Shown here: positions 1-64,000 of the stretch, in pieces
How positions within the stretch are numbered: position 1 is the first letter of the stretch
Layout: each line of letters opens with the position of its first letter
Notes under the pieces: model-generated
Seen by the model: only the letters and a program-made list of their open reading frames with translations
Database searches by the model: none
What the model was told of the DNA's origin: nothing
Made by a program: the position numbers and the translations under genes
Source: Chiridota heheva
Taxonomy: Eukaryota; Echinodermata; Holothuroidea; Apodida; Chiridotidae
Direction of reading: 5' to 3'
Assembly (NCBI GenBank): GCA_020152595.1
Contig: JAIGNY010000573.1
Coordinates: 249,501-313,500 of the forward strand
DNA: 64,000 nt

Positions 1-269
1 AGATCTGTCTGAGTTTGAGGGGCGAAAACTTGAGCAGTGGCGAAGCTAGAATTTTTTCCCTGGAGGGCAAAGGAAGTGAAAATTCCATAAATGTGTGAGT
101 AGCCCTCCCCCTCCTCTAAAAAAAACAATCAAGTATGCAAACCTAAAAGAAGTTGTTTTTATGATTGTTCTGGCAAAGATTTCAATTATTTTCTCCATAT
201 CATTTTCTTTTGTAGCTATGCAATATTTTCTCTCAATATTCAAAGACTCCTGAAAACAAAGGGAAATTA

Positions 270-720
270 CACGAAAATTGAAGCAATTTTCACAAACTGA
301 AGAAAATTTCACTAACATGAAGGATATTTTAAGAAAATTAAAGGAAATTTCCAGAAAATTAATAGAAACTTCTCAAAAATTAAAGAAAATTTCCAAAAAA
401 TGAAGGAAAATGCATAAAAATTGAATTTTACTACAATTGAAGACAATATCTCGAAAATTGAAGAAAATTTCCTGAAAATGCGGAAGAAAATTGAGGCAAA
501 TTTCACAGAAAATCGTGCCAAAATTGAAGCAAATTTCACAAAAATGAAATAAATGCTACAAAAATTGAAGCAAATTGCCCAGAAATTGAAGCAAATTGCA
601 CGAAAATGAAGGAAATTGCACAAAAATGAAAGCAAATTTCCCAAAAATGGAGGGAATTGCGTAAAAATTGAAGCAAATTTCACAAAAAATGAAGCAAAAA
701 CACCGGAATGGTTGCTTTTA
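270..720. repeat. Degenerate AAATT-type minisatellite
   Basis: About 450 bp built from diverged units of roughly 18-22 bp of the type 'AAATTGAAGCAAATTTCAC'. The two long open frames here, on the minus strand, are by-products of the repeat (Phe/Ile/Lys-rich with no domain) and are not called as genes. Confidence 0.75.
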
Positions 721-840
721 ATTTCATAAATTCAATTTTCATATAGGGGGCCCACTCACATTTTTTTAAGGAGGGGGGGGAACAATACTTTTTCCCCCTA
801 GTATTTCATCAGGGGGGAGGGCGATCGCCCCCCTTGATCT

Positions 841-1131
841 GCACCCCTGTAAGGCGGGTAATGTGGACGTTGTCAATACGGGAGAGATTGTGGTTGGTGG
901 GTTAGGTCGGAATAGTGGGCTGGATGTCGTGGAGTTTGTTATAAATTTGGGAGTCCCATGAGGTTTGCCAGCAGTCACAAACAAGAGAAGCGATAAGCAG
1001 TTTGATGTCAGAAAGGGTTTTGGAAAAGGGGATTGAGGGAAGGATGAGGCAAGCTTAACGGCTGAATCAGCCCCGTCATTGTTGAGGATGCCAACATGGC
1101 ATGTATTATTGAATGTAAAGGTGGAATACAT
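841..1131 (-). pseudogene. I-clade LINE fragment: RNase H C-terminus, frameshifted
   Basis: Minus-strand translation gives HVGILNNDGADSAVKLASS, the C-terminal RNase H motif (H-x-G-I-x-x-N-x-x-A-D-x-A-K) of I-like non-LTR retrotransposons. SPFPKPFLTS follows, after which the expected W/L-rich tail is readable only with a frame change. The fragment stops abruptly near 848, where an unrelated G-rich 'CAGGGGTGCAG' terminus begins. Confidence 0.6.
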
Positions 1132-1777
1132 GTCATCTTAATCTGGGATTTTGCAGCCTTTCTAGCTGTATAGCTAGACATATTCCAGGTGGCAAAGAAA
1201 AAAAAAATTCCAAATCATGATTTACACATACCACTCATCATGATCTCTAATTTTCTGAATTAGGATTTTGATCTCAAATTTCCCAACTTATGTTGCCACA
1301 GAATTTGACAAGGAAAAGAAATGCAAGCAAATTTCTTTATTGAATTTTCTTTAAATTGAATCAAAATTGGTATTGACATTTCCAACAGTTAACCCCTACC
1401 CCATTACCTATACTACTCTCATACCTGCTTAAACTAAGTTGATCTGATTTTGCCCCTCAAATTATGGCCTCCCCAAATTCAAACATCTTCCGTCACTCAC
1501 ACACACTAGTTTTCATGGCAATTGCAAAATTGTGCATGTTATAATTTAGATACCATAAAACCCTTTGCTCATTTAAAAACAAATATTTCCAGATCATCGC
1601 AAAACAAATATTGAGTGCAACCAAGGAATAATTTGATTGTTAACAGTTGAACCCTATAAGAAGTGTCAATACCAAGACTCTACCCATCAGGGACTGTGTG
1701 TGTCTTGCTACCACTTTAAGTGAATCCAGTTTACTGCCGGTGATGCAATACAGCCACAAAAAAAAAACAACGTTAAT
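1132..1777 (-). other. Region 3' of ALKBH8; possible 3' UTR
   Basis: AT-rich sequence with no ORF. The nearest clear AATAAA on the minus strand is at 1336-1341, about 440 bp past the stop codon, and could serve as polyadenylation signal. No other structure seen. Confidence 0.3.
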
Positions 1778-2539
1778 TCATTTCTCTGAAGTCTTTTTCA
1801 ACACAACACACCAATTTCCCTGATCGTAATAACTCTCAGCTAACTCCACATTGCCAAGATGTTTACATGCGTTATCCAGTTCTCCCTGACGAAAGACGTG
1901 ATAAAATCTGTAAAACACCTCTTTCTCATCTCCAAGAGAGTTACCATCAGACTTCTCTCTGAGATGCCAAGGAACCAGCAAGTCTTGGTCTACAAACTCG
2001 GTTTTGTTTTTATGAACTGTCAGATGAGAGGAGGGGTATGTCCTCTTAGATTTTAAACTATCTGCTTGTGAGGTCTCATTTATCCCTAAGTCCTCTCTTG
2101 AATCAAATTTTTTAAATTCATTGAAACTTTCCGCTGTTAAATTCTCTGCAGTTTTTTGCTTGCTTTTATCGTTTTCCTCTGACCCATGCGATACCTTATC
2201 TTCCTCTCTTCCCTCCATCCCAAATTCATTTTTGTTGTCTGGACCCTCTTGAGAGGAATGAGTGTTAAGTGCACTGTCTTTATCAACTGCCTCATGTAGC
2301 TTGGAGCATTGACATTCAGGGTACTGAAGTGATTCTCCAGACGATGTCTCAGAAACTATTTCTTTAAGTACATCCTCCTTCTCCAGACTTACACCTTCTT
2401 TGAATTCCTGTTTTTGCTTCATCAAATAGATGGATTTCTGTTGGTGTCTCTTCTGCTCCATGGCCCACACATATATAAGAGCTGTGCCACCTATACGAAG
2501 TATCCTCACAAGTTCCTGAATGGCTTGAATGCGACGATC
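1778..2539 (-). CDS. ALKBH8: ALKBH8 terminal coding exon 11
   Basis: After acceptor TTTCATGCAG the exon reads [20 protein letters not shown] then LIYVWAMEQ, the end of the methyltransferase domain. A hydrophilic, Lys/Glu/Ser-rich linker of about 150 residues follows, then the family C-terminus [10 protein letters not shown]...[15 protein letters not shown]...[12 protein letters not shown] and a TGA stop at 1778-1780. The linker is longer than in human ALKBH8 and is the main reason for the larger protein. Confidence 0.95.
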   Translation of the reverse strand, partial: DRRIQAIQELVRILRIGGTALIYVWAMEQKRHQQKSIYLMKQKQEFKEGVSLEKEDVLKEIVSETSSGESLQYPECQCSKLHEAVDKDSALNTHSSQEGPDNKNEFGMEGREEDKVSHGSEENDKSKQKTAENLTAESFNEFKKFDSREDLGINETSQADSLKSKRTYPSSHLTVHKNKTEFVDQDLLVPWHLREKSDGNSLGDEKEVFYRFYHVFRQGELDNACKHLGNVELAESYYDQGNWCVVLKKTSEK

Positions 2540-5500
2540 CTGCATGAAAAATAGGAATTAAAATAATATGACATTACTGTTGAACAAACCAGACAAGTTT
2601 TTGCTAAGTGGAGAAGCTCTTACAATTTTTCTTTTTAAGGAAATGCCTTTTACCAAGAGTTAAAAACTCTCATTATACAAGATCTGTTAAGGATTCACCA
2701 CATATCTGCCAGTAATATCATCATCTTTAAACCTTGGCAACAAAAACAAATTCCTGTAACTCGAAGATGTACATTTGTAAGGTTTTGGCAGATGTCTTTT
2801 ATCACTTTTATAATCTAAGAAATAAACATTTCTTTCAAACAGCCTGCCTATAATTCAGGAGCCATGAATGAAAAGAGTTCAAGCAAAGTAACGCACAATA
2901 TTGTTTTTTGATCACCAACAATTTTCAAAGGTCAGGATAAAAGTAAACGTTCTCCTTTAATATTATTTCAAAGTTAACTTTTGTAGTACAGAATCAACTC
3001 AATGACTATTTCTTGCATAAAAATACCATTCTTTTTGCAAAGGCACTGTTATATACTGTACATAAGGTATATGGCACTGTTATATACTGTACATAAAGGT
3101 ATATGGCACTGTTATATATACATAAAGGTATATGGCACTGTTATATATACATAAAGGTATATGGCACTGTTATATATACATAAAGGTATATGGCACTGTT
3201 ATATATACATAAAGGTATATGGCACTGTTATATATACATAAAGGTATATGGCACTGTTATATATACATAAAGGTATATGGCACTGTTATATATACATAAA
3301 GGTATATGGCACTGTTATATATACATAAAGGTATATGGCACTGTTATATACAAATAAAGGTATATGGCACTGTTATATATACATAAAGGTATATGGCACT
3401 GTTATATATACATAAAGGTATATGGCACTGTCATATATACATAAAGGTATATGGCACTGTTATATATACATAAAGGTATATGGCACTGTTATATATACAT
3501 AAAGGTATATGGCACTGTTATATATACATAAAGGTATATGGCACTGTTATATACAAATAAAGGTATATGGCACTGTTATATATACATAAAGGTATATGGC
3601 ACTGTTATATATACATAAAGGTATATGGCACTGTTATATATACATAAAGGTATATGGCACTGTTATATATACATAAAGGTATATGGCACTGTTATATACA
3701 AATAAAGGTATATGGCACTGTTATATATACATAAAGGTATATGGCACTGTTATATATACATAAAGGTATATGGCACTGTCATATATACATAAAGGTATAT
3801 GGCACTGTTATATATACATAAAGGTATATGGCACTGTTATATATACATAAAGGTATATGGCACTGTTATATATACATAAAGGTATATGGCACTGTTATAT
3901 ACAAATAAAGGTATATGGCACTGTTATATATACATAAAGGTATATGGCACTGTTATATATACATAAAGGTATATGGCACTGTTATATATATACATAAAAG
4001 TATATGGCACTGTTATATATACATAAAGGTATATGGCACTGTTATATACAAATAAAGGTATATGGCACTGTTATATACACATAAAGGTATATGGCACTGT
4101 TATATATACATAAAGGTATATGGCACTGTTATATATACATAAAGGTATATGGCACTGTTATATATACATGAAAGGTATATACAAATTGAGGAGTATGTTG
4201 GCTAGAGCAAAAAAAAAAAAATTCTTCCTTCATGAGAAATTTAAAATTTGCACAAATAAGAATATTATCTGCAAAGATCAGGAAATAGAATAAGGAACAA
4301 CATTAGAATTCATTGTAACAGTCTAATCTAATATGAATTAATACATTCCCCATTGAATCATATTAATCTGGGGCAATGAATTTTAAGTAGAAAAACGATT
4401 TCATCAGTTTGAAAGAATAAAGAACACTTCAAGATGTTCGTGCGTACTCAAACCCTCCAAATTAGATGATTTGAAAACATAGAATTATATTTTCAAGAGT
4501 GCTCTTCTCAGACTTTTATCCTGTTTTTGACACAAAAAAGCAAAATTTACGTTTCATATGCACATACCTAAGTATAAATGGTTCGTCTGACTAATAATTT
4601 ACAATGTGTTTATGTTGTGTGTTAAATATATGTCACACATATATTCTTCCTTTTTTTTTTTTGCTGTTTGCTTACAAATTCTTACGTGATTTACCGGTTT
4701 AAAGAGGGCATAAGTAGAACAAATCAAAATTGAGTTTATTACAGTTTTGCATAGTTCATTATTATCAAAAACATGTATTTCATCAAAAGTCGCGGAAAGA
4801 AACCATTTGTATACAAAAAATCAAAAGTAATCAAAAAACCAACGCTCCTGACAAGGCAAGAATTGAAAACTGCTAAGCGATGTGTGACGTCACTCCCAGA
4901 ACAATCTCATCAGGGAATTCGAACATATAACAAATACAGTGCTAATTCCATAAGCAAACTTTCTCCTTTGTGTCGCAATTCCAGTTCTTCAGAAGACATT
5001 GATATATCAGGCTGTTTCTGATGTAAATAAATGTTTTTAACATAGATTTACCCCGCTAAGCGTAGCGGGGATATTTACGAGAGTTACACTTACCTTCCAT
5101 GCAGCGTTAGAATCAGGTCATGTGACCAGATTGCATATTAATAGCATGGAAGGTAAGGTATAACTAGAAGTAAATGTCAATGTTTGCATTAATTAAAAGT
5201 TGAGTCAAAACTTTGAAAGCCCGTGAAAATTCATGACTTAAAAATTTTATTTTGGATTAAATCAAGTCATGTATCAAGTCAATGGGTAATTTTGAAATAT
5301 GTTTTCACATTAGAATTTACTATGTTGAGCTGCTGCCGAGCAGGAAAAATTCGAAACGTAATTTGGTTTCAACCAATAATTTCTATCGTTAGAACTTATA
5401 CATTGTGATAATTTTTGCTACATTTAAATTCTATGACAATAATGTACATACAATATATAATATTATTGTGTAAAATGTCAAATTAAGAAAAATAATCAAT

Positions 5501-8500
5501 GCCGTCATGTTGAACTTCATAACTTTACAAGTGTCATGCTCAACTTCATAAACTTACAAGTTTCAGTGTTAGGCCTAACGTTAGACACAGGCTTTGCAAA
5601 ACTTAGGCCAGATCATAAGGCATTTCGAAAAGCGATGATATATGTTCATGAAACTTGAAGATATGACTTATTTGAATATGGGGTCTATGTTTTAAGAAAA
5701 TAATAACAGCTGGTAAGAAATGCATTGTTGAAAAATCTTTCTACTCCTAGTGTAAATACGACAAATTTCAAGAAACACACGCGATAACACTAGGCCGATG
5801 TTGTTTGCATGATGTGAAAGTACAAGTGTCGCAAGAAATTTTGTTCTGGGAGTGACGGCATTACAAATTCACCAATTTTTACTCAGAACATGAGTTGATG
5901 AGGATGAATACTATATTTGCTTTCTTCTCCAATTTCTGCTATTACAACCAACACAAATTTTGGAAAAATTCTCTATCAAATTGTCCAAACAATCAAGTAA
6001 AAGTCACATGAGCACCCATGTCATGTCCTCTTTAAGAAAATATTGAAATTCCACTTATATCCCCAGTCATAATACTTGCATTTTTTTTGGCCTTCAGTTC
6101 CTTTCATCATCTTGTATACTATCTTATGTCGATTGATTTTTAGTGCTGTGATCTGTATGGAATGGCGCAGTATAAAAGCCTACTGTATGTATGTATATGT
6201 ATGTGATTTTGATGAGTCTGTCAAACATAATCTTTTTTAATTCATCTATAAAAATAAACAGATGAATAGAAAATAAATTTCTATCAAAATCAAAAAAGGG
6301 TTTATATGGAATGAGATACAAAACCCACTGGTTGTTTATAACTGAAGAGCAATTTCCAGAATTGTCTTAGCTTTATTAGTGATACCACATCCTCAGACAT
6401 CTGAAACATGGCACTTTGGAATACCAAAATGTTATTATATTAACATGCTATTTACCTCAGTTGAAAAGTGGTGAATGACAGCAATGGACAGACAAGCATC
6501 AAGACTCGAGGACCGAATAGGAAGGGACAGACCATCGCAGGTCATGACCTCATGACCTCTTTCAGAACATATTGACATGAGTTGATCACTTCTGTCACAA
6601 CCAACCTAGAAAACAGCATAAATTTGAAGGAGTTAGTCTTTATGCTTGCAAAATATAACATAAAGAAATTACATGTCATGATAGGAATATGACAATCTAA
6701 GATTTATTTGGGATTTTTTTTTCTAAACTTTTAAATCAACCACTGTTTTTGACAAAAGTTTCTCCATTTGAATGTTTATTATTGATGAAATCATGTTTCA
6801 AAAATGCAATCAGAGCACTTCCGTTTCTCAAAATATTGTTGCGTAGAATTACTAGAAAATGGAAAAGAAGATTCCATCTCCTATGACATGACTAATATGT
6901 ATTCTTGCTGAATAAATAAGCCTGAAAATATAAACAAAAGAGCAACCAAATTCTGGAAAATTTTAATGAAAATTTGGTGGTTTCATGATTTTTCAATAAT
7001 GTTTAATTTAAACATTGAATATATGTGTTACATCTAGAAGTCCTTTCATATACTGATACCTTCAGACTACTCACCATAAAAATGTCTTTATTAATCCCAA
7101 TATATTTTCCATTACCACAACCTGTAATAAGAAAACAAAACTGTTACAATTTGTTTATCCATCTTTCTATATAGTGTATCATGTAGTTTTTTGTAGATTT
7201 CAGGTCCACAACCAAACTTAGCATCTTTTAAAGGGACATGTTGAGTACCATTACATACAAAAGTTCCAAACCTGAGAGGACATAAATTAATACCCTTGTG
7301 AAATGTACTGCCATGCTTATAACCAAAACTAATACATAAAAGGGGAGATACGCCTGGCTTCAATACTATCAGAAGGCTCAAACATAAATGTCTAGATTAA
7401 AGAATAAGAATAATGGATTTCACTAGTGCTTCATAAATTCTGAAACTGTACCAGAATCAAAGGTATGGGTTGACATCTTCATTCATTCTGTTATTTCCGT
7501 AGCTCATTCAACCATTCTTCCCTTGACAATTTTGCTCCAAGCACAACTCTCAATCATACAAATCTTCAACTAAAATAGACTTTAATGATAAATAAACGAA
7601 AACGAATAGTCTCACCTACATCCAAGACAAGTGATCCTTTCCTTAAACTGTTAAGATAGGCTGTAACATGGGGCCATGGTTTATAGCGAGTGTAGCTGAA
7701 GTGGGGCGCTATGCTGTTATATACTGCATGGACCTGTTTTTTCTCTAAGGCAGCGGCAGACATATCTGATGTTGGTTTTGAGATTTGCGGAGGTAGATAA
7801 TCTTTTTGGCTGTCACATTGAGATGGAAACCCTGTCAAACAAAATAAAACCAATACTTATGTAAAACCAATAATTACCAATTACTCAATTCAATTCATTC
7901 AATTTATTCTTCTTTATGATTAGGCCGGTGCCTTTACATGAATAGATACATAATAGTAACAAGCAGCAAACCAATACAAATAACAACAAGTAAAACTTTG
8001 AACAAAAGCTATAAAATAAAGAAACTAAATTTCATCAAAATAAAATTATAATTCTGAATGAAACGTCAGCACTCTGTCCAGATATAAGCAAATGTTATTC
8101 AAAAGAGAATTATTTCTGGTGTTTGACATTTCAAAAACACCTATCCTGTTTGGATTTACATAAAAGTATCTTGGGAAATAAATGAAATTTATTCAACCCA
8201 TCCTAAATTACAAAAAGTGCAAAGCCTATTTTCCCTTAAACCGTTATTATGACAACCTTTGTTTATTTGCAGATTAAAACATCCGCATCAAACTCTGGTA
8301 AATAATGAGCGAAAATACTCAGAAGGAATATGAGTGATGTAGAAAAATTGTTTTGGGTTTTATACATATTATAAAGAGACAATCTGTTCATTGAATTAAA
8401 ACTAGTACTCTGACATCAATTAAACATTGTAAAAACATTAAAAGAAAGCCTCTTTCACCATTAATTCCCTGTTATATCCAAACATCTCCGAAAACAAAGA

Positions 8501-11500
8501 TAAATAACATATGTTTTATTTCATTAGCCCAGCATGGTGTATTATTCTCTGATAACATATACCTATAACCAGAATCAAAAGGTTTTGTGGTTCCGATGCT
8601 TTTTTTCATAAGCTGATTGATTTGCAAAATTTGTATTAACTGTCATGTCATTGAATGTCATGAAATATTTGTTCCAAGATATTTATTCATAAGCCACACC
8701 CACCATGCAGATCAATACAAATGTTGACAACATTAGCAATTGCACAATAATTAACAACATTATCATAGCAAGTATGATGCAAAAACGGTTGCTTATTAAT
8801 CCTATTTCAAAAATTTGTCAGTAAGCCCCGCCTACTCATTCATATTCATTACATCACTACCACAACATCAGAAAATATGTACAGACAATGACCCATATGT
8901 GTACAACATATGGCATAAATTTGATTTGTTCATGAGATACAGTATGGTGTATTTAGCACTTACACATTAAGCCGTACCCACCATGCATATTAATGACATC
9001 TGCTGATAACATAAGCATGTTCACAATAACCAACAATATTTTCATGCCCAATATGATACACGATAGACATACACTTGCTTATTTATCACTTTTTCAAAAT
9101 TTTCACTTTAAGCCCCACCCACTTATTAATATGCATGAAATCACCAACAAAAACATTAGGGCACATCTACAGACCATGGGCTACCTGTGTACCAAATATG
9201 ACATGAATCCACTTCACCCTTCTTGAGGTACCGTGTTTACAAGCTCTTTTCAGGAAAATCATATTAAGCCCCGCCCACTATGCATATTAATGAAAGTCAA
9301 CGTTTTATACTATGAACAAATACACACTAGCTAACATTCTTGTAACAAATATGTGATTGTCAAAATAAGAGCTTTTCATGATTTTTATATTAAGCTCCGC
9401 CTACTCATTAATATGCATGAGCATGTGGATACTAGCTAACAACATTACTGTGCCAAATATAAAACAAAACGGACACACGATTGTTTAAATATAAGCATTT
9501 CAAAAAAATTACATTAAACCCCACCCACTCATTAATATGCATGACATCATCACCAAATACAAAAGGACACAACTTTAGAACATGGCTATCTGTGTACCAC
9601 ATATGACATGAATCCAATGTACTGTACTGCTCTTGAGATATCGTGTTTACAAGCTAGGCGTAACACACACAAGCACACCGGATAGGCCCCTGATACTGAT
9701 TGCATCAGAACCAAAAAAATGGATGTAAATCGATTACTATCATGCTTCACAACATTCTGCCAATATTTAATTTTTCTATGAATAGCAAATAAAGAGAAAT
9801 ATGTTCTACTAGTTCGCCTAATTATTTATATTTATTAAAACTCAACTATTCCTTTATTTATGTAAAAACACTTATTTCAGCTTCCTTTATTAACTGAAAA
9901 TAAATATAGACAAAAACGACATCAGATTAAACAAAGAGCATTAAATTGCATAAAAGAAACTTATGAGTAATACTGTGTGCCAGTGGCCTTTATAGCAGAG
10001 CATGTTAATGACAATTATTAGCCACATACAAACAAATCCATGATGAATAGCACAGTAATTATCATACATGCTTACCATCCCAAAATTTATTAACATAACA
10101 AGATAACGGGCAATGAAGGGTTAGTCACCGTATAAAAGGCCCAAACTAACACCACCACCACACAAAAAAAAAAATCTAAGACGCCCAGAGTTCATAAAGA
10201 ACTTATCAATGTTGACCTTGAAACTGTGCACAGAATTGAAGCTAACTACCCATTCAGGCGAACCATTCCACTCATTAACAACTCTTTGCAAAAAGCTAAA
10301 ATGCCGAATATCTATCCGTGAGAACTCTTTGGTCAACTTCAAACTATTACCACGTGTCACATGAGGATTAGCTGAAACATGCAAGAAATAACAGGAAGTC
10401 AAAGCATCACTACCAGATATGAACTTAAAAACCTGAATCATATCACCACGTACTCTTCTCAACTCAAGTGTGGTCAAACCAAAAATTCGCAACCTAGATT
10501 CATAAGATAGATTCCATACGTCAGGAATAAGTCTAGTGGCTCTTCGCTGAACCTGCTCCAAAATGAACTTATCCTTCTCATAAAAGGGACTCCAAGCCTA
10601 AATAGCACCCAAGTTTAGGCCTGACTAACTGCTCATACAAATTAAGAACAACTTCTCTACCAAGAAAACTAAAATTTCTTCTAATTAAACCAAGCATCCT
10701 ATTTGCCCTTGCAGCTGCTAAAGCACACTGTTTTGAAGGTTTCAGATTGCTAGCGATGACACCTAGATCCCTTTCTTGATCAACACAACCAAGATTTGAA
10801 CCATTCATGCAGTAATCAAAAGCCAAATTGTTCTGACCAAAATGAATAACTTTGCATTTATTAACAATGAATGACATCTGCCATGTTTGGGACCAAGAAA
10901 CTAACTTATCCAGATCAGTTTGCAAAATGAAGAATTCCTAGCATCATCAAGAATCCTGTACAGCTTATAGTGTCATCAGCAAATTTAAAATCCTAAAGCC
11001 AAGGAAACATCAATATCATTATGAGGATTAAGAAAAGCGGACCCAACACAGAGCCCTGAAGAACACCACTTGTAATCTTCTTCCATGGAGATACTCACCA
11101 TTAACAACAACTCTTTGTGACCTGTCAACTAACCAAGAATATAGCCAACTGGCACACTTTCCCTCCACACCAAGTGTTCTTTTGTTTTCATCATGAGCTT
11201 GCCTAATGGAACCTTATCAAATGCTTTTTGGAAATCTAAATAGATAACATCCACATTATGACCAGAATCAACTTGTTTAGTAACATCATCAAGAAACTGC
11301 AATAAATTAGAAACACAAGACCTCTTAGGTAAGAACCCATGCTGGGACAAATTCAACAAATCATTGACCAGTAAACGATCTAGTACAACATCCTTAACAA
11401 TGGACTCCATGACCTTGCACACAACACTAGTAAGACTAACTGGCCTATAGATACAAGGCAAACTGTGGTCACCCTTTTTAAAAATAGGAGTGACATTAGC

Positions 11501-14500
11501 AATTCTCTAATCACTAGGAACCAACACCAAAGCACTTTGAAAAGATAAAACTCAGGGAAACAGAAAGAACACCAGAACACTCACGTAAGACAGCAGGATG
11601 TATACCATCTGGACCGGGTGCTTTATTTAAATTCAAACCCTTCAACTTCTTAGACACAACATCAATTAAAAAATCAACATTCCTAATGGATACTGTAGAG
11701 TGCACACTAAGATAATCCACAACATCATCAGCAGGGGGCTCCTTAGTAAAAAACAGACACAAAGTAGTCATTCAAAACCTCAGCCATATCCTTACCACTA
11801 TTAATAGTAACAACATTGGGATGCAACACAGGGATGCAATATAGGGATGCAATATACTTTGCAGAATAAGAACTTTATTTTTTGTGACAATTTGGCTGAT
11901 TTTAAACCTGTTTATTGTTTTTTCAGCCATTATTAGCACTTTTTTTTTCTTCACATTTGTTCTCTGAACACTGCCAATCCCTTGCTTTATCCTCTTTTAG
12001 AAAAGTAACCTGATATCTTTCCTGATGTAATTCTTGGATTGTACTGCACGTAATTCAAACATACAAGTTTGAATTCTTTCCTCAGTGTACTAATGGTAAG
12101 GCAATCATCTGTGCTCAATTTACTTCTGATGAAATTAAAGACCTTAGGCCAGCTTACTTGCCAATTAGGAGAAATTAGTAACATAATGACAAGATTAACT
12201 TTGCTACTTGTAACATTTATGTATGGCTTCATTAAATATAATCTTAATCGACAAGTGAGAGGATTAATAACCTCTTATCCGTTTGAGGCAAAAGTACCAT
12301 TCAAGAGTCTTTAATTACCCCTCAAAACAAAATGTTAGTATTCATGAACTGATCATCCTAGTTTCTACTATGTTCAAAGGAGACATGTCTGATGCAATCC
12401 TTATTTCATATGATAGAGGACTAAATTCTAAACCACCTACCAAAACAAAACAGCAGGTCACAATCTTATTCCAAGTTATTTATGTTTGAAGTCACACATG
12501 GAGGCTGCCATTTTGTTCAATTATATTTTGAAATCTTTTGCATGACACAGTTTCCCCAACAGGGACATAATGATTTTAATGTTTTTTTTTTTTTAAATGT
12601 CATTTAAATCTTTTTTCCAAAATGATGTAATACAAAGTTTTAATAGCATGTTTTGATAATTTCATGTGTAGACAAAAATGTTCATGACCCTTACGAAAAA
12701 AAAAAAAAAACATTTTTCATAAGCTAGAATATTTAAGCTAGATTATAAAGATATATATATATTACATTCTAACATCCTACTGGGTTGATGACATCATTTT
12801 CTGCACATGTAGCGGCATTAAGCTTTTAATAATGATAACAAATGTATTAGATTGCTTTAGGAGATATGAAACTTGGTGTGAAGATTGGTTATTTCTTATG
12901 CCATCATATGAAATAAGGATTGTCAGACATTATGTCTCTTTTAATGATAAAGCTACAAATTATTAATATATTCTTATATGTAAATCATTAAAATATTTTA
13001 GAGCCTTTTTTTGCAAAGATATTCAAATATAATGAGTCTAAGAAAAATATAAAGATTAATGATAATATGTATATGCTCTCTCCCCTACATCTTTTAAAGG
13101 ATAAGTTCAGGGGTAAAGCAAGTCTAATCTTATATAAAAAAGGATTTCGAAAGAAACAAAATATTAAAGAAAGCATCAAAAAATCTATTTCCGTTATGGA
13201 AATATTTCAGTTTAAAGTTTGATACCATTTGTGTAGAAATGGCTGAAGTCAGACTAGTTGTGATGTCATAGCCTCAGATTCCTCGAAGTCTTCATGAATT
13301 CTATTATATCTATTCTTCGATTTTGTGGCTTAAAAACCAAGGAATATGTCCGAAAAGTAGTCAAAGTGAATCTAGTATTTATAATATACCACCTGAAGAA
13401 AATAATTAAAATAGTAAAAAATTCAAATAAAGTTTGTTTAAAATACATTAACAATTGTAAAGAATGTGAGGATGAGGATGCCAACTTTTCATAGTAGACT
13501 TACTACACCAGTCATTTCTATGCAGAAAAGACAGAGCATTAAAGTTGAATATCTTCTTAACAGAATACAATTTTTATGAACGCTTTCTTTACCATTTTGT
13601 TTGACCACCATTTTGTTTGGCCCTTGAACTAATCCTTTAATTTTTCCAAGAAACCAAATAAGGAAATTTCATGGCTTTCTCTGTCTTCATCTAAAAAATA
13701 TCTTCTCCACAATATTACTTTCTGTGTCACGATTGCTATCTTCCCATAATGGAAGTAAATGACAGTAATAAGGAGAAAGCCTTTCTCCACAGAAACTGTT
13801 TCCTTACAAACAGCACTTGAAAGTTATACATGTGATGCTTTCAGATTCAAGAAAGCAATTAACCAAATAAAAGCCAAAAATAAACTAGCCAAGTTTCATA
13901 GGAATTTTTTTTATGGTTTACATTATAAAACAAAACATTTTTTTCAGTTCTGGGAAAGGTTTATTGGTGTATTATTATTATTTCATATTTATTATATATT
14001 CTTCCTTTAGTATCTTTAGCTTTATGAGAATCCTTTACCCTTATTGTTGTGGATTAGTTTGGTTGATGTATAGCTTAGCATAGCAAGGCTAAACGTGCTG
14101 AAAGCATCCAGTGCTGGACATTATATCAAGATGGCCACGGCCTTTGATAACCAGTTGTAAACTCACCGGTTCCAGACTCACCGGGATACGAACTCGGGAC
14201 ATGCGGGTGTTAGGACAAAGCACTAACCACTACACCACGGAGGTCTGCATGTATGAAATCAAACCATTTGATGAAGCAAAATGAAAACAAAAAAGTACTT
14301 ACTACAATGACATGGCTTGTCTCTGATTGCTCTGAACGTAAGTGACGTCCTTGTACCTCTTGCCACTAATGTCAGTGCTGAAACACCATTGGGACTTTAC
14401 TGTGTCCTCAGGTACAACATCATTTTTGCGTGGTGTAATGCTAAAATCAAAACACAAAAAAACAACTGCAATTATATTATTTGGAGGTCAGTTATACACA

Positions 14501-17500
14501 AATATAATTCTTGCACACTTTCAAACAGTTGAGCACAATTAGATATACATAACAGTTTAATGGTTTATGGAAATTCTGAGTTTAGTAGTCTCTGATTGTT
14601 AAAAATATCCTGTGTAGTTTTCAAGTTATGAGTATTAATCAAAGTTTGAATTATTTTTAATAAATATTGAACAAATGTGATATATGGACAGGAAAACACC
14701 TCAAAATGCTTTTGTTTTTCTTTATATTTCTTCCCTTAATTTCAGACCTTGAAAATGTTAAAATACCTTCTCCAGTTTAAGGTTGATTGGGGCATGGTAT
14801 AGATCAAATCTTCTTCATTAAAATTATCTTCCCTTTTTCAAAAAAAATGGCAGAGGATTAAAAACAATGGATACACATAAGGAAATGGAGACTATGTCTC
14901 ATTCATTCATCACAAATTTGCATATTTGCACAAAAATCTTCAAAAAGCTGTAAAATGGAAATTTTCTAACAGATTTTAAAGACATTTGTTGCATTCTTAA
15001 TTTTAAATCAATTTAGCTAATGTAGCCTCTACCTGTCAATGTACTTTTAGCACAAATGTAATTTGACATTGACACACAATTTTCAAACTGGTAATTCTCT
15101 CCTAGCTTTTGATATATTGAACATCCACTTCCAGAAGCATGTACATATATCATATTATTAAATGGAAAACTAAATTCTTTAGCTATTTCATGAAAAAGAC
15201 ACAAAAACATGTTTTCATTTTAAAAGATTTGAACAAAGTTAAACATGACTTACAACAGACATTTTTCAATGTTTGGAAGCTGTATTCAAATTTTCCAAAC
15301 CCATATTGAATGATTCAACACAATGTATCTTCATCACAGACTAAGTATCATTCTTTGTATATCTAACAAAGCCCAGCAAGCATTACTTCATCACAGACTA
15401 AGTATCATTCTTTGTATATCTAACAAAGCCCAGCAAGCATTACTTTGACAAAAAACACACTACAATGTGCACAAAATGTCTTTTATGATACTCTTAATAC
15501 ATGTATATCCTTCAAACTACCTAAAAACCAGATTCTGATGTAAGAGGATTCCTGTGCTATTACAGCTAATGAACTTAATTTCATTAATATTCGCAATCAT
15601 GCTTAAACTCTAACTAATTCAATTCAATTCAGTTTTCCATAAATGATTAAGTTTATTTACTATTTATCCACTATGTCCAAATCTTCATTTTCAATAACAA
15701 AATTACATAAGGGGGAGCCCTTTCTTTTCTTCAAGTCCTTCATATATTTTGGACATATTGCAACTAAGGAATGCTACACTGATCTCAACAATGAAATTCC
15801 CAGAGCAATCTGATGAGGATAAACATAATCAACTGGCAATCTCAACTCGTCTCGCACACATTCCACTCAATGTACGTAGCAAACCGCTGATTAATGATTA
15901 ACTTTTAATTCTTATTTTTGATGAGTAATTGTGCTAGAGTGTTAATGAACTAGAGTTCATAATTGCTTAGATGTTGCATCTTAACATGGAAATATTGGTT
16001 TAAGTCTACATGTTTACACAAATCCAATTAACAAACAAATTCAATAACATTGAAACAAACAGATAAATAAATGATGTGGAGGACTTAAGGCAGCACAATG
16101 CTGTTGCCACATTCTTTATGGATTGAAACTATAAAAAGATGGCAAAAATATAAATTAAGATTATAAATAGTAAATCCTACTTATCTGTGTCATTAAAATT
16201 CTAAAATAAAAAATATATTTAACTTTAAAAATTAAAAATTAAAAAACTTTTTAAAAAAAGTGGTTAAGAATAGAAAGTATTATTTTTTAGTGACCATTTC
16301 TAAATTCTTTTAATCTTATCATACAGAAAGTGAAACCAAAATAAATTTTTAAGTAGACCACAGTGGTACAACACAATACTTTGTTTACATTGCAAACATT
16401 ATTTTTCTTTTTACGATTCTAAACTGTCTCAGTCAGTTTTCATTGTTTTACATAGATATATTTGACCGCAGTCTACTACTTCTAATCAGAGAAGCACTTG
16501 AAACAATTGATTGGTTAAACCATCATTTAAATCATTTTCAACCTCAATTAATTAGCCACAACACATCAAAACAATCCTTCTGGATTTAAGTGAAATAAAG
16601 AAATAAACATTTTTGCAACAAATCTATTATCTTTTTTGGATTGTGTGATTTTCATATATACCAATGTGGGTTTCCTTTTCCTACCACATACAGGTGAGTT
16701 TGTATTTTCAAAGCAAAGTTGAATGAATTTATTTCAAACTCTTTTATAAAGTACTACTGTTTAATAATCCATGTAAAATGTGATACAAAAGTGTTTTACC
16801 CATGACTCCACAGATACCTTGCTTCCCCAGTCATGATAAGTAGAGTTCTTGGGTGGACCACTACAGGAACATGGCGGGGACCATGTGGGTGGGTAAAGTC
16901 CATCACAACCTGAAAAAGAAGATGGTGAAATAACAACATAAGACATTAGCCCTATATCATACTTTACATAAAGCTTTCAAGAAATCCCCAACTAAAATAA
17001 TTAATCAAAGGTGTAAGCCTTGATTTTTGACAATTACAGGTGATGTTTTAAAGGTTGTAGGTTATGAATAAATGAAATTAAATATTAAAACAATCTTAAC
17101 AAGGCATCACAAAATGATGCAAATCCCCTCGCCACTACACACATTTAACCCTCAACTACCATTACCCAACGAACCTCTCTTCCACCACCAACAACTCCCA
17201 GTAACTGTTTAACTTTCCACTTGATCTTCCAACTATAACCAATTTTCAATAAAAAAAAAAAAATTGTTAAGAAAGTGAGGAAATGATATCACCCTTTACA
17301 GTATCTCCTGAACAGACCAAGGTTTTTTTTTTTTTTTTTCCCACCATTTTCATACGAATCAAGCTTGACCACTGTTCCAGGCGGATATGTAACCAGTAGT
17401 TACTTGGGCTCTCGAAATTATTTACATTTTTGCAACTTTCACCTGCATTTTTTGTATTCAAAGGTGAAATATTCGTTTGATCTTTTTACCCTCTATTTTG

Positions 17501-20500
17501 TGAAACCAGTTTTACCTCAAAATGTCAAAAACAAAAGGAACTAAGAACAAATTTAAAAACTCTGCTTCAACGCCTACCCAGCCTAGCCACCAACGCTCAC
17601 ATAGAGCCTATTGTACAGCATGGAAACATGCAACATCAGATTCAGATTCCGAGGAATCCAATGCTGAACATAACAAAAGTATTCAAGATGCCCTGCAGCA
17701 AGTCATTCATAACATAACATCTCAGCAAAAGTTAAAAATTGCAGCAAGACTTTGGGGCGTCTTTATAGCACCAGTCAGTTAGACCAATACAAGTAGAAAA
17801 GAAAACAAGGAATTACAATCATTTTGTGATAGTTTGTCTAAACATGTCGACAACTTAGAAGCTGAGAGGGACAAGCATTTCTCCCTCATTAACAAACAAG
17901 AGAGATCTCTGGTTAAAATATTCTTCGCATTGTTGGTTTCCCAAGATCTGATAGTGAGGACTGCGTAAAAATTGCATCCAATGTTTTGGAGAAAATTGGT
18001 AAGATAGAAAGTTGTAAGATAAAAAGGGCCCACTAGGATGGCAAATTGGTGCAGAGGAAAAGCCAGCATATTTTGTTTTCATTTTTTAAGACAAGCTTGA
18101 GGTAATGAAGGAGGTGAGGAGGGCTCTTGCTGACACAAATTTCTTTATTACTGATGACCTTACACCTACTAATCTCCACAAAAAACGTAAATGGGCAACA
18201 CAAGCTGCAGAGCTATACCAGAGAGAAACAAAGCTTCACTTCTCTTGGGGTTAATGAAGATCTAGCAATGGCCAACCCTTCCGTTTCCAAACTTAAGCCA
18301 TTAATTTTTGTCGTTTGGACCTATAAGTTTACCGGTTCTCATGGATCCTGCTTCTTTTTTTTAATGAAACTTGAAACTGAAGATATCACTTCATTGTATA
18401 TATTGCTTTTTTTCTACTACATTTTGGCATGTAATTTTGTAGGTGACTGTATAGCACTCAATTGTATTTTTATTGATTTTAGCCCACCTCTATGTTTTCC
18501 CTGTCCTTACCTGGTCATTTTTTCAACACCCCTTCAATCCCTTCTTCCAAAGAACCATATTTTGCAGGATACTGCCAAGATAGTAAGAGTGATAACACAA
18601 TGGCGTAACATACAATTACTCTCTGGTAATGCACTATGGGTTAGATGGTATTGTGATGATTCATTCTCCTATTGGAAGATCTTTTTTGATTGTTACTTAA
18701 AGACCTATGGTGACTCTTTATTATTTGAAAGTAACTGTCATGGTAATGATGTTAAGAATAACCCAACAAGTTTATCAATGAAGTTTGCATAGCTTGGTGT
18801 AATTTCTTTTTTTTTAATGGTGGGTGCAATGATATCATTTGAAATAATTCCTTGGCTAAAGTAAACAATCGTATTTTGTTTTCTGATTTATTGTATAGCA
18901 ATGGTTTCTTGTATATCCAAGATCTTTTCAATGAAGATGGGTTCTCCTATCAACTTGATTGATTTTAAGATTAAGCTTAACCTCATGCATTTCCCATTCA
19001 CTACTTCTGGGAATTAGTTTATGCTATTCCCAATTCTTTAAGACCCCCCTCTACACCTAATAATCGTTGTAATAATACTGTAAATAATTTCAATGCATCT
19101 ATAAGTACACTATTTATGTTCTTATAGCAATGCTATCGCTCTTTCAACAACCACTTTAAGTAAGTGGATTCATTCATTCAATTTCCCAAACACCAATTGG
19201 TCTTCCATTTTTCAAATGCCTTTCTCCTCTATATCTGATAGTGGCATTCAATAGTTTCATTCCGAATTCTGCATAGTATTCTTTATACCAACAAGTTACT
19301 ATGAACAAAGTTTACAGCTCTTTGTGCGCTTTTGTAAAGCCAAAGTAGAATCACTTGAGCATTTGTTTTGAGATTGTGACGTGATTTCTTTTTTATTCTT
19401 GATGTTGAACAGATGTTTTTAGATAGACAGCTTTTCTTTTCTAGAGATATTCTTTGGTTACAAACTTCATGCTAAGTACCCTTATAACTTTCTCATTTTG
19501 CATCTTAAACATTATATTTATCACTGTAAATTTCTTGACTCCTTGCCTCAGTTGATTGAATTTTGCAATAAGTTTAAATTTTCTTTGCAAGTTGAAAAAC
19601 ACATTTCGATGATGAAAGGTAAGTTAAAATAAGTTACACCAAGCTCTTTGATTATTTCAACCACTGTCCAGCAGTTCTAATTTTCGTTCCTTTCATACAT
19701 TCTTACATTTCTATGACATAGTTTGTTAGTGTGATATGAAGTATTTAATATTGTTTATTGTTGCTATGATTTGATCAAAGCTATTATGCTTTATGAAGAT
19801 TATTTTGATTGTTAATGATTGATTTGCAATATTAAGTGAATAAACGAGGAGAAAAAAAAAAGCTTGACCACTGAACTAAAACCTTTAACTTTTGAGAATT
19901 TTTTTAAATGAAAGGTTCACCAACATGAAAGGTATCTAATATCTATCATCAGTTGTCTTACATGTTGCACATATAAATTTTATCCTATTTCATCCCAAAA
20001 AGCAAGAGTGAAACTGAGTTACAGAATTTTCTATTATATTTAAGTATGGACCCTTTCCACTCACTCGTAACACTTTCCCTACATGACAACTAGGAAAAGT
20101 GTGAAAGTAATCAATTCTTACCTTTCCATTGGATTTACCTTTCTAATCATCACACTTTGCAGTCATTGATGAGTTTAACACATGGCATCTATTATAAATT
20201 CCAACCAAACTGGCTGACTCAACCTCTCCTACCCCCACAGACCCAAAGCAACCATTTCATAAATGTTTCCATTTTGTTAAGACATCAACTTGATATTTAA
20301 CATACATATTAAACCTTATGGGTTTCCATTCATAAACCATACCACATAAGATACCCTTGGCAAACATTAATTAATGAGCAACACATACCTGTGAGCCCAG
20401 ACTGAGGGATATGATTGCATCTTCAAAAGCTGAGTGAGTATCAACATGAGGAGGGATACCTGTTAAAGATTATAATAATAGCTTATAATATATAAAAGCA

Positions 20501-23500
20501 CAGAAACAGAACTACAGGGATTGCAGAAGAGCACATAAATTTGCCAATTTCTGAGTCCAATAATTATCTCTCTTTTCCTTGCACAAACCAATAATGAACA
20601 ACACAAGTTAAACACTTATTGAGGGCAGTAACAAAGTTTGACTTTGTATTTCAATAAAATCCATTTATTAATTCTAAAGATAATTTAAAAAAAACAACAG
20701 ACAAACAAGCAAACACAAGAAACAAAATAACTTCCATCAAGCCTGAGGTACTAAATATCACATTGTTTTTAACCCAGAAAACCAAAGGTTTTAAGTTCCG
20801 AAGCGTAATATGGATTTTAAATTTTAATTATTTGTATGCTAAATTTGATTATACTATGAGTTCATAATAACAACAACAAAATTATACACAGTACTCACAA
20901 GATTGGAATTTTACAATTAATTAAATTCAATTATTTTTGTTATTCCATTAACAGGTACACACTTAACAACATAATTATTCCAAATATGAAACAATACAGA
21001 CATGCTGTTAGAATATGACCATTTTAACATTAAGCTCCTCCTACTTATTAATATGCATGACATCGCCACCAACAGTAGGGCACATATGCAGTCAATGGGC
21101 AATATGTGTATGATATATGACCTGAATCCCATTAATCGTTTTGAGATATGTATACAAGCTCTTTTCAACAAAATCATGTTAAAGTCCCACCCACTATGCA
21201 TATTAATGAAATTCAACATAATGTACCATGAAGATGTACACACTAGCTAATAACATAATTTTACCAAATATGAAACAATGCTAAAATATGAGCATTTTAA
21301 GATTAAGCCCCGCCCACTCATTAATATGCATGACATTACCATCAAAAACAATAGGGCACATCTACTGACCATGGGCTATAAGTGTAAATCATATGACAAT
21401 AATCCTGTGTATTGTTCTTAAGATATTGTGTTTACGAGCTAGTGTCACACACACACACATACATACACCCACACACACCATCATGATCACATATGTTCCT
21501 GATACATCGGAACCAAAAATGAGCAAAATAAATACATATTCAAGTTAGTGGATCAAAATAAAAATTGAAGGCACGTTACTGACAATAAAGCATATAATTT
21601 CTGAGTTTACTGTACCTTGCCCTGGGAGGTACTGATTGATGGTGATTTGGTCTGGCTTGTGTTTTACTTTCCCAGTTGCCATAATCCTTCTGATAATGTT
21701 CTGGTATTGATCAGGGATAGGCTGAGTTGATGTATCACTGGTGTCGATGTTGTTAGTGTCATAGTTGAACTTGTATCCAAAATGCTTCACTCGTCTATGC
21801 TTAAGAGTCTGCTCTGAATCTGCAAAAGAGTGAAGTAGAGAAAATTTGATATTCTCAAATGGTTTATGAACCTTAAGACTGAAGGAAAGAATTATTCTTC
21901 ATCTTTCTAAATGACTTCATGATTCAGTTCAGTTTAAAAGATCTGACAATTCTGTCAGGTCTGAACAACCTGAGTATATCAACGTTTAATTACCTCTTTA
22001 TACATTTTTTGCTCATCAATCCCCAAAATCCTTCAATACCTACAGAATTAGGACATTGAGACAACTGTATCTCCTACTTGCAAATTATTTTTTATGACTT
22101 TAATTCGAAATTTGGTATACATTTAGATTTTTCATTTTGAAAGAAGATGAACAGTTAAAGAGATCCTTCCCAATCCTAGGAACATTGGGGAAGAAATTAT
22201 AAAAGAAACACATTTCACAGAAAGACGAAGATTCACAGAAAAAGCAAAATAACGCATCACAAATAAATATAGAAAAGAAACTACGTATTTATGAACCCAA
22301 GTGTGTCACTTAACCAGAAACTAGAAGGGTAGTGGTTCCGATGCTGTTGTAATTCTTTAAATATCCCACCTGCATCGTCTCCACATGCAGTGACCAATAA
22401 TGTTTAAAGGTCATCCCACAATTTCAAGCAGATACACACAACACTAATATCATTTTCATCGACATAAAAGTGCATATGCAAATGACATAGATGAGCAAAA
22501 AAAACATAATGCGATTAGATCTAAAAATGATGGACTGATTCACCTTCAAACAGGGGTGTACAAATCAAAGTAATAATAATACAAATCCCCACCAGCACAA
22601 CTAATATCAACACACACTTTTTTCCACAAATTGCTTGCCAACAAACCAATCATTTTCTGAACTTACATTTTTCTCAACTTCCTTAAAAGATAAACAAAAC
22701 AATCCGTGTTCATTGTTCTGTGTAAACCAAAACAGATTTGCCTCAAGCCACCTAGCTATGGATGAATGAAGTTGATAGTCTTGTTATGTTATCTTATGTC
22801 TGAAAAATACATTTTAAATACAGTAATAAACAATTATAGATAACTCTTAATTCACATTACTTTTGGTGATTTAACAAATTGACAGCTAAAGTTATAAGGA
22901 TAACAATTGGATTGATAATATAGTTTAATAATATTCTGCTATAAGTATAGAGATATGTAAGTTATGACCATAGAAAACATAGCGCATTACCAGAGGCCAT
23001 AAAGAAGAAACATGTTAAATTTGGACAAATTCCAATAATGGTTGGGAGTATATAAACAGCTGAAAGATTTTACATTAAGCCCCGCCTACTCATTAATATA
23101 CATGATGTCACCACTAGGAATGACAGGGCATATCTGCCGACCATGGGCTATTTGTGTACCACACATGAATTGAAACCCATGTATCATTCTTGAGATATTG
23201 TATTTACTTTAAGTTATATCTTACCTTCCATGCTATGAACATGCAATCTGGTCCAATAACCTGACTCTAATGCACTTCTACATAAACTTAACATGTAGTT
23301 ACCATCCCAGCCCTAACCTCCATAATATCTCTAACATTCATCACTTCTTTTCAGCGCATTGCTGTCACAACATCGCTGAGACTTGTCAAAAATGTTCTTA
23401 AAATTTTCACCTTTTTCTAACAGTGATTTTCCTTGCAGCTCCAACCGTGAAGGTTTTGAAGCTGTTTGGCACTTTCTTCTAGCTTTTTCCAGTCATCTGA

Positions 23501-26500
23501 GGTGAGATGAGGCGGTGCACTGACCCAGGAATTATTCAGTCCGACTCACAGGACTTTCGCCATTGAGATTACACTGGAGTCTAGTATGCCGAAAAGTTTC
23601 TCTTTAAGCCTATCCGCACCCGACACCTGAGTTAATCCTGAAAACTCAGGTATGACAATTACTGTACCAACCCTACTTCCTCTTCAGTATTGTTTTCACT
23701 CAAAACAATGATTGTTCATCTGCCATTTCCATGCACACCACAGCCAAGTAACCCAAGGCTATTTGTGTGTATAAGATTACACAAAGCCAGAGCTGAATAA
23801 TCAAAGCACTTTTGTAATTGAAAATCACTCATCAGTGTTAGGTGTCTGAGTGGGAGAAGTTTGTTTTCAAACTGGTGATAAAAATAGCTGTGTATCATAA
23901 TGCCTGAGGTAATGATGTGCATTAACTGTGAATGATTGAGGGACCATTTCTCCTAAGGAAAGATATTGCTCATGTAAGTGTTTTTCATTTGCCCGTACAA
24001 AACGGGTGGCTAGAACGAGAGAGTCCCACTTTCGTGGCGGGTATTTTTAGTCCTAAGAGCACCAGGTGTGCTAGTTTTTAGGTAGATGTGTTCTGACCCT
24101 AGGCCACCACCCTACCACGAAGATAGACTAGCGTTACGCTGTGCATATGTATTATATGTTAAGATATCTTCAGTACAGGTTCTCATAAGCATTAGGTCAA
24201 CTTCACAATTTGCTGTTGGCACATACACAAGAGGTTGACACCACCACAAAATGGCTAAGGAGTTGGTTGCAACTAGCTCCAAGGAGCTACAGTTTGTACA
24301 AGAGAGCCTATATTTTATTTTATGTTACCATACAAAGTGTGAGTTCATAAGTCTTGCACTATTTTAAGACTAAAGTTTTTTATTTTAGTGCTCATTTAGC
24401 AGGGCACAAGAGGGACCTAAGGGAGGTCTCCTTTGTGCCCCCTTTTCGGAAGAATTCACCTTTTCTTTTTATCTCCACAGACACCAAGACTACAGTGGTT
24501 TGTGCTTTCCACGCTACCCTTGGGTTTTAAAAGTTTTTGCATTTCCTGCATTTCCTTGGGTTTCAAAAATTTTCAGACATTAAGTCTATCTGATTCATTT
24601 TTCTGGTGTACTAAACTGCTGTGGCTTGCCTTTATATACCGTGTTTGATGTCTTCTGCAGTGCCGTTTCACCCGCATAAGGGTCGTAAGTACATCCCCCA
24701 TAGGGAAACTATGGTGTAAGTTGTATATATATATATCATATAGTCTAGCACCGAATAGGCATATCCTCAAAGTCAACTACTTATGCCAAGATGTCACGGC
24801 TCGACAATACTGAGTCAGTGGGGTCATAGGCAGTAGTCAACTTTATTAACTTATACTGACCAACCACCCTGGGGCACCACGGTTCAATGCTACTGTGTCG
24901 GTGGGGTCACAGGTAGAAGTCCGTCGGGTGTATGTTAAAACTTTGCTATATTAAGGAGCTAAGTTGCGTCTTAACGACGCAACGTTCCCGTGTAGGGACC
25001 GGTAGGAACACAAGAAGCGGCGTCTTAAGAAAGTTACAAGTAATTTCAAGGCTCACCGTAGAGCCATAAGATTACTTTCACGGGTACATACGGGTACGCA
25101 CGGCTCCAGTGAACAGCTCCGTACGGGTCCATAACACTGGCTCACGGCTCCATACGGATTTATGACATGGCTTTACGGCTCCATATGGGTCCAATGCATG
25201 GCCCCGTACGGATCCATGCGGCTCCATAGTTAAGTTTGACGTGTCCATATGGCTCCAGTGTACAGCCCCATACAGGTCCAAACGGCTCCGTAACTAAGCT
25301 TTACAGGTCCATACTGCTCCGGTGAACGGGTCCATACGGCTCCATAGAATCTGAATGGGGTAATGTACAGCATATGCTAAACCTGGAAGTAGACCCACTA
25401 GCTACACAGCTACATGGTGAAGTAGTAAGAAAGCAAACTCACATGAAGTGTGCCTAACGTGAGCTAATTTCTTCTTGTTTAGCTTTTCTTGTAGTAGCCA
25501 ATAGCTATGTAGTTTCACGGCCGTGAGAACTACCATAGAGAACTTTTCGCGTTCAACGTTTACGTTTCGCTGAACTTTCACTTGTATCATGGACACTGAG
25601 GACAGGTCCCCTAGTGCCTGTGCTAGATGCACCCCCGATGTCCCACAATGTGTCGCCTGTAAGCAGTTAATTGAGTTACACTCTTGAGACATCCATAACA
25701 CATATTATTCTTGCAGGTTGTGCTGCGAGTCCAACCCATGTACACTCTGCAGTGACTGGAATCAGGCAGCAAGGTTAGAGCACTGACTCTACAGTGACCA
25801 GCATTTTCAGAGAGTGGCCGAGAGGGTGGAGAAGAGAAAGTCGATAGACTGTCATCATCTTCTCCCCCTCCACCACCGCTGCCCAAGTCAAACAGCAGCA
25901 GCAACAACGGTTTGTTTTCCTCGCGCTTAACAAAGCCTGCTGGCGAACCTTGTAACTTTTTTCCATGATGTATTGAGTGTTGTTTACAATTGATTCTGTT
26001 TACTAACCCTTTTTTGTTAACATGTTCTTCTGGGCGACTAACCCATGTTCATGCAATTTTTGCCTCGGTTATTACTAACAGGTGGTTCCCTGTTGCTTCA
26101 GTATAGCTAGGAGTAATTTACTATTGTTTAGTAATTCCTGTTCAGGGGTTTTTCATCCTTAAGAGGATAAGGAACTAATTCTTTAAGTAGAATAAAACTA
26201 GTGCGAGCATTAGGACCATGCAGCCTTTTGTATGGGCTTCAACCTTAACTCCCTTCATGCCGATCCTCGGTTGCAATATGATTGCATATTTATAGCATGG
26301 AAAGTAAGATATAACTTGAAGTAAATTTACCCTGCTTTCTGTATCGGGGATATTTACAAGAGTTACACTTACCTTCCATGCATGCCGGCCCGCCTTCTCT
26401 CTTGTTCAGGCCTCGGTGGAATGTTAAGTGAGGGATGTTAGAGGTATTATGGAGGTTAGGGCTGGGTTGGTAACTACGTTTTTAAGTTTAGTTAGAAGTG

Positions 26501-29500
26501 CGTTAGAATCAGGTCATTGGACCAGATTGCATATTTATAGAAGAGAAGATAAGTATAACTCTCGTAAATATCCCGCTACGGAAAGCGGGGTAAGTTTACA
26601 AGCTCTTTTCAACAAAATCATGTTAAGCCCCACCCACTATGCAAATTAATGAAATTCAACATTTTTGTACAATCAACATGTAGACACTAGCTAACAACAT
26701 AATTACACTAAATATGAAACAAAACATGTGGATATTCAAATACGAACATTTTAAGTTTTCAACATTAGGCCCTGCCTACTCATTGATATGCACGACATCA
26801 ACACCAAAAACAAAAGTGCACATCTACGGACCATAAGCTATCTGTGTACCATATATAACATGAATCCGGTGTATGGTGTTCTTGAGATATCATGTTTACG
26901 AGCTCGGCGTCACACACATTACATATATACATACATACATACATACATACATACATACATACATACATACATACATACATACATACACACATACATACTA
27001 TACATACATGCATACACACATACACCATCATGACCACATAGATTCCTGATGCTGATTGCATCAGAACCAAAAATGATATACTCTACATGTTTGTTTGTTT
27101 TGATGAAGGCTTAACGGCACCACAACAACGAGGGTCAAATTGTGCCTAAGAGGTCAGATCATTCAAGAGTGTTTTACACAGAGAGTACCATTGCAGTAAA
27201 ATTTCAGATATATGCAGTTGTTTTCTCGACAGTGGCCAGCAGATGCAAAAACACCATGACTGCATTTCATGCAGACCGATAGAGACCAACATTTTGTCAC
27301 TCCTTTCTTAATGATAATCAAGGCTGTGCACTTAATGGTTTGTTGGGTGAAATTCTGTGCAATACTAGCAAAAGTATGTTATATAAAAAAAAAAAAAAAT
27401 CATGCAAATGTCTCATATGGCTATTTCACAGCTTTTTACAGGTTCATACAGTACCTTACTATGCAATCAAGGAGATTTAAATTGTGATATTCCAGTGGAC
27501 AAATTTTCCATTTTGTGATTAAAGAAAAGAATAAGACTCCAAAATTTGAATTTTGATGATGATGCAGATCAACATTAGAAAGCACCCTAAAAGACATCAA
27601 CAGTTGAATATGAAGAACAAAGTCTTCAGAATCACGATTTTGGGCTGACAAAAATATTTGTGTTTGTTTGTTTGTTGATGTTTAACGGCACTGCGATAGT
27701 CAAGAGTAAAATGTGCCATGAGGGTGTTAAATATTTATGGTGCAAGGGTTAGGATAGAGAGGTAGGGAAGATAGAGAAAAGGAGAGGGGGTAGCTCAGGA
27801 GAGAAAAAATCAAGACAAAAAATAAAGATATAAAATTAAAATAAGATTAAAAAAATAGATAAAAAATAAGGGGAGAGTGGATGAGAAGTAGACCAAGTGA
27901 AATAAGTTGCTAACATGGAAGAAGGTTTTGATGTTGGAGGATTTTTCTTAAAGAGGTCAGAGATAGAGGTGGAGGGGGAGAGGGTAGACCGTGAAGTTGG
28001 AGTATAAAGGGCAGAATAAGAGATATGATTGATCAAAAGTTTAGTACTGTAGGTGAGGCAAAAGGTTTGGGAGAGCCTGGTAGGAGGTAGAAGTGTGTGA
28101 AAAGATAAGAGTAACCAAGACGGATGAGGGTGATGACAACATCCTCTCTACGCTTGCAGCTATGTAGGTGAAGGAGGGGGGAGGGGGTTACTCTTGACTT
28201 TGGGAGTGATAATGTTAAGTTTGTTACTAGTCTCAAGATTCCAAGAGTCTTGCCAAGTTTTCTTGAGGTAGCTGGAAATGTTGAGGCAAAAGTCAGAGTG
28301 CAGAATAGGGATAGAGGAAATTATGTTTGACAAAGAGTTCTTGGCTGCTTTGTCAGCCCTTTCGTTCCCATGGATACCACCATGGCTAAGGATCCAGAAG
28401 AAGATGATTTTCTTTCTGTGAAGTTTAAAATTAGCAGGATAGCCTTTGCTTCAGCTGAATAGATGGAGGCTCCACCTGGCAATCTCGAAGAGGCAGGGAA
28501 CCTTCTTGTGTGGAGCCATCAGTGAAAAGGAAGGAACTAGTAGTTGTGGAAGTGTTTGCTGAGTTGGCAGTATTTGGAGCGAAAAAAGAAAGGGTTGTGA
28601 AGAGCTTTTGTGTAATAGGCGAGGTCCAGGAAGACTTGGGAGAGTATAATCCAGGTGGGGGTAGGAGGATTGTGTGCCTGGCTATAGAAAAAATGTTGAT
28701 GTTGGCTTTAGGGAGGTGGGATTGCATCCAGATCCCAAAAGGTGGATGGATGCGTTTGTTAAGACTGATGAGATTGGTGAAAGCAGGAGAGCGGATAGAA
28801 TGGAAATAAGAGTTCTGTGGGTCTGTGAGGATGCGAAGGAGAGACCGATTTTGGTGCACCTGAGGCCAAGAGGGAGTTTGTTGACCTCTACGTGAAGGCT
28901 GGTAATGGGGGTGGTTTGGATGGTACCTAGGCAGATACTTAGGGCAGTTGTTTCGATGACCTCAATGTGTCTCAAGTAAAATTTGCAGGCAGAGCTGAAG
29001 ATGAAATTGCCGAAGTTCAGCTTGGATCTAAGGAGGGAGCGATATAAGGTGAGCAAGGTGAGATTATTAGCTCCCCAGTAGGTGTTGGAGAGGAATCTAA
29101 GAAGATTGAGAGTTTTGTAACAATTGGTTTTGAGGGTATTGTTGTGAAGATAGGAAAGCTTAGAATCGAGAGTGACCACAAGGAATCTAGAACTTTCCTT
29201 TGTATTCTTAGTCATTCTTGACAATAGAGGTTTGTACTTGCAACATTTTAAAGATCAAGATGTTTCTTGTATCTTAGGCACACTTTACTGACTGAAGAGT
29301 GATTCATGATTAAATCTCATAATGAATAAAAATGCAAGGAGCAAGTATCCTTATTAATTAACTGTGGAGATTACAGAGGGTCATCAAGGGTATCCATATA
29401 ATTAGATCATACCAGAATCTGTGAGAGCATCCATCCAATCAATAGACCCCAGCAAAGCTTGTTCCTCCTCTTCTGAGATGAAGCCCTCCAGCATAAAGAG

Positions 29501-32500
29501 ACCCTCTGGAAATTCTGATATAACATAGTCACTTTTAGGTACTGCAGAAGAAAATTATATTAAAGAAATATTACTATGAATCAGATATTGACAAATCCAC
29601 CAATAGCCAATTTCCACAGGCCAATTGCTTTGTATACATGGTTGTCAAAAATTTGCTCGTCCTGACAAATTTCTTCCATAGGGTAGTACAAATTTTTACT
29701 ACACAACATTTAACTTGCCGGACAGCCTAAGTAAAAGTTTTAGTTGCCTTGATATGATTTTGGTCATTCCCAAGCAGCCAGACAAGGGATTTGTCGAAAC
29801 CTGAGCTGTGAATTTTCATGTGTATTCATATGATATATGGACTATTATTATATATTGACTATTCATATGATATATGGACTATTATTATTACTATTACTAT
29901 ATATGAACTATTACTATATATGGACTATTACTATATATTGACTATTACTATATATGGACTATTACTATATATGAACTATTACTATATATATGGACTATTA
30001 CTATATATGGACTATAACTATATATAGAATATTACTATATACAGACTATTACTATATACGGACTATTACTATATACGGACTATTATTATATATGGACTAT
30101 TACTATATATGGATTATTACTATATATGGACTATCACTATATATGGACTATCACTATATATGGACTATTACTATATATGGAATATTACTATATGTGGACT
30201 TATACTATATATAGACTATTACTATATATGGACTGTTACTATATATAGACTATTACTATATATGGACTATTACTATATACGGACTATTACTATATACGGA
30301 CTATTACTATAGACTATTACTATATATGCACAATTACTATATATATAGACTATTACTATATATGGACAATTACTATATATGGACTATTACTATATATGGA
30401 CTATTACTATATATGGAATATTTACATATACTATTACTATATGGACTATTACTATACTGTATATAGACTATTACTATATATATGGACTATTACAAAATAA
30501 ATTGATGATGAATTTATCTTGATATCTTATTCCATTTAGAAATTACTGCATTTCATTGATTCCAGCAGTGTGTTAAAAAGTGACCATGCAGTGTACAGTG
30601 TGGTATCATAGTTCCCACTTTTTCAGATTTCTTTTTAAATTTCTTTCATTAAAAACATTTGGAACATGAAAAGATGGGTAAAGCATGTTCTTGTAATGTG
30701 CATATTATTCCCATTGCAATAATTAAGAACAAAATATTTGATATGAGATATTCCTTGGAATATATAATAGTTGGAGCCATTATCACATGATTAAACTATT
30801 GCAAAGTAGTAAAAATTGTAAATTCATCACTGACATCAGGCATATTCTTACAAACTGTTGTAAGAATTGTGCTTTAAACTCACTTTGATTTTTTTTATAT
30901 ATTTCTTATTCCATTTCAACCTACAGAACCCTAATAACCACTATGAGTCCTTTTGCTCTTCATTTATTTATCTTTTCAAATTTAAATTGGTAAGAATCAT
31001 TTGATCACTGCACTTTGTGAAATATTTCTTTGATCCCACAATAATGCTGTCAATGTTTTGAGCCTAAGCATAATTATATATTCCTATACCAATAATGATA
31101 ATGCCAAATAAAATTCATGCAACTGAAAATAAACTGAACTTACATCCAACAAATATGAAGATTTAACAAAGAATGCTAAAAATACTCTTAAACCAGTGAA
31201 TACAATAAAAGTTTAAAATATTATATAAAAACCTGGAAACACAGTTGTTTATGGTTTAATTACTGGTAGATTAGGTTTAATATACCAGTCACTTCCAGCA
31301 AGGTTGTTAAAGTTTTACAACTGTGGAAACCGTTAATTTTCATTTTGTTTTTCTATTTATTGTCTTTGAAGGATGATGACATTGACTTCACTCTCTCTGC
31401 GTAGACACCACACCAAATAATCTAATCAATCAATCACATTTATCACAGGCAGTTGGTTTTCCTCAAGTTAGTTTGTAAAATTTATTGAATAAAAATTGCA
31501 CAGCAAAACATCATTAATATGTGGATCAAAAAACTGCAAGAATAAATAACTGATAAATTTATATTGTTCCATACTCTAACAAGGAATGTCATCAAAATAA
31601 AAGAAATTTCACAACAATCAGCACAATAAATTTAAATCCCTTAGAAAAAATACCTTCATTCACAAAGTACAGATACAGCATCACACCAAATGCACCCTCT
31701 CCATCCCTCAACTTGTATGCTTGAAGGATATCCCTTGCTCTAACAGCCATCTCTTCAGTGTGATAGGACACAAAACAATAAGGTTTTTGTGGTTCCATTA
31801 AAATGTCTTCAACATCTCCATGTAAGCTGAATATTTTGCTGATATCTTGTCTATTAACTCCATTTCCTAATCCTCCATTGGCAACCAATAAATGCTGTAA
31901 AACAAAAGGAATATGGCTGTTCTTTTACAAATCCTCCACAAACCTTCCCTTCATATCTTTACAAGATCTTTCAAATCACAAATGAAAACATAGCAGTTCT
32001 GATACAGTAGGTGAAAACTAGAAAATGAATAGCAGACAACTTAAACACATGATACAAATACAATCGTAAAATATTTCCTTTGTTTATTTTTAATCACTTT
32101 TTCCCGCATAAAAGTTTAAAAACTTTCCATCTTTATAAGCAAAAAGGGGGAAGTTCTACACGATATTTTTGAACACCCCAAAAGACCTTAATGATGACAT
32201 TCTAGTAATCTTTACTAACAAAATCAAGTTAATTCCAGCTATTTACATTTCATCATCAACAAATCTGAAATTTGAGGTTCAAATGAGTCAAAAATATAGT
32301 GATTGCTATTTATTCATTACTTAATTACAGTACTTATGTCAAAGGTTGCAAACTGACATGGCTTTCAAAATAGCTTTAAATTTTCCCCTTTTTTTTTTTT
32401 TCTCGCTCATACTGTGGAAATTTGTTGACCTTTCTTTGGTGAACCCCCTGGAATCCATTCCCATTCCCGTTAAACTCCCTACCCTCCCCCAGAATCCCAA

Positions 32501-35500
32501 TCCCACTGAAATCATCCCCCTGAAACCCTTACCCCGGAAATTCCAATCCTAAATCATGGACCTCCCCCCCCCCCCCCATCCCATTCAAGAACCCCTGTGC
32601 ACATATTTTCCAGAACTGCCCACTGTGAATTTATCTTTCATTTGAGATTTATGTAAAAGCAAACAACAGTGAAACTGACAATTCAAATTGTATTTAATAA
32701 GGTTTTTGAGTTTCCGATTCAAGGCTTAAAAAGCTACATACATACACTGTCGCAGTGTAGCCAAGACCAACATCAAATTTGAATTTTGATGTACATCTTA
32801 CTTCCCAAGGAGTCAAGATTATCCGTGATTGGAATAGACTAACCCCATCAACAGCCAATGCAGAAAGTCTGAATGGTTTCCATAATCAGCTGGGCAGACT
32901 AATGGCTGCCTGGTTTGGTGTGGAGTAGTACTCCCTGTAGTACCGTCAGACTGATGCCAGCTGTGTTAGTATGGCTGCCGATGGTGATGGCTGGCCGTCC
33001 TGAGGGTATTACAAATCCTATACCCTCCTGTACTGTTTTAAGTGAGGTGTTATAAGTATAAGAAAATCTCAGTTTTAAGATCTTTATGAAAATGAAACCA
33101 TTTTACCTTGATGTTTGAAGCCCGGCCATGTCTTCAAAAACTGTTCTCAAGGTGATTTCAGTTACTTTTATCAAAGTATTTTTGACTACTTTTCCTTCCG
33201 TAAAAATCGTCTAACGAGATCTCCAAAGTATGGTCAAAGTTCAAAACATTGCCATCAGGCTATAACATTTTACCAGTGGTAATATGTTTTAGATTATTTG
33301 AAATATAAAATTAAGATAATACTTATAAAGTACAATTATATAATCTAAACATTTCTTGATGTTTTATTTATTTGTTTTTGCACACAGTTTTTTTTTTACC
33401 AAAACTATTTAATAAAATTAAATGAACAAAAAAATGTTGTGGGCGAAAAATCAACTTGCAGTTTAGTGGAAGATTCTAAAACTTATTTGCGGTCATTGCG
33501 GTTGTGAATAACTAATCACAAACGTGTGGTGACTAATAAAATGGCAACCAAAATATGAATCTCAGAGAACTTTATACTGTCGTGGAGCTAAATAGGTAAA
33601 AATTTTGAAAAAGTTTTTTGGGAAAAGTGTATTAATTAGACTAATTGATATAAGAATATCCAAAAAGTAAGTTATTTGCAATCATCAATTTTCTACATGT
33701 GAATTTTTTTTAAAAAAACATAAGAATTGTACCTAATCTCTAACAACCCTCGTACGGCAATCCCAATGTCAACCCATACCAAGGGATGTGTATAATAACT
33801 AGATGTGGAGTAGTACGCATCCATATACCCAAATAAAGCAGATAGATTTGGGTATGTGCCCATGTCCATTGAAAAAGTGGTACCACACACTAATCAAAAA
33901 TCAATGGGATTTAACGTCTCAAAAAAAAAGTTTCCAGATTTTTCTGGGAGACTTCATTTTCGATATCAAAATTAACTCCTTCCTCACTGAAAAATTAAAT
34001 ATACTTACTTCAATTTGTTTTTAGTTACAGTTGTAAAATTTGGAGAGAAACAACAATGACAAATGGTCAAAATTAGAAGGAAAGAGAAAAAAAAGAAAAA
34101 CATTTTTGTCAGTTTTTTAAAAAATCGTGAAACGCTCTTAACAATACATGTAATACCGGCGCATGTGCATGCACATACAAAATGTAATTTACACCTCGCA
34201 ATTAGCATGCGCAATATTTTGAATGTCTTTCCCTCATGACACGTACGTACACGCATAGCACCTATGGCGTTATACGCGTTGGAATTGCAACACTCAAACA
34301 GAACAACCCAATTCCTGTGCTTTTTATATGCCCGTGAAAAACGCCTGTAAAAGTTCCTGGCCCGTGTTGTTCTTTTTCAAATTGTATATACTCGCGTACC
34401 CGTAACAATGCTCAGCGTAGAAAATTCAGTTCTATGCAGGAATTTCACTGTAAAAGACCACAGAGCCAAAACATCCAGAAAATAACGTTTTTTATACATT
34501 TCTAGCGATAAGTTTTGCTCGATGATATCATCATTTGATTCGGAAACATCTCCTTTAATATCAAGGATTAAATTTTTATGTTTACAAGGGAAGAGAGAAG
34601 TTGGTAGCCATCGGAAGTAAAAGTTTGTTGTTTCGGTGATGTTGTATTATATTGTAACAGCATTGTATTGCGTTGTACGCTCACTAGGTGAGCACCGGCA
34701 GTTTCTTTTAGTTTTGTAGTTGTTCTGTTCTGTTTTGTTGAATTTTTGGAATTTAAGCTGTTACTTTTAAAATTTTAATTTTGCCTAGTTGTGTTTTGGC
34801 CTGGCCAGCCTCATGCCGCGGAGTATAATGCTCTTTAAAGAGTCAACTCTATATTATTATTAGAAAAGATGAACTTGTTGGCATTGTTATAAATGTAGTG
34901 GGTGTCCTGCAGAGCTTGTTAGGTATACGGATCATGAAAAGTTTACAAAGGGTTTGATAAAAGTGCTTTTTGAAAAACGTTTGTCCAAAGAGGTTAAAAT
35001 TAATTCTAAGTCGTTTTATTTGTATGTTCTCACAAAGCAAAAATCAGGATATTGATGGTGTTACTATCAATAGTGGTAAAGATATGGCTGAGGTTTTAAA
35101 TGACTACTTTGTGTCTGTTTTTACCAAGGAGCCCCCTGCTGATGATGTTGTGGATTATCTTAGTGTGCACTCTCCTGTATCCATTAAGAATGTTGATTTT
35201 TCAGTTGATGTTATGTCTAAGAAGTTAAAGGGTTTGAATTCAAATAAAGCACCCGGTCCAGATGGTATACATCCTGCTGTCTTACGTGAGTGTTCTGGTG
35301 TTCTTTCTGATCCCCTGAGTATTATCTTTTCAAAGTGCTTTGATGTTGGTGTTGTTCCTAGTGATAGGAGAATTGATAATATCACTCCTATTTTTAAAAA
35401 AGGTGACCACAGTTTGCCTTGCAACTATAGCCTAGTGAGTCTTACTTGTGTTGTGTGCAAGGTTATGGAGTCCTTTGTTAAGGATGTTGTACTAGATCAT

Positions 35501-36695
35501 TTACTGGTCAATGATTTGTCCCAGCATGGGTTCTTACCTAAGAGGTCTTGTGTTTCTAACTTATTGGAGTTTTTTGATGATGTCACTAAACTAGTTGATT
35601 CTGGTCATAATGTGGATGTTATCTACTTAGATTTCCAAAAAGCATTTGATAAGAATCTGTTAGACAGGCTCATGTTGAAAACAAGAACGCTTGGTGTGGA
35701 GGAAAAGTGCGCCAGTTGGATATATTCTTGGTTAGTTGACAGGTCACAAAGAGTTGTTGTTAATGGTGAAGTATCTCCATGGAAGAAGTTTCAAGTGGTG
35801 TTCCTCAGGGTTCTGTATTTGGTCCGCTTTTTCTTTAATCTTCATTACTGATATTGATGTTTCCCTTGGCTTGGCTCCAGGATTTGTAAATTTGCTGATG
35901 ACACTAAGCTGTACAGAATTGGTTATGATGCTAGGGATTCTTCACTTTTGCAAACTGATCTGGATAAATTAGTTTCTTGGTCCCAAACATGACAGATGTC
36001 ATTCAATTTTATTTATTTTGGTCAGAACAGTTTGCTGTTGATTACTGCATGAATGGTTCAAATCTTGGTTGTGTTGATCAAGAAAGGGATCTAGGTGTTG
36101 TTATATTACTAGGCCTAGCAATCTGAAGCCTTTTAAACAGTGTGCTTTAGCAGCTGCAATGGCAAATAGAATGCTTGGTTTGATTAAAAGAATTTTTGTT
36201 TTTTTGTTAGAGGTTGTTTTTATTTGTATAAGCAATTAGTCAGGCCTCACCTTGAATATGCTATTCAGGCTTGGAGTCCCTTTTATGAGAGGATAAGTTC
36301 ATTTTGGAGCATGTTCAGTGAAGAGCCACTAAACTTATTCCCGAAGTAAGGAATCTCTCTTATGAATCTACTAAGTCTGGGTGTATTTGATTTTTTTTTG
36401 TCGTGGTGGTGTTCTTAGTTTGGGCTTTTTATGGGATGATTAACCCTTCTTAGCCCGTTATCTTGTTATGTTAGAACTTAAAAATTTACCTAATTTTTCG
36501 CGAAACTGGTTAGCACGAAAGCTAATAATACTTATATAAATTTGAGCTAAACAAATCATCAAAAATTGACGGACATACCTTTGATGATGTTTCAGAGAAT
36601 GTTAATTTACAATTCTTTGAATCCTTCAATATGAATGCCTTTTTCTTGGCGAGTTTTTTGTCCAGTTTAGTCTTTCGCATGCCACTTATCTCCAT
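1778..36695 (-). CDS. ALKBH8: ALKBH8: tRNA wobble-uridine dioxygenase/methyltransferase, 11 coding exons
   Basis: ALKBH8 completes wobble-uridine modification of tRNAs. Its methyltransferase domain (with TRMT112 in known species) makes mcm5U from cm5U, and its AlkB domain hydroxylates mcm5U in tRNA-Gly. The spliced product is about 727 residues (human 664). The order is a basic N-terminus (1-39), RRM (about 40-118), AlkB domain (about 120-330, Fe ligands H235, D237, H290 and 2OG-type arginines R321 and R327), Cys-containing linker CHC, then a SAM methyltransferase with motif I LDVGCGNGK (406-414) and the C-terminal signature [10 protein letters not shown]...[12 protein letters not shown]. All 11 exons have GT/AG borders and phases that join correctly, except for one extra base in exon 7. 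The larger size comes mainly from a charged linker in the last exon. Coordinates give the whole coding span; exons are listed separately. Family and domain order are secure. Expression and functionality are inferred. Confidence 0.94.
2546..3035. other. Start of ALKBH8 intron 10, no features
   Basis: AT-rich intron sequence between exon 11 and the minisatellite. I see no coding potential or repeat here. Confidence 0.5.
3040..4180. repeat. 29-bp minisatellite with 12-unit higher-order repeat
   Basis: About 39 tandem copies of a 29-bp unit (ATATGGCACTG plus a TTATATATACATAAAGGT half) lie in ALKBH8 intron 10. Variant units carrying ACAAATAAAGG have their C at 3351, 3554, 3699, 3902 and 4049, alternating 203 and 145 bp (7 and 5 units; the last step is 147). 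A CTGTCATAT variant recurs at 3432 and 3780, also 348 bp apart. This shows duplication of a 348-bp, 12-unit block. Confidence 0.95.
4181..5040. other. Intron 10 sequence, no supported gene
   Basis: AT-rich, with short poly-A and poly-T runs (4209, 4650). A plus-strand open frame of 82 codons (4773-5021) is Lys/Ser-rich and matches nothing I recognise. It has no splice or promoter context, so I do not call it a gene. Confidence 0.4.
5045..5178. mobile_element. Short palindromic MITE-like element (family B)
   Basis: Left part: TTACCCCGCTAAGCGTAGCG, then GATATTTACGAGAGTTACAC and CTTACCTTCCATGC. The right part contains GCATGGAAGGTAAGGTATAA, complementary to the inner left arm. The middle carries TTAGAATCAGGTCATGTGAC, shared with the copies at 23.2 and 26.3-26.6 kb. 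No ORF; probably a non-autonomous DNA transposon. Confidence 0.55.
5179..6455. other. Rest of ALKBH8 intron 10
   Basis: AT-rich intron sequence without supported genes. A block at 4886-4905 (GTGACGTCACTCCCAGAACA) reappears inverted near 5845-5860 (TTCTGGGAGTGACGG), so an old inverted repeat may be buried here. The evidence is thin. Confidence 0.3.
6456..6605 (-). CDS. ALKBH8: ALKBH8 coding exon 10 (methyltransferase core)
   Basis: The exon encodes [20 protein letters not shown] followed by [20 protein letters not shown] and [10 protein letters not shown]. The acidic GCDRS after strand 2, the [10 protein letters not shown] segment and the [12 protein letters not shown] motif all match ALKBH8. 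Acceptor TTTTCTAG; donor GTAAAT. Length is an exact 50 codons. Confidence 0.93.
7075..7121 (-). CDS. ALKBH8: ALKBH8 coding exon 9 (SAM-binding motif I)
   Basis: A 47-bp micro-exon encodes [16 protein letters not shown]. Joined to exon 8 it gives the SAM-binding loop [13 protein letters not shown] typical of TRM9/ALKBH8 methyltransferases. Acceptor ATTACAG; donor GTGAGT. Confidence 0.92.
7616..7831 (-). CDS. ALKBH8: ALKBH8 coding exon 8 (linker and start of methyltransferase)
   Basis: The exon encodes [10 protein letters not shown] in the linker, then [20 protein letters not shown] and [20 protein letters not shown], ending LDVG. This matches the start of the class I methyltransferase domain of ALKBH8/TRM9 ('[21 protein letters not shown]...'). 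The exon ends within the glycine codon of SAM motif I. Acceptor TTTGACAG; donor GTGAGA. Confidence 0.93.
8575..9720 (+). mobile_element. Cluster of family A repeats ('AAGCCCCGCCCACT' element)
   Basis: At least five tandem or nested blocks each contain TTAAGCCCCGCCCACT, then ATTAATATGCATGA, then CATCACCACCAA, GGGCACATCT, CCATGGGCTA and TGTGTACCACATATGACATG. The cluster starts with TGGTTCCGATGC (about 8590) and ends with GCATCAGAACCA (about 9705), which are inverted copies of each other and so look like TIRs. No protein is encoded. This is probably a non-autonomous DNA transposon family that carries internal duplications. Confidence 0.6.
9721..10092. other. AT-rich intron sequence
   Basis: Very AT-rich, with no ORF and no clear repeat structure, between the family A cluster and the LINE. 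Confidence 0.4.
10093..11820 (-). pseudogene. CR1/jockey-like LINE, 5'-truncated ORF2 (reverse transcriptase)
   Basis: Minus-strand pieces in several frames give RT blocks in order: [105 protein letters not shown] and the 3' thumb region [12 protein letters not shown]. Frame breaks interrupt it and no endonuclease is present, so it is a 5'-truncated dead copy. It lies in ALKBH8 intron 7 in the sense orientation. The 3' end carries TTATCTTGTTATGT, shared with the copy at 34.9-36.5 kb. Confidence 0.9.
11821..13140. other. Intron 7 sequence, no supported gene
   Basis: AT-rich with poly-T/poly-A runs at 12580 and 12697 and short open frames without domain character. I see nothing functional. Confidence 0.4.
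13145..13420. repeat. Dispersed repeat family C, copy 1
   Basis: It shares ordered blocks with 62590-62830, for example AAGAAACAAAA, GAAAGCAT, CAGATTCCTC and AAGTCTT, plus a TGTGGCTTAAA...GGATATGTC...AAAGTAG stretch, all in the same orientation. There is no ORF and no boundary I can define. Confidence 0.6.
13421..14039. other. Intron 7 sequence, no supported gene
   Basis: AT-rich. The plus-strand open frame at 13759-14010 has no recognisable domain. Confidence 0.4.
14040..14255 (-). repeat. tRNA-derived SINE, copy 1
   Basis: The minus strand begins GACCTCCGTGGTGTAGTGGT and continues TAGTGCTTTGTCCTAAC, resembling a tRNA 5' half with box A. It then has a box-B-like GAGTTCGTATCCC. Downstream is the block AACTGGTTATCAAAGGCCGT, shared with the SINE at 54.2-54.5 kb, and a tail ending near AACAATAAGG. 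It sits about 50 bp from ALKBH8 exon 7, on the downstream side. Confidence 0.75.
14303..14440 (-). CDS. ALKBH8: ALKBH8 coding exon 7 with a +1 frame disruption
   Basis: The first half reads [16 protein letters not shown] in the frame set by exon 6. The second half matches the family only one frame over, as [20 protein letters not shown] and CHC. This part holds the 2-oxoglutarate-binding arginines of RTSLTFR and the Cys-rich linker. The change falls at the G triplet 14391-14393: 138 bp are present where 137 keep the phase between exons 6 and 8. Without correction the frame hits a stop at the exon end. Acceptor TTTTAG and donor GTAAGT are intact. An assembly or sequencing indel in a short homopolymer is as likely as a real lesion. 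Confidence 0.88.
14441..16799. other. ALKBH8 intron 6, mostly featureless
   Basis: AT-rich intron of about 2.4 kb. Apart from the 57-bp duplication listed separately, I see only low-complexity A/T stretches (for example 16190-16260) and no coding potential. Confidence 0.45.
15330..15443. repeat. Perfect 57-bp tandem duplication
   Basis: The unit beginning TTCATCACAGACTAAGTATC and ending CAGCAAGCATTAC occurs twice back to back (starts 15330 and 15387) with no difference seen. Either it is very young or it is an assembly artefact. Confidence 0.9.
16800..16909 (-). CDS. ALKBH8: ALKBH8 coding exon 6 (third Fe ligand)
   Basis: The exon encodes [20 protein letters not shown] and [17 protein letters not shown]. 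The His in LWSHG (residue 290) is the third iron ligand, and the [14 protein letters not shown] stretch is a strong AlkB-family match. Acceptor TTTTTCAG; donor GTAAAA. The exon leaves two bases (GG), completed to Gly by exon 7. Confidence 0.92.
16910..17360. other. Intron 5 sequence with poly-T run
   Basis: AT-rich; a run of T at about 17321-17339. No other features. Confidence 0.4.
17522..18260 (+). pseudogene. L1/Tx1-type ORF1 remnant
   Basis: The ATG at 17522 opens an 86-codon frame (Lys/Ser/Thr-rich, then an acidic and Gln-rich part). After a stop, other frames supply a coiled-coil segment, an RRM-like part ([17 protein letters not shown] is readable with a frame change) and the C-terminal [20 protein letters not shown]. 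In L1-type elements this protein binds and chaperones the element RNA. Confidence 0.75.
18540..19650 (+). pseudogene. L1/Tx1-type ORF2 C-terminal remnant
   Basis: The frame closing at 18790 contains [31 protein letters not shown] and [20 protein letters not shown]. Later frames carry the Cys/His region ([20 protein letters not shown]) and [20 protein letters not shown]. This matches the region after the RT in Tx1/L1 ORF2 proteins. The stops show it is degenerate. Confidence 0.75.
19874..20388. other. Intron 5 sequence
   Basis: AT-rich, with no feature seen between the LINE and ALKBH8 exon 5. Confidence 0.4.
20389..20459 (-). CDS. ALKBH8: ALKBH8 coding exon 5 (Fe(II)-binding HxD motif)
   Basis: A 71-bp exon encodes [20 protein letters not shown] and then LGSQ. 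His and Asp of HVD are the first two Fe(II) ligands of the AlkB-type dioxygenase (residues 235 and 237 of the predicted protein). It lies between acceptor TTTAACAG and donor GTATGT. It is too short to be found as an ORF and was located by homology to the family. Confidence 0.92.
20780..21515 (+). mobile_element. Family A repeat, near-complete copy
   Basis: It starts around CCAAAGGTTTTAAGTTCCGA (20782) and ends with ACATCGGAACCAAAAATGAG (about 21505), inverted relatives of each other. Inside are two 'AAGCYCCxCCYACT...ATTAATATGCATGA' blocks, the GGGCACAT and CCATGGGCTAT segments, and a CA-rich stretch (21425-21480) just before the right end. There is no ORF of note. Confidence 0.65.
21616..21819 (-). 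CDS. ALKBH8: ALKBH8 coding exon 4 (AlkB nucleotide-recognition lid)
   Basis: The exon encodes [20 protein letters not shown] and, further on, [19 protein letters not shown]. This matches the ALKBH8 block '[15 protein letters not shown]...YIKHKPDQMTINQYEPGQG' just upstream of the iron-binding HxD. Acceptor TTTTGCAG and donor GTACAG are canonical. Confidence 0.93.
21820..23065. other. Intron 3 sequence
   Basis: AT-rich. A lone GTGGTTCCGATGCTGTTG near 22332 resembles a family A terminus, but I see no matching body. No genes. Confidence 0.4.
23066..23205 (+). mobile_element. Family A fragment
   Basis: It contains TTAAGCCCCGCCTACTCATT, then AATATACATGATGTCACCAC, CCATGGGCTATTTGTGTACC and TTGAGATATTGTATTTAC. 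It is cut off by the family B arm that follows at once. Confidence 0.65.
23205..23345 (-). mobile_element. Family B arm, left side of a nested insertion
   Basis: TTACTTTAAGTTATATCTTA, CCTTCCATGCTATGAACATG and CAATCTGGTCCAAT are the inverted counterpart of the sequence at 26257-26325. The two arms flank 2.9 kb of unrelated DNA, so a family B element was probably split by an insertion. Confidence 0.5.
23346..25588 (+). mobile_element. DIRS-like 5' region (inferred)
   Basis: This GC-richer block differs from the surrounding intron. It contains an imperfect duplication (GTCAGTGGGGTCATAGGCAG near 24810 and GTCGGTGGGGTCACAGGTAG near 24898) and the 'cggctccatacgg' minisatellite listed separately. 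It precedes the gag-like frame at 25589 and lies between two family B arms. That it is leader of a DIRS-type element is an inference from the gag-like frame. Confidence 0.35.
25080..25345. repeat. Degenerate 'CGGCTCCATACGGGTCCAT' minisatellite
   Basis: About a dozen diverged copies of short units around 'CGGCTCCATACGG' and 'GGGTCCATA'. The minus-strand frame across it is repeat-derived. Confidence 0.7.
25589..25960 (+). pseudogene. DIRS-type gag-like fragment
   Basis: Plus-strand reading from the ATG at 25589 gives [20 protein letters not shown] then [12 protein letters not shown], a stop, and next [20 protein letters not shown]. The paired C-x2-C clusters followed by a 'C..CSDW' motif and a Ser/Pro-rich tail resemble the start of ORF1 in animal DIRS elements. 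No RT follows. Stops interrupt it. Moderate to low certainty. Confidence 0.4.
25961..26256. other. Sequence between gag-like frame and family B arm
   Basis: No feature recognised; it probably belongs to the same inserted block. Confidence 0.3.
26257..26596. mobile_element. Family B arm plus a complete family B element
   Basis: 26257-26325 is the right arm that matches 23205-23260 in inverted form. Directly adjoining it, 26325-26596 is a second element with longer TIRs: TTTACCCTGCTTTCTGTATC on the left versus AGCGGGGTAAGTTTAC (reverse) on the right. Each arm continues through a GATATTTAC(A/G)AGAGTTA(C/T)ACTTA(C/T)CTTC stretch. The interior carries AGAATCAGGTCATTGGACCA as in the 5.1-kb copy. 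Confidence 0.55.
26597..27075 (+). mobile_element. Family A repeat with ACAT microsatellite
   Basis: It contains TTAAGCCCCACCCACTATGC, then GCCCTGCCTACTCATTGATA, then ATCTGTGTACCATATATAAC. A long (ATAC)n tract follows at about 26919-27000, and it ends with GATTGCATCAGAACCAAAAA. The microsatellite sits exactly where other copies have CA-rich sequence. Confidence 0.65.
27076..27654. other. Intron sequence with a possible LINE 3' tail
   Basis: At 27090-27165 TTTGTTTGTTTTGATG is followed by GCTTAACGGCACCAC and a TGTGCC. This resembles the 3' end of the I-like element next door (27661-27720), so a second, very short 3' fragment is likely. The rest is featureless. Confidence 0.4.
27655..29224 (-). 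pseudogene. I-clade LINE, 5'-truncated: RT thumb and RNase H
   Basis: Minus strand, 5' to 3': [20 protein letters not shown] and [20 protein letters not shown], then [20 protein letters not shown] (end of RT), then [12 protein letters not shown] (RNase H first Asp). After frame breaks come [15 protein letters not shown] (RNase H end) and [15 protein letters not shown]. It ends with GCAGTGCCGTTAAACATCAA and a (CAAA)n tail. The order RT-RNase H with this tail is typical of the I group. It lies in ALKBH8 intron 3, sense orientation, and is dead. Confidence 0.85.
29413..29541 (-). CDS. ALKBH8: ALKBH8 coding exon 3 (start of AlkB domain)
   Basis: The exon encodes [20 protein letters not shown] followed by [18 protein letters not shown]. 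It corresponds to the '[25 protein letters not shown]' part of the human protein, where the AlkB fold begins. Acceptor TTCTGCAG and donor GTATGA flank it. Its phases join exon 2 (1 nt) and exon 4 (2 nt). Confidence 0.9.
29815..30495. repeat. 17-bp minisatellite in ALKBH8 intron 2
   Basis: About 38 copies of TATATATGGACTATTAC with scattered substitutions (TATACGG, TATAGAC and others). Because 17 is not a multiple of three, each frame cycles through the same peptides ([17 protein letters not shown]); these frames are not genes. Confidence 0.95.
30496..31653. other. Intron 2 sequence
   Basis: AT-rich, no feature recognised. Confidence 0.45.
31654..31894 (-). CDS. ALKBH8: ALKBH8 coding exon 2 (RRM domain)
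   Basis: The acceptor TTTTACAG is followed by [16 protein letters not shown], and the exon runs through [16 protein letters not shown] to LYLYFVNE before donor GTATTT. This is the ALKBH8 [13 protein letters not shown] is a near-invariant family signature, and YCFVSY corresponds to RNP1. The exon leaves one base that completes a Val codon with exon 3. Confidence 0.93.
31895..32740. other. Intron 1 sequence
   Basis: AT-rich, with a C-run at about 32563-32576 and an imperfect CCC-rich stretch (32440-32560). No gene. Confidence 0.4.
32745..32930 (+). pseudogene. LINE ORF2 C-terminus fragment
   Basis: Plus-strand reading gives [20 protein letters not shown] then [18 protein letters not shown] and a stop. 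'RDWNxLP...A.SL..F...L' is the usual end of jockey/CR1/RTE-type ORF2 proteins. Only about 60 codons are left. Confidence 0.5.
32931..34850. other. Intron 1 sequence
   Basis: AT-rich sequence with no supported gene. Short open frames near 33693-34256 show no domain character. Confidence 0.4.
34855..36480 (+). pseudogene. CR1/jockey-like LINE, second copy (antisense to ALKBH8)
   Basis: Same family as the copy at 10.1-11.8 kb but on the plus strand. The open stretch 34970-35851 reads FEKRL.. at its start, then [57 protein letters not shown] and [12 protein letters not shown], then [20 protein letters not shown]. After stops the catalytic FADDTKLYR (about 35890) and [10 protein letters not shown] follow. 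It ends near TTATCTTGTTATGTTAG (36460-36475). It lacks the endonuclease, so it is a dead 5'-truncated copy in ALKBH8 intron 1. Confidence 0.9.
36579..36695 (-). CDS. ALKBH8: ALKBH8 coding exon 1 (N-terminal basic helix)
   Basis: This exon encodes about 39 residues beginning [20 protein letters not shown] and ending SETSSK before the donor GTATGT. The ATG has an A at -3 and a G at +4. The lysine-rich stretch matches in position and character the N-terminal segment that precedes the RRM in vertebrate ALKBH8. The exon ends on a codon boundary, so exon 2 (HLLVANGG) follows in frame. A second in-frame ATG five codons later is a possible alternative start. Confidence 0.75.
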
Positions 36696-36878
36696 AATGG
36701 CAGTTGGTAGCACAAAATCATACAAAATCTATTAGACGGTAAAAGACCTTTCAATTCTCTTTTATCTCGTTCTAACAACCAACACACCTGTGACGTTGCC
36801 TGGTACTTGGGTTCCAGTACCGTTTATCCAGCTGGAAGGCCCAGGAAGGGTCATTTATCATTAAAGCCAATGGGAGGG
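36696..36878 (-). promoter_or_regulatory. Putative ALKBH8 promoter/5' leader, bounded by a transposon
   Basis: Only 183 bp separate the ALKBH8 start codon from the tip of the 10.8-kb foldback element. The stretch holds a CCAAT sequence (36867-36871, plus strand) right beside the element's target duplication and a TGACG half-site near 36792. There is no obvious TATA box. That this is the promoter is inferred from position only; the transcription start may lie inside the transposon. Confidence 0.35.
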
Positions 36879-36894
36879 CAGTAGTAAGAGGCCA

Positions 36895-36927
36895 CTATAC
36901 AGGCCCGGACAGTTCGGGCCTGTATAG
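36895..36927. repeat. Subterminal perfect hairpin in the left tip
   Basis: CTATACAGGCCCG, a 7-nt loop, then CGGGCCTGTATAG: 13-bp perfect arms, 16 bp inside the element end. The right tip (47631-47663) has an imperfect version. Confidence 0.9.
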
Positions 36928-37370
36928 CGGCCCCTGAGATTTTCCCTCTTGGTCATCGGATTGGTCCGGGCCTGTATAGCGGCCCCTAAGATTTTTCCTC
37001 TTGGTCATATGATTGGCGGGGTCTCTCTGAGATTTTCCCTCTGGTCATATGATTGGTCGGGGTCTGTATATTGACCTCTGAGATTTGTATTTATTTGCAT
37101 ATACTTAATGCTAACTTTGGATTAATCACTACCTGTATAGCGGCCCCTGAGATTTTCCCTCTTGGTCATCGGATTGGTCGGGGTCTGTATATTGACCTCT
37201 GAGATTTGTATTCATTTGCATATACTTAATGCTAACTTCTGATTGGTTACTACCTGTATAGCGGCCCCTGAGATTTTCCCTCTTGGTCATCGGATTGCGT
37301 CACAAGATATTCTCGACGACGGAGCTTTTGATTGGTCCAGGTCTGTATAGCGGCTGAGATCTGGTCGGGG
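36928..37370. repeat. Left subterminal repeats (CCTGTATAGCGGCCCCTGAG)
   Basis: About five copies of CCTGTATAGCGGCCCCTGAG followed by ATTTTCCCTCTTGGTCATCG and GATTGG. Two longer units between them contain TTTGCATATACTTAATGCTA. The equivalent right block is 47080-47640. Confidence 0.85.
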
Positions 37371-37539
37371 ATATCACAGGACAGAACTTAAACTTTGAAT
37401 GATTTCAGAAGACATTTTTTCTGGGGTCTTCATTTGAGAAACAATTTTTTGAAACACTCATTTGAGAAATAATTTTTCGGAAACACTGTCAAAGTTTTTG
37501 CTCAACTGTTTTAATTTGGAAAAAGCTGGCGTCAACGGG

Positions 37540-37800
37540 GAATGACAGGACAGAGCTGCACTTTAATGCGAAATACGGGGTCTACGGGGGCTTAATCGTG
37601 GGAATAATCGGACAAAACTACGTTTTTAACGGGAAAAAATCGCGTCAACGGGGGAATGACAGGACAGAGCTGCACTTTAATGTGAAATACGGGGTCTACG
37701 GGGCTTAATCGTGGGAATAATCGGACAAAACTACGTTTTTAACCCCAAAAAATGGCGTCAACGGGGGAATGACAGGACAGAACTGCGCTTTAAAAAAGGG
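37540..37800. repeat. Left triple repeat (tacggggtctacgggg)
   Basis: Two and a half to three units of about 100 bp: AATGACAGGACAGAGCTGCA, CTTTAATGCGAAATACGGGG and a GGACAAAACTACGTTTTTAA stretch. They mirror 46815-47070 in the right arm. Confidence 0.85.
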
Positions 37801-37869
37801 TTGGGACTTGATTCCAAACCACGCCCCCTGAACTTTTTCCTCAAACATTATATTTGAGCATGCACGTTT

Positions 37870-37995
37870 TGAAAATCCGGTGAAGAAGAAGAAAAAGAAG
37901 AAGAAAAGAAGAAAAAGGAGGAGGAGCAGGAGGAGGAGGAGGAGCAATAGGAGGAGAAAGAGGAGCAAGAGGAGAAGGAGAAGAAGAAGCAGGGA
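37870..37995. repeat. Purine (GAA/GAG)n tract in left arm
   Basis: A run of about 125 bp of GAAGAAG/GAGGAGG units on the plus strand. Its mirror is the TCC/TTC tract at 46625-46725. The poly-Ser and poly-Phe frames across them come from the tract. Confidence 0.9.
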
Positions 37996-39029
37996 GTTAA
38001 ATTTGAGAAGGCATTTTTCGTTTTGATTTGTACTTCAGTTTTTGAAATTGTTGAGCGCTCTTTTTTCTCAACCATCCACTTTTGAGAGGATAATTTAAAG
38101 AAAAAAGGGGTAAAAAACAAGGGAAATGGGTTAAAAAGCGAGGGACTTCATTGCGTACACGCGATAATGACGTCATTGCCTTGAGAATGGGACAAAAGTA
38201 TCTATGACGTTATGAAATGTAGATGTGTATTATGTTGTATGTGAACATCGACCAGTCTAGGACTGTCCGGAGAGAACCGCCATGACGACGGAACGTCGAC
38301 GAACCTTGCGCCGTGCCAAAGCACTACTGAAACCCGATTTTGCCCAAGTTATATTGCCCTATGCAAGGTTAACGAAAATACAGTCGCTACCCCCGTCTAA
38401 CATCAGGCAACTCTAGCGTATCAAGGGTAAGCAAGGTGTGTTTTCTTCCTTGTGACTGTTGGCGTGTACATTCTATACCATCATCCTGGGATAATTTCAA
38501 GCAATTTATAAACCAAACTATCAATTTACATGTTATTGCCAGCCATCTCTTAAAAAAAAAAACCTGAAACACACTTACCATATTCAAATCCCAAAGTAAT
38601 TACAGTGGCAGATTTATTTGAGCAAGACACTAATGAATGACGCAATCCCGTACTTTAGGATCAGGCTCATATTCCACCACCCCTGCTGTTCTCCTAAACG
38701 ACGATTTACTACTTATAGTAAGTCATGGTAATAATACACACAATGTAAGTATAACACGTAAGTAAAAATGTCAACCCGTTATAATTGATATATAATAACA
38801 CGTTGTGGTTATTAGTGTAGCGGACAAACGCTAACGAATTAATGATAAACAAAGCTTCAATCCGCTTTTAAATGTTCAGTCTTGAATGATATTCAATACT
38901 GTTGCCATATATGTTCATCACACCACTATTAAGTGACTAATCGGATGGATTCAAAATGACATAATTCTGTTACGTATGTAATGGACCAATACCATTATTT
39001 AATATTCGTCTTTCATGCCTTATCCCATA

Positions 39030-40650
39030 GTAACAGACATCAAGGACATTTAAACAAAGGATCTATATTGATCCAATAAACAAACATGGATTATGAATGA
39101 CTTTTTTTTTTATACTATTGACATCGATTTGCCACGCAAACATCTTAACAGATACTTTTCCCCCATTATTATATCATCACACTTTGACCACCCTATTATT
39201 AAACACGCATTATGTACAAAAATTACGTATCGATCGGTCTATTTTTGGCCACGCAAACATCTTCACAGATAATTTTACCCCATTATCATATCATCACACT
39301 TTGACCACGCTATTATTAAACACGGATTATGTACAGAAATGATGTACCGATCGGTTCTGTTTGTCAAACACAAGGACATTTAAACAAAGGATCTATATTG
39401 ATCCAATATTGAATAAACACACATGGATTATGATTTTTTTCTCATACTATTGATATCGATTTGCCATGCAAACATCTTCACAAACAATTTTACCACATTA
39501 TCATATCATCACACTTTGACCACCCTATTAATAAACATGCATCATGGACAGAAATGATGCATCGATCGGTTCTCTTTGTGAAACACAAGGACATTTAGAC
39601 AAAGGATCTATATTAATCCATTATTGAATAAACACACATGGATTATAAATTTTGTTTTCTTCTTATACTATTGATATCGATTTGCCATGCAAACATCTTC
39701 ACAGATAAATGTACCCCATTATCATATAATCAAACATACAGTACTTTGACCACCCTATTATTAAACACGCATTATGTACAGAAATGATGTATCTGTCGGT
39801 TCTCTTTGTTAAACACAAGGATATTTGAACAAAGGATCTATATTGATCCATTATTGAATAAACACACATGGATTATGATTTTCTTCTCACACTATTGATA
39901 TCGATTTGCCATGCAAACATCTTCACAGATACACCATTGTTAAACATCACACTTTGACCACCCTATTTTCAAACACGCATTATGTACAAAAATGATGTAG
40001 CGACCGGTTTTCTTTGTCAAACACAAGGACATTTAAACAAAGGATCTATAGACACACATGGATTATGATTTTTTTTCTCATACTATTGATATCGATTTGC
40101 CATGCAAATATCTTCACAGATAATTTTACCCCATTATTATATCATCACACTGTGACCACCCTATTATTAAACATGCATTATGTACATAAATGATGTATCG
40201 ATCGGTTCTCTTTGTGAAACACAAGGACATTTAAACAAAGGATCTATATTGATCCAATATTGAATAAACACACATGGATTATGAATTTTGTTTTCTTCTC
40301 ATACTATTGATATCGATTTGCCATGCAAACATCTTCACAGATAAATTTACCCCATTATCATATAATCAAACATACAATACTTTGACCACCCTATTATTAA
40401 ACACGCATTATGTACAGAAATGATGTATAAATCGGTTCTTTTTGTCAAACACAAGGACATTTAAATAAAGGATCTATATTGATCCAATATTAGGTACACA
40501 TGGATTATGAATTTTTTTCTCATACTATTGATATCGATTTGGCATGCAAACATCTTCACAGATAATATTACCTCATTATCATATCATCACACTTTTACCA
40601 CCCTATTATTAAACACGCTTTATGTACATAAATGATGTATCGATCGGCTT
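39030..40650. repeat. Tandem array in left arm (about 200-230-bp units)
   Basis: About seven units, each with ACACAAGGACATTTAAACAA, AGGATCTATATTGATCCA, ACACACATGGATTATGA, ATTGATATCGATTTGCCATG, CAAACATCTTCACAGATAA, CACTTTGACCACCCTATTAT and ATGATGTATCGATCGGTTCT. Spacings between the GGACATTT boxes run about 200-230 bp, apart from a first interval of about 330 bp that holds an extra half unit. Confidence 0.92.
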
Positions 40651-42477
40651 TACAACAATTTATCCCTATTATTGAACATTATATAATCAAAAATTAGGGC
40701 TCACAAACCCACGTAACAGCAGATAGCAAAACAAAAATACGCATGATGTACACAAAATGGATTGACTGTATGTCCTGCATTAAAAAAAAACGGCCCGTGA
40801 AGAAAGATAGAACTCAGTCAAATTTCTTCTACAATTACAACTTCATGTCCTCAAATGACCCCAGAAGCAGCACCGATTAACGGCAGTTGGTATATACTAA
40901 GCACTCAAATAAACTCGCGCGGAAAATCGATAGGTGGACCTATTGATTTTCCTGCAGAACTGTTTGTTTTCTCGACACTTTGTGAAGAGAATTTTAGCAA
41001 ATGACAACTAAGAAACAGTTTTTTCTAAAACTTGTCATGTTTGAGACCAACGTTTTGAAAATAGGTAAGATTTGAGCGACGATATTTTTTAAGTGGTGTA
41101 ATATGAGCAGACAATTTTTTTTAAACGTGTACAATTTAAGAACGAAACTTTATTTTCAAATCCCATTGACTTTGCACAGGGAGTAAAATTGACACAACGG
41201 TAAATTGGGAAAAAAGGATGCGGAATGAATCCTTTTCTTCAGTCCATTGCCTCGCGGGAGAAAGACAAATTCGACACTTTTATCCAGGATAAATGTGCAG
41301 GGTGACCCTAGCAATCATGTTTGTTCTGACGTCATACTCCAACATATGTTGGTTGGAGTTAGCCCTATGTTAAACCGTATGTAATCAAATCAATCAATAC
41401 AGGACAGAGGAAAAGTGGGATCAACGCATGGTATGTTTCCAGTGGCCAAAAGAGCTACGCCCTTTGTTATCTGAATGTCGCTCGATGGAGCTGACTGGAT
41501 TATTGGTTGTTTACATACATTGGGTACTTACGTATGGTGTAATCATAGCGCTCATAAAATTTGAAGTTAGATAGCTATCATATATTACGTTATTTCCCCG
41601 TAGTCGCCAGTTTGCTCGTAAAAACGCAGTTCTGTCCGCTCAAATCATACTGTTTGAGAAAAAATTAGCCCTACCGCTATGGCTGGAACGGTTCTTTTTT
41701 TGTTTTTTGTTAGAGTCACACTGTAGCAAAATAACTGTAAGTGTTCATTATAACTGACTAAGGCCTACAGGAGAGAGAAAAAATGCCTAATCCCAATAGG
41801 CATCTGATAGTGGACCCCTCAATTGCTCGTGAATTTCTTAAGGCAATCTGTTCCCTAGCTGTATGAAAGATGATCAATCATGCTAAGAAAAGTCATGCAT
41901 ATTGGTTACAAAATGTTACAAAAGGTATAATAAACGTACATTTTACCCCAATTTTTGATTTTTATCTTAACACAAATATTGAGTATAAATTAAGAGTACA
42001 AAACATTCTAAGATTCCCGCGCTTTCTCTCTGACCAATCACGTTACATGAATTATAGGTAAAACAATTAAAGTTACCGCCAAATTGAAAATTCTGAAGCT
42101 GGCGCTAGAATTAAGGCATTTGATAAAAGTCTTCTTTTTTCTTTCTTATTTTAGTAAAAATGCGCAAAGAATTTTTAGATCTTATTCGCACAGGGTGGAT
42201 TGTAAAAAAAAAAATCCCTACTTTTACAAGTATATTGGTATATGACAAACAAAATCTACTTCAATAGTAACAAATGCTTTAAAATCTCCTTTCTACAACT
42301 CTATACGATATTAATTTTATTCTTTAAATTGATCCTTTTTAACGTCCTTGAGAAAATTTATAACAAAAAGAAGTAAAAAAACTATAGTTAATTATAAAAT
42401 AAAAAAATAAAAAATGTGTTAATGGCTAAAGGTCCCCCCCACCTCCTCCTTCCAGGTCTAGTTGCCCTGGTATTATC

Positions 42478-42505
42478 GACATATATAATATATATTATAT
42501 ATGTC
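42478..42505. repeat. Perfect 28-bp palindrome in the spacer
   Basis: GACATATATAATAT followed by its exact reverse complement with no loop, close to the geometric centre of the element. Confidence 0.9.
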
Positions 42506-43768
42506 GGGGGTGTCTAACAACGGCCAAGTTGCTTATTGTTACCTAATTTTAAACACGATCACATTAGTGGACTGTACAAAATATATATTAAAACTTTTTA
42601 TAACAAATGAATATTTTCCCATTCTCACAAAAATTCAACAACATAAGACACTATACATTAATAGCGACTGATATTGATTTTTACTATGATTCGTAAACCT
42701 TCGAAAATCGTCATGCAGTATCATTATAAGAAAACAAGTTTGCTCATTGGATAATGTTGTCTCTTAGCAGAATAGAGTATCGATTTTTTCCTTATCTCCA
42801 GACTAAAAGTAAATATCGTTCGTTTCAGTTCTATTGTATAGTTTCATGCACTACAACACTTTGCAAAAAATTAGGAACATGTTTTTCATTGGGGGTACAA
42901 AGATGCTACAACACTGGTTCAATGGTAAACAAAATTGCAGTATAATACAACGCCTTTTAGGCGCCTTCTTTCGCATCATTCTCGTTGTGCAGGTGACTTC
43001 TTTCATCGTTGTGGTAGTGTAGGTTTAAAAAAAATTGCTTTTAATTTCGTACAGTTGACCAACAATATTTTTGTTTAATACTTGATGTTATCGAAATTTA
43101 CTTATTTCATACTACGGGTATCAACATTGTATATAATTTCACAAACATCACAGAATAGTCTCGACAACAAAGCTTTTGATTGTGTGGTTAATGATGCTCC
43201 TGACAGCATTAACTTTCTTTTTGAGAAAGAAAAAAAACTTTGTTGCCATTACCTAGTGACATTTCCCTCACATGGCCGTCTGTTTGGCCTTGTCCCAGTT
43301 AGCCAAGTTGGCCCATTAGACATTTTCACCACACCCATCCCTGTTCGACCTTGTCATAGCCTTGTCCCATTACACATTTTCGTCATGTTCCTGCTTGTTT
43401 GGACTGTTTTTGCCTACGGCGTGTTCTAACACGCTTATAACGGCACTTCCGTGACCGTTCCCTGACCTTTTCCGAGGCGGACCTTCCTTGTACAAAATTC
43501 GTGTCTGAGCTTTTTTTTCAGTTTCATAAGACATCAATGTATGCGTGTGTTGATGCAATTCTTGACATTTTGTTTTGATGAACTTTCGGTTAGGAAAATA
43601 ACTGAAATCCACTGGACTACCAATCGAGCAAAGGATTTACCACTGCCCGTTCAAGCATTATGTGTATGAAAATACGTCCATTTTGACCAAAATATTGAGG
43701 AACCGTCGTTTTTTTCCTTTAAATTATTGAAAGTCATCTGAGGTGAATATGTCATCAAGGTATGCTTA

Positions 43769-43814
43769 CACACACACACACACACACACACACCCTCACC
43801 CTCACACACACACG

Positions 43815-43849
<35 letters not shown>

Positions 43850-43850
43850 C
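43769..43850. repeat. (CA)n microsatellite
   Basis: CA repeats interrupted by CCCTCACCCTCA and CGCC, located next to the inner end of the right arm. Confidence 0.95.
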
Positions 43851-44339
43851 TCGATATTACACAATAGCATCTCACAACAAGAAAATTCTCTGTCCTGTTT
43901 TGATTGATTTGATTACATACGGTTTAACATAGGGCTAACTCCAACCAACAGATGTTGGAGTATGACTTCCGAACAAACATGATTGCTAGGGTCACCCTGC
44001 ATATTTATCCTGGATAAAAGTGTCGAATTTGTATTTCTTCCGCGAGGCAATGGACTGGGGAAAAGGATTTATTCCGCATTCTTTTTTCCCAATTTACCGT
44101 TGTGTCAATTTTGCTGTCTGTGGTCCGTTTTCTTTGTTAAATTTCACTTTAGATCTACATGTAAGTACCAACTGCCGTTAATCGGTGCTGCTTCTGGGGT
44201 CATTTGGGGACACGAAGTTCTAACTGTAGAAGAAATCAAGCGCATTTTGACTGAGTTCTATCTTTCGTCACGGGCCTTTTTTTAAAATGTAGGATATACA
44301 GTCAATCCATTTTGTGTACATCAAGCGTATTTTTTGTTA

Positions 44340-45560
44340 TTGATGTTTAATAATGGCGGTTAAAATGTTGTAGAGCCGATCGATACATCATTTATGTACA
44401 TAATGCGTGTTTAATATTAGGTTGGTCAAAGTAGTGTATGTTTGATTATATAATAATGGGGTAAAATTATCTGGGAAGATGTTTGCATGCCAAATCGATA
44501 TAAATAGTATGAAAAAAAAAATTCATAATCCATAAGTGTTTATTCAATATTGGATCAATATAGATCCTTTGTTTAAACGTCCTTGTGTTTGACAAAGAGA
44601 ACCGATCGATACATCATTTCTGTACATAATGCGTGTTTAATAATAGGGTGGTCAAAGTACTGTATGTTTGATTATATGATAATGGGGCACATTTATCTGG
44701 GAAGATGTTTGCATGGCAAATCGATATCAATAGTGTAAGAAGAAAAAAATCATAATCCATGTGTGTTTATTCAATATTTAATCAATATAGATCCTTGGTT
44801 TAAATGTCCTTGTGTTTGACAAAAAGAACCGATCGATACATCATTACTGTAAATAATGCGTGTTTAATAACAGGGTGGTCAAAGTGTGATGATTTAATAA
44901 TGGGGTAAAATTATCTGTGAAGATGTTTGCATGGCAAATCGATACCAATAGTATGAGAAAAAAATTCGTAACCCATGTGTGTTTATTGGATCAACATAGA
45001 TCCTTTGTTTAAATGTCCTTGTGCTTGACAAAAAGAACCGATCGATACATCATTTTTGTACATAATGCGTGTTTAAAAGTAGGGTGGTCAAAGTGTGATG
45101 TTTAACAATGGTGTATTTGTGAAGATGTTTGCATGGCAAATCGATATAAATAGTATGAGAAAAAATCATAATCCATGTGTGTTTATTCAATAATGGATCA
45201 ATATAAATCCTTTGTTTAAATGTCCTTGTGTTTCACAAAGAGAACCGATCGATACACCATTTCTGTACATAATGCGTGTTGAACAATAGGGTGGTCAAAG
45301 TGTGATGATATGATAATGGGGTAAAATTATCTGTAAAGATGTTTGCGTGGCCAAAAATAGACCGATCGATAAATAATTTGTGAACATAATGCGTGTTTAA
45401 TAACAGGGTGGTCAAAGTGTGATGATATAATAATAGGGGGAAATTATCTGTAAAGATGTTTGCGTGGCAAATCGATATCAATAGTATGAGAAAAAACATT
45501 CATAATCCATGTTTGTTTATTGGATCAATATATATCCTTTGTTTAAATGTCCTTGATGTC
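44340..45560. repeat. Tandem array in right arm
   Basis: An inverted equivalent of the left array with about five to six units (AGAACCGATCGATACATCAT, GGGTGGTCAAAGTGTGATGA, TGTTTGCATGGCAAATCGAT, GATCCTTTGTTTAAATGTCC). The copy number differs from the left arm. Confidence 0.9.
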
Positions 45561-46814
45561 TGTTATCATGGGATATGGCATAAAAGACGAATATTAAATA
45601 GTGGTATTGGGCCATTATATACGTAACAGAATTATGCCATTTTGAATCCATCCGATTGGTCACTTAATAGTAGTGTGGTGACCATATATGGCAACAGTAT
45701 TGAATATCATTCAAGACTGAACATTTAAAAGCGGATTAAAGATTTTGTTTTATCATTCATTCGTTAGAGATCGTCCGCTACACTAATAACCACAACGTGT
45801 TGTTATATATCAATTATAACGGGTTGACATTTTTTCGTGTTACACTTACTGTGGTGTATTACTACATTGTGTGCATACTGCGTGTTTTGATTACCATGAC
45901 TCACTGTAAGGAGAGAGACCAATCGTCGTTTAGGAGAACAGCAGGGGTGGTGGAATATGAGCCTAATCCTAAAGTACGGGATTGCGTCATTCATTAGTGT
46001 CTTGCTCAAATAAATCTGCCACTGTAATTACTTTGGGATTTGAATATGGTAAGTGTGTTTCAGGTTTGTTTTTTAAGTTGATGGCTGGCAATAACATGTG
46101 AATTGATAGTTTGGTTTATAAATTGCTTGAAATTATCCCAGGATGATGGTATGGAATGTACGAGCCAACAGTCACAAGAAGAAAAAAAACACACCTTGCT
46201 TACCCAAGAGTTGCCTGATGTTAGACAGGGGTAGCGACTGTATTTTCGTCAACCTCGCATAGGGCAATATAACTCGGGCGAAATCGGGTTTCAGTAGTGC
46301 TTTGGAACAGCGCAAGGTTCGTCGACGTTCCGTCGTCATGGCGGCTCTAGACGGACAGTCCTAGACTTGTCGATGTTCACATACAACATATACACATCTA
46401 CATTTTATAACGTCATAGATACTTTTGTTCCATTCTCAAGGCAATGACGTCATTATCGCGTGTATGCAATGAAGTTCCTCGCTTTTTAACCAATTTTTCT
46501 CGTTTTTTACCAGTTTTTTCTTCAAATTATCCTCTCAAAAGTGGATGGTTGAGAAAAAAGAGCGCTCAAGGAATTTCAAAAACTGAAGTAAACATCAAAA
46601 CGAAAAATGCCTTCTCAAATTTAACACCCTGCTTCTTCTTCTCCTCCTCCTCTTGTTCCTCATCCTCCTGCTCCTCCTCTTGTTCCTCCTCCTCCTCCTC
46701 TTGCTCCCCTCTTTCTTCTTCTTCACCGGAATTTAAGAAAGTGCATGCTCAAATGTAATGTTTGAGGAAAAAAGTTCAGGGGGCGTGGTTTGGAATCAAG
46801 TCCCAACCCCTTTT

Positions 46815-47640
46815 TAAAGCGCAGTTCTGTCCTGTTACCCCCTTGACGCCTTTTTTCCGTTAAAAACGTAGTTTTGTCCAATTATTCCACGATGAAGCCC
46901 TCGTAGACCCCCGTATTTCGCATTAAAGCGCAGTTCTGTCCTGTCATTTCCCCATTGACGCCATTTTTGCCCGTTTAAAACGTAGTTTTGTTTGATTATT
47001 CCCACAATGAAGCCCTTGTTGACCCCCGTATTTCGCATTAAAGTGCAGTTCTGTCCTGTCATTACCCGTTAGATGCCAGCTCAGGGGCCGCTACACAGAC
47101 CCGGACCAATTAGAAGCTCCGTCGTCGAGAATATCTTGGGACGCAATCCGATGACCAAGAGGAAAAATCTCAGGGGCCGCTATACAGGTAGTGACCAATC
47201 AGAAATTAGCATTAAGTATATGCAAATAAATACAAATCTCAGAGGTCAATATACAGACCCCGACCAATCCGATGACCAAAAGGAAAGAACTCAGGGGCTG
47301 CTATACAGGTAGTGACCAATCCGAATTTAGCATTAAGTATATGCAAATGAATACAAATCTCAGAGGTCAATATATAGACCCCGACCAATCCGATGACCAA
47401 GAGGGAAAATCTCAGGTGCCGCTATACAGGCCCGGACCAATCCGATGACCAAGAGGGAAAATCTCAGGGGCCGCTATACAGGCCCGGACCAATCCGATGA
47501 CCAAGAGGGAAAATCTCAGGTGCCGCTATACAGGCCCGGATCAATCCGATGACCAAGAGGGAAAATCTCAGGGGCCGCTATACAGGCCCGGATCAATCCG
47601 ATGACCAAGAGGGGAAATCTCAGGGGCCGCTATACAGGCC
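46815..47640. repeat. Right triple repeat and subterminal repeats
   Basis: 46815-47070 mirrors the 'TACGGGGTCTACGGGG' units. 47080-47640 has about eight copies of CTCAGGGGCCGCTATACAGG with CCGGACCAATCCGATGACCA, more than on the left side. Confidence 0.88.
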
Positions 47641-47682
47641 CGGACTGTCTGGGTCTGTATAGTGGCCTCTTACCACTGAGGG

Positions 47683-49163
47683 CCTGACTTTTTTGAGTAT
47701 CCAGTCAATCATTCATCGTTAGTTGAACATGATAAAAGAACCAGGCACGGATTAAGAGATGGGGGAGGGAGGCTATGAGGGAGGGAGGATATGAGGGAGG
47801 GAGGGGGAGGTGAGTGGTGAAGCAAATATATCCCAAAATTATATTCAAAATAATTATTTTCATGCTACCTAGTGGCTGCTTCCGCCCCATGGGTGTATTA
47901 GAAGGGGAAAGGCAACTTGCTCCTCGCGGATTCTCATCAAAAATATATTGCTGTAGGCATAGTGGTCTGTTCTGTCCGCATTCATTTGACCGAAATTTTA
48001 AATAAATTCATCAAACCACCTCAAGTACGATACCATTATTTAAACGACTGTAGAGTTTTGTTTAACACAAAATCATAAGAAAATAAAAATTGAGAAAATA
48101 AAGAACTACAAACTCAACTTTGTAAAAGTATATTTTATTCATTTATTATAATTTTTATTTGGGAGGGGGGGAGGAAGGGGGTGAGTCATATAACGATTCA
48201 GAAAGGTCCCTTTTGTGTAGTAGCCTCCACTCATGATTTCTTTTTAAAAAGAAATTTGCTGGAACAAGGCAAAAAAATATATATAGCATCTCATATAACT
48301 GTATAAATATAGGTGAAGAAAAACGGTAAAAATCAATCGTTCAGTCATTGAAGATCAGACTTCAAAAGTCTCTTATTTGATACGGAAATTATTAAGCGAT
48401 ATTTCAACTATTACTAAGATATAATGCTCCCTACGCTAGTGACATAGAGCCCAGACAGAAAAAGTTGCCAGATAAGTAGTACGGCGTGCACGACACGCTA
48501 CGCCCTATTCGTCGGGTGGCCCGGGTAGCGTACAATGGCACGGGATATTTTAGCGTGAAATGATTTTCTAATAGTTAAAAAAAAATCGAAAATCTTTGCA
48601 TATCTTTGAGAGTAGGGCTTTTGCTGGCATTCTCCAGTCTCCCGTTGGATCCGCCAATGTCTAGTAGTTGCATAAAGTGTTATACACCAACTAATTTTGT
48701 TTTATCAGGTCAGCTCTAAAAACGATCATAAAGAGTTTGTAGAATTGTGATTCCAATGAACCAACTTGCTTCATATTGCACAATGATTGATACTGGGTAG
48801 GCTTCGGTTGTCTAGTCGTAAACGGAGTTAATTTAGCTGGTCGTATGAGCGTGACTTTCAGAATTAGGTATAAAAAGGACCACTTTGGAGTTTTCTAAAG
48901 GTAAGTTTACCGTTGCTTGTCTCCACAAATAATGTAGGGATACTACAGTACATTTGAAAGAAACTAAGATGTTTCATGTTATAAACATATTCACTGCAGT
49001 CTGAGTGTAACTACTGAACTATTATTACAACAGACTAAATGGTTAGAAACAGTCGCCCTCCCTTTCAATCAGTACATGCAAATATGAATGTTTTGCAAGG
49101 GACTCGGCCCCGTGCTAAATATTTTCGAAATTAACTGGCGCTCAGGCAGTCAAGGGAAAACTC
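47683..49163. other. Intergenic sequence
   Basis: It includes a GGGAGGGAGG-rich stretch (47760-47812). A TATAAAAAGG at about 48870 is followed roughly 30 bp later by a perfect donor AAAGGTAAGT (48898), which could be a promoter and first non-coding exon on the plus strand. No downstream exon was found, so this is only a possibility. Confidence 0.3.
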
Positions 49164-49171
49164 AGAGGGGT

Positions 49172-49339
49172 CAGTGGCGTAACTAAGTGGAGGGGTAGGG
49201 GGTAGTCTCCCCCTTAAGAAAAGCCCAGCCCAGGCCCTATAAGAGGGCCCGAGAAAAATTATATCATTGTACCTATTTACCATAGGGGCCCGCATGGCCC
49301 CACTCGCTCCTGGCCCATAGGGCACTAATTGGGCCACTG
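49172..49339. mobile_element. hAT-like MITE
   Basis: 168 bp with ends CAGTGGCGTAACTAAGTG and, on the reverse strand, CAGTGGCCCAATTAGTGC. It is flanked by AGAGGGGT (49164-49171) and AGAGGGGC (49340-49347), an 8-bp target duplication with one mismatch. The CAGTGGCG start and 8-bp duplication are hAT features. The open frame across it is not a gene. Confidence 0.75.
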
Positions 49340-49347
49340 AGAGGGGC

Positions 49348-51197
49348 TTTCACAAATCGCGTCAGGAAGGAGTGGAAAGTGACAAATCTTTCGGACTTGA
49401 ATAAATCACAAAATGTATTTACATTAGTTATCTCGACTCCCCAAGCTGCCAAGCTATCCTGTTTACTCCTCCACTTGCAATTTCATGAAGCAAAGATCAC
49501 CCCTCGTTCATTTTTACAATAACAACTGCTTACAAGCTGACAAGCTAAGGCATTCAGTAGGGACCATTGAGGAATTTATCATTCGGGGCCCTATGACAAA
49601 CATATCGCAGTTTTATTTCTCGGGGGCCCCCAAATCTCGATTGTTGCTCGGGGCCCGTGGGATTTACCCATTCTTCCCACCCTAGCATTGTACCGTTGAA
49701 GGTGTATTGTATTTATAAGTTTTCAATTGAGGAAAGTTGAATGGAAATTATTTGCAAGTTCTCTTTTACTGCTGAATGAACTACACTGCACTACTGCAGG
49801 GTATCATTAAATGCGTGGCCTAATCGTTCACAATTCATTGTACGCCACAAATATACACATTTGCTACCTGTAGATACTTTGTTTTATTTATACTTGTAAT
49901 AACGATAGACTGATAGACAGAATAATTAGTATTTGTGGTAATACCACTTGATTTATTTACATAAATACAGCGGTGCAGCGTTTAATTTCATCTTATTTTC
50001 CCACATTTTCGGCATTTTATTACGAAGGAGGGTGTGCAGCCTGATGCCTCATGGTTAGGTGCATGATAAAGGATATATTCAAATATGTTCTGCTCAAGTT
50101 ATATGCATACTTCCTGCCTTTAAGATCGTATTTAATGAAATGGCAAAATACAAGAAAAAGTAATGCAAAAGACGAACTCAATTAAAGTTTACACAACGTG
50201 TATCTTACATGGAATAACAAAGGCTTGTATCAATTTAAAAAAATAAGCAACGTAATGTTCTTGAATATCTCAAAATAAAGATTTGTCAAAAATAATGGTC
50301 TGGTTAAACAACATATTATATATTCTATTTATGTAACTCTTTTACTATTTTAATTATATTTCCTCGAACTTTCTTCAGGTGATAAATTGTAAGTACCATT
50401 ACTAGATTCTGTTTTACTACTTTCCCGACACATCCAACGGATTTTATGCCACAAAATTGCAGGAAAAAATATGATAGGATACATAATGACTTTAAAGAAT
50501 TTGAGTATATGACATCACCTGATCTAGTTTGATTTCAGTCATTTCTACCCATTAAATGGTTCAGAACTTTAAACTAACTTCAATATCTCCTTAACGGAAT
50601 AAGAATTTTAATGTTTTTCTTAGCCATTTTGTTTCTTTTAAAGTCATATAAGATGAGCTTTCTTGATCACTGGACTTTTCCTTTAAAGCGCAGTGTTCCA
50701 GACGTTTCTTTGTGATTTCCTGATATTCTGGAAGATTGGTAACTTACACAATATGATCAGTCATATGCCTAAGACACGCAAGCTAAAATTTGAAAAATTG
50801 ATATATAATTTAAGTCATTTCTTTATCTTTTATGTAAGAAAAAGCCATACTCTTTTTGCATTCTGTTTCTGACTTTCATACATTTTGAGCAGGAAGTAAA
50901 TTCTGATATGAGCAATCACAATATAAGACTTATGCGCTGCGACTAAGGAAATAATGAATACGTATTACATGAGTTGTTCCATCTCGTGGTTGCTAATTGT
51001 ACGGTTATAGTTCATCCTCTCGACACCACAGGCAACTCTTACAACTTACATTTTTGCAATTCTTCTTACAAACCCTTCTGTTGGTAGACACATATACATG
51101 CATCACTCGTTTATATAATAAAAAATGATTACAAAATACTCAATTTCATTGAAAATTGGTACTTGAAACGTCTATTTTTTTTTTAATTAAAAAGTTT
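49348..51197. other. Intergenic sequence
   Basis: A G/C-rich scrap at 49585-49670 (GGGGCCC motifs) resembles the interior of the neighbouring MITE. Otherwise it is AT-rich and featureless. Confidence 0.4.
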
Positions 51198-53170
51198 TTA
51201 CGTCCAGGATAGCGAATGAATGTCACTCCGACGCCTCCCGGAGGCTGCAGTCAACAGGAAGTGTCTTGATAAAGAGTTCTCTGATAGCGCACTTAGCAAA
51301 CTGTTGAAAGGGTGGTTTAGCCAGTGTTCTAGCACCAATCGAATGTCCCATGGTGGAGCTAGCCCAGGATCGTAGGTCCTATAAGAATATTTCCTAAGCG
51401 TAGACTTACACTTGCCGTTGGCCGCCATTTCTGAAGCCTCATGCAGCAGGCTTTTCTCAGCGAAAGACGCTTGGAGAGAGTCCACTCAGTCAAAAGTAGT
51501 TATTGTGGCTGGGGTGTAATGGCTCTATCTCTGGGATTGCTAGCAGAAAGTCCCGTAGAGATGACTGGTATAAGAAACCTTATACCGATCGCAGTAGGGT
51601 TGGGAACCACGCTTGTTCTGTCCCGCTGGGATGACCTGACATTGAATGGATGGAGCGCATAACCCACAAATGAGGTCCACTGTATCGTGAACACGTCCAT
51701 CTTTTTGACCTTATTGCCCGAGTCAGCGAGTCAGGCGCAATAGTGTGTGAGCTTTCTATCTCTGTCGCCGGGAGGAGGACACAGAGTTGTCTTTGAGGTA
51801 CTACACGAGGTCCGCTATTGTGTTGAGATTCCCAGGCAGGTGACAGGCTTGTAGCTTGTAACCACAAATCCTTGAACCTGGGTCCCCTGGTGGTTGATGT
51901 AGGCTGACTACCGTTTTGTTGTCTGCACGAATAAATACTGACTTGTATGTCACTAATGGGGGAAAGTGCTGCAGGAGTCTGCACACCGCCTCTAATTCCA
52001 ACATATTGATGGGCCACTGGCTCCACTTGACTTTGGTATAAGTGTGGTCCCCAGCTGGCGTCCGTAACGAAAGTGATGGAGGAGATAGAAGGCGGAAAAG
52101 ATAGGCCGTTAGACCAATGGGGTAGGTCTATAGCCACCATAACATATGCGGGATGGCTGACTGTCTGACTGTGAAGGTGGGACAGAGGTAGAGAGAACCC
52201 TCGTCAAAGGATTGAAACTGTAGATCGCTCATGCGAAACCGGTACCATTTCTACAAAGCTCGCTAGATACTTAAAGATGCCTGGCCTGGACGGCTAATTG
52301 CCATTCCCTGATCGGCCCGGAAAATGTCTAAAACCGCCAAGTAAGTGAAGGTCTGAGTACCGTGCTAGGTCTGACTTCTGCCGATAGATCACCCAGCCTA
52401 AATGGCGAATAAATTCAAGGACCTGGCGGTAAGGGAGGCCGCCGTCTTCGGGTCGTCTGCCACCCACTATTAGCCAGTCGTCAAGGTATATTAAGATTAA
52501 GATGCCGTTTTTCCTTAGGGACGCAGGAAACTCCGTCGCCAACCTCGTGAAGAAATGGGGAATCGTAGAGAGGCCAAATGTGAGTGCTATCAAGGTGTAA
52601 TTTTGGTCCTCGAAGACGAATGCCAATAAAGGCAGTGGATTGGGATGTAAAGGTAGAGGTCTATGGACGTGGCCCAAAGAGTCTGACGTAGCTGAAGAAG
52701 GGTAGAGTGAAGTATCTACACCTTGAAGTGTTTTGGCCTGATGTACTTGTTCAGGGGCCGCACATTCAAGGTGGGTCTCCATTTGTTTTTTTTTTTTAAG
52801 GCCAAAAAAAAAAACGTGAAGGTGATGGGTGAATTCTGCTGCCTTTTGGCGAGCAAGATTGAAATTTCTTCTCGGAGGAGCCATTCGAGGTTGGATCTTG
52901 TGGTATGAGAGTCGCACGGAGGACTCTCCCACTGGTGCGGGGGAAGTGAACTCCAGACGATAACTTTCTCGGATTGTCCGACGTGATTTTTTCACAAACC
53001 CCCTGCAAACTTCCCCAGGAACTCCGACAGGCCATCACTCTATGGGGAGCCGGGGTCAAACTTGTTGTCCTATCTTTCCTCAGCTACGGGAACGTCCGGA
53101 GCCATGGGGTTGCATGTTCATGTCCTCGGGAGGCCACCGAAGGGGCTCTCGGCTCATTTATTCCCTAGGA
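51198..53170 (-). pseudogene. DIRS-type retrotransposon remnant: RT, RNase H, tyrosine recombinase
   Basis: Minus strand, 5' to 3': SYRLEFTSPAPVGESS; LIALTFGLSTIPHFFTRLAT; ILIYLDDWLIVGGRR with the RT catalytic YLDD; KSDLARYSDLHLLGG; then RNase H pieces (TFVTDASWGPHL, SVFIRADNKTVVSLHQPP). Last come LSRHFLLTAASGRRRSDIHS and LSWT, the part of the DIRS tyrosine recombinase that holds its first catalytic Arg. The rest of the recombinase (H-x-x-R...Y) is missing because the element is cut at 51198. Frame breaks between domains show it is dead. Confidence 0.85.
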
Positions 53171-53890
53171 CTAAGGGTGGTATCCGTATGATGAAAAGTT
53201 GTCTTCATTGCTTACCGACAAAGAGCCAGACTCAGCTGAACTGTTGGAGTTGGTGAGGTGCAACTGTAAGATGGGATTTGGAACAAGACAATGTTCATGA
53301 AGGAAGCATAGACTTGAATGTTCCACTGGTTGTGAGTGCTGTAGGGGAATTTATGCATTAAGTCCTCAGGTGCAGAGGATGATGAAACTACAGATGACGA
53401 GTTTCTGTCTTTAAAGAATAGCTGTATAAATCTAAAGGGACAACAGAAAATATCCAGGATTTCAGATACTATATTAGGCCTCATATTAGAAGTATATTTC
53501 GGCACAATATTTAATGCTGGTAGTATGACAGGTCAATTAATGAAGCAGCTCCAGCATAACTTCCAGTAGCAAGCGAACAGGCATGTAGATGTATATACTG
53601 TTAAATTATTTGCGTAATTATAGGATATTTGTTTTGACATGATACGAGCAACAATATGTCAAAACCGCTTGTTATTGCAAGAATTAAATCTATCACTATT
53701 TCAGATATCATTTCGCTTAATTATTTGTCTTATAACAAGTAAAAATCCTTATTTTAGGTTATCTGCAATGTTCTGCTAAGTTACATGGGATCCTCTTGCT
53801 CAAAAAATTATTGCATAGATTTCATTGTAAAACACATTGCGCTGTGTTATATGTTTCACATAAAAATTGATTATATTGCAAATTGCAATG
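53171..53890. other. Sequence upstream of the DIRS remnant
   Basis: A 97-codon minus-strand frame (53212-53505) is unrecognised and could be DIRS ORF1 debris or chance. The remainder is AT-rich. Confidence 0.3.
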
Positions 53891-53894
53891 ATAG

Positions 53895-54640
53895 AATGGC
53901 AGCCATTTTGAATTTATGCAAAATAGTCACTGTTCCTCATGCTGATTTTGGAAGGCATTTTCCTGTTAGTTAAGGGCCTTTCTGGATTAAGCTGGAGTCA
54001 AGTCAATTTATAATACATTTTACAATACATTGAAATATTTGACACAGGAAATGATTATAAGGAAAATCTTGCTTATATGAGGACGGCCATTTTGGATTTT
54101 TATGCAAATTATGCAGTATTCCATGGGTTGTTCATCTTTGAGAAATCTTTTCTCTTATTTTGGGGACTTTCGCAACTGAGATTTTATATATCAGGGACAA
54201 AATAAATTGATATATTTGAGCCTGGACGACGACGACGACGACGACGACGACGAGTGAACACACAATTACAATGACGGGTCGTCGCCTGCGTATTCGGTTA
54301 TGATAGTAACAACGCTATCACGAAACGCTTAATACGACCCGGAAGTCAATGTCCACGGCCTTTGATAACCAGTTGTGGTACACTGGCGTGTCTACCGGGC
54401 CAACCCAGGTTTGAACCCAGGGCCTCGTGGTCTGTAGACAGGTATGATAACCGATACACCACAGTAGGTAGATTTTGAGCCTGAAAACTTCTGTATTTCT
54501 TTTATAATGGCGGCCATTTTGAAATTAGGCATGTTCCACTCTGTTGATTTTGGTAGACTTTTTTCCTGTTATTCTATGGACCTTTCTGAGTAGTTTGGTG
54601 GTAAAATCAAAACTATTGCAATTTTTGGTGGGTTAATCTA
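53895..54640 (+). repeat. Diverged repeats with 'GGCNGCCATTTTG' start, split by a SINE
   Basis: Three units start with GGCAGCCATTTTGAATTTAT (53899), GACGGCCATTTTGGATTTTT (54083) and GGCGGCCATTTTGAAATTAG (54510). The first and third continue with TGTTGATTTTGGTAGACTTT-like text and CCTGTTA...GGACCTTTCTG. The SINE at 54228-54470 interrupts the array. Confidence 0.7.
54228..54470 (-). repeat. tRNA-derived SINE, copy 2, with (GTC)n tail
   Basis: Minus strand: CTACTGTGGTGTATCGGTTA at the head, box-B-like GGGTTCAAACC, then ACAACTGGTTATCAAAGGCC. It ends in a (CGT)n tract (plus strand 54228-54254, GAC units). The head differs from the SINE at 14 kb but the central block is nearly identical. Confidence 0.75.
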
Positions 54641-55029
54641 TATAATGCCTGTGCTATATTTCCTTCATTCTTTCTAGCAGGCTGTGGACCAGGCTTTAAA
54701 CATTGCTATAACACATTTTTCCATACTTGCGTTAAAGAAAAAAACTAGTCTTGTGATTGCAAAGCGTGTAAATAAACATAAATATCTGAACGGATCTCGA
54801 CATGAGACATCGTTTCGACAACCTGACAGCTGAAGTACTAATGGATCTGTACATCAGTATAACGTTGTACTAGCTAATGGATGTTTCACGTGGACTTTCT
54901 TCATGTACTGTTTGGATATACGGTATCTGATTCATAGTGCAGACAGGGACAAATCCTCGAAGGACAAATTAACAGACAGGAAAAGCGCGATCATCTGTAA
55001 TACGTTAGCAAGTTTAAGTGGGATGTTTT

Positions 55030-56170
55030 GTCTTTCTTCATTCTATTCAAGGGGTCTCCGCAACTGCATCCTCTTAAACACATGGATATGGGCGTGGTTA
55101 AATTAACTAGATTCTTTTATCAACTATTACTCAAAAACTAAAGACCATTTTCAAACAAAATTTAAAGACTTGAATGTAATGTTGTTTTGTTGTGTTGTTG
55201 TTTTAAATTTCCTACTGTTAGTGTTTCCCTCCTTTACCTTTATGGTTTCTTTAACTGATTTTTTTAAAAGACGAGAAATAACAGAATGGTGTTGTCTACA
55301 AGTTGATTGATTATCATTCTTTACCAGTTAACGGAGAATGGCAGATGTGCAATGACAAAAAAATTCCACTTGGGGATCAATAAAAGGTTTATTAACGCAA
55401 GTTTGTCGGTTCTTCATTTAAAAAGATTCTCTAAATGTTCTCACCACAGTACAAGCCTTGAGTAGGCCTATTTGTTTCTTTGTTTTCCAGAAATATCACT
55501 GATATGGTTTACAGCGAAGCTGTTTCTTCGTTCTGTTCAAAGGGTTTCCACAAGTGTGTGTCCTCTTATGGAAGTGTAAAAAACATTAACTAGATTTTTA
55601 AATTATTTCTAATTTCCTTTGATTTTCCTATGTAACAAAGTTTGCATGTGTTGAATAAATCCTAAAACTTACCCATATGAACCATTTAGGCCTATCAAAC
55701 GAGAAACCCAATTAACATTTTCAAACAAAATTTCAGACTTTTGCTTGAATGTAATGCTGTTTAACAGTTCAATAGGAAACCATGAGTTCTAATTATGAGA
55801 CGTAAAGAATATTTCATTTGTTTATTCATTTCATGGTGTACAAGTAATATACTCATAAACATTACGCGTAAAACAATGCAAATAAATTTCCTATTGACAG
55901 TGGTTCTCTCCCCATCTACTTACCACTAACTACGAGATATAAGATAATGGTATTTTATCTACACACGTACGATTGACTCCATTGATACCATTTTAGCCAG
56001 TATACGGAGAATGGCAGATGCGTCATGACGACAAAATTTCCCCTTGGTGGCCAATAAAAGGTTTATTGATGCAAACATGTCGGTTTTTATTTAAAAAGAT
56101 TGTTCTAATCAATGTACAAGTCTTGAGTACTTATATTTTTGTTTTCCAGAAATTTAATGAGAGAAAACCT
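55030..56170 (+). repeat. Diverged tandem duplication of about 0.5-0.7 kb
   Basis: Ordered matching blocks: CAAACAAAATTTAAAGACTT (55155) with CAAACAAAATTTCAGACTT (about 55725); GGAGAATGGCAGATG (55334 and 56005) with an AATAAAAGGTTTATT each; GTCGGTT...ATTTAAAAAGATT; and TTTGTTTTCCAGAAAT (55478 and 56140). No coding function recognised. Confidence 0.75.
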
Positions 56171-56898
56171 CATTCCGTTAGCACTGTTACGTGTATTTCG
56201 GATGATGAGACAAAGACAGACAATTAACTTTACATAAGTAATGTTGAGGACACACATTCCGAAGCTTACGATAAGGCGCCAATTTGGTCAAGTTTGTCTA
56301 TCATCAAGATTTCCTTAACAACGGTATTTCCTCTTGAGTGTAAGTGAAAGTTCGTTTATTTAATCAGGCAGCTGCCGACACATTTCCTGTTTCTGTGCCA
56401 TGCAGCAGCTACAACACATACTTTCTTGAAGACGATATATGAGGAATAATGCGTCAGTAATTTCTAATTGGTTTTTGTCGAACAGTGATGTTACTAACGT
56501 GAACTTCCGAGCAAGGCGAAGAATCGGTACCTACTTAAAATTAAGTAAATAATCCAGTTTAAATGAAGGCTGCAATTGCATGTTTCCACAACAGTATTTG
56601 TCGTGAAGATTCAATTGCATTGACCTGAAATAACTAATCAAATACAACCCAAAATGGAACCGTCTTCTGAGGATTGTTAGCTTTCATATGCACAGTAAGA
56701 ACTAACTGCATAACTAATTAGTCTACGTTTGTTCAAGTTGAGGCAGATGGGACTCATAAACGCAGCAAGTTGTGCATTAACAATGATTAAGCCTAATTAG
56801 TCTGAAGCAGTGGCTGAGTGGCAGGCCTGATGGAGAGGGACATGTGGAGTGGGAATCCCCCCGCGTTGCATTACAACACCTCACCAACAAGCAAGTAC
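56171..56898. other. Sequence downstream of the MMP remnant
   Basis: I looked for the HExGHxxGxxH zinc-binding motif on the minus strand and did not see it here. No other feature. Confidence 0.35.
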
Positions 56899-57085
56899 GG
56901 GTAGCTATCACTATGATCATATACAACAATCTTTATGTATATATCAGCATACCCTTCCTCAACTTTACGAAAAGTTAGTAGTGTAACGTCACTTTAAATG
57001 CCTTCTCAAAGGCCTCTCTTGTGTCATCAACACCCACATCTGGAGAATAATTGAGTATCCTACATCGAAATAGAGAGAAATTATG
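56899..57085 (-). pseudogene. Matrix metalloproteinase, start of catalytic domain (frame-disrupted)
   Basis: After acceptor TTTCATTACAG the exon reads HNFSLFRCRILNYSPDVGVD followed by DTREAFEKAFK, matching the MMP block '(H)LTYRIxNYTPD...AxxxAFxxW'. The expected 'W(S/A)' is lost. One frame over, the text continues DVTLLTFRKVEEGYADIYIK then VVYDHSDSYP, matching 'DVTPLTFxxxxxGxADIxIxF...HGDxYPFDG'. The loss of a few bases at the 'FKVW' position breaks the frame. A GTACTT donor follows. It is either a pseudogene or carries an assembly error. Confidence 0.72.
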
Positions 57086-57139
57086 CTGTAATGAAACAAG
57101 ATAAACTAAAGCTTTCACAGAAAAACACATATGGTACTT

Positions 57140-57272
57140 TACCCGGATAACTGCAGGTTACCCAATTAACTACAGTAACACATTGACTGTCAGAAGCAGC
57201 ATCATCAATATGAAAATTATCGGGAAATTGTTCTATTACAGTATTTGAAATGTGATTATCAAGGTTTGCCAT
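57140..57272 (-). CDS. Possible MMP linker segment (uncertain)
   Basis: A minus-strand open stretch MANLDNHISNTVIEQFPDNF to VVNWVTCSYPG lies between the propeptide and catalytic pieces. If it is spliced at AAA|GTACCA it would join the catalytic exon in phase 0. No good acceptor is visible upstream, and the sequence is not a standard MMP part. It may be chance. Confidence 0.2.
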
Positions 57273-57376
57273 ATTTTCGTTTCCAGAAATTAAGTAGTAA
57301 ATAATAAATTAACATGCCTCCAATTAAGATATGTTGTTGGCCATCTAGGCCCAAAGAAGGCGTGTTGTTTCATTTG

Positions 57377-57589
57377 TTATTCGCCCGTAGTTTCTTTCTC
57401 CTGCGGTATAGCGTCCGGAATTCCACACCAAGGAAGATCCATTAAACACTTGGTTTCCCAAACTACTTCCCCCGTTTCCTCTAAACCATACGTTCTTTGG
57501 AAACTCCTTATACCCTGCCTGTATTCCTCCAAGTTGCGTAATGTCCCTGCCTGATGTCTTTGTAGATAGCCATAAAATTGACGATACGT
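57377..57589 (-). pseudogene. Matrix metalloproteinase propeptide exon (cysteine switch)
   Basis: After acceptor TTTTTAG the exon reads TYRQFYGYLQRHQAGTLRNL, EEYRQGIRSFQRTYGLEETG, EVVWETKCLMDLPWCGIPD. This is the peptidoglycan-binding-like MMP prodomain (YGYL, FQR..GL..TG) followed by the cysteine switch, with WCGIPD in place of the usual PRCGVPD; the Cys that blocks the zinc is kept, the Arg is replaced by Trp. A TAA stop comes 13 codons later and no GT donor lies in between, so the exon cannot be joined onward in a standard way. Confidence 0.78.
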
Positions 57590-57782
57590 CTAAAAAGATG
57601 AAAAGAATTAATTAATCCAAAATTTATAAAATGTTCATGGACATTAGCTTTATTTCACGTGTTAGTTGCGTTGATTGTAATGTGAGAATTGTGATGAAAC
57701 TTGGATATGATGCAGACATGTGAATTTTGCTACCGTGTACTTACAACAGAAATATGTTTACATGTCATGCATATAACAGTAT

Positions 57783-58112
57783 TGCGGTGAACGATTTCAA
57801 TGTCCCAAATGCAAGTGACTTTTCATTAATCTAAAGAGTTCAATGCATGCTTTTCAAGAGAGTACGTGCACATGTATTTCATGAAAAATATTTGCGACAT
57901 AAAATTCGAAAAATTACTTCATGATTACATATTTCAGTATGACAGTATGATGGTATTTGCGGTGAACGATTTCAATGTCCCAAATGCAAGCGATTTTTCA
58001 TTAATTTAAGGAGTTCAAGGCATGCTTTTCAAGAAAGTACGTGTACATGTATTTCATGAATAATATTTGCGACATAAAATTCGAAAACTTACTTCATAAT
58101 TACATATTTTAA
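57783..58112 (+). repeat. Tandem duplication, 174-bp period
   Basis: Two copies (starting TTGCGGTGAACGATTTCAAT at 57783 and 57957) run in parallel through CATGCTTTTCAAGA and ATTTGCGACATAAAATTCGA to ATTACATATTT with few differences. Confidence 0.92.
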
Positions 58113-58729
58113 TTTTTTTCTCTGATGGACATGACTGTGCTGATGCTATCTGCTGTCAGATACATGTTCATGGTTCTTATCATGTGTATTTGCGGCATAC
58201 AAAACTATACTACCACCAAATCAATCAAGGACATTAGAAGAAAACATGTAAAAGATTTATTTGTGTTGATTTGTTCAGGTTTCGGTTGTGATTGTATACC
58301 TTTTCCAATTCTTATTTGCAAACAAAACCAAAGCTTCGCAAAAGCTTAATCATTATGTATAGCACATACACAGATGTCTATAGTACAATTGCCTATAGTC
58401 TAAGTTGTATTAAAATGAATGAAGCAATTGATTCTTTCCCAGCCTAGGGGATTGGACCACATTTCTTCTTCTCTTTTTTTTAACAATAATTGTCACTATT
58501 GTGACTATCGACTGAATTCACTATACCGACTTTGAATTAAGCTATCTGTTATACCAGTGCTGTTCTTGATGAAAATTGTCAGAGGTGTGACACCACTGAA
58601 AAAAACAGACGTTTTGAGAATACATTTCCTAAAATGACCTAATAATACGTTTTTTACAGGAAATCTATCCAACTTGGTAACTCTTTCAAATATCAGAATT
58701 AACGTTTAAGTTAAGAAATACAGCACAGC

Positions 58730-59150
58730 ACAGCGCACTACACCATAAAAACGTACCCTTGCACTGCACTCTGGAACTGTGGATGGCTATCGGCGAAAAC
58801 AATACAAAATACAAAAATATAGCATATGTAAAACATATATAACATAAACATATACAACATAAACATATATATGAAACGCTAAACATAGGAACTATAAAAC
58901 GGAAAATAAAACATAACAATCATAGATCATATGATGACACAGAAATTATATAAAATATAAAAAAACTTACCCTTGAACTGTACTCTGGATGGCTATTGGT
59001 AAAAACAATACAAAATACAAAAATATAGCATATATAAACATAAAACATATATAACATAAACATATATATGAAACGCAAAACAGCAATAATAAAACGGAAA
59101 ATGAACATAACAATCATAGAACATATGATGACACAGAAATTATAAAACAA
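58730..59150 (+). repeat. Tandem duplication, about 215-bp period
   Basis: Two copies of a unit containing ACCCTTG(C/A)ACTG, GGATGGCTAT, AACAATACAAAATACAAAAA, ACATATATAACATAAACATA and CATATGATGACACAGAAATT. Internal CATATATAA motifs are themselves repeated. Confidence 0.9.
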
Positions 59151-59299
59151 AACAAACAAAGAAAGTGTCACGACATTCCCTCTGTTCTTAATAGAAATTT
59201 CAGAACTTAAAAGGAAAAATGACAAAGTCAAGCGATCAAAATTAAACATAGGTAACAACTCAGAAGGTGGTCTTAATTTCTGATAGATGCGCACGTACA

Positions 59300-60230
59300 T
59301 TACAATACCTACTCGTTTGATTTACTTTTATGAAATTTCCTCACATGCTGACAAGTTGATCATCTTACTTTAGTACTTTGATCCAATACGATTGTTTTTG
59401 CTTAAATTTCTTCCTTCTGGCTTATACTCCTTCCTCCTTCTAAACATCAATTGTTAAATGTTCAGAGCCACTGTGAAATTTTTCTTTTCTAAAATAATGT
59501 TTTCACTGGAATGTAGTTTGATAACTTAGATGGTCTTTGCAGAAAATGTAATAGAATAAAGGTAGGATTCAAAGTTTTGGTATATCAAATATTGTCATAA
59601 GGTCAAAAATGTAGGGATAGACCAGCCTGGTTATGAGTACAATCATTATAGTTACGAATAATTGATAACAGTTCTCTAGTCGGATTTCAAATTATTGAAT
59701 TTGTTGGGTCCAGAGAAAATTGATAGAAAAAGTAATTGGAACAAGTTATACAAAAAGATGAAACAACACACATGCAAGTTGACCTGATAAGAGATTTTTG
59801 ATACTTGAAACTTGTAATGCAGCCGTATAAATTTGGTGTATTATTCAGCATCATCGTTTTGGCCCCTCCTCCCCCTCCCTTCAAAAATAAAAAAAAATCG
59901 GAGCAGATGTTTCTCATTTACTTTATTATTACGTTGCTTTGACCTCTATAGGATATTGACAATGAATTTCTTTGCTTCTTTTTTTGGTGCAATTGTGCAA
60001 TGTTCGGTTCTATTTTTTTGTTTATTGAACCTAAATGGAACATTGTTTCACATTATAATTGATAGAAAAACAGACAATAATCAAGAATTTTCAACTTTAG
60101 TCAATTTCATTAAAAATGATATTTTCCTTTGACTTTTGATATGATGATTAGGTGTAGTAGTTTATTACACACACAAAATCGTCTCTACAGTTGTTCAGAA
60201 AGTTATCGAACCGAAAGCCTGATTTTTATA
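59300..60230. other. Intergenic or intron sequence
   Basis: AT-rich. The open frame at 59833-60132 has a hydrophobic middle (FGAIVQCSVLFFCLLNL) but no family match. I do not call it. Confidence 0.35.
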
Positions 60231-60231
60231 A

Positions 60232-60422
60232 AGTTCCTTGGTTGGTTGGTTTACCAATGTTTATAACGTCCCAACAAACCTCCATTATGGTATTGACGTC
60301 AAGACGCCGACGGCCGTTTTCATTAATCAGTCGTGGGGCACTAGTTGGAGACCCACGGGAATCGAACCGGGACGCTAGATTAGAAAGCTGAAGCTTTACC
60401 GCTCTGTCACGAAGGTTTCTAC
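60232..60422 (-). repeat. tRNA-derived SINE, copy 3 (Leu/Ser-like head)
   Basis: Minus strand: GAAACCTTCGTGACAGAGCG then GTAAAGCTTCAGCTTTCTAA, with box A 'GACAGAGCGGTAAAGC', and box B GGTTCGATTCC. A block CGACTGATTAATGAAAACGG followed by CCGTCGG resembles the central block of the other two SINEs. It ends in CCAACCAACCAAGG. Confidence 0.75.
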
Positions 60423-60589
60423 GTGGTTGCAGTGATATGGTGATGAATGCTAAAATTTTCTTTTTAGTTCACATTTAAACAATACCTTTTTGTCACAATA
60501 GAATAACTTTCTGTCTTTTGTATCATTGCAATATTACTATCTTTTTAGATATATTTCTAACTTACCATGAGAGGCAGCATGTACATGGT

Positions 60590-60870
60590 CAAGCTTTGTA
60601 AAATTAAGGTTCTTCAATAAGATCTATCTACAGTGTTGTCTGCACTTCGATAATAAAGCTAATAGCTTTGTAAAAATGATGTTCTTTAATAAGACCCCTA
60701 ATGTTATCTGTACTTCGATAACAAATGTTAGCTTTGTAGACTGAGGTTCTTCAATAAGACCCCTAATTTTACCTGCACTTAGACTGTTAGATAACAAATC
60801 TTAGCTTTATAAAATTGGGGAAGTTTTAATAACTTCCCTAATGCTGTTTGCATTTCATAACAAAGAGACA
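60590..60870 (+). repeat. Fourfold tandem repeat, about 70-80-bp units
   Basis: Units contain AGCTTTGTAAAATTAAGGTT, CTTCAATAAGA(C/T)C, CTAAT(G/T)TTA and TGCACTTCGATAACAAA, diverged by small indels. Confidence 0.85.
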
Positions 60871-61494
60871 CATTTGCCAATTATGCAATTGGGGACGATG
60901 AGTAAGATTCGGATGAATAATGTTCTTGCTTTATAGCCTTTATCGGCGAATCCTTACTTATCAGCTTATATCATTATATTCTGCTGTAAATCATATCCAA
61001 CGTTTGGTATAAGGCTTCAAACTATCACACATTTCTTGGTAGAGGCTAACCCGCTATTCAACCGATGTGTGTAAAATGACCCAATATGGTTATACTTTTA
61101 CCCATCTTTATCTGTTTATTAACAGTATTCGGGATGGGGTGAGCAGGAGGGAAACAGGAGAAAACTTTTCTCCCAATATTAAACAAATTGTGATAATCCG
61201 GCAAAATCGCTGGATATCATTCAGAATGAATAGTCTGACAAGGGTACTGAAATGAGGAACCAAACGATTGGTTAAATCATGGAATTTTTTGTGACTTGAA
61301 GATTGCCAAATTGGGATATTTTCCATTATTTTTTTCTTTTCTAAGGTGATAGCGAAATACATTGCTATGTATTTTCAATTTGAAGGACGTCCGAGGAAAA
61401 CATAATTTCGAGACAAAACTTAAAACTCAGATGTATATCTTAACTATTCTCATTGTTAAATATTATCCGCTCCTTTCTTCACTTCTTATACAAC

Positions 61495-61790
61495 ATAACA
61501 TAACATAACAAGATGACGGTCTAAGACTCCAAGATTTATAAGAACTTATTAATGTTGACTTTGAAAATAAGAACATAATTTAAGCTAACTACTCACTCAG
61601 GCAAACCATTCCGCTCATTCAACAATCCTTTGCGAAAAGCTTAAACGCCATATATCAATCAGTAAGAACTCTTTGGTCAACTTCAAGCTGTGACCATTTG
61701 TCACATAATGATTACCTGAAACATGCAAGAATTACAGTAAGTCAAACTATCACTACCAGATGATCTCTAGCGTAGTCAAACCAAGATTTT
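61495..61790 (-). pseudogene. CR1-like LINE, 3' end only
   Basis: The plus strand starts ACATAACATAACATAACAAG, so the element's 3' end is a TTATG repeat. It then matches the last part of the LINE at 10.1 kb (TTGGTCAACTTCAAGCT, CAGGCAAACCATTCCGCTCA). About 300 bp of the same family. Confidence 0.75.
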
Positions 61791-61969
61791 TTTGTATAAG
61801 TGTAACGCTGTTTCTTTGATATAATTATTTCGAAAATGAAATAAGATATCGCAAAAGATTACATTTAACATGAAATAAGGTTCATGACGTAGTCTGTCTT
61901 CGCAGTTTTATCTCAAGTCTTGAAAAAAAGCTTGTTGCATAACTATTAAAAAGCCTATCGAAAACTTAC

Positions 61970-62185
61970 CTTTTGTTGGTCAGTGGCTATGGACGTCTTC
62001 AGCTGTGGTACAGCACAGGACCGGGCGATACTGGGAGAGCTAGAGGAAGGGCGGTAATATTTACTTCCAGTGACACAACTTGACAAATAGGTCTCTGGAA
62101 CCTGAGGGGAATGTGGCGTTTGGGGTGTAATTGTTGCCCGGGCCCCAAAACTGTACATTTTTGCCACCTTATTGTTGGGGCCTTG
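61970..62185 (-). CDS. Predicted 72-codon exon, possibly 5' exon of the MMP gene
   Basis: It lies between acceptor TCTTTTTAG and a perfect donor AAAG|GTAAGT. The whole 216 bp is open: QGPNNKVAKMYSFGARATIT ... KTSIATDQQK. Its end is phase 0, as is the start of the MMP propeptide exon at 57589, and the join ...ATDQQK|TYRQFYGYL resembles the run-in to an MMP prodomain. The exon has no signal peptide and no domain of its own. Linking it to the MMP is an inference. Confidence 0.35.
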
Positions 62186-62589
62186 CTAAAAAGATCAGTA
62201 TAATAATGTGTTTTTTTTCTTGCTCTAATTATAGGGAAGGTGCAGTCTTATTTGACAGACTGGGTTTACCAAATTCAAAATGCTGAAAATAGTCTGCTGA
62301 AGACTGCAATAAGTAACGAATCCATTTCATTTTACAAAGGTTCACCATCACCATGGTACCACGTATTTGTGACGATGGATGCGACAGTGTATAGTACTTA
62401 CATAACTTAGTACCCCAAAGCAATTTGTTTAATTATGAGAGCTCTGAATGAAAAAAAGATACTGTTTCATTTTAAATTAAGAGTATAGAATGGTAGAATT
62501 GGATTCTCACGAGCAAACATGTTTCATATTGCACAATGGTTGATACTTAAAACGCTTCTTGAGACTTAAAGGATCATCTCTTATGAAAG

Positions 62590-62840
62590 GAAACTCAAAA
62601 GAAACAAAACTGTGAAGAAAGCATTCAAAAATCTTATTCTGTTAAGGAGATATTCAAGTTTAGATTTTGGTATCATTTGTGTAAAAACGACTGAAATCAG
62701 ACTGGTTGACGTCACAACCAGAACCTCAGATTCCTCAAAGTCTTAAGGTATTGTATTACTTCTTTTCTTCTGAGATTGTGTGGCTTAAATACCATTGGAT
62801 ATGTCAGGAAAGTAGACTATTAAAACAGAATAAGGGTAAT
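62590..62840. repeat. Dispersed repeat family C, copy 2
   Basis: Same block order as 13145-13420: AAGAAACAAAACTGTGAAGA, GGTATCATTTGTGTAAAAAC, CAGATTCCTCAAAGTCTTAA, TGTGGCTTAAATACCATTGG, ATATGTCAGGAAAGTAG. Confidence 0.65.
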
Positions 62841-62949
62841 TAAAAGTCACCACCTTAATTAAGAAACTTAATGATATCACAGTCACTTTTCACTACACTC
62901 GTGCAATGTTTGAAATGTACACCAAATTGTTTCTTTAATAGTCCGCATA

Positions 62950-64000
62950 TACATGACCAGAAAACCAAAGGTTTTGAGGTTCCGACGCGGAATAAATTTA
63001 AGTTTGAACTATTGTATTATAAATGTTATAACACAATGGGCTCAACGTTACATTGACAACCAAATAACTTAGTCCTCACAAGAAAGGAATTTCACAATTA
63101 TATTCAACCATTATAATCCCATTAACCTGTACACACTGGCTAACAACATCATTATTTTAAAACAAAACAGACATACGGTTGTTAAAATATTGAGCAATTA
63201 AAGATTTTAACATTAAGTCCCGTCTACTCATTTATATGCATGACATCACCACCCAAAAAAAAAAAAAAAAAAGATAGGGAACATCTGCGGACCAAGGGCT
63301 ATTTGTGTACCACAGAGGAATTGAACTCCATGTGCAGTTCTTGAGATAGCATGTTTACAAGCCCTTTTCAACAAAATCATGTAAAGCCCCGCCCACAATG
63401 CATAATAATAAAATTCAACATTTATGTGCCATAAACATGTATGCAGACACTAGCTAACAACATAATTACACCAAATATAAAACAAAACATATATTGTTAG
63501 AATGCAATTGTTAGAATATGAACATTTTAAGATTTTAACATTAAGCCCCGCCTACACATTAATATGCACGACATAGCAACCAAAAACAATAGGGCACATA
63601 TGCGGACCATGGGCTATTTATGTACCACATATAAACTAAATCCCATGTATACTTATTGAGATACTGTATTTACAAGCTCTTTTCATCAAAATCATGTTAA
63701 GTCCCCCCCCTCCACTAGCATTTTAATAGAATTGAACATTTGTGAAGCATGAACATGTATACACTAGCTAAAAACATAATAACACTTAATATGACACAAA
63801 ACAGACATGTGGTTATCAAAATATGATCATTTCAACATTAAGCCCCGCCTACTCATTAATATGCACGATATCAACACCAAACATAATAGGGCAAATATAT
63901 GGATCATGGGCTATCTGTGTACCACATATGACATGATTCCGGTGTATGGTTCTTGAGATATCGTGTTTACGAGCTAGCGTCACACACATCCAAATTATCA
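62950..64000 (+). mobile_element. Family A cluster running off the window
   Basis: It starts with AAAACCAAAGGTTTTGAGGT and TCCGACGCGG (62958), like the 20.78-kb copy. It then has at least five blocks with AAGYCCCGCCYAC, ATTAATATGCA, GGGCACAT, CCATGGGCTA and TTGAGATAxxGTxTTTAC. The last visible segment, GAGCTAGCGTCACACACATC, normally lies just before the right terminus, which falls outside the window. Confidence 0.65.

Follow-up and report, generated by a model that had tools for sequence, protein, structure and literature searches.

Polintons (Mavericks) are thought to replicate by protein-primed copying, a step that is hard to observe. Protein-primed linear replicons such as adenovirus and yeast linear plasmids give rise to snap-back, or palindromic, deletion forms with two mirrored copies of one end. 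Among elements of foldback shape, TU of sea urchins has an 8-bp target duplication and 15-bp outer repeats. For vertebrate Mavericks, the accessible text of PMC8097293 gives (AGT)2//(ACT)2 ends and 6-bp duplications, the ends being (AG)3 or (AGT)2. A literature search, with most subscription papers outside its scope, found nothing on non-autonomous Polintons/Mavericks or on mirrored ones.

The window analyzed here, a 64,000-nucleotide stretch of the Chiridota heheva genome, contains an element that the first-pass annotation described as a foldback transposon with a 4-bp AGGG duplication, matching no family. Its features are as follows, in window coordinates.

36874..36879, no strand: left copy of the 6-bp target site duplication GAGGGC, identical to the 6 bp at the other end
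36880..47677, no strand: whole element, 10,798 bp, AGTAGT... to ...ACCACT
36880..41409, plus strand: left mirrored arm, 4,530 bp
36880..37297, plus strand: left outer terminal inverted repeat, with 52/121-bp subterminal repeats
38654..38770, minus strand: remnant of a Polinton pre-polymerase frame in the left arm, residues 1-46 of L038:1987-2823, pointing to the near end (tblastn 43% over 46 aa, E 3e-5)
39041..40647, plus strand: array of ~230-bp units in the left arm (6.5 copies by TRF at 39248-40647; inverted matches)
41175..41409, plus strand: innermost mirrored block, left, 94.0% identical to 43888-44122
41410..43887, no strand: central loop, 2,478 bp, common to this element and a sibling on contig C469 (L054)
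43888..47677, minus strand: right mirrored arm, 3,790 bp
43888..44122, minus strand: innermost mirrored block, right, found at no fewer than 40 places genome-wide
44372..45555, minus strand: array of ~230-bp units in the right arm (4.5 copies by TRF at 44372-45351; inverted matches)
45860..45973, plus strand: remnant of the pre-polymerase frame in the right arm, residues 8-46, pointing to the near end (tblastn 77% over 39 aa, E 2e-13)
47265..47677, minus strand: right outer terminal inverted repeat, 82.8% identical to the left one
47678..47683, no strand: right copy of GAGGGC, identical to the 6 bp at the other end

Self-comparison recovered the two long arms that had been noted by eye, in which the order of blocks on one side is inverted on the other. 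Three collinear blocks align between the arms (430 bp at 82.8%, 2,773 bp at 87.0% and 235 bp at 94.0%; 86.9% identity over aligned blocks), and the arms differ by indels and by the number of 230-bp units. Inverted self-similarity amounts to 4,248 bp on the left side of the element, compared with 0, 39, 201, 56 and 0 bp for five 10.8-kb stretches taken from elsewhere in the window. A Pfam search of the six open frames of the element gave no match at E 0.1, in keeping with the earlier remark that no transposase is visible, and neither an integrase nor a protein-primed PolB gene was detected in the element by Pfam at E 0.1 on open frames or by tblastn.

Elsewhere in the window, an inverted repeat pair (10495-11816 and 35055-36370, 88% over 1,352 bp) overlaps a reverse-transcriptase frame at 34961-35851 (PF00078). 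Open frames at 51580-53034 (minus strand) resemble a DIRS-type reverse transcriptase, and a 259-aa frame at 1778-2557 (minus strand) resembles tRNA methyltransferases of the TRMT9B/ALKBH8 type, both judged by eye. Tandem arrays are present at 3042-4180 (29-bp unit, 39 copies, 96%) and 29833-30493 (17-bp unit, 39 copies, 84%).

The expectation of a foldback-like, non-autonomous transposon with further copies in the host was upheld. In a search of the 1.1-Gb genome, a 23-base end occurred 914 times (450 + 464) at no more than 3 mismatches, versus 1 for a control; exact 15-mer ends occurred 23 times, versus 0 for the control. Because the aligned blocks differ in identity, carry indels and hold unequal numbers of 230-bp units, an assembly palindrome is unlikely. 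Together with chance similarity, it is an explanation that we regard as extremely improbable: no point in its support was found, and it is opposed by arms that are 83-94% alike with indels, by the matching flanking duplication, by a sibling locus and by the 914 ends.

Comparison of 20 loci with related ends placed the family end at AGTAGTAAG / AGTAGTAAGRGGCCACTATACAG, with the base just beyond AGT being A, C, G or T across copies. Since this outer base varies, the terminal C/G of the first-pass annotation is target DNA; the end begins at AGT, and the duplication is the 6-bp GAGGGC rather than the 4-bp AGGG, the earlier edges having lain one base off on each side. The termini of the window element are thus AGTAGT on the left and AGTGGT on the right, in agreement with the (AG)3-or-(AGT)2 ends of Polintons. 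Other copies likewise show 6-bp rather than AGGG-like 4-bp duplications: the six bases match perfectly in 10 of 19 complete copies (window, L035, L036, C2768, L051, C958, C1344, C3606, C34 and C69), compared with 0 of 342 cross-paired flanks. Four copies (C231, C2797, C3235 and C3697) have a one-base mismatch, five (L032, L034, L043, L050 and C699) lack even a near match, and only at C958, a repeat-rich site, does the match among the 19 copies extend beyond 6 bp. This count leaves out single-ended loci and L045, which has three ends, and does not include the C94 pair; 10 of the counted end pairs were added by eye from 100 of the 914 end places. An empty site for the window insertion, for which a search had been suggested, was not found in this genome, where the joined flanks occur only at the insertion itself and the flanks are single-copy.

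Several ends were irregular. At the four near-matching duplications (L055-L056, L063-L066 and L069-L070) the mismatch always falls on base one of the six, as though 5 bp had been duplicated and an extra base added at the right end. At L045, two facing family ends survive as a 57-bp remnant (positions 536-592) with CACTAT on either side, and a third end, which follows at 699, shares this left flank. A chromosomal inversion between two copies on C1450 (L033 and L032), whose right flanks (TATAAA and TTTATA) are the reverse complement of each other, was considered and rejected; the predicted left end with the upstream flank TCCCCC was absent from 19 kb, and L033 consists of a single isolated end of ~450 bp.

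The same ends bound coding Polintons. A 14.3-kb copy on C2768, flanked by the duplication ACCGTC, encodes an integrase (L037; rve 6.6e-14 and chromodomain 5.5e-8 by Pfam) and, in interrupted frames, a polymerase (L038; DNA_pol_B_2, 9.5e-22 and 2.3e-8). The search for an autonomous relative proposed at the outset was therefore answered in part: integrase and polymerase are present in this copy, and none of the capsid, protease and ATPase families was found in it at E 0.1. A Pfam search gave 152 DNA_pol_B_2 matches in the genome. At six loci (C2768, C2397, C3458, C1197, C1344 and C3623/L051) a polymerase match is located 0.8-1.8 kb in from a family end and is oriented to that end. PHROGs returned matches only to transposase and polymerase families. 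A candidate second coding Polinton on C561 (L041 on the integrase side; L053 with the pre-polymerase frame, 82%) showed no right end within the next 8 kb. As a separate observation, fucosyltransferase domains (PF00852, 9.4e-47) are present in a 480-aa frame at L048:1431-2870 (minus strand), which lies 0.95 kb in from a family end.

Compared with these systems, the window element resembles Polintons/Mavericks in its (AGT)2 ends, its 6-bp duplication and its coding relatives with chromodomain integrase and DNA_pol_B_2, but differs in being gene-less, in missing the integrase half and in having kilobase arms where the terminal repeats of the coding copies here are short (393 bp and 242 bp). Galileo of Drosophila (P superfamily), as covered in the available text of PMC3573991, also has gene-less copies, long, internally repetitive arms and chimeras without matching duplications, but it has a 7-bp duplication, a P-type transposase and unrelated ends; the 6-bp duplication and AGT ends of the window element differ from the 7-8-bp duplications and P-type ends of the P superfamily. 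Tetris and Drosophila Foldback share layered arms and ~220-bp internal tandem repeats according to the accessible portion of PMC4079207, where they are given 8-10-bp duplications and placed in Mutator by the authors, in contrast to 6 bp in the window family. TU, named in that same portion, shares the foldback shape; the window element is set apart from the description of TU, rather than from its sequence, by its 6-bp duplication and 52/121-bp subterminal repeats. The suggested likeness to TU and Drosophila foldback elements is one of shape only. An undescribed foldback family with a transposase of its own, having only its ends in common with Polintons, would agree with the lack of a transposase in the window element, but it is made highly unlikely by polymerase-side remnants in the arms and by coding Polintons that share both the ends and the length of the duplication.

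Both arms of the window element carry a remnant of the C2768 frame that precedes the polymerase domain, each pointing to its near end. This frame, which has no Pfam match, probably represents the N-terminal portion of the polymerase gene; Polinton polymerases have an N-terminal terminal-protein domain, as stated in the accessible text of PMC11071308. Positions 1236-2121 of L038 match both arms. Seven complete copies retain at most fragments of Polinton genes (window, L032, L034, L035, L036, L043 and L050; L032 contains a nested reverse transcriptase). Using L037 and L038, from one coding copy only, as the reference, all seven match the polymerase side beyond the terminal repeat and none matches the integrase side beyond its repeat. 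The polymerase-side block is mirrored in both arms in six of the seven, the exception being L043. Among 52 ends typed, 20 were polymerase-type, 4 integrase-type and 28 neither; polymerase- and integrase-type ends numbered 3 versus 2 of 21 at loci from the 15-mer search, and 17 versus 2 of 31 at the long loci plus the window, where selection of the 20 long loci by similarity to the first 200 bp of the window element may favor polymerase-type ends. At the level of sequence comparison, these data establish that the internal sequence of the window element descends from the polymerase side of a coding Polinton.

Since the window element has no genes but the C2768 copy with the same ends does, it is a non-autonomous derivative rather than an autonomous member. 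The statement that it matches no family is superseded by its ends, its 6-bp duplication, the coding copies with the same ends and the polymerase-side remnants in both arms, all of which point to Polinton/Maverick. We consider it likely that the window element is a non-autonomous Polinton derivative whose polymerase end was copied in mirror image and which is mobilized in trans, and the shared ends and duplication suggest that Polinton integrase and polymerase would provide that mobilization. Some details run counter to this explanation: five of the 19 complete copies lack even a near 6-bp duplication, L043 is not mirrored for the polymerase-side blocks, the block matching L038 622-745 is out of order in the left arm, and the piece matching 414-592 is reversed.

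The chief rival accepts the Polinton origin but attributes the mirror to gene conversion or unequal exchange between terminal repeats, after insertion or between chromosomal copies, which would carry sequence from the polymerase side over to the opposite end, a process proposed for Galileo. The pattern seen here is the one reported for Galileo in the available text of PMC3573991: gene-less copies with longer arms, tandem repeats in the interior, and chimeras whose flanking duplications do not match. The pairing of the arms of one copy in block trees also fits conversion (window 90/92 and 86/83; L035 99/97; L046 85/80). Conversion should, however, also give integrase-side mirrors, and none was seen in the seven gene-less copies; in addition, the common fold point and loop at two loci and the identical deletion points in both arms of L036 (6204|1876 and 1773|918) fit a single founding event better than repeated conversion. 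On balance we regard conversion as the unlikely origin of the mirror.

The mirrored form has itself multiplied. The innermost block is present at 40 or more places (167 candidates), and among the matches listed it forms an outward-facing pair within 10 kb on four contigs: C569 (the window element), C469, C1019 and C25. The C469 pair, 93.5% alike, encloses the loop of the window element in reverse (87.3% over 2,675 bp) and has arm sequence beyond both junctions; this sibling is known here from its loop, junctions and adjoining arm sequence, and it is the sharing of the loop and both mirrored junctions that indicates multiplication. A polymerase break at 6204 is shared among L036, L039, L040, L042, L043, L045 and L049, which suggests a non-autonomous lineage that multiplied. 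The two arms of the window element are as similar to each other as the median for comparisons between copies (94.3 versus 94.1%; 91.8 versus 92.2%); this gives no sign of a recent snap-back and makes the fold old in comparison with the spread. Neither the fold point nor the loop is constant across L032, L034, L035, L036, L050 and the window element, with loops of 184-4,695 bp and additional mirrored sequence in L035; folding therefore occurred more than once or was reshaped.

If the mirror arose by copying, the polymerase of a coding Polinton would copy the element extrachromosomally from protein-primed ends, and during strand displacement it may jump to the opposite strand and copy the polymerase-side half back. 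The product, linear and with the same functional end on both sides, would be a snap-back form comparable to a defective-interfering genome. A Polinton integrase could insert it in trans with a 6-bp staggered cut; the block arrays in the arms would then expand and shuffle. Snap-back copying in protein-primed replication accounts for the two polymerase ends, for the loss of the integrase half and for the equal deletion points in both arms. The snap-back forms of adenovirus and yeast linear plasmids are extrachromosomal, whereas the window family is integrated and multiplied. We propose, tentatively and at somewhat less than even confidence, that this family preserves in the chromosomes a fossil record of defective-interfering-like Polinton genomes of the snap-back type, symmetric molecules with a polymerase-side end on either side that arose in protein-primed replication and were copied and inserted in trans at hundreds of sites, and that gene-less mirrored forms parasitize coding Polintons as defective viruses do.

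The gene-less mirrored Polinton is a new form of a known kind of transposon, and moving the end one base inward turned a 4-bp "orphan" into a Polinton derivative. Mirrored Polinton derivatives are a possible source of foldback elements without a visible transposase. Gene-less copies that keep the ends and a mirrored polymerase half show what the Polinton machinery requires, and leave a readable trace of its mode of copying.
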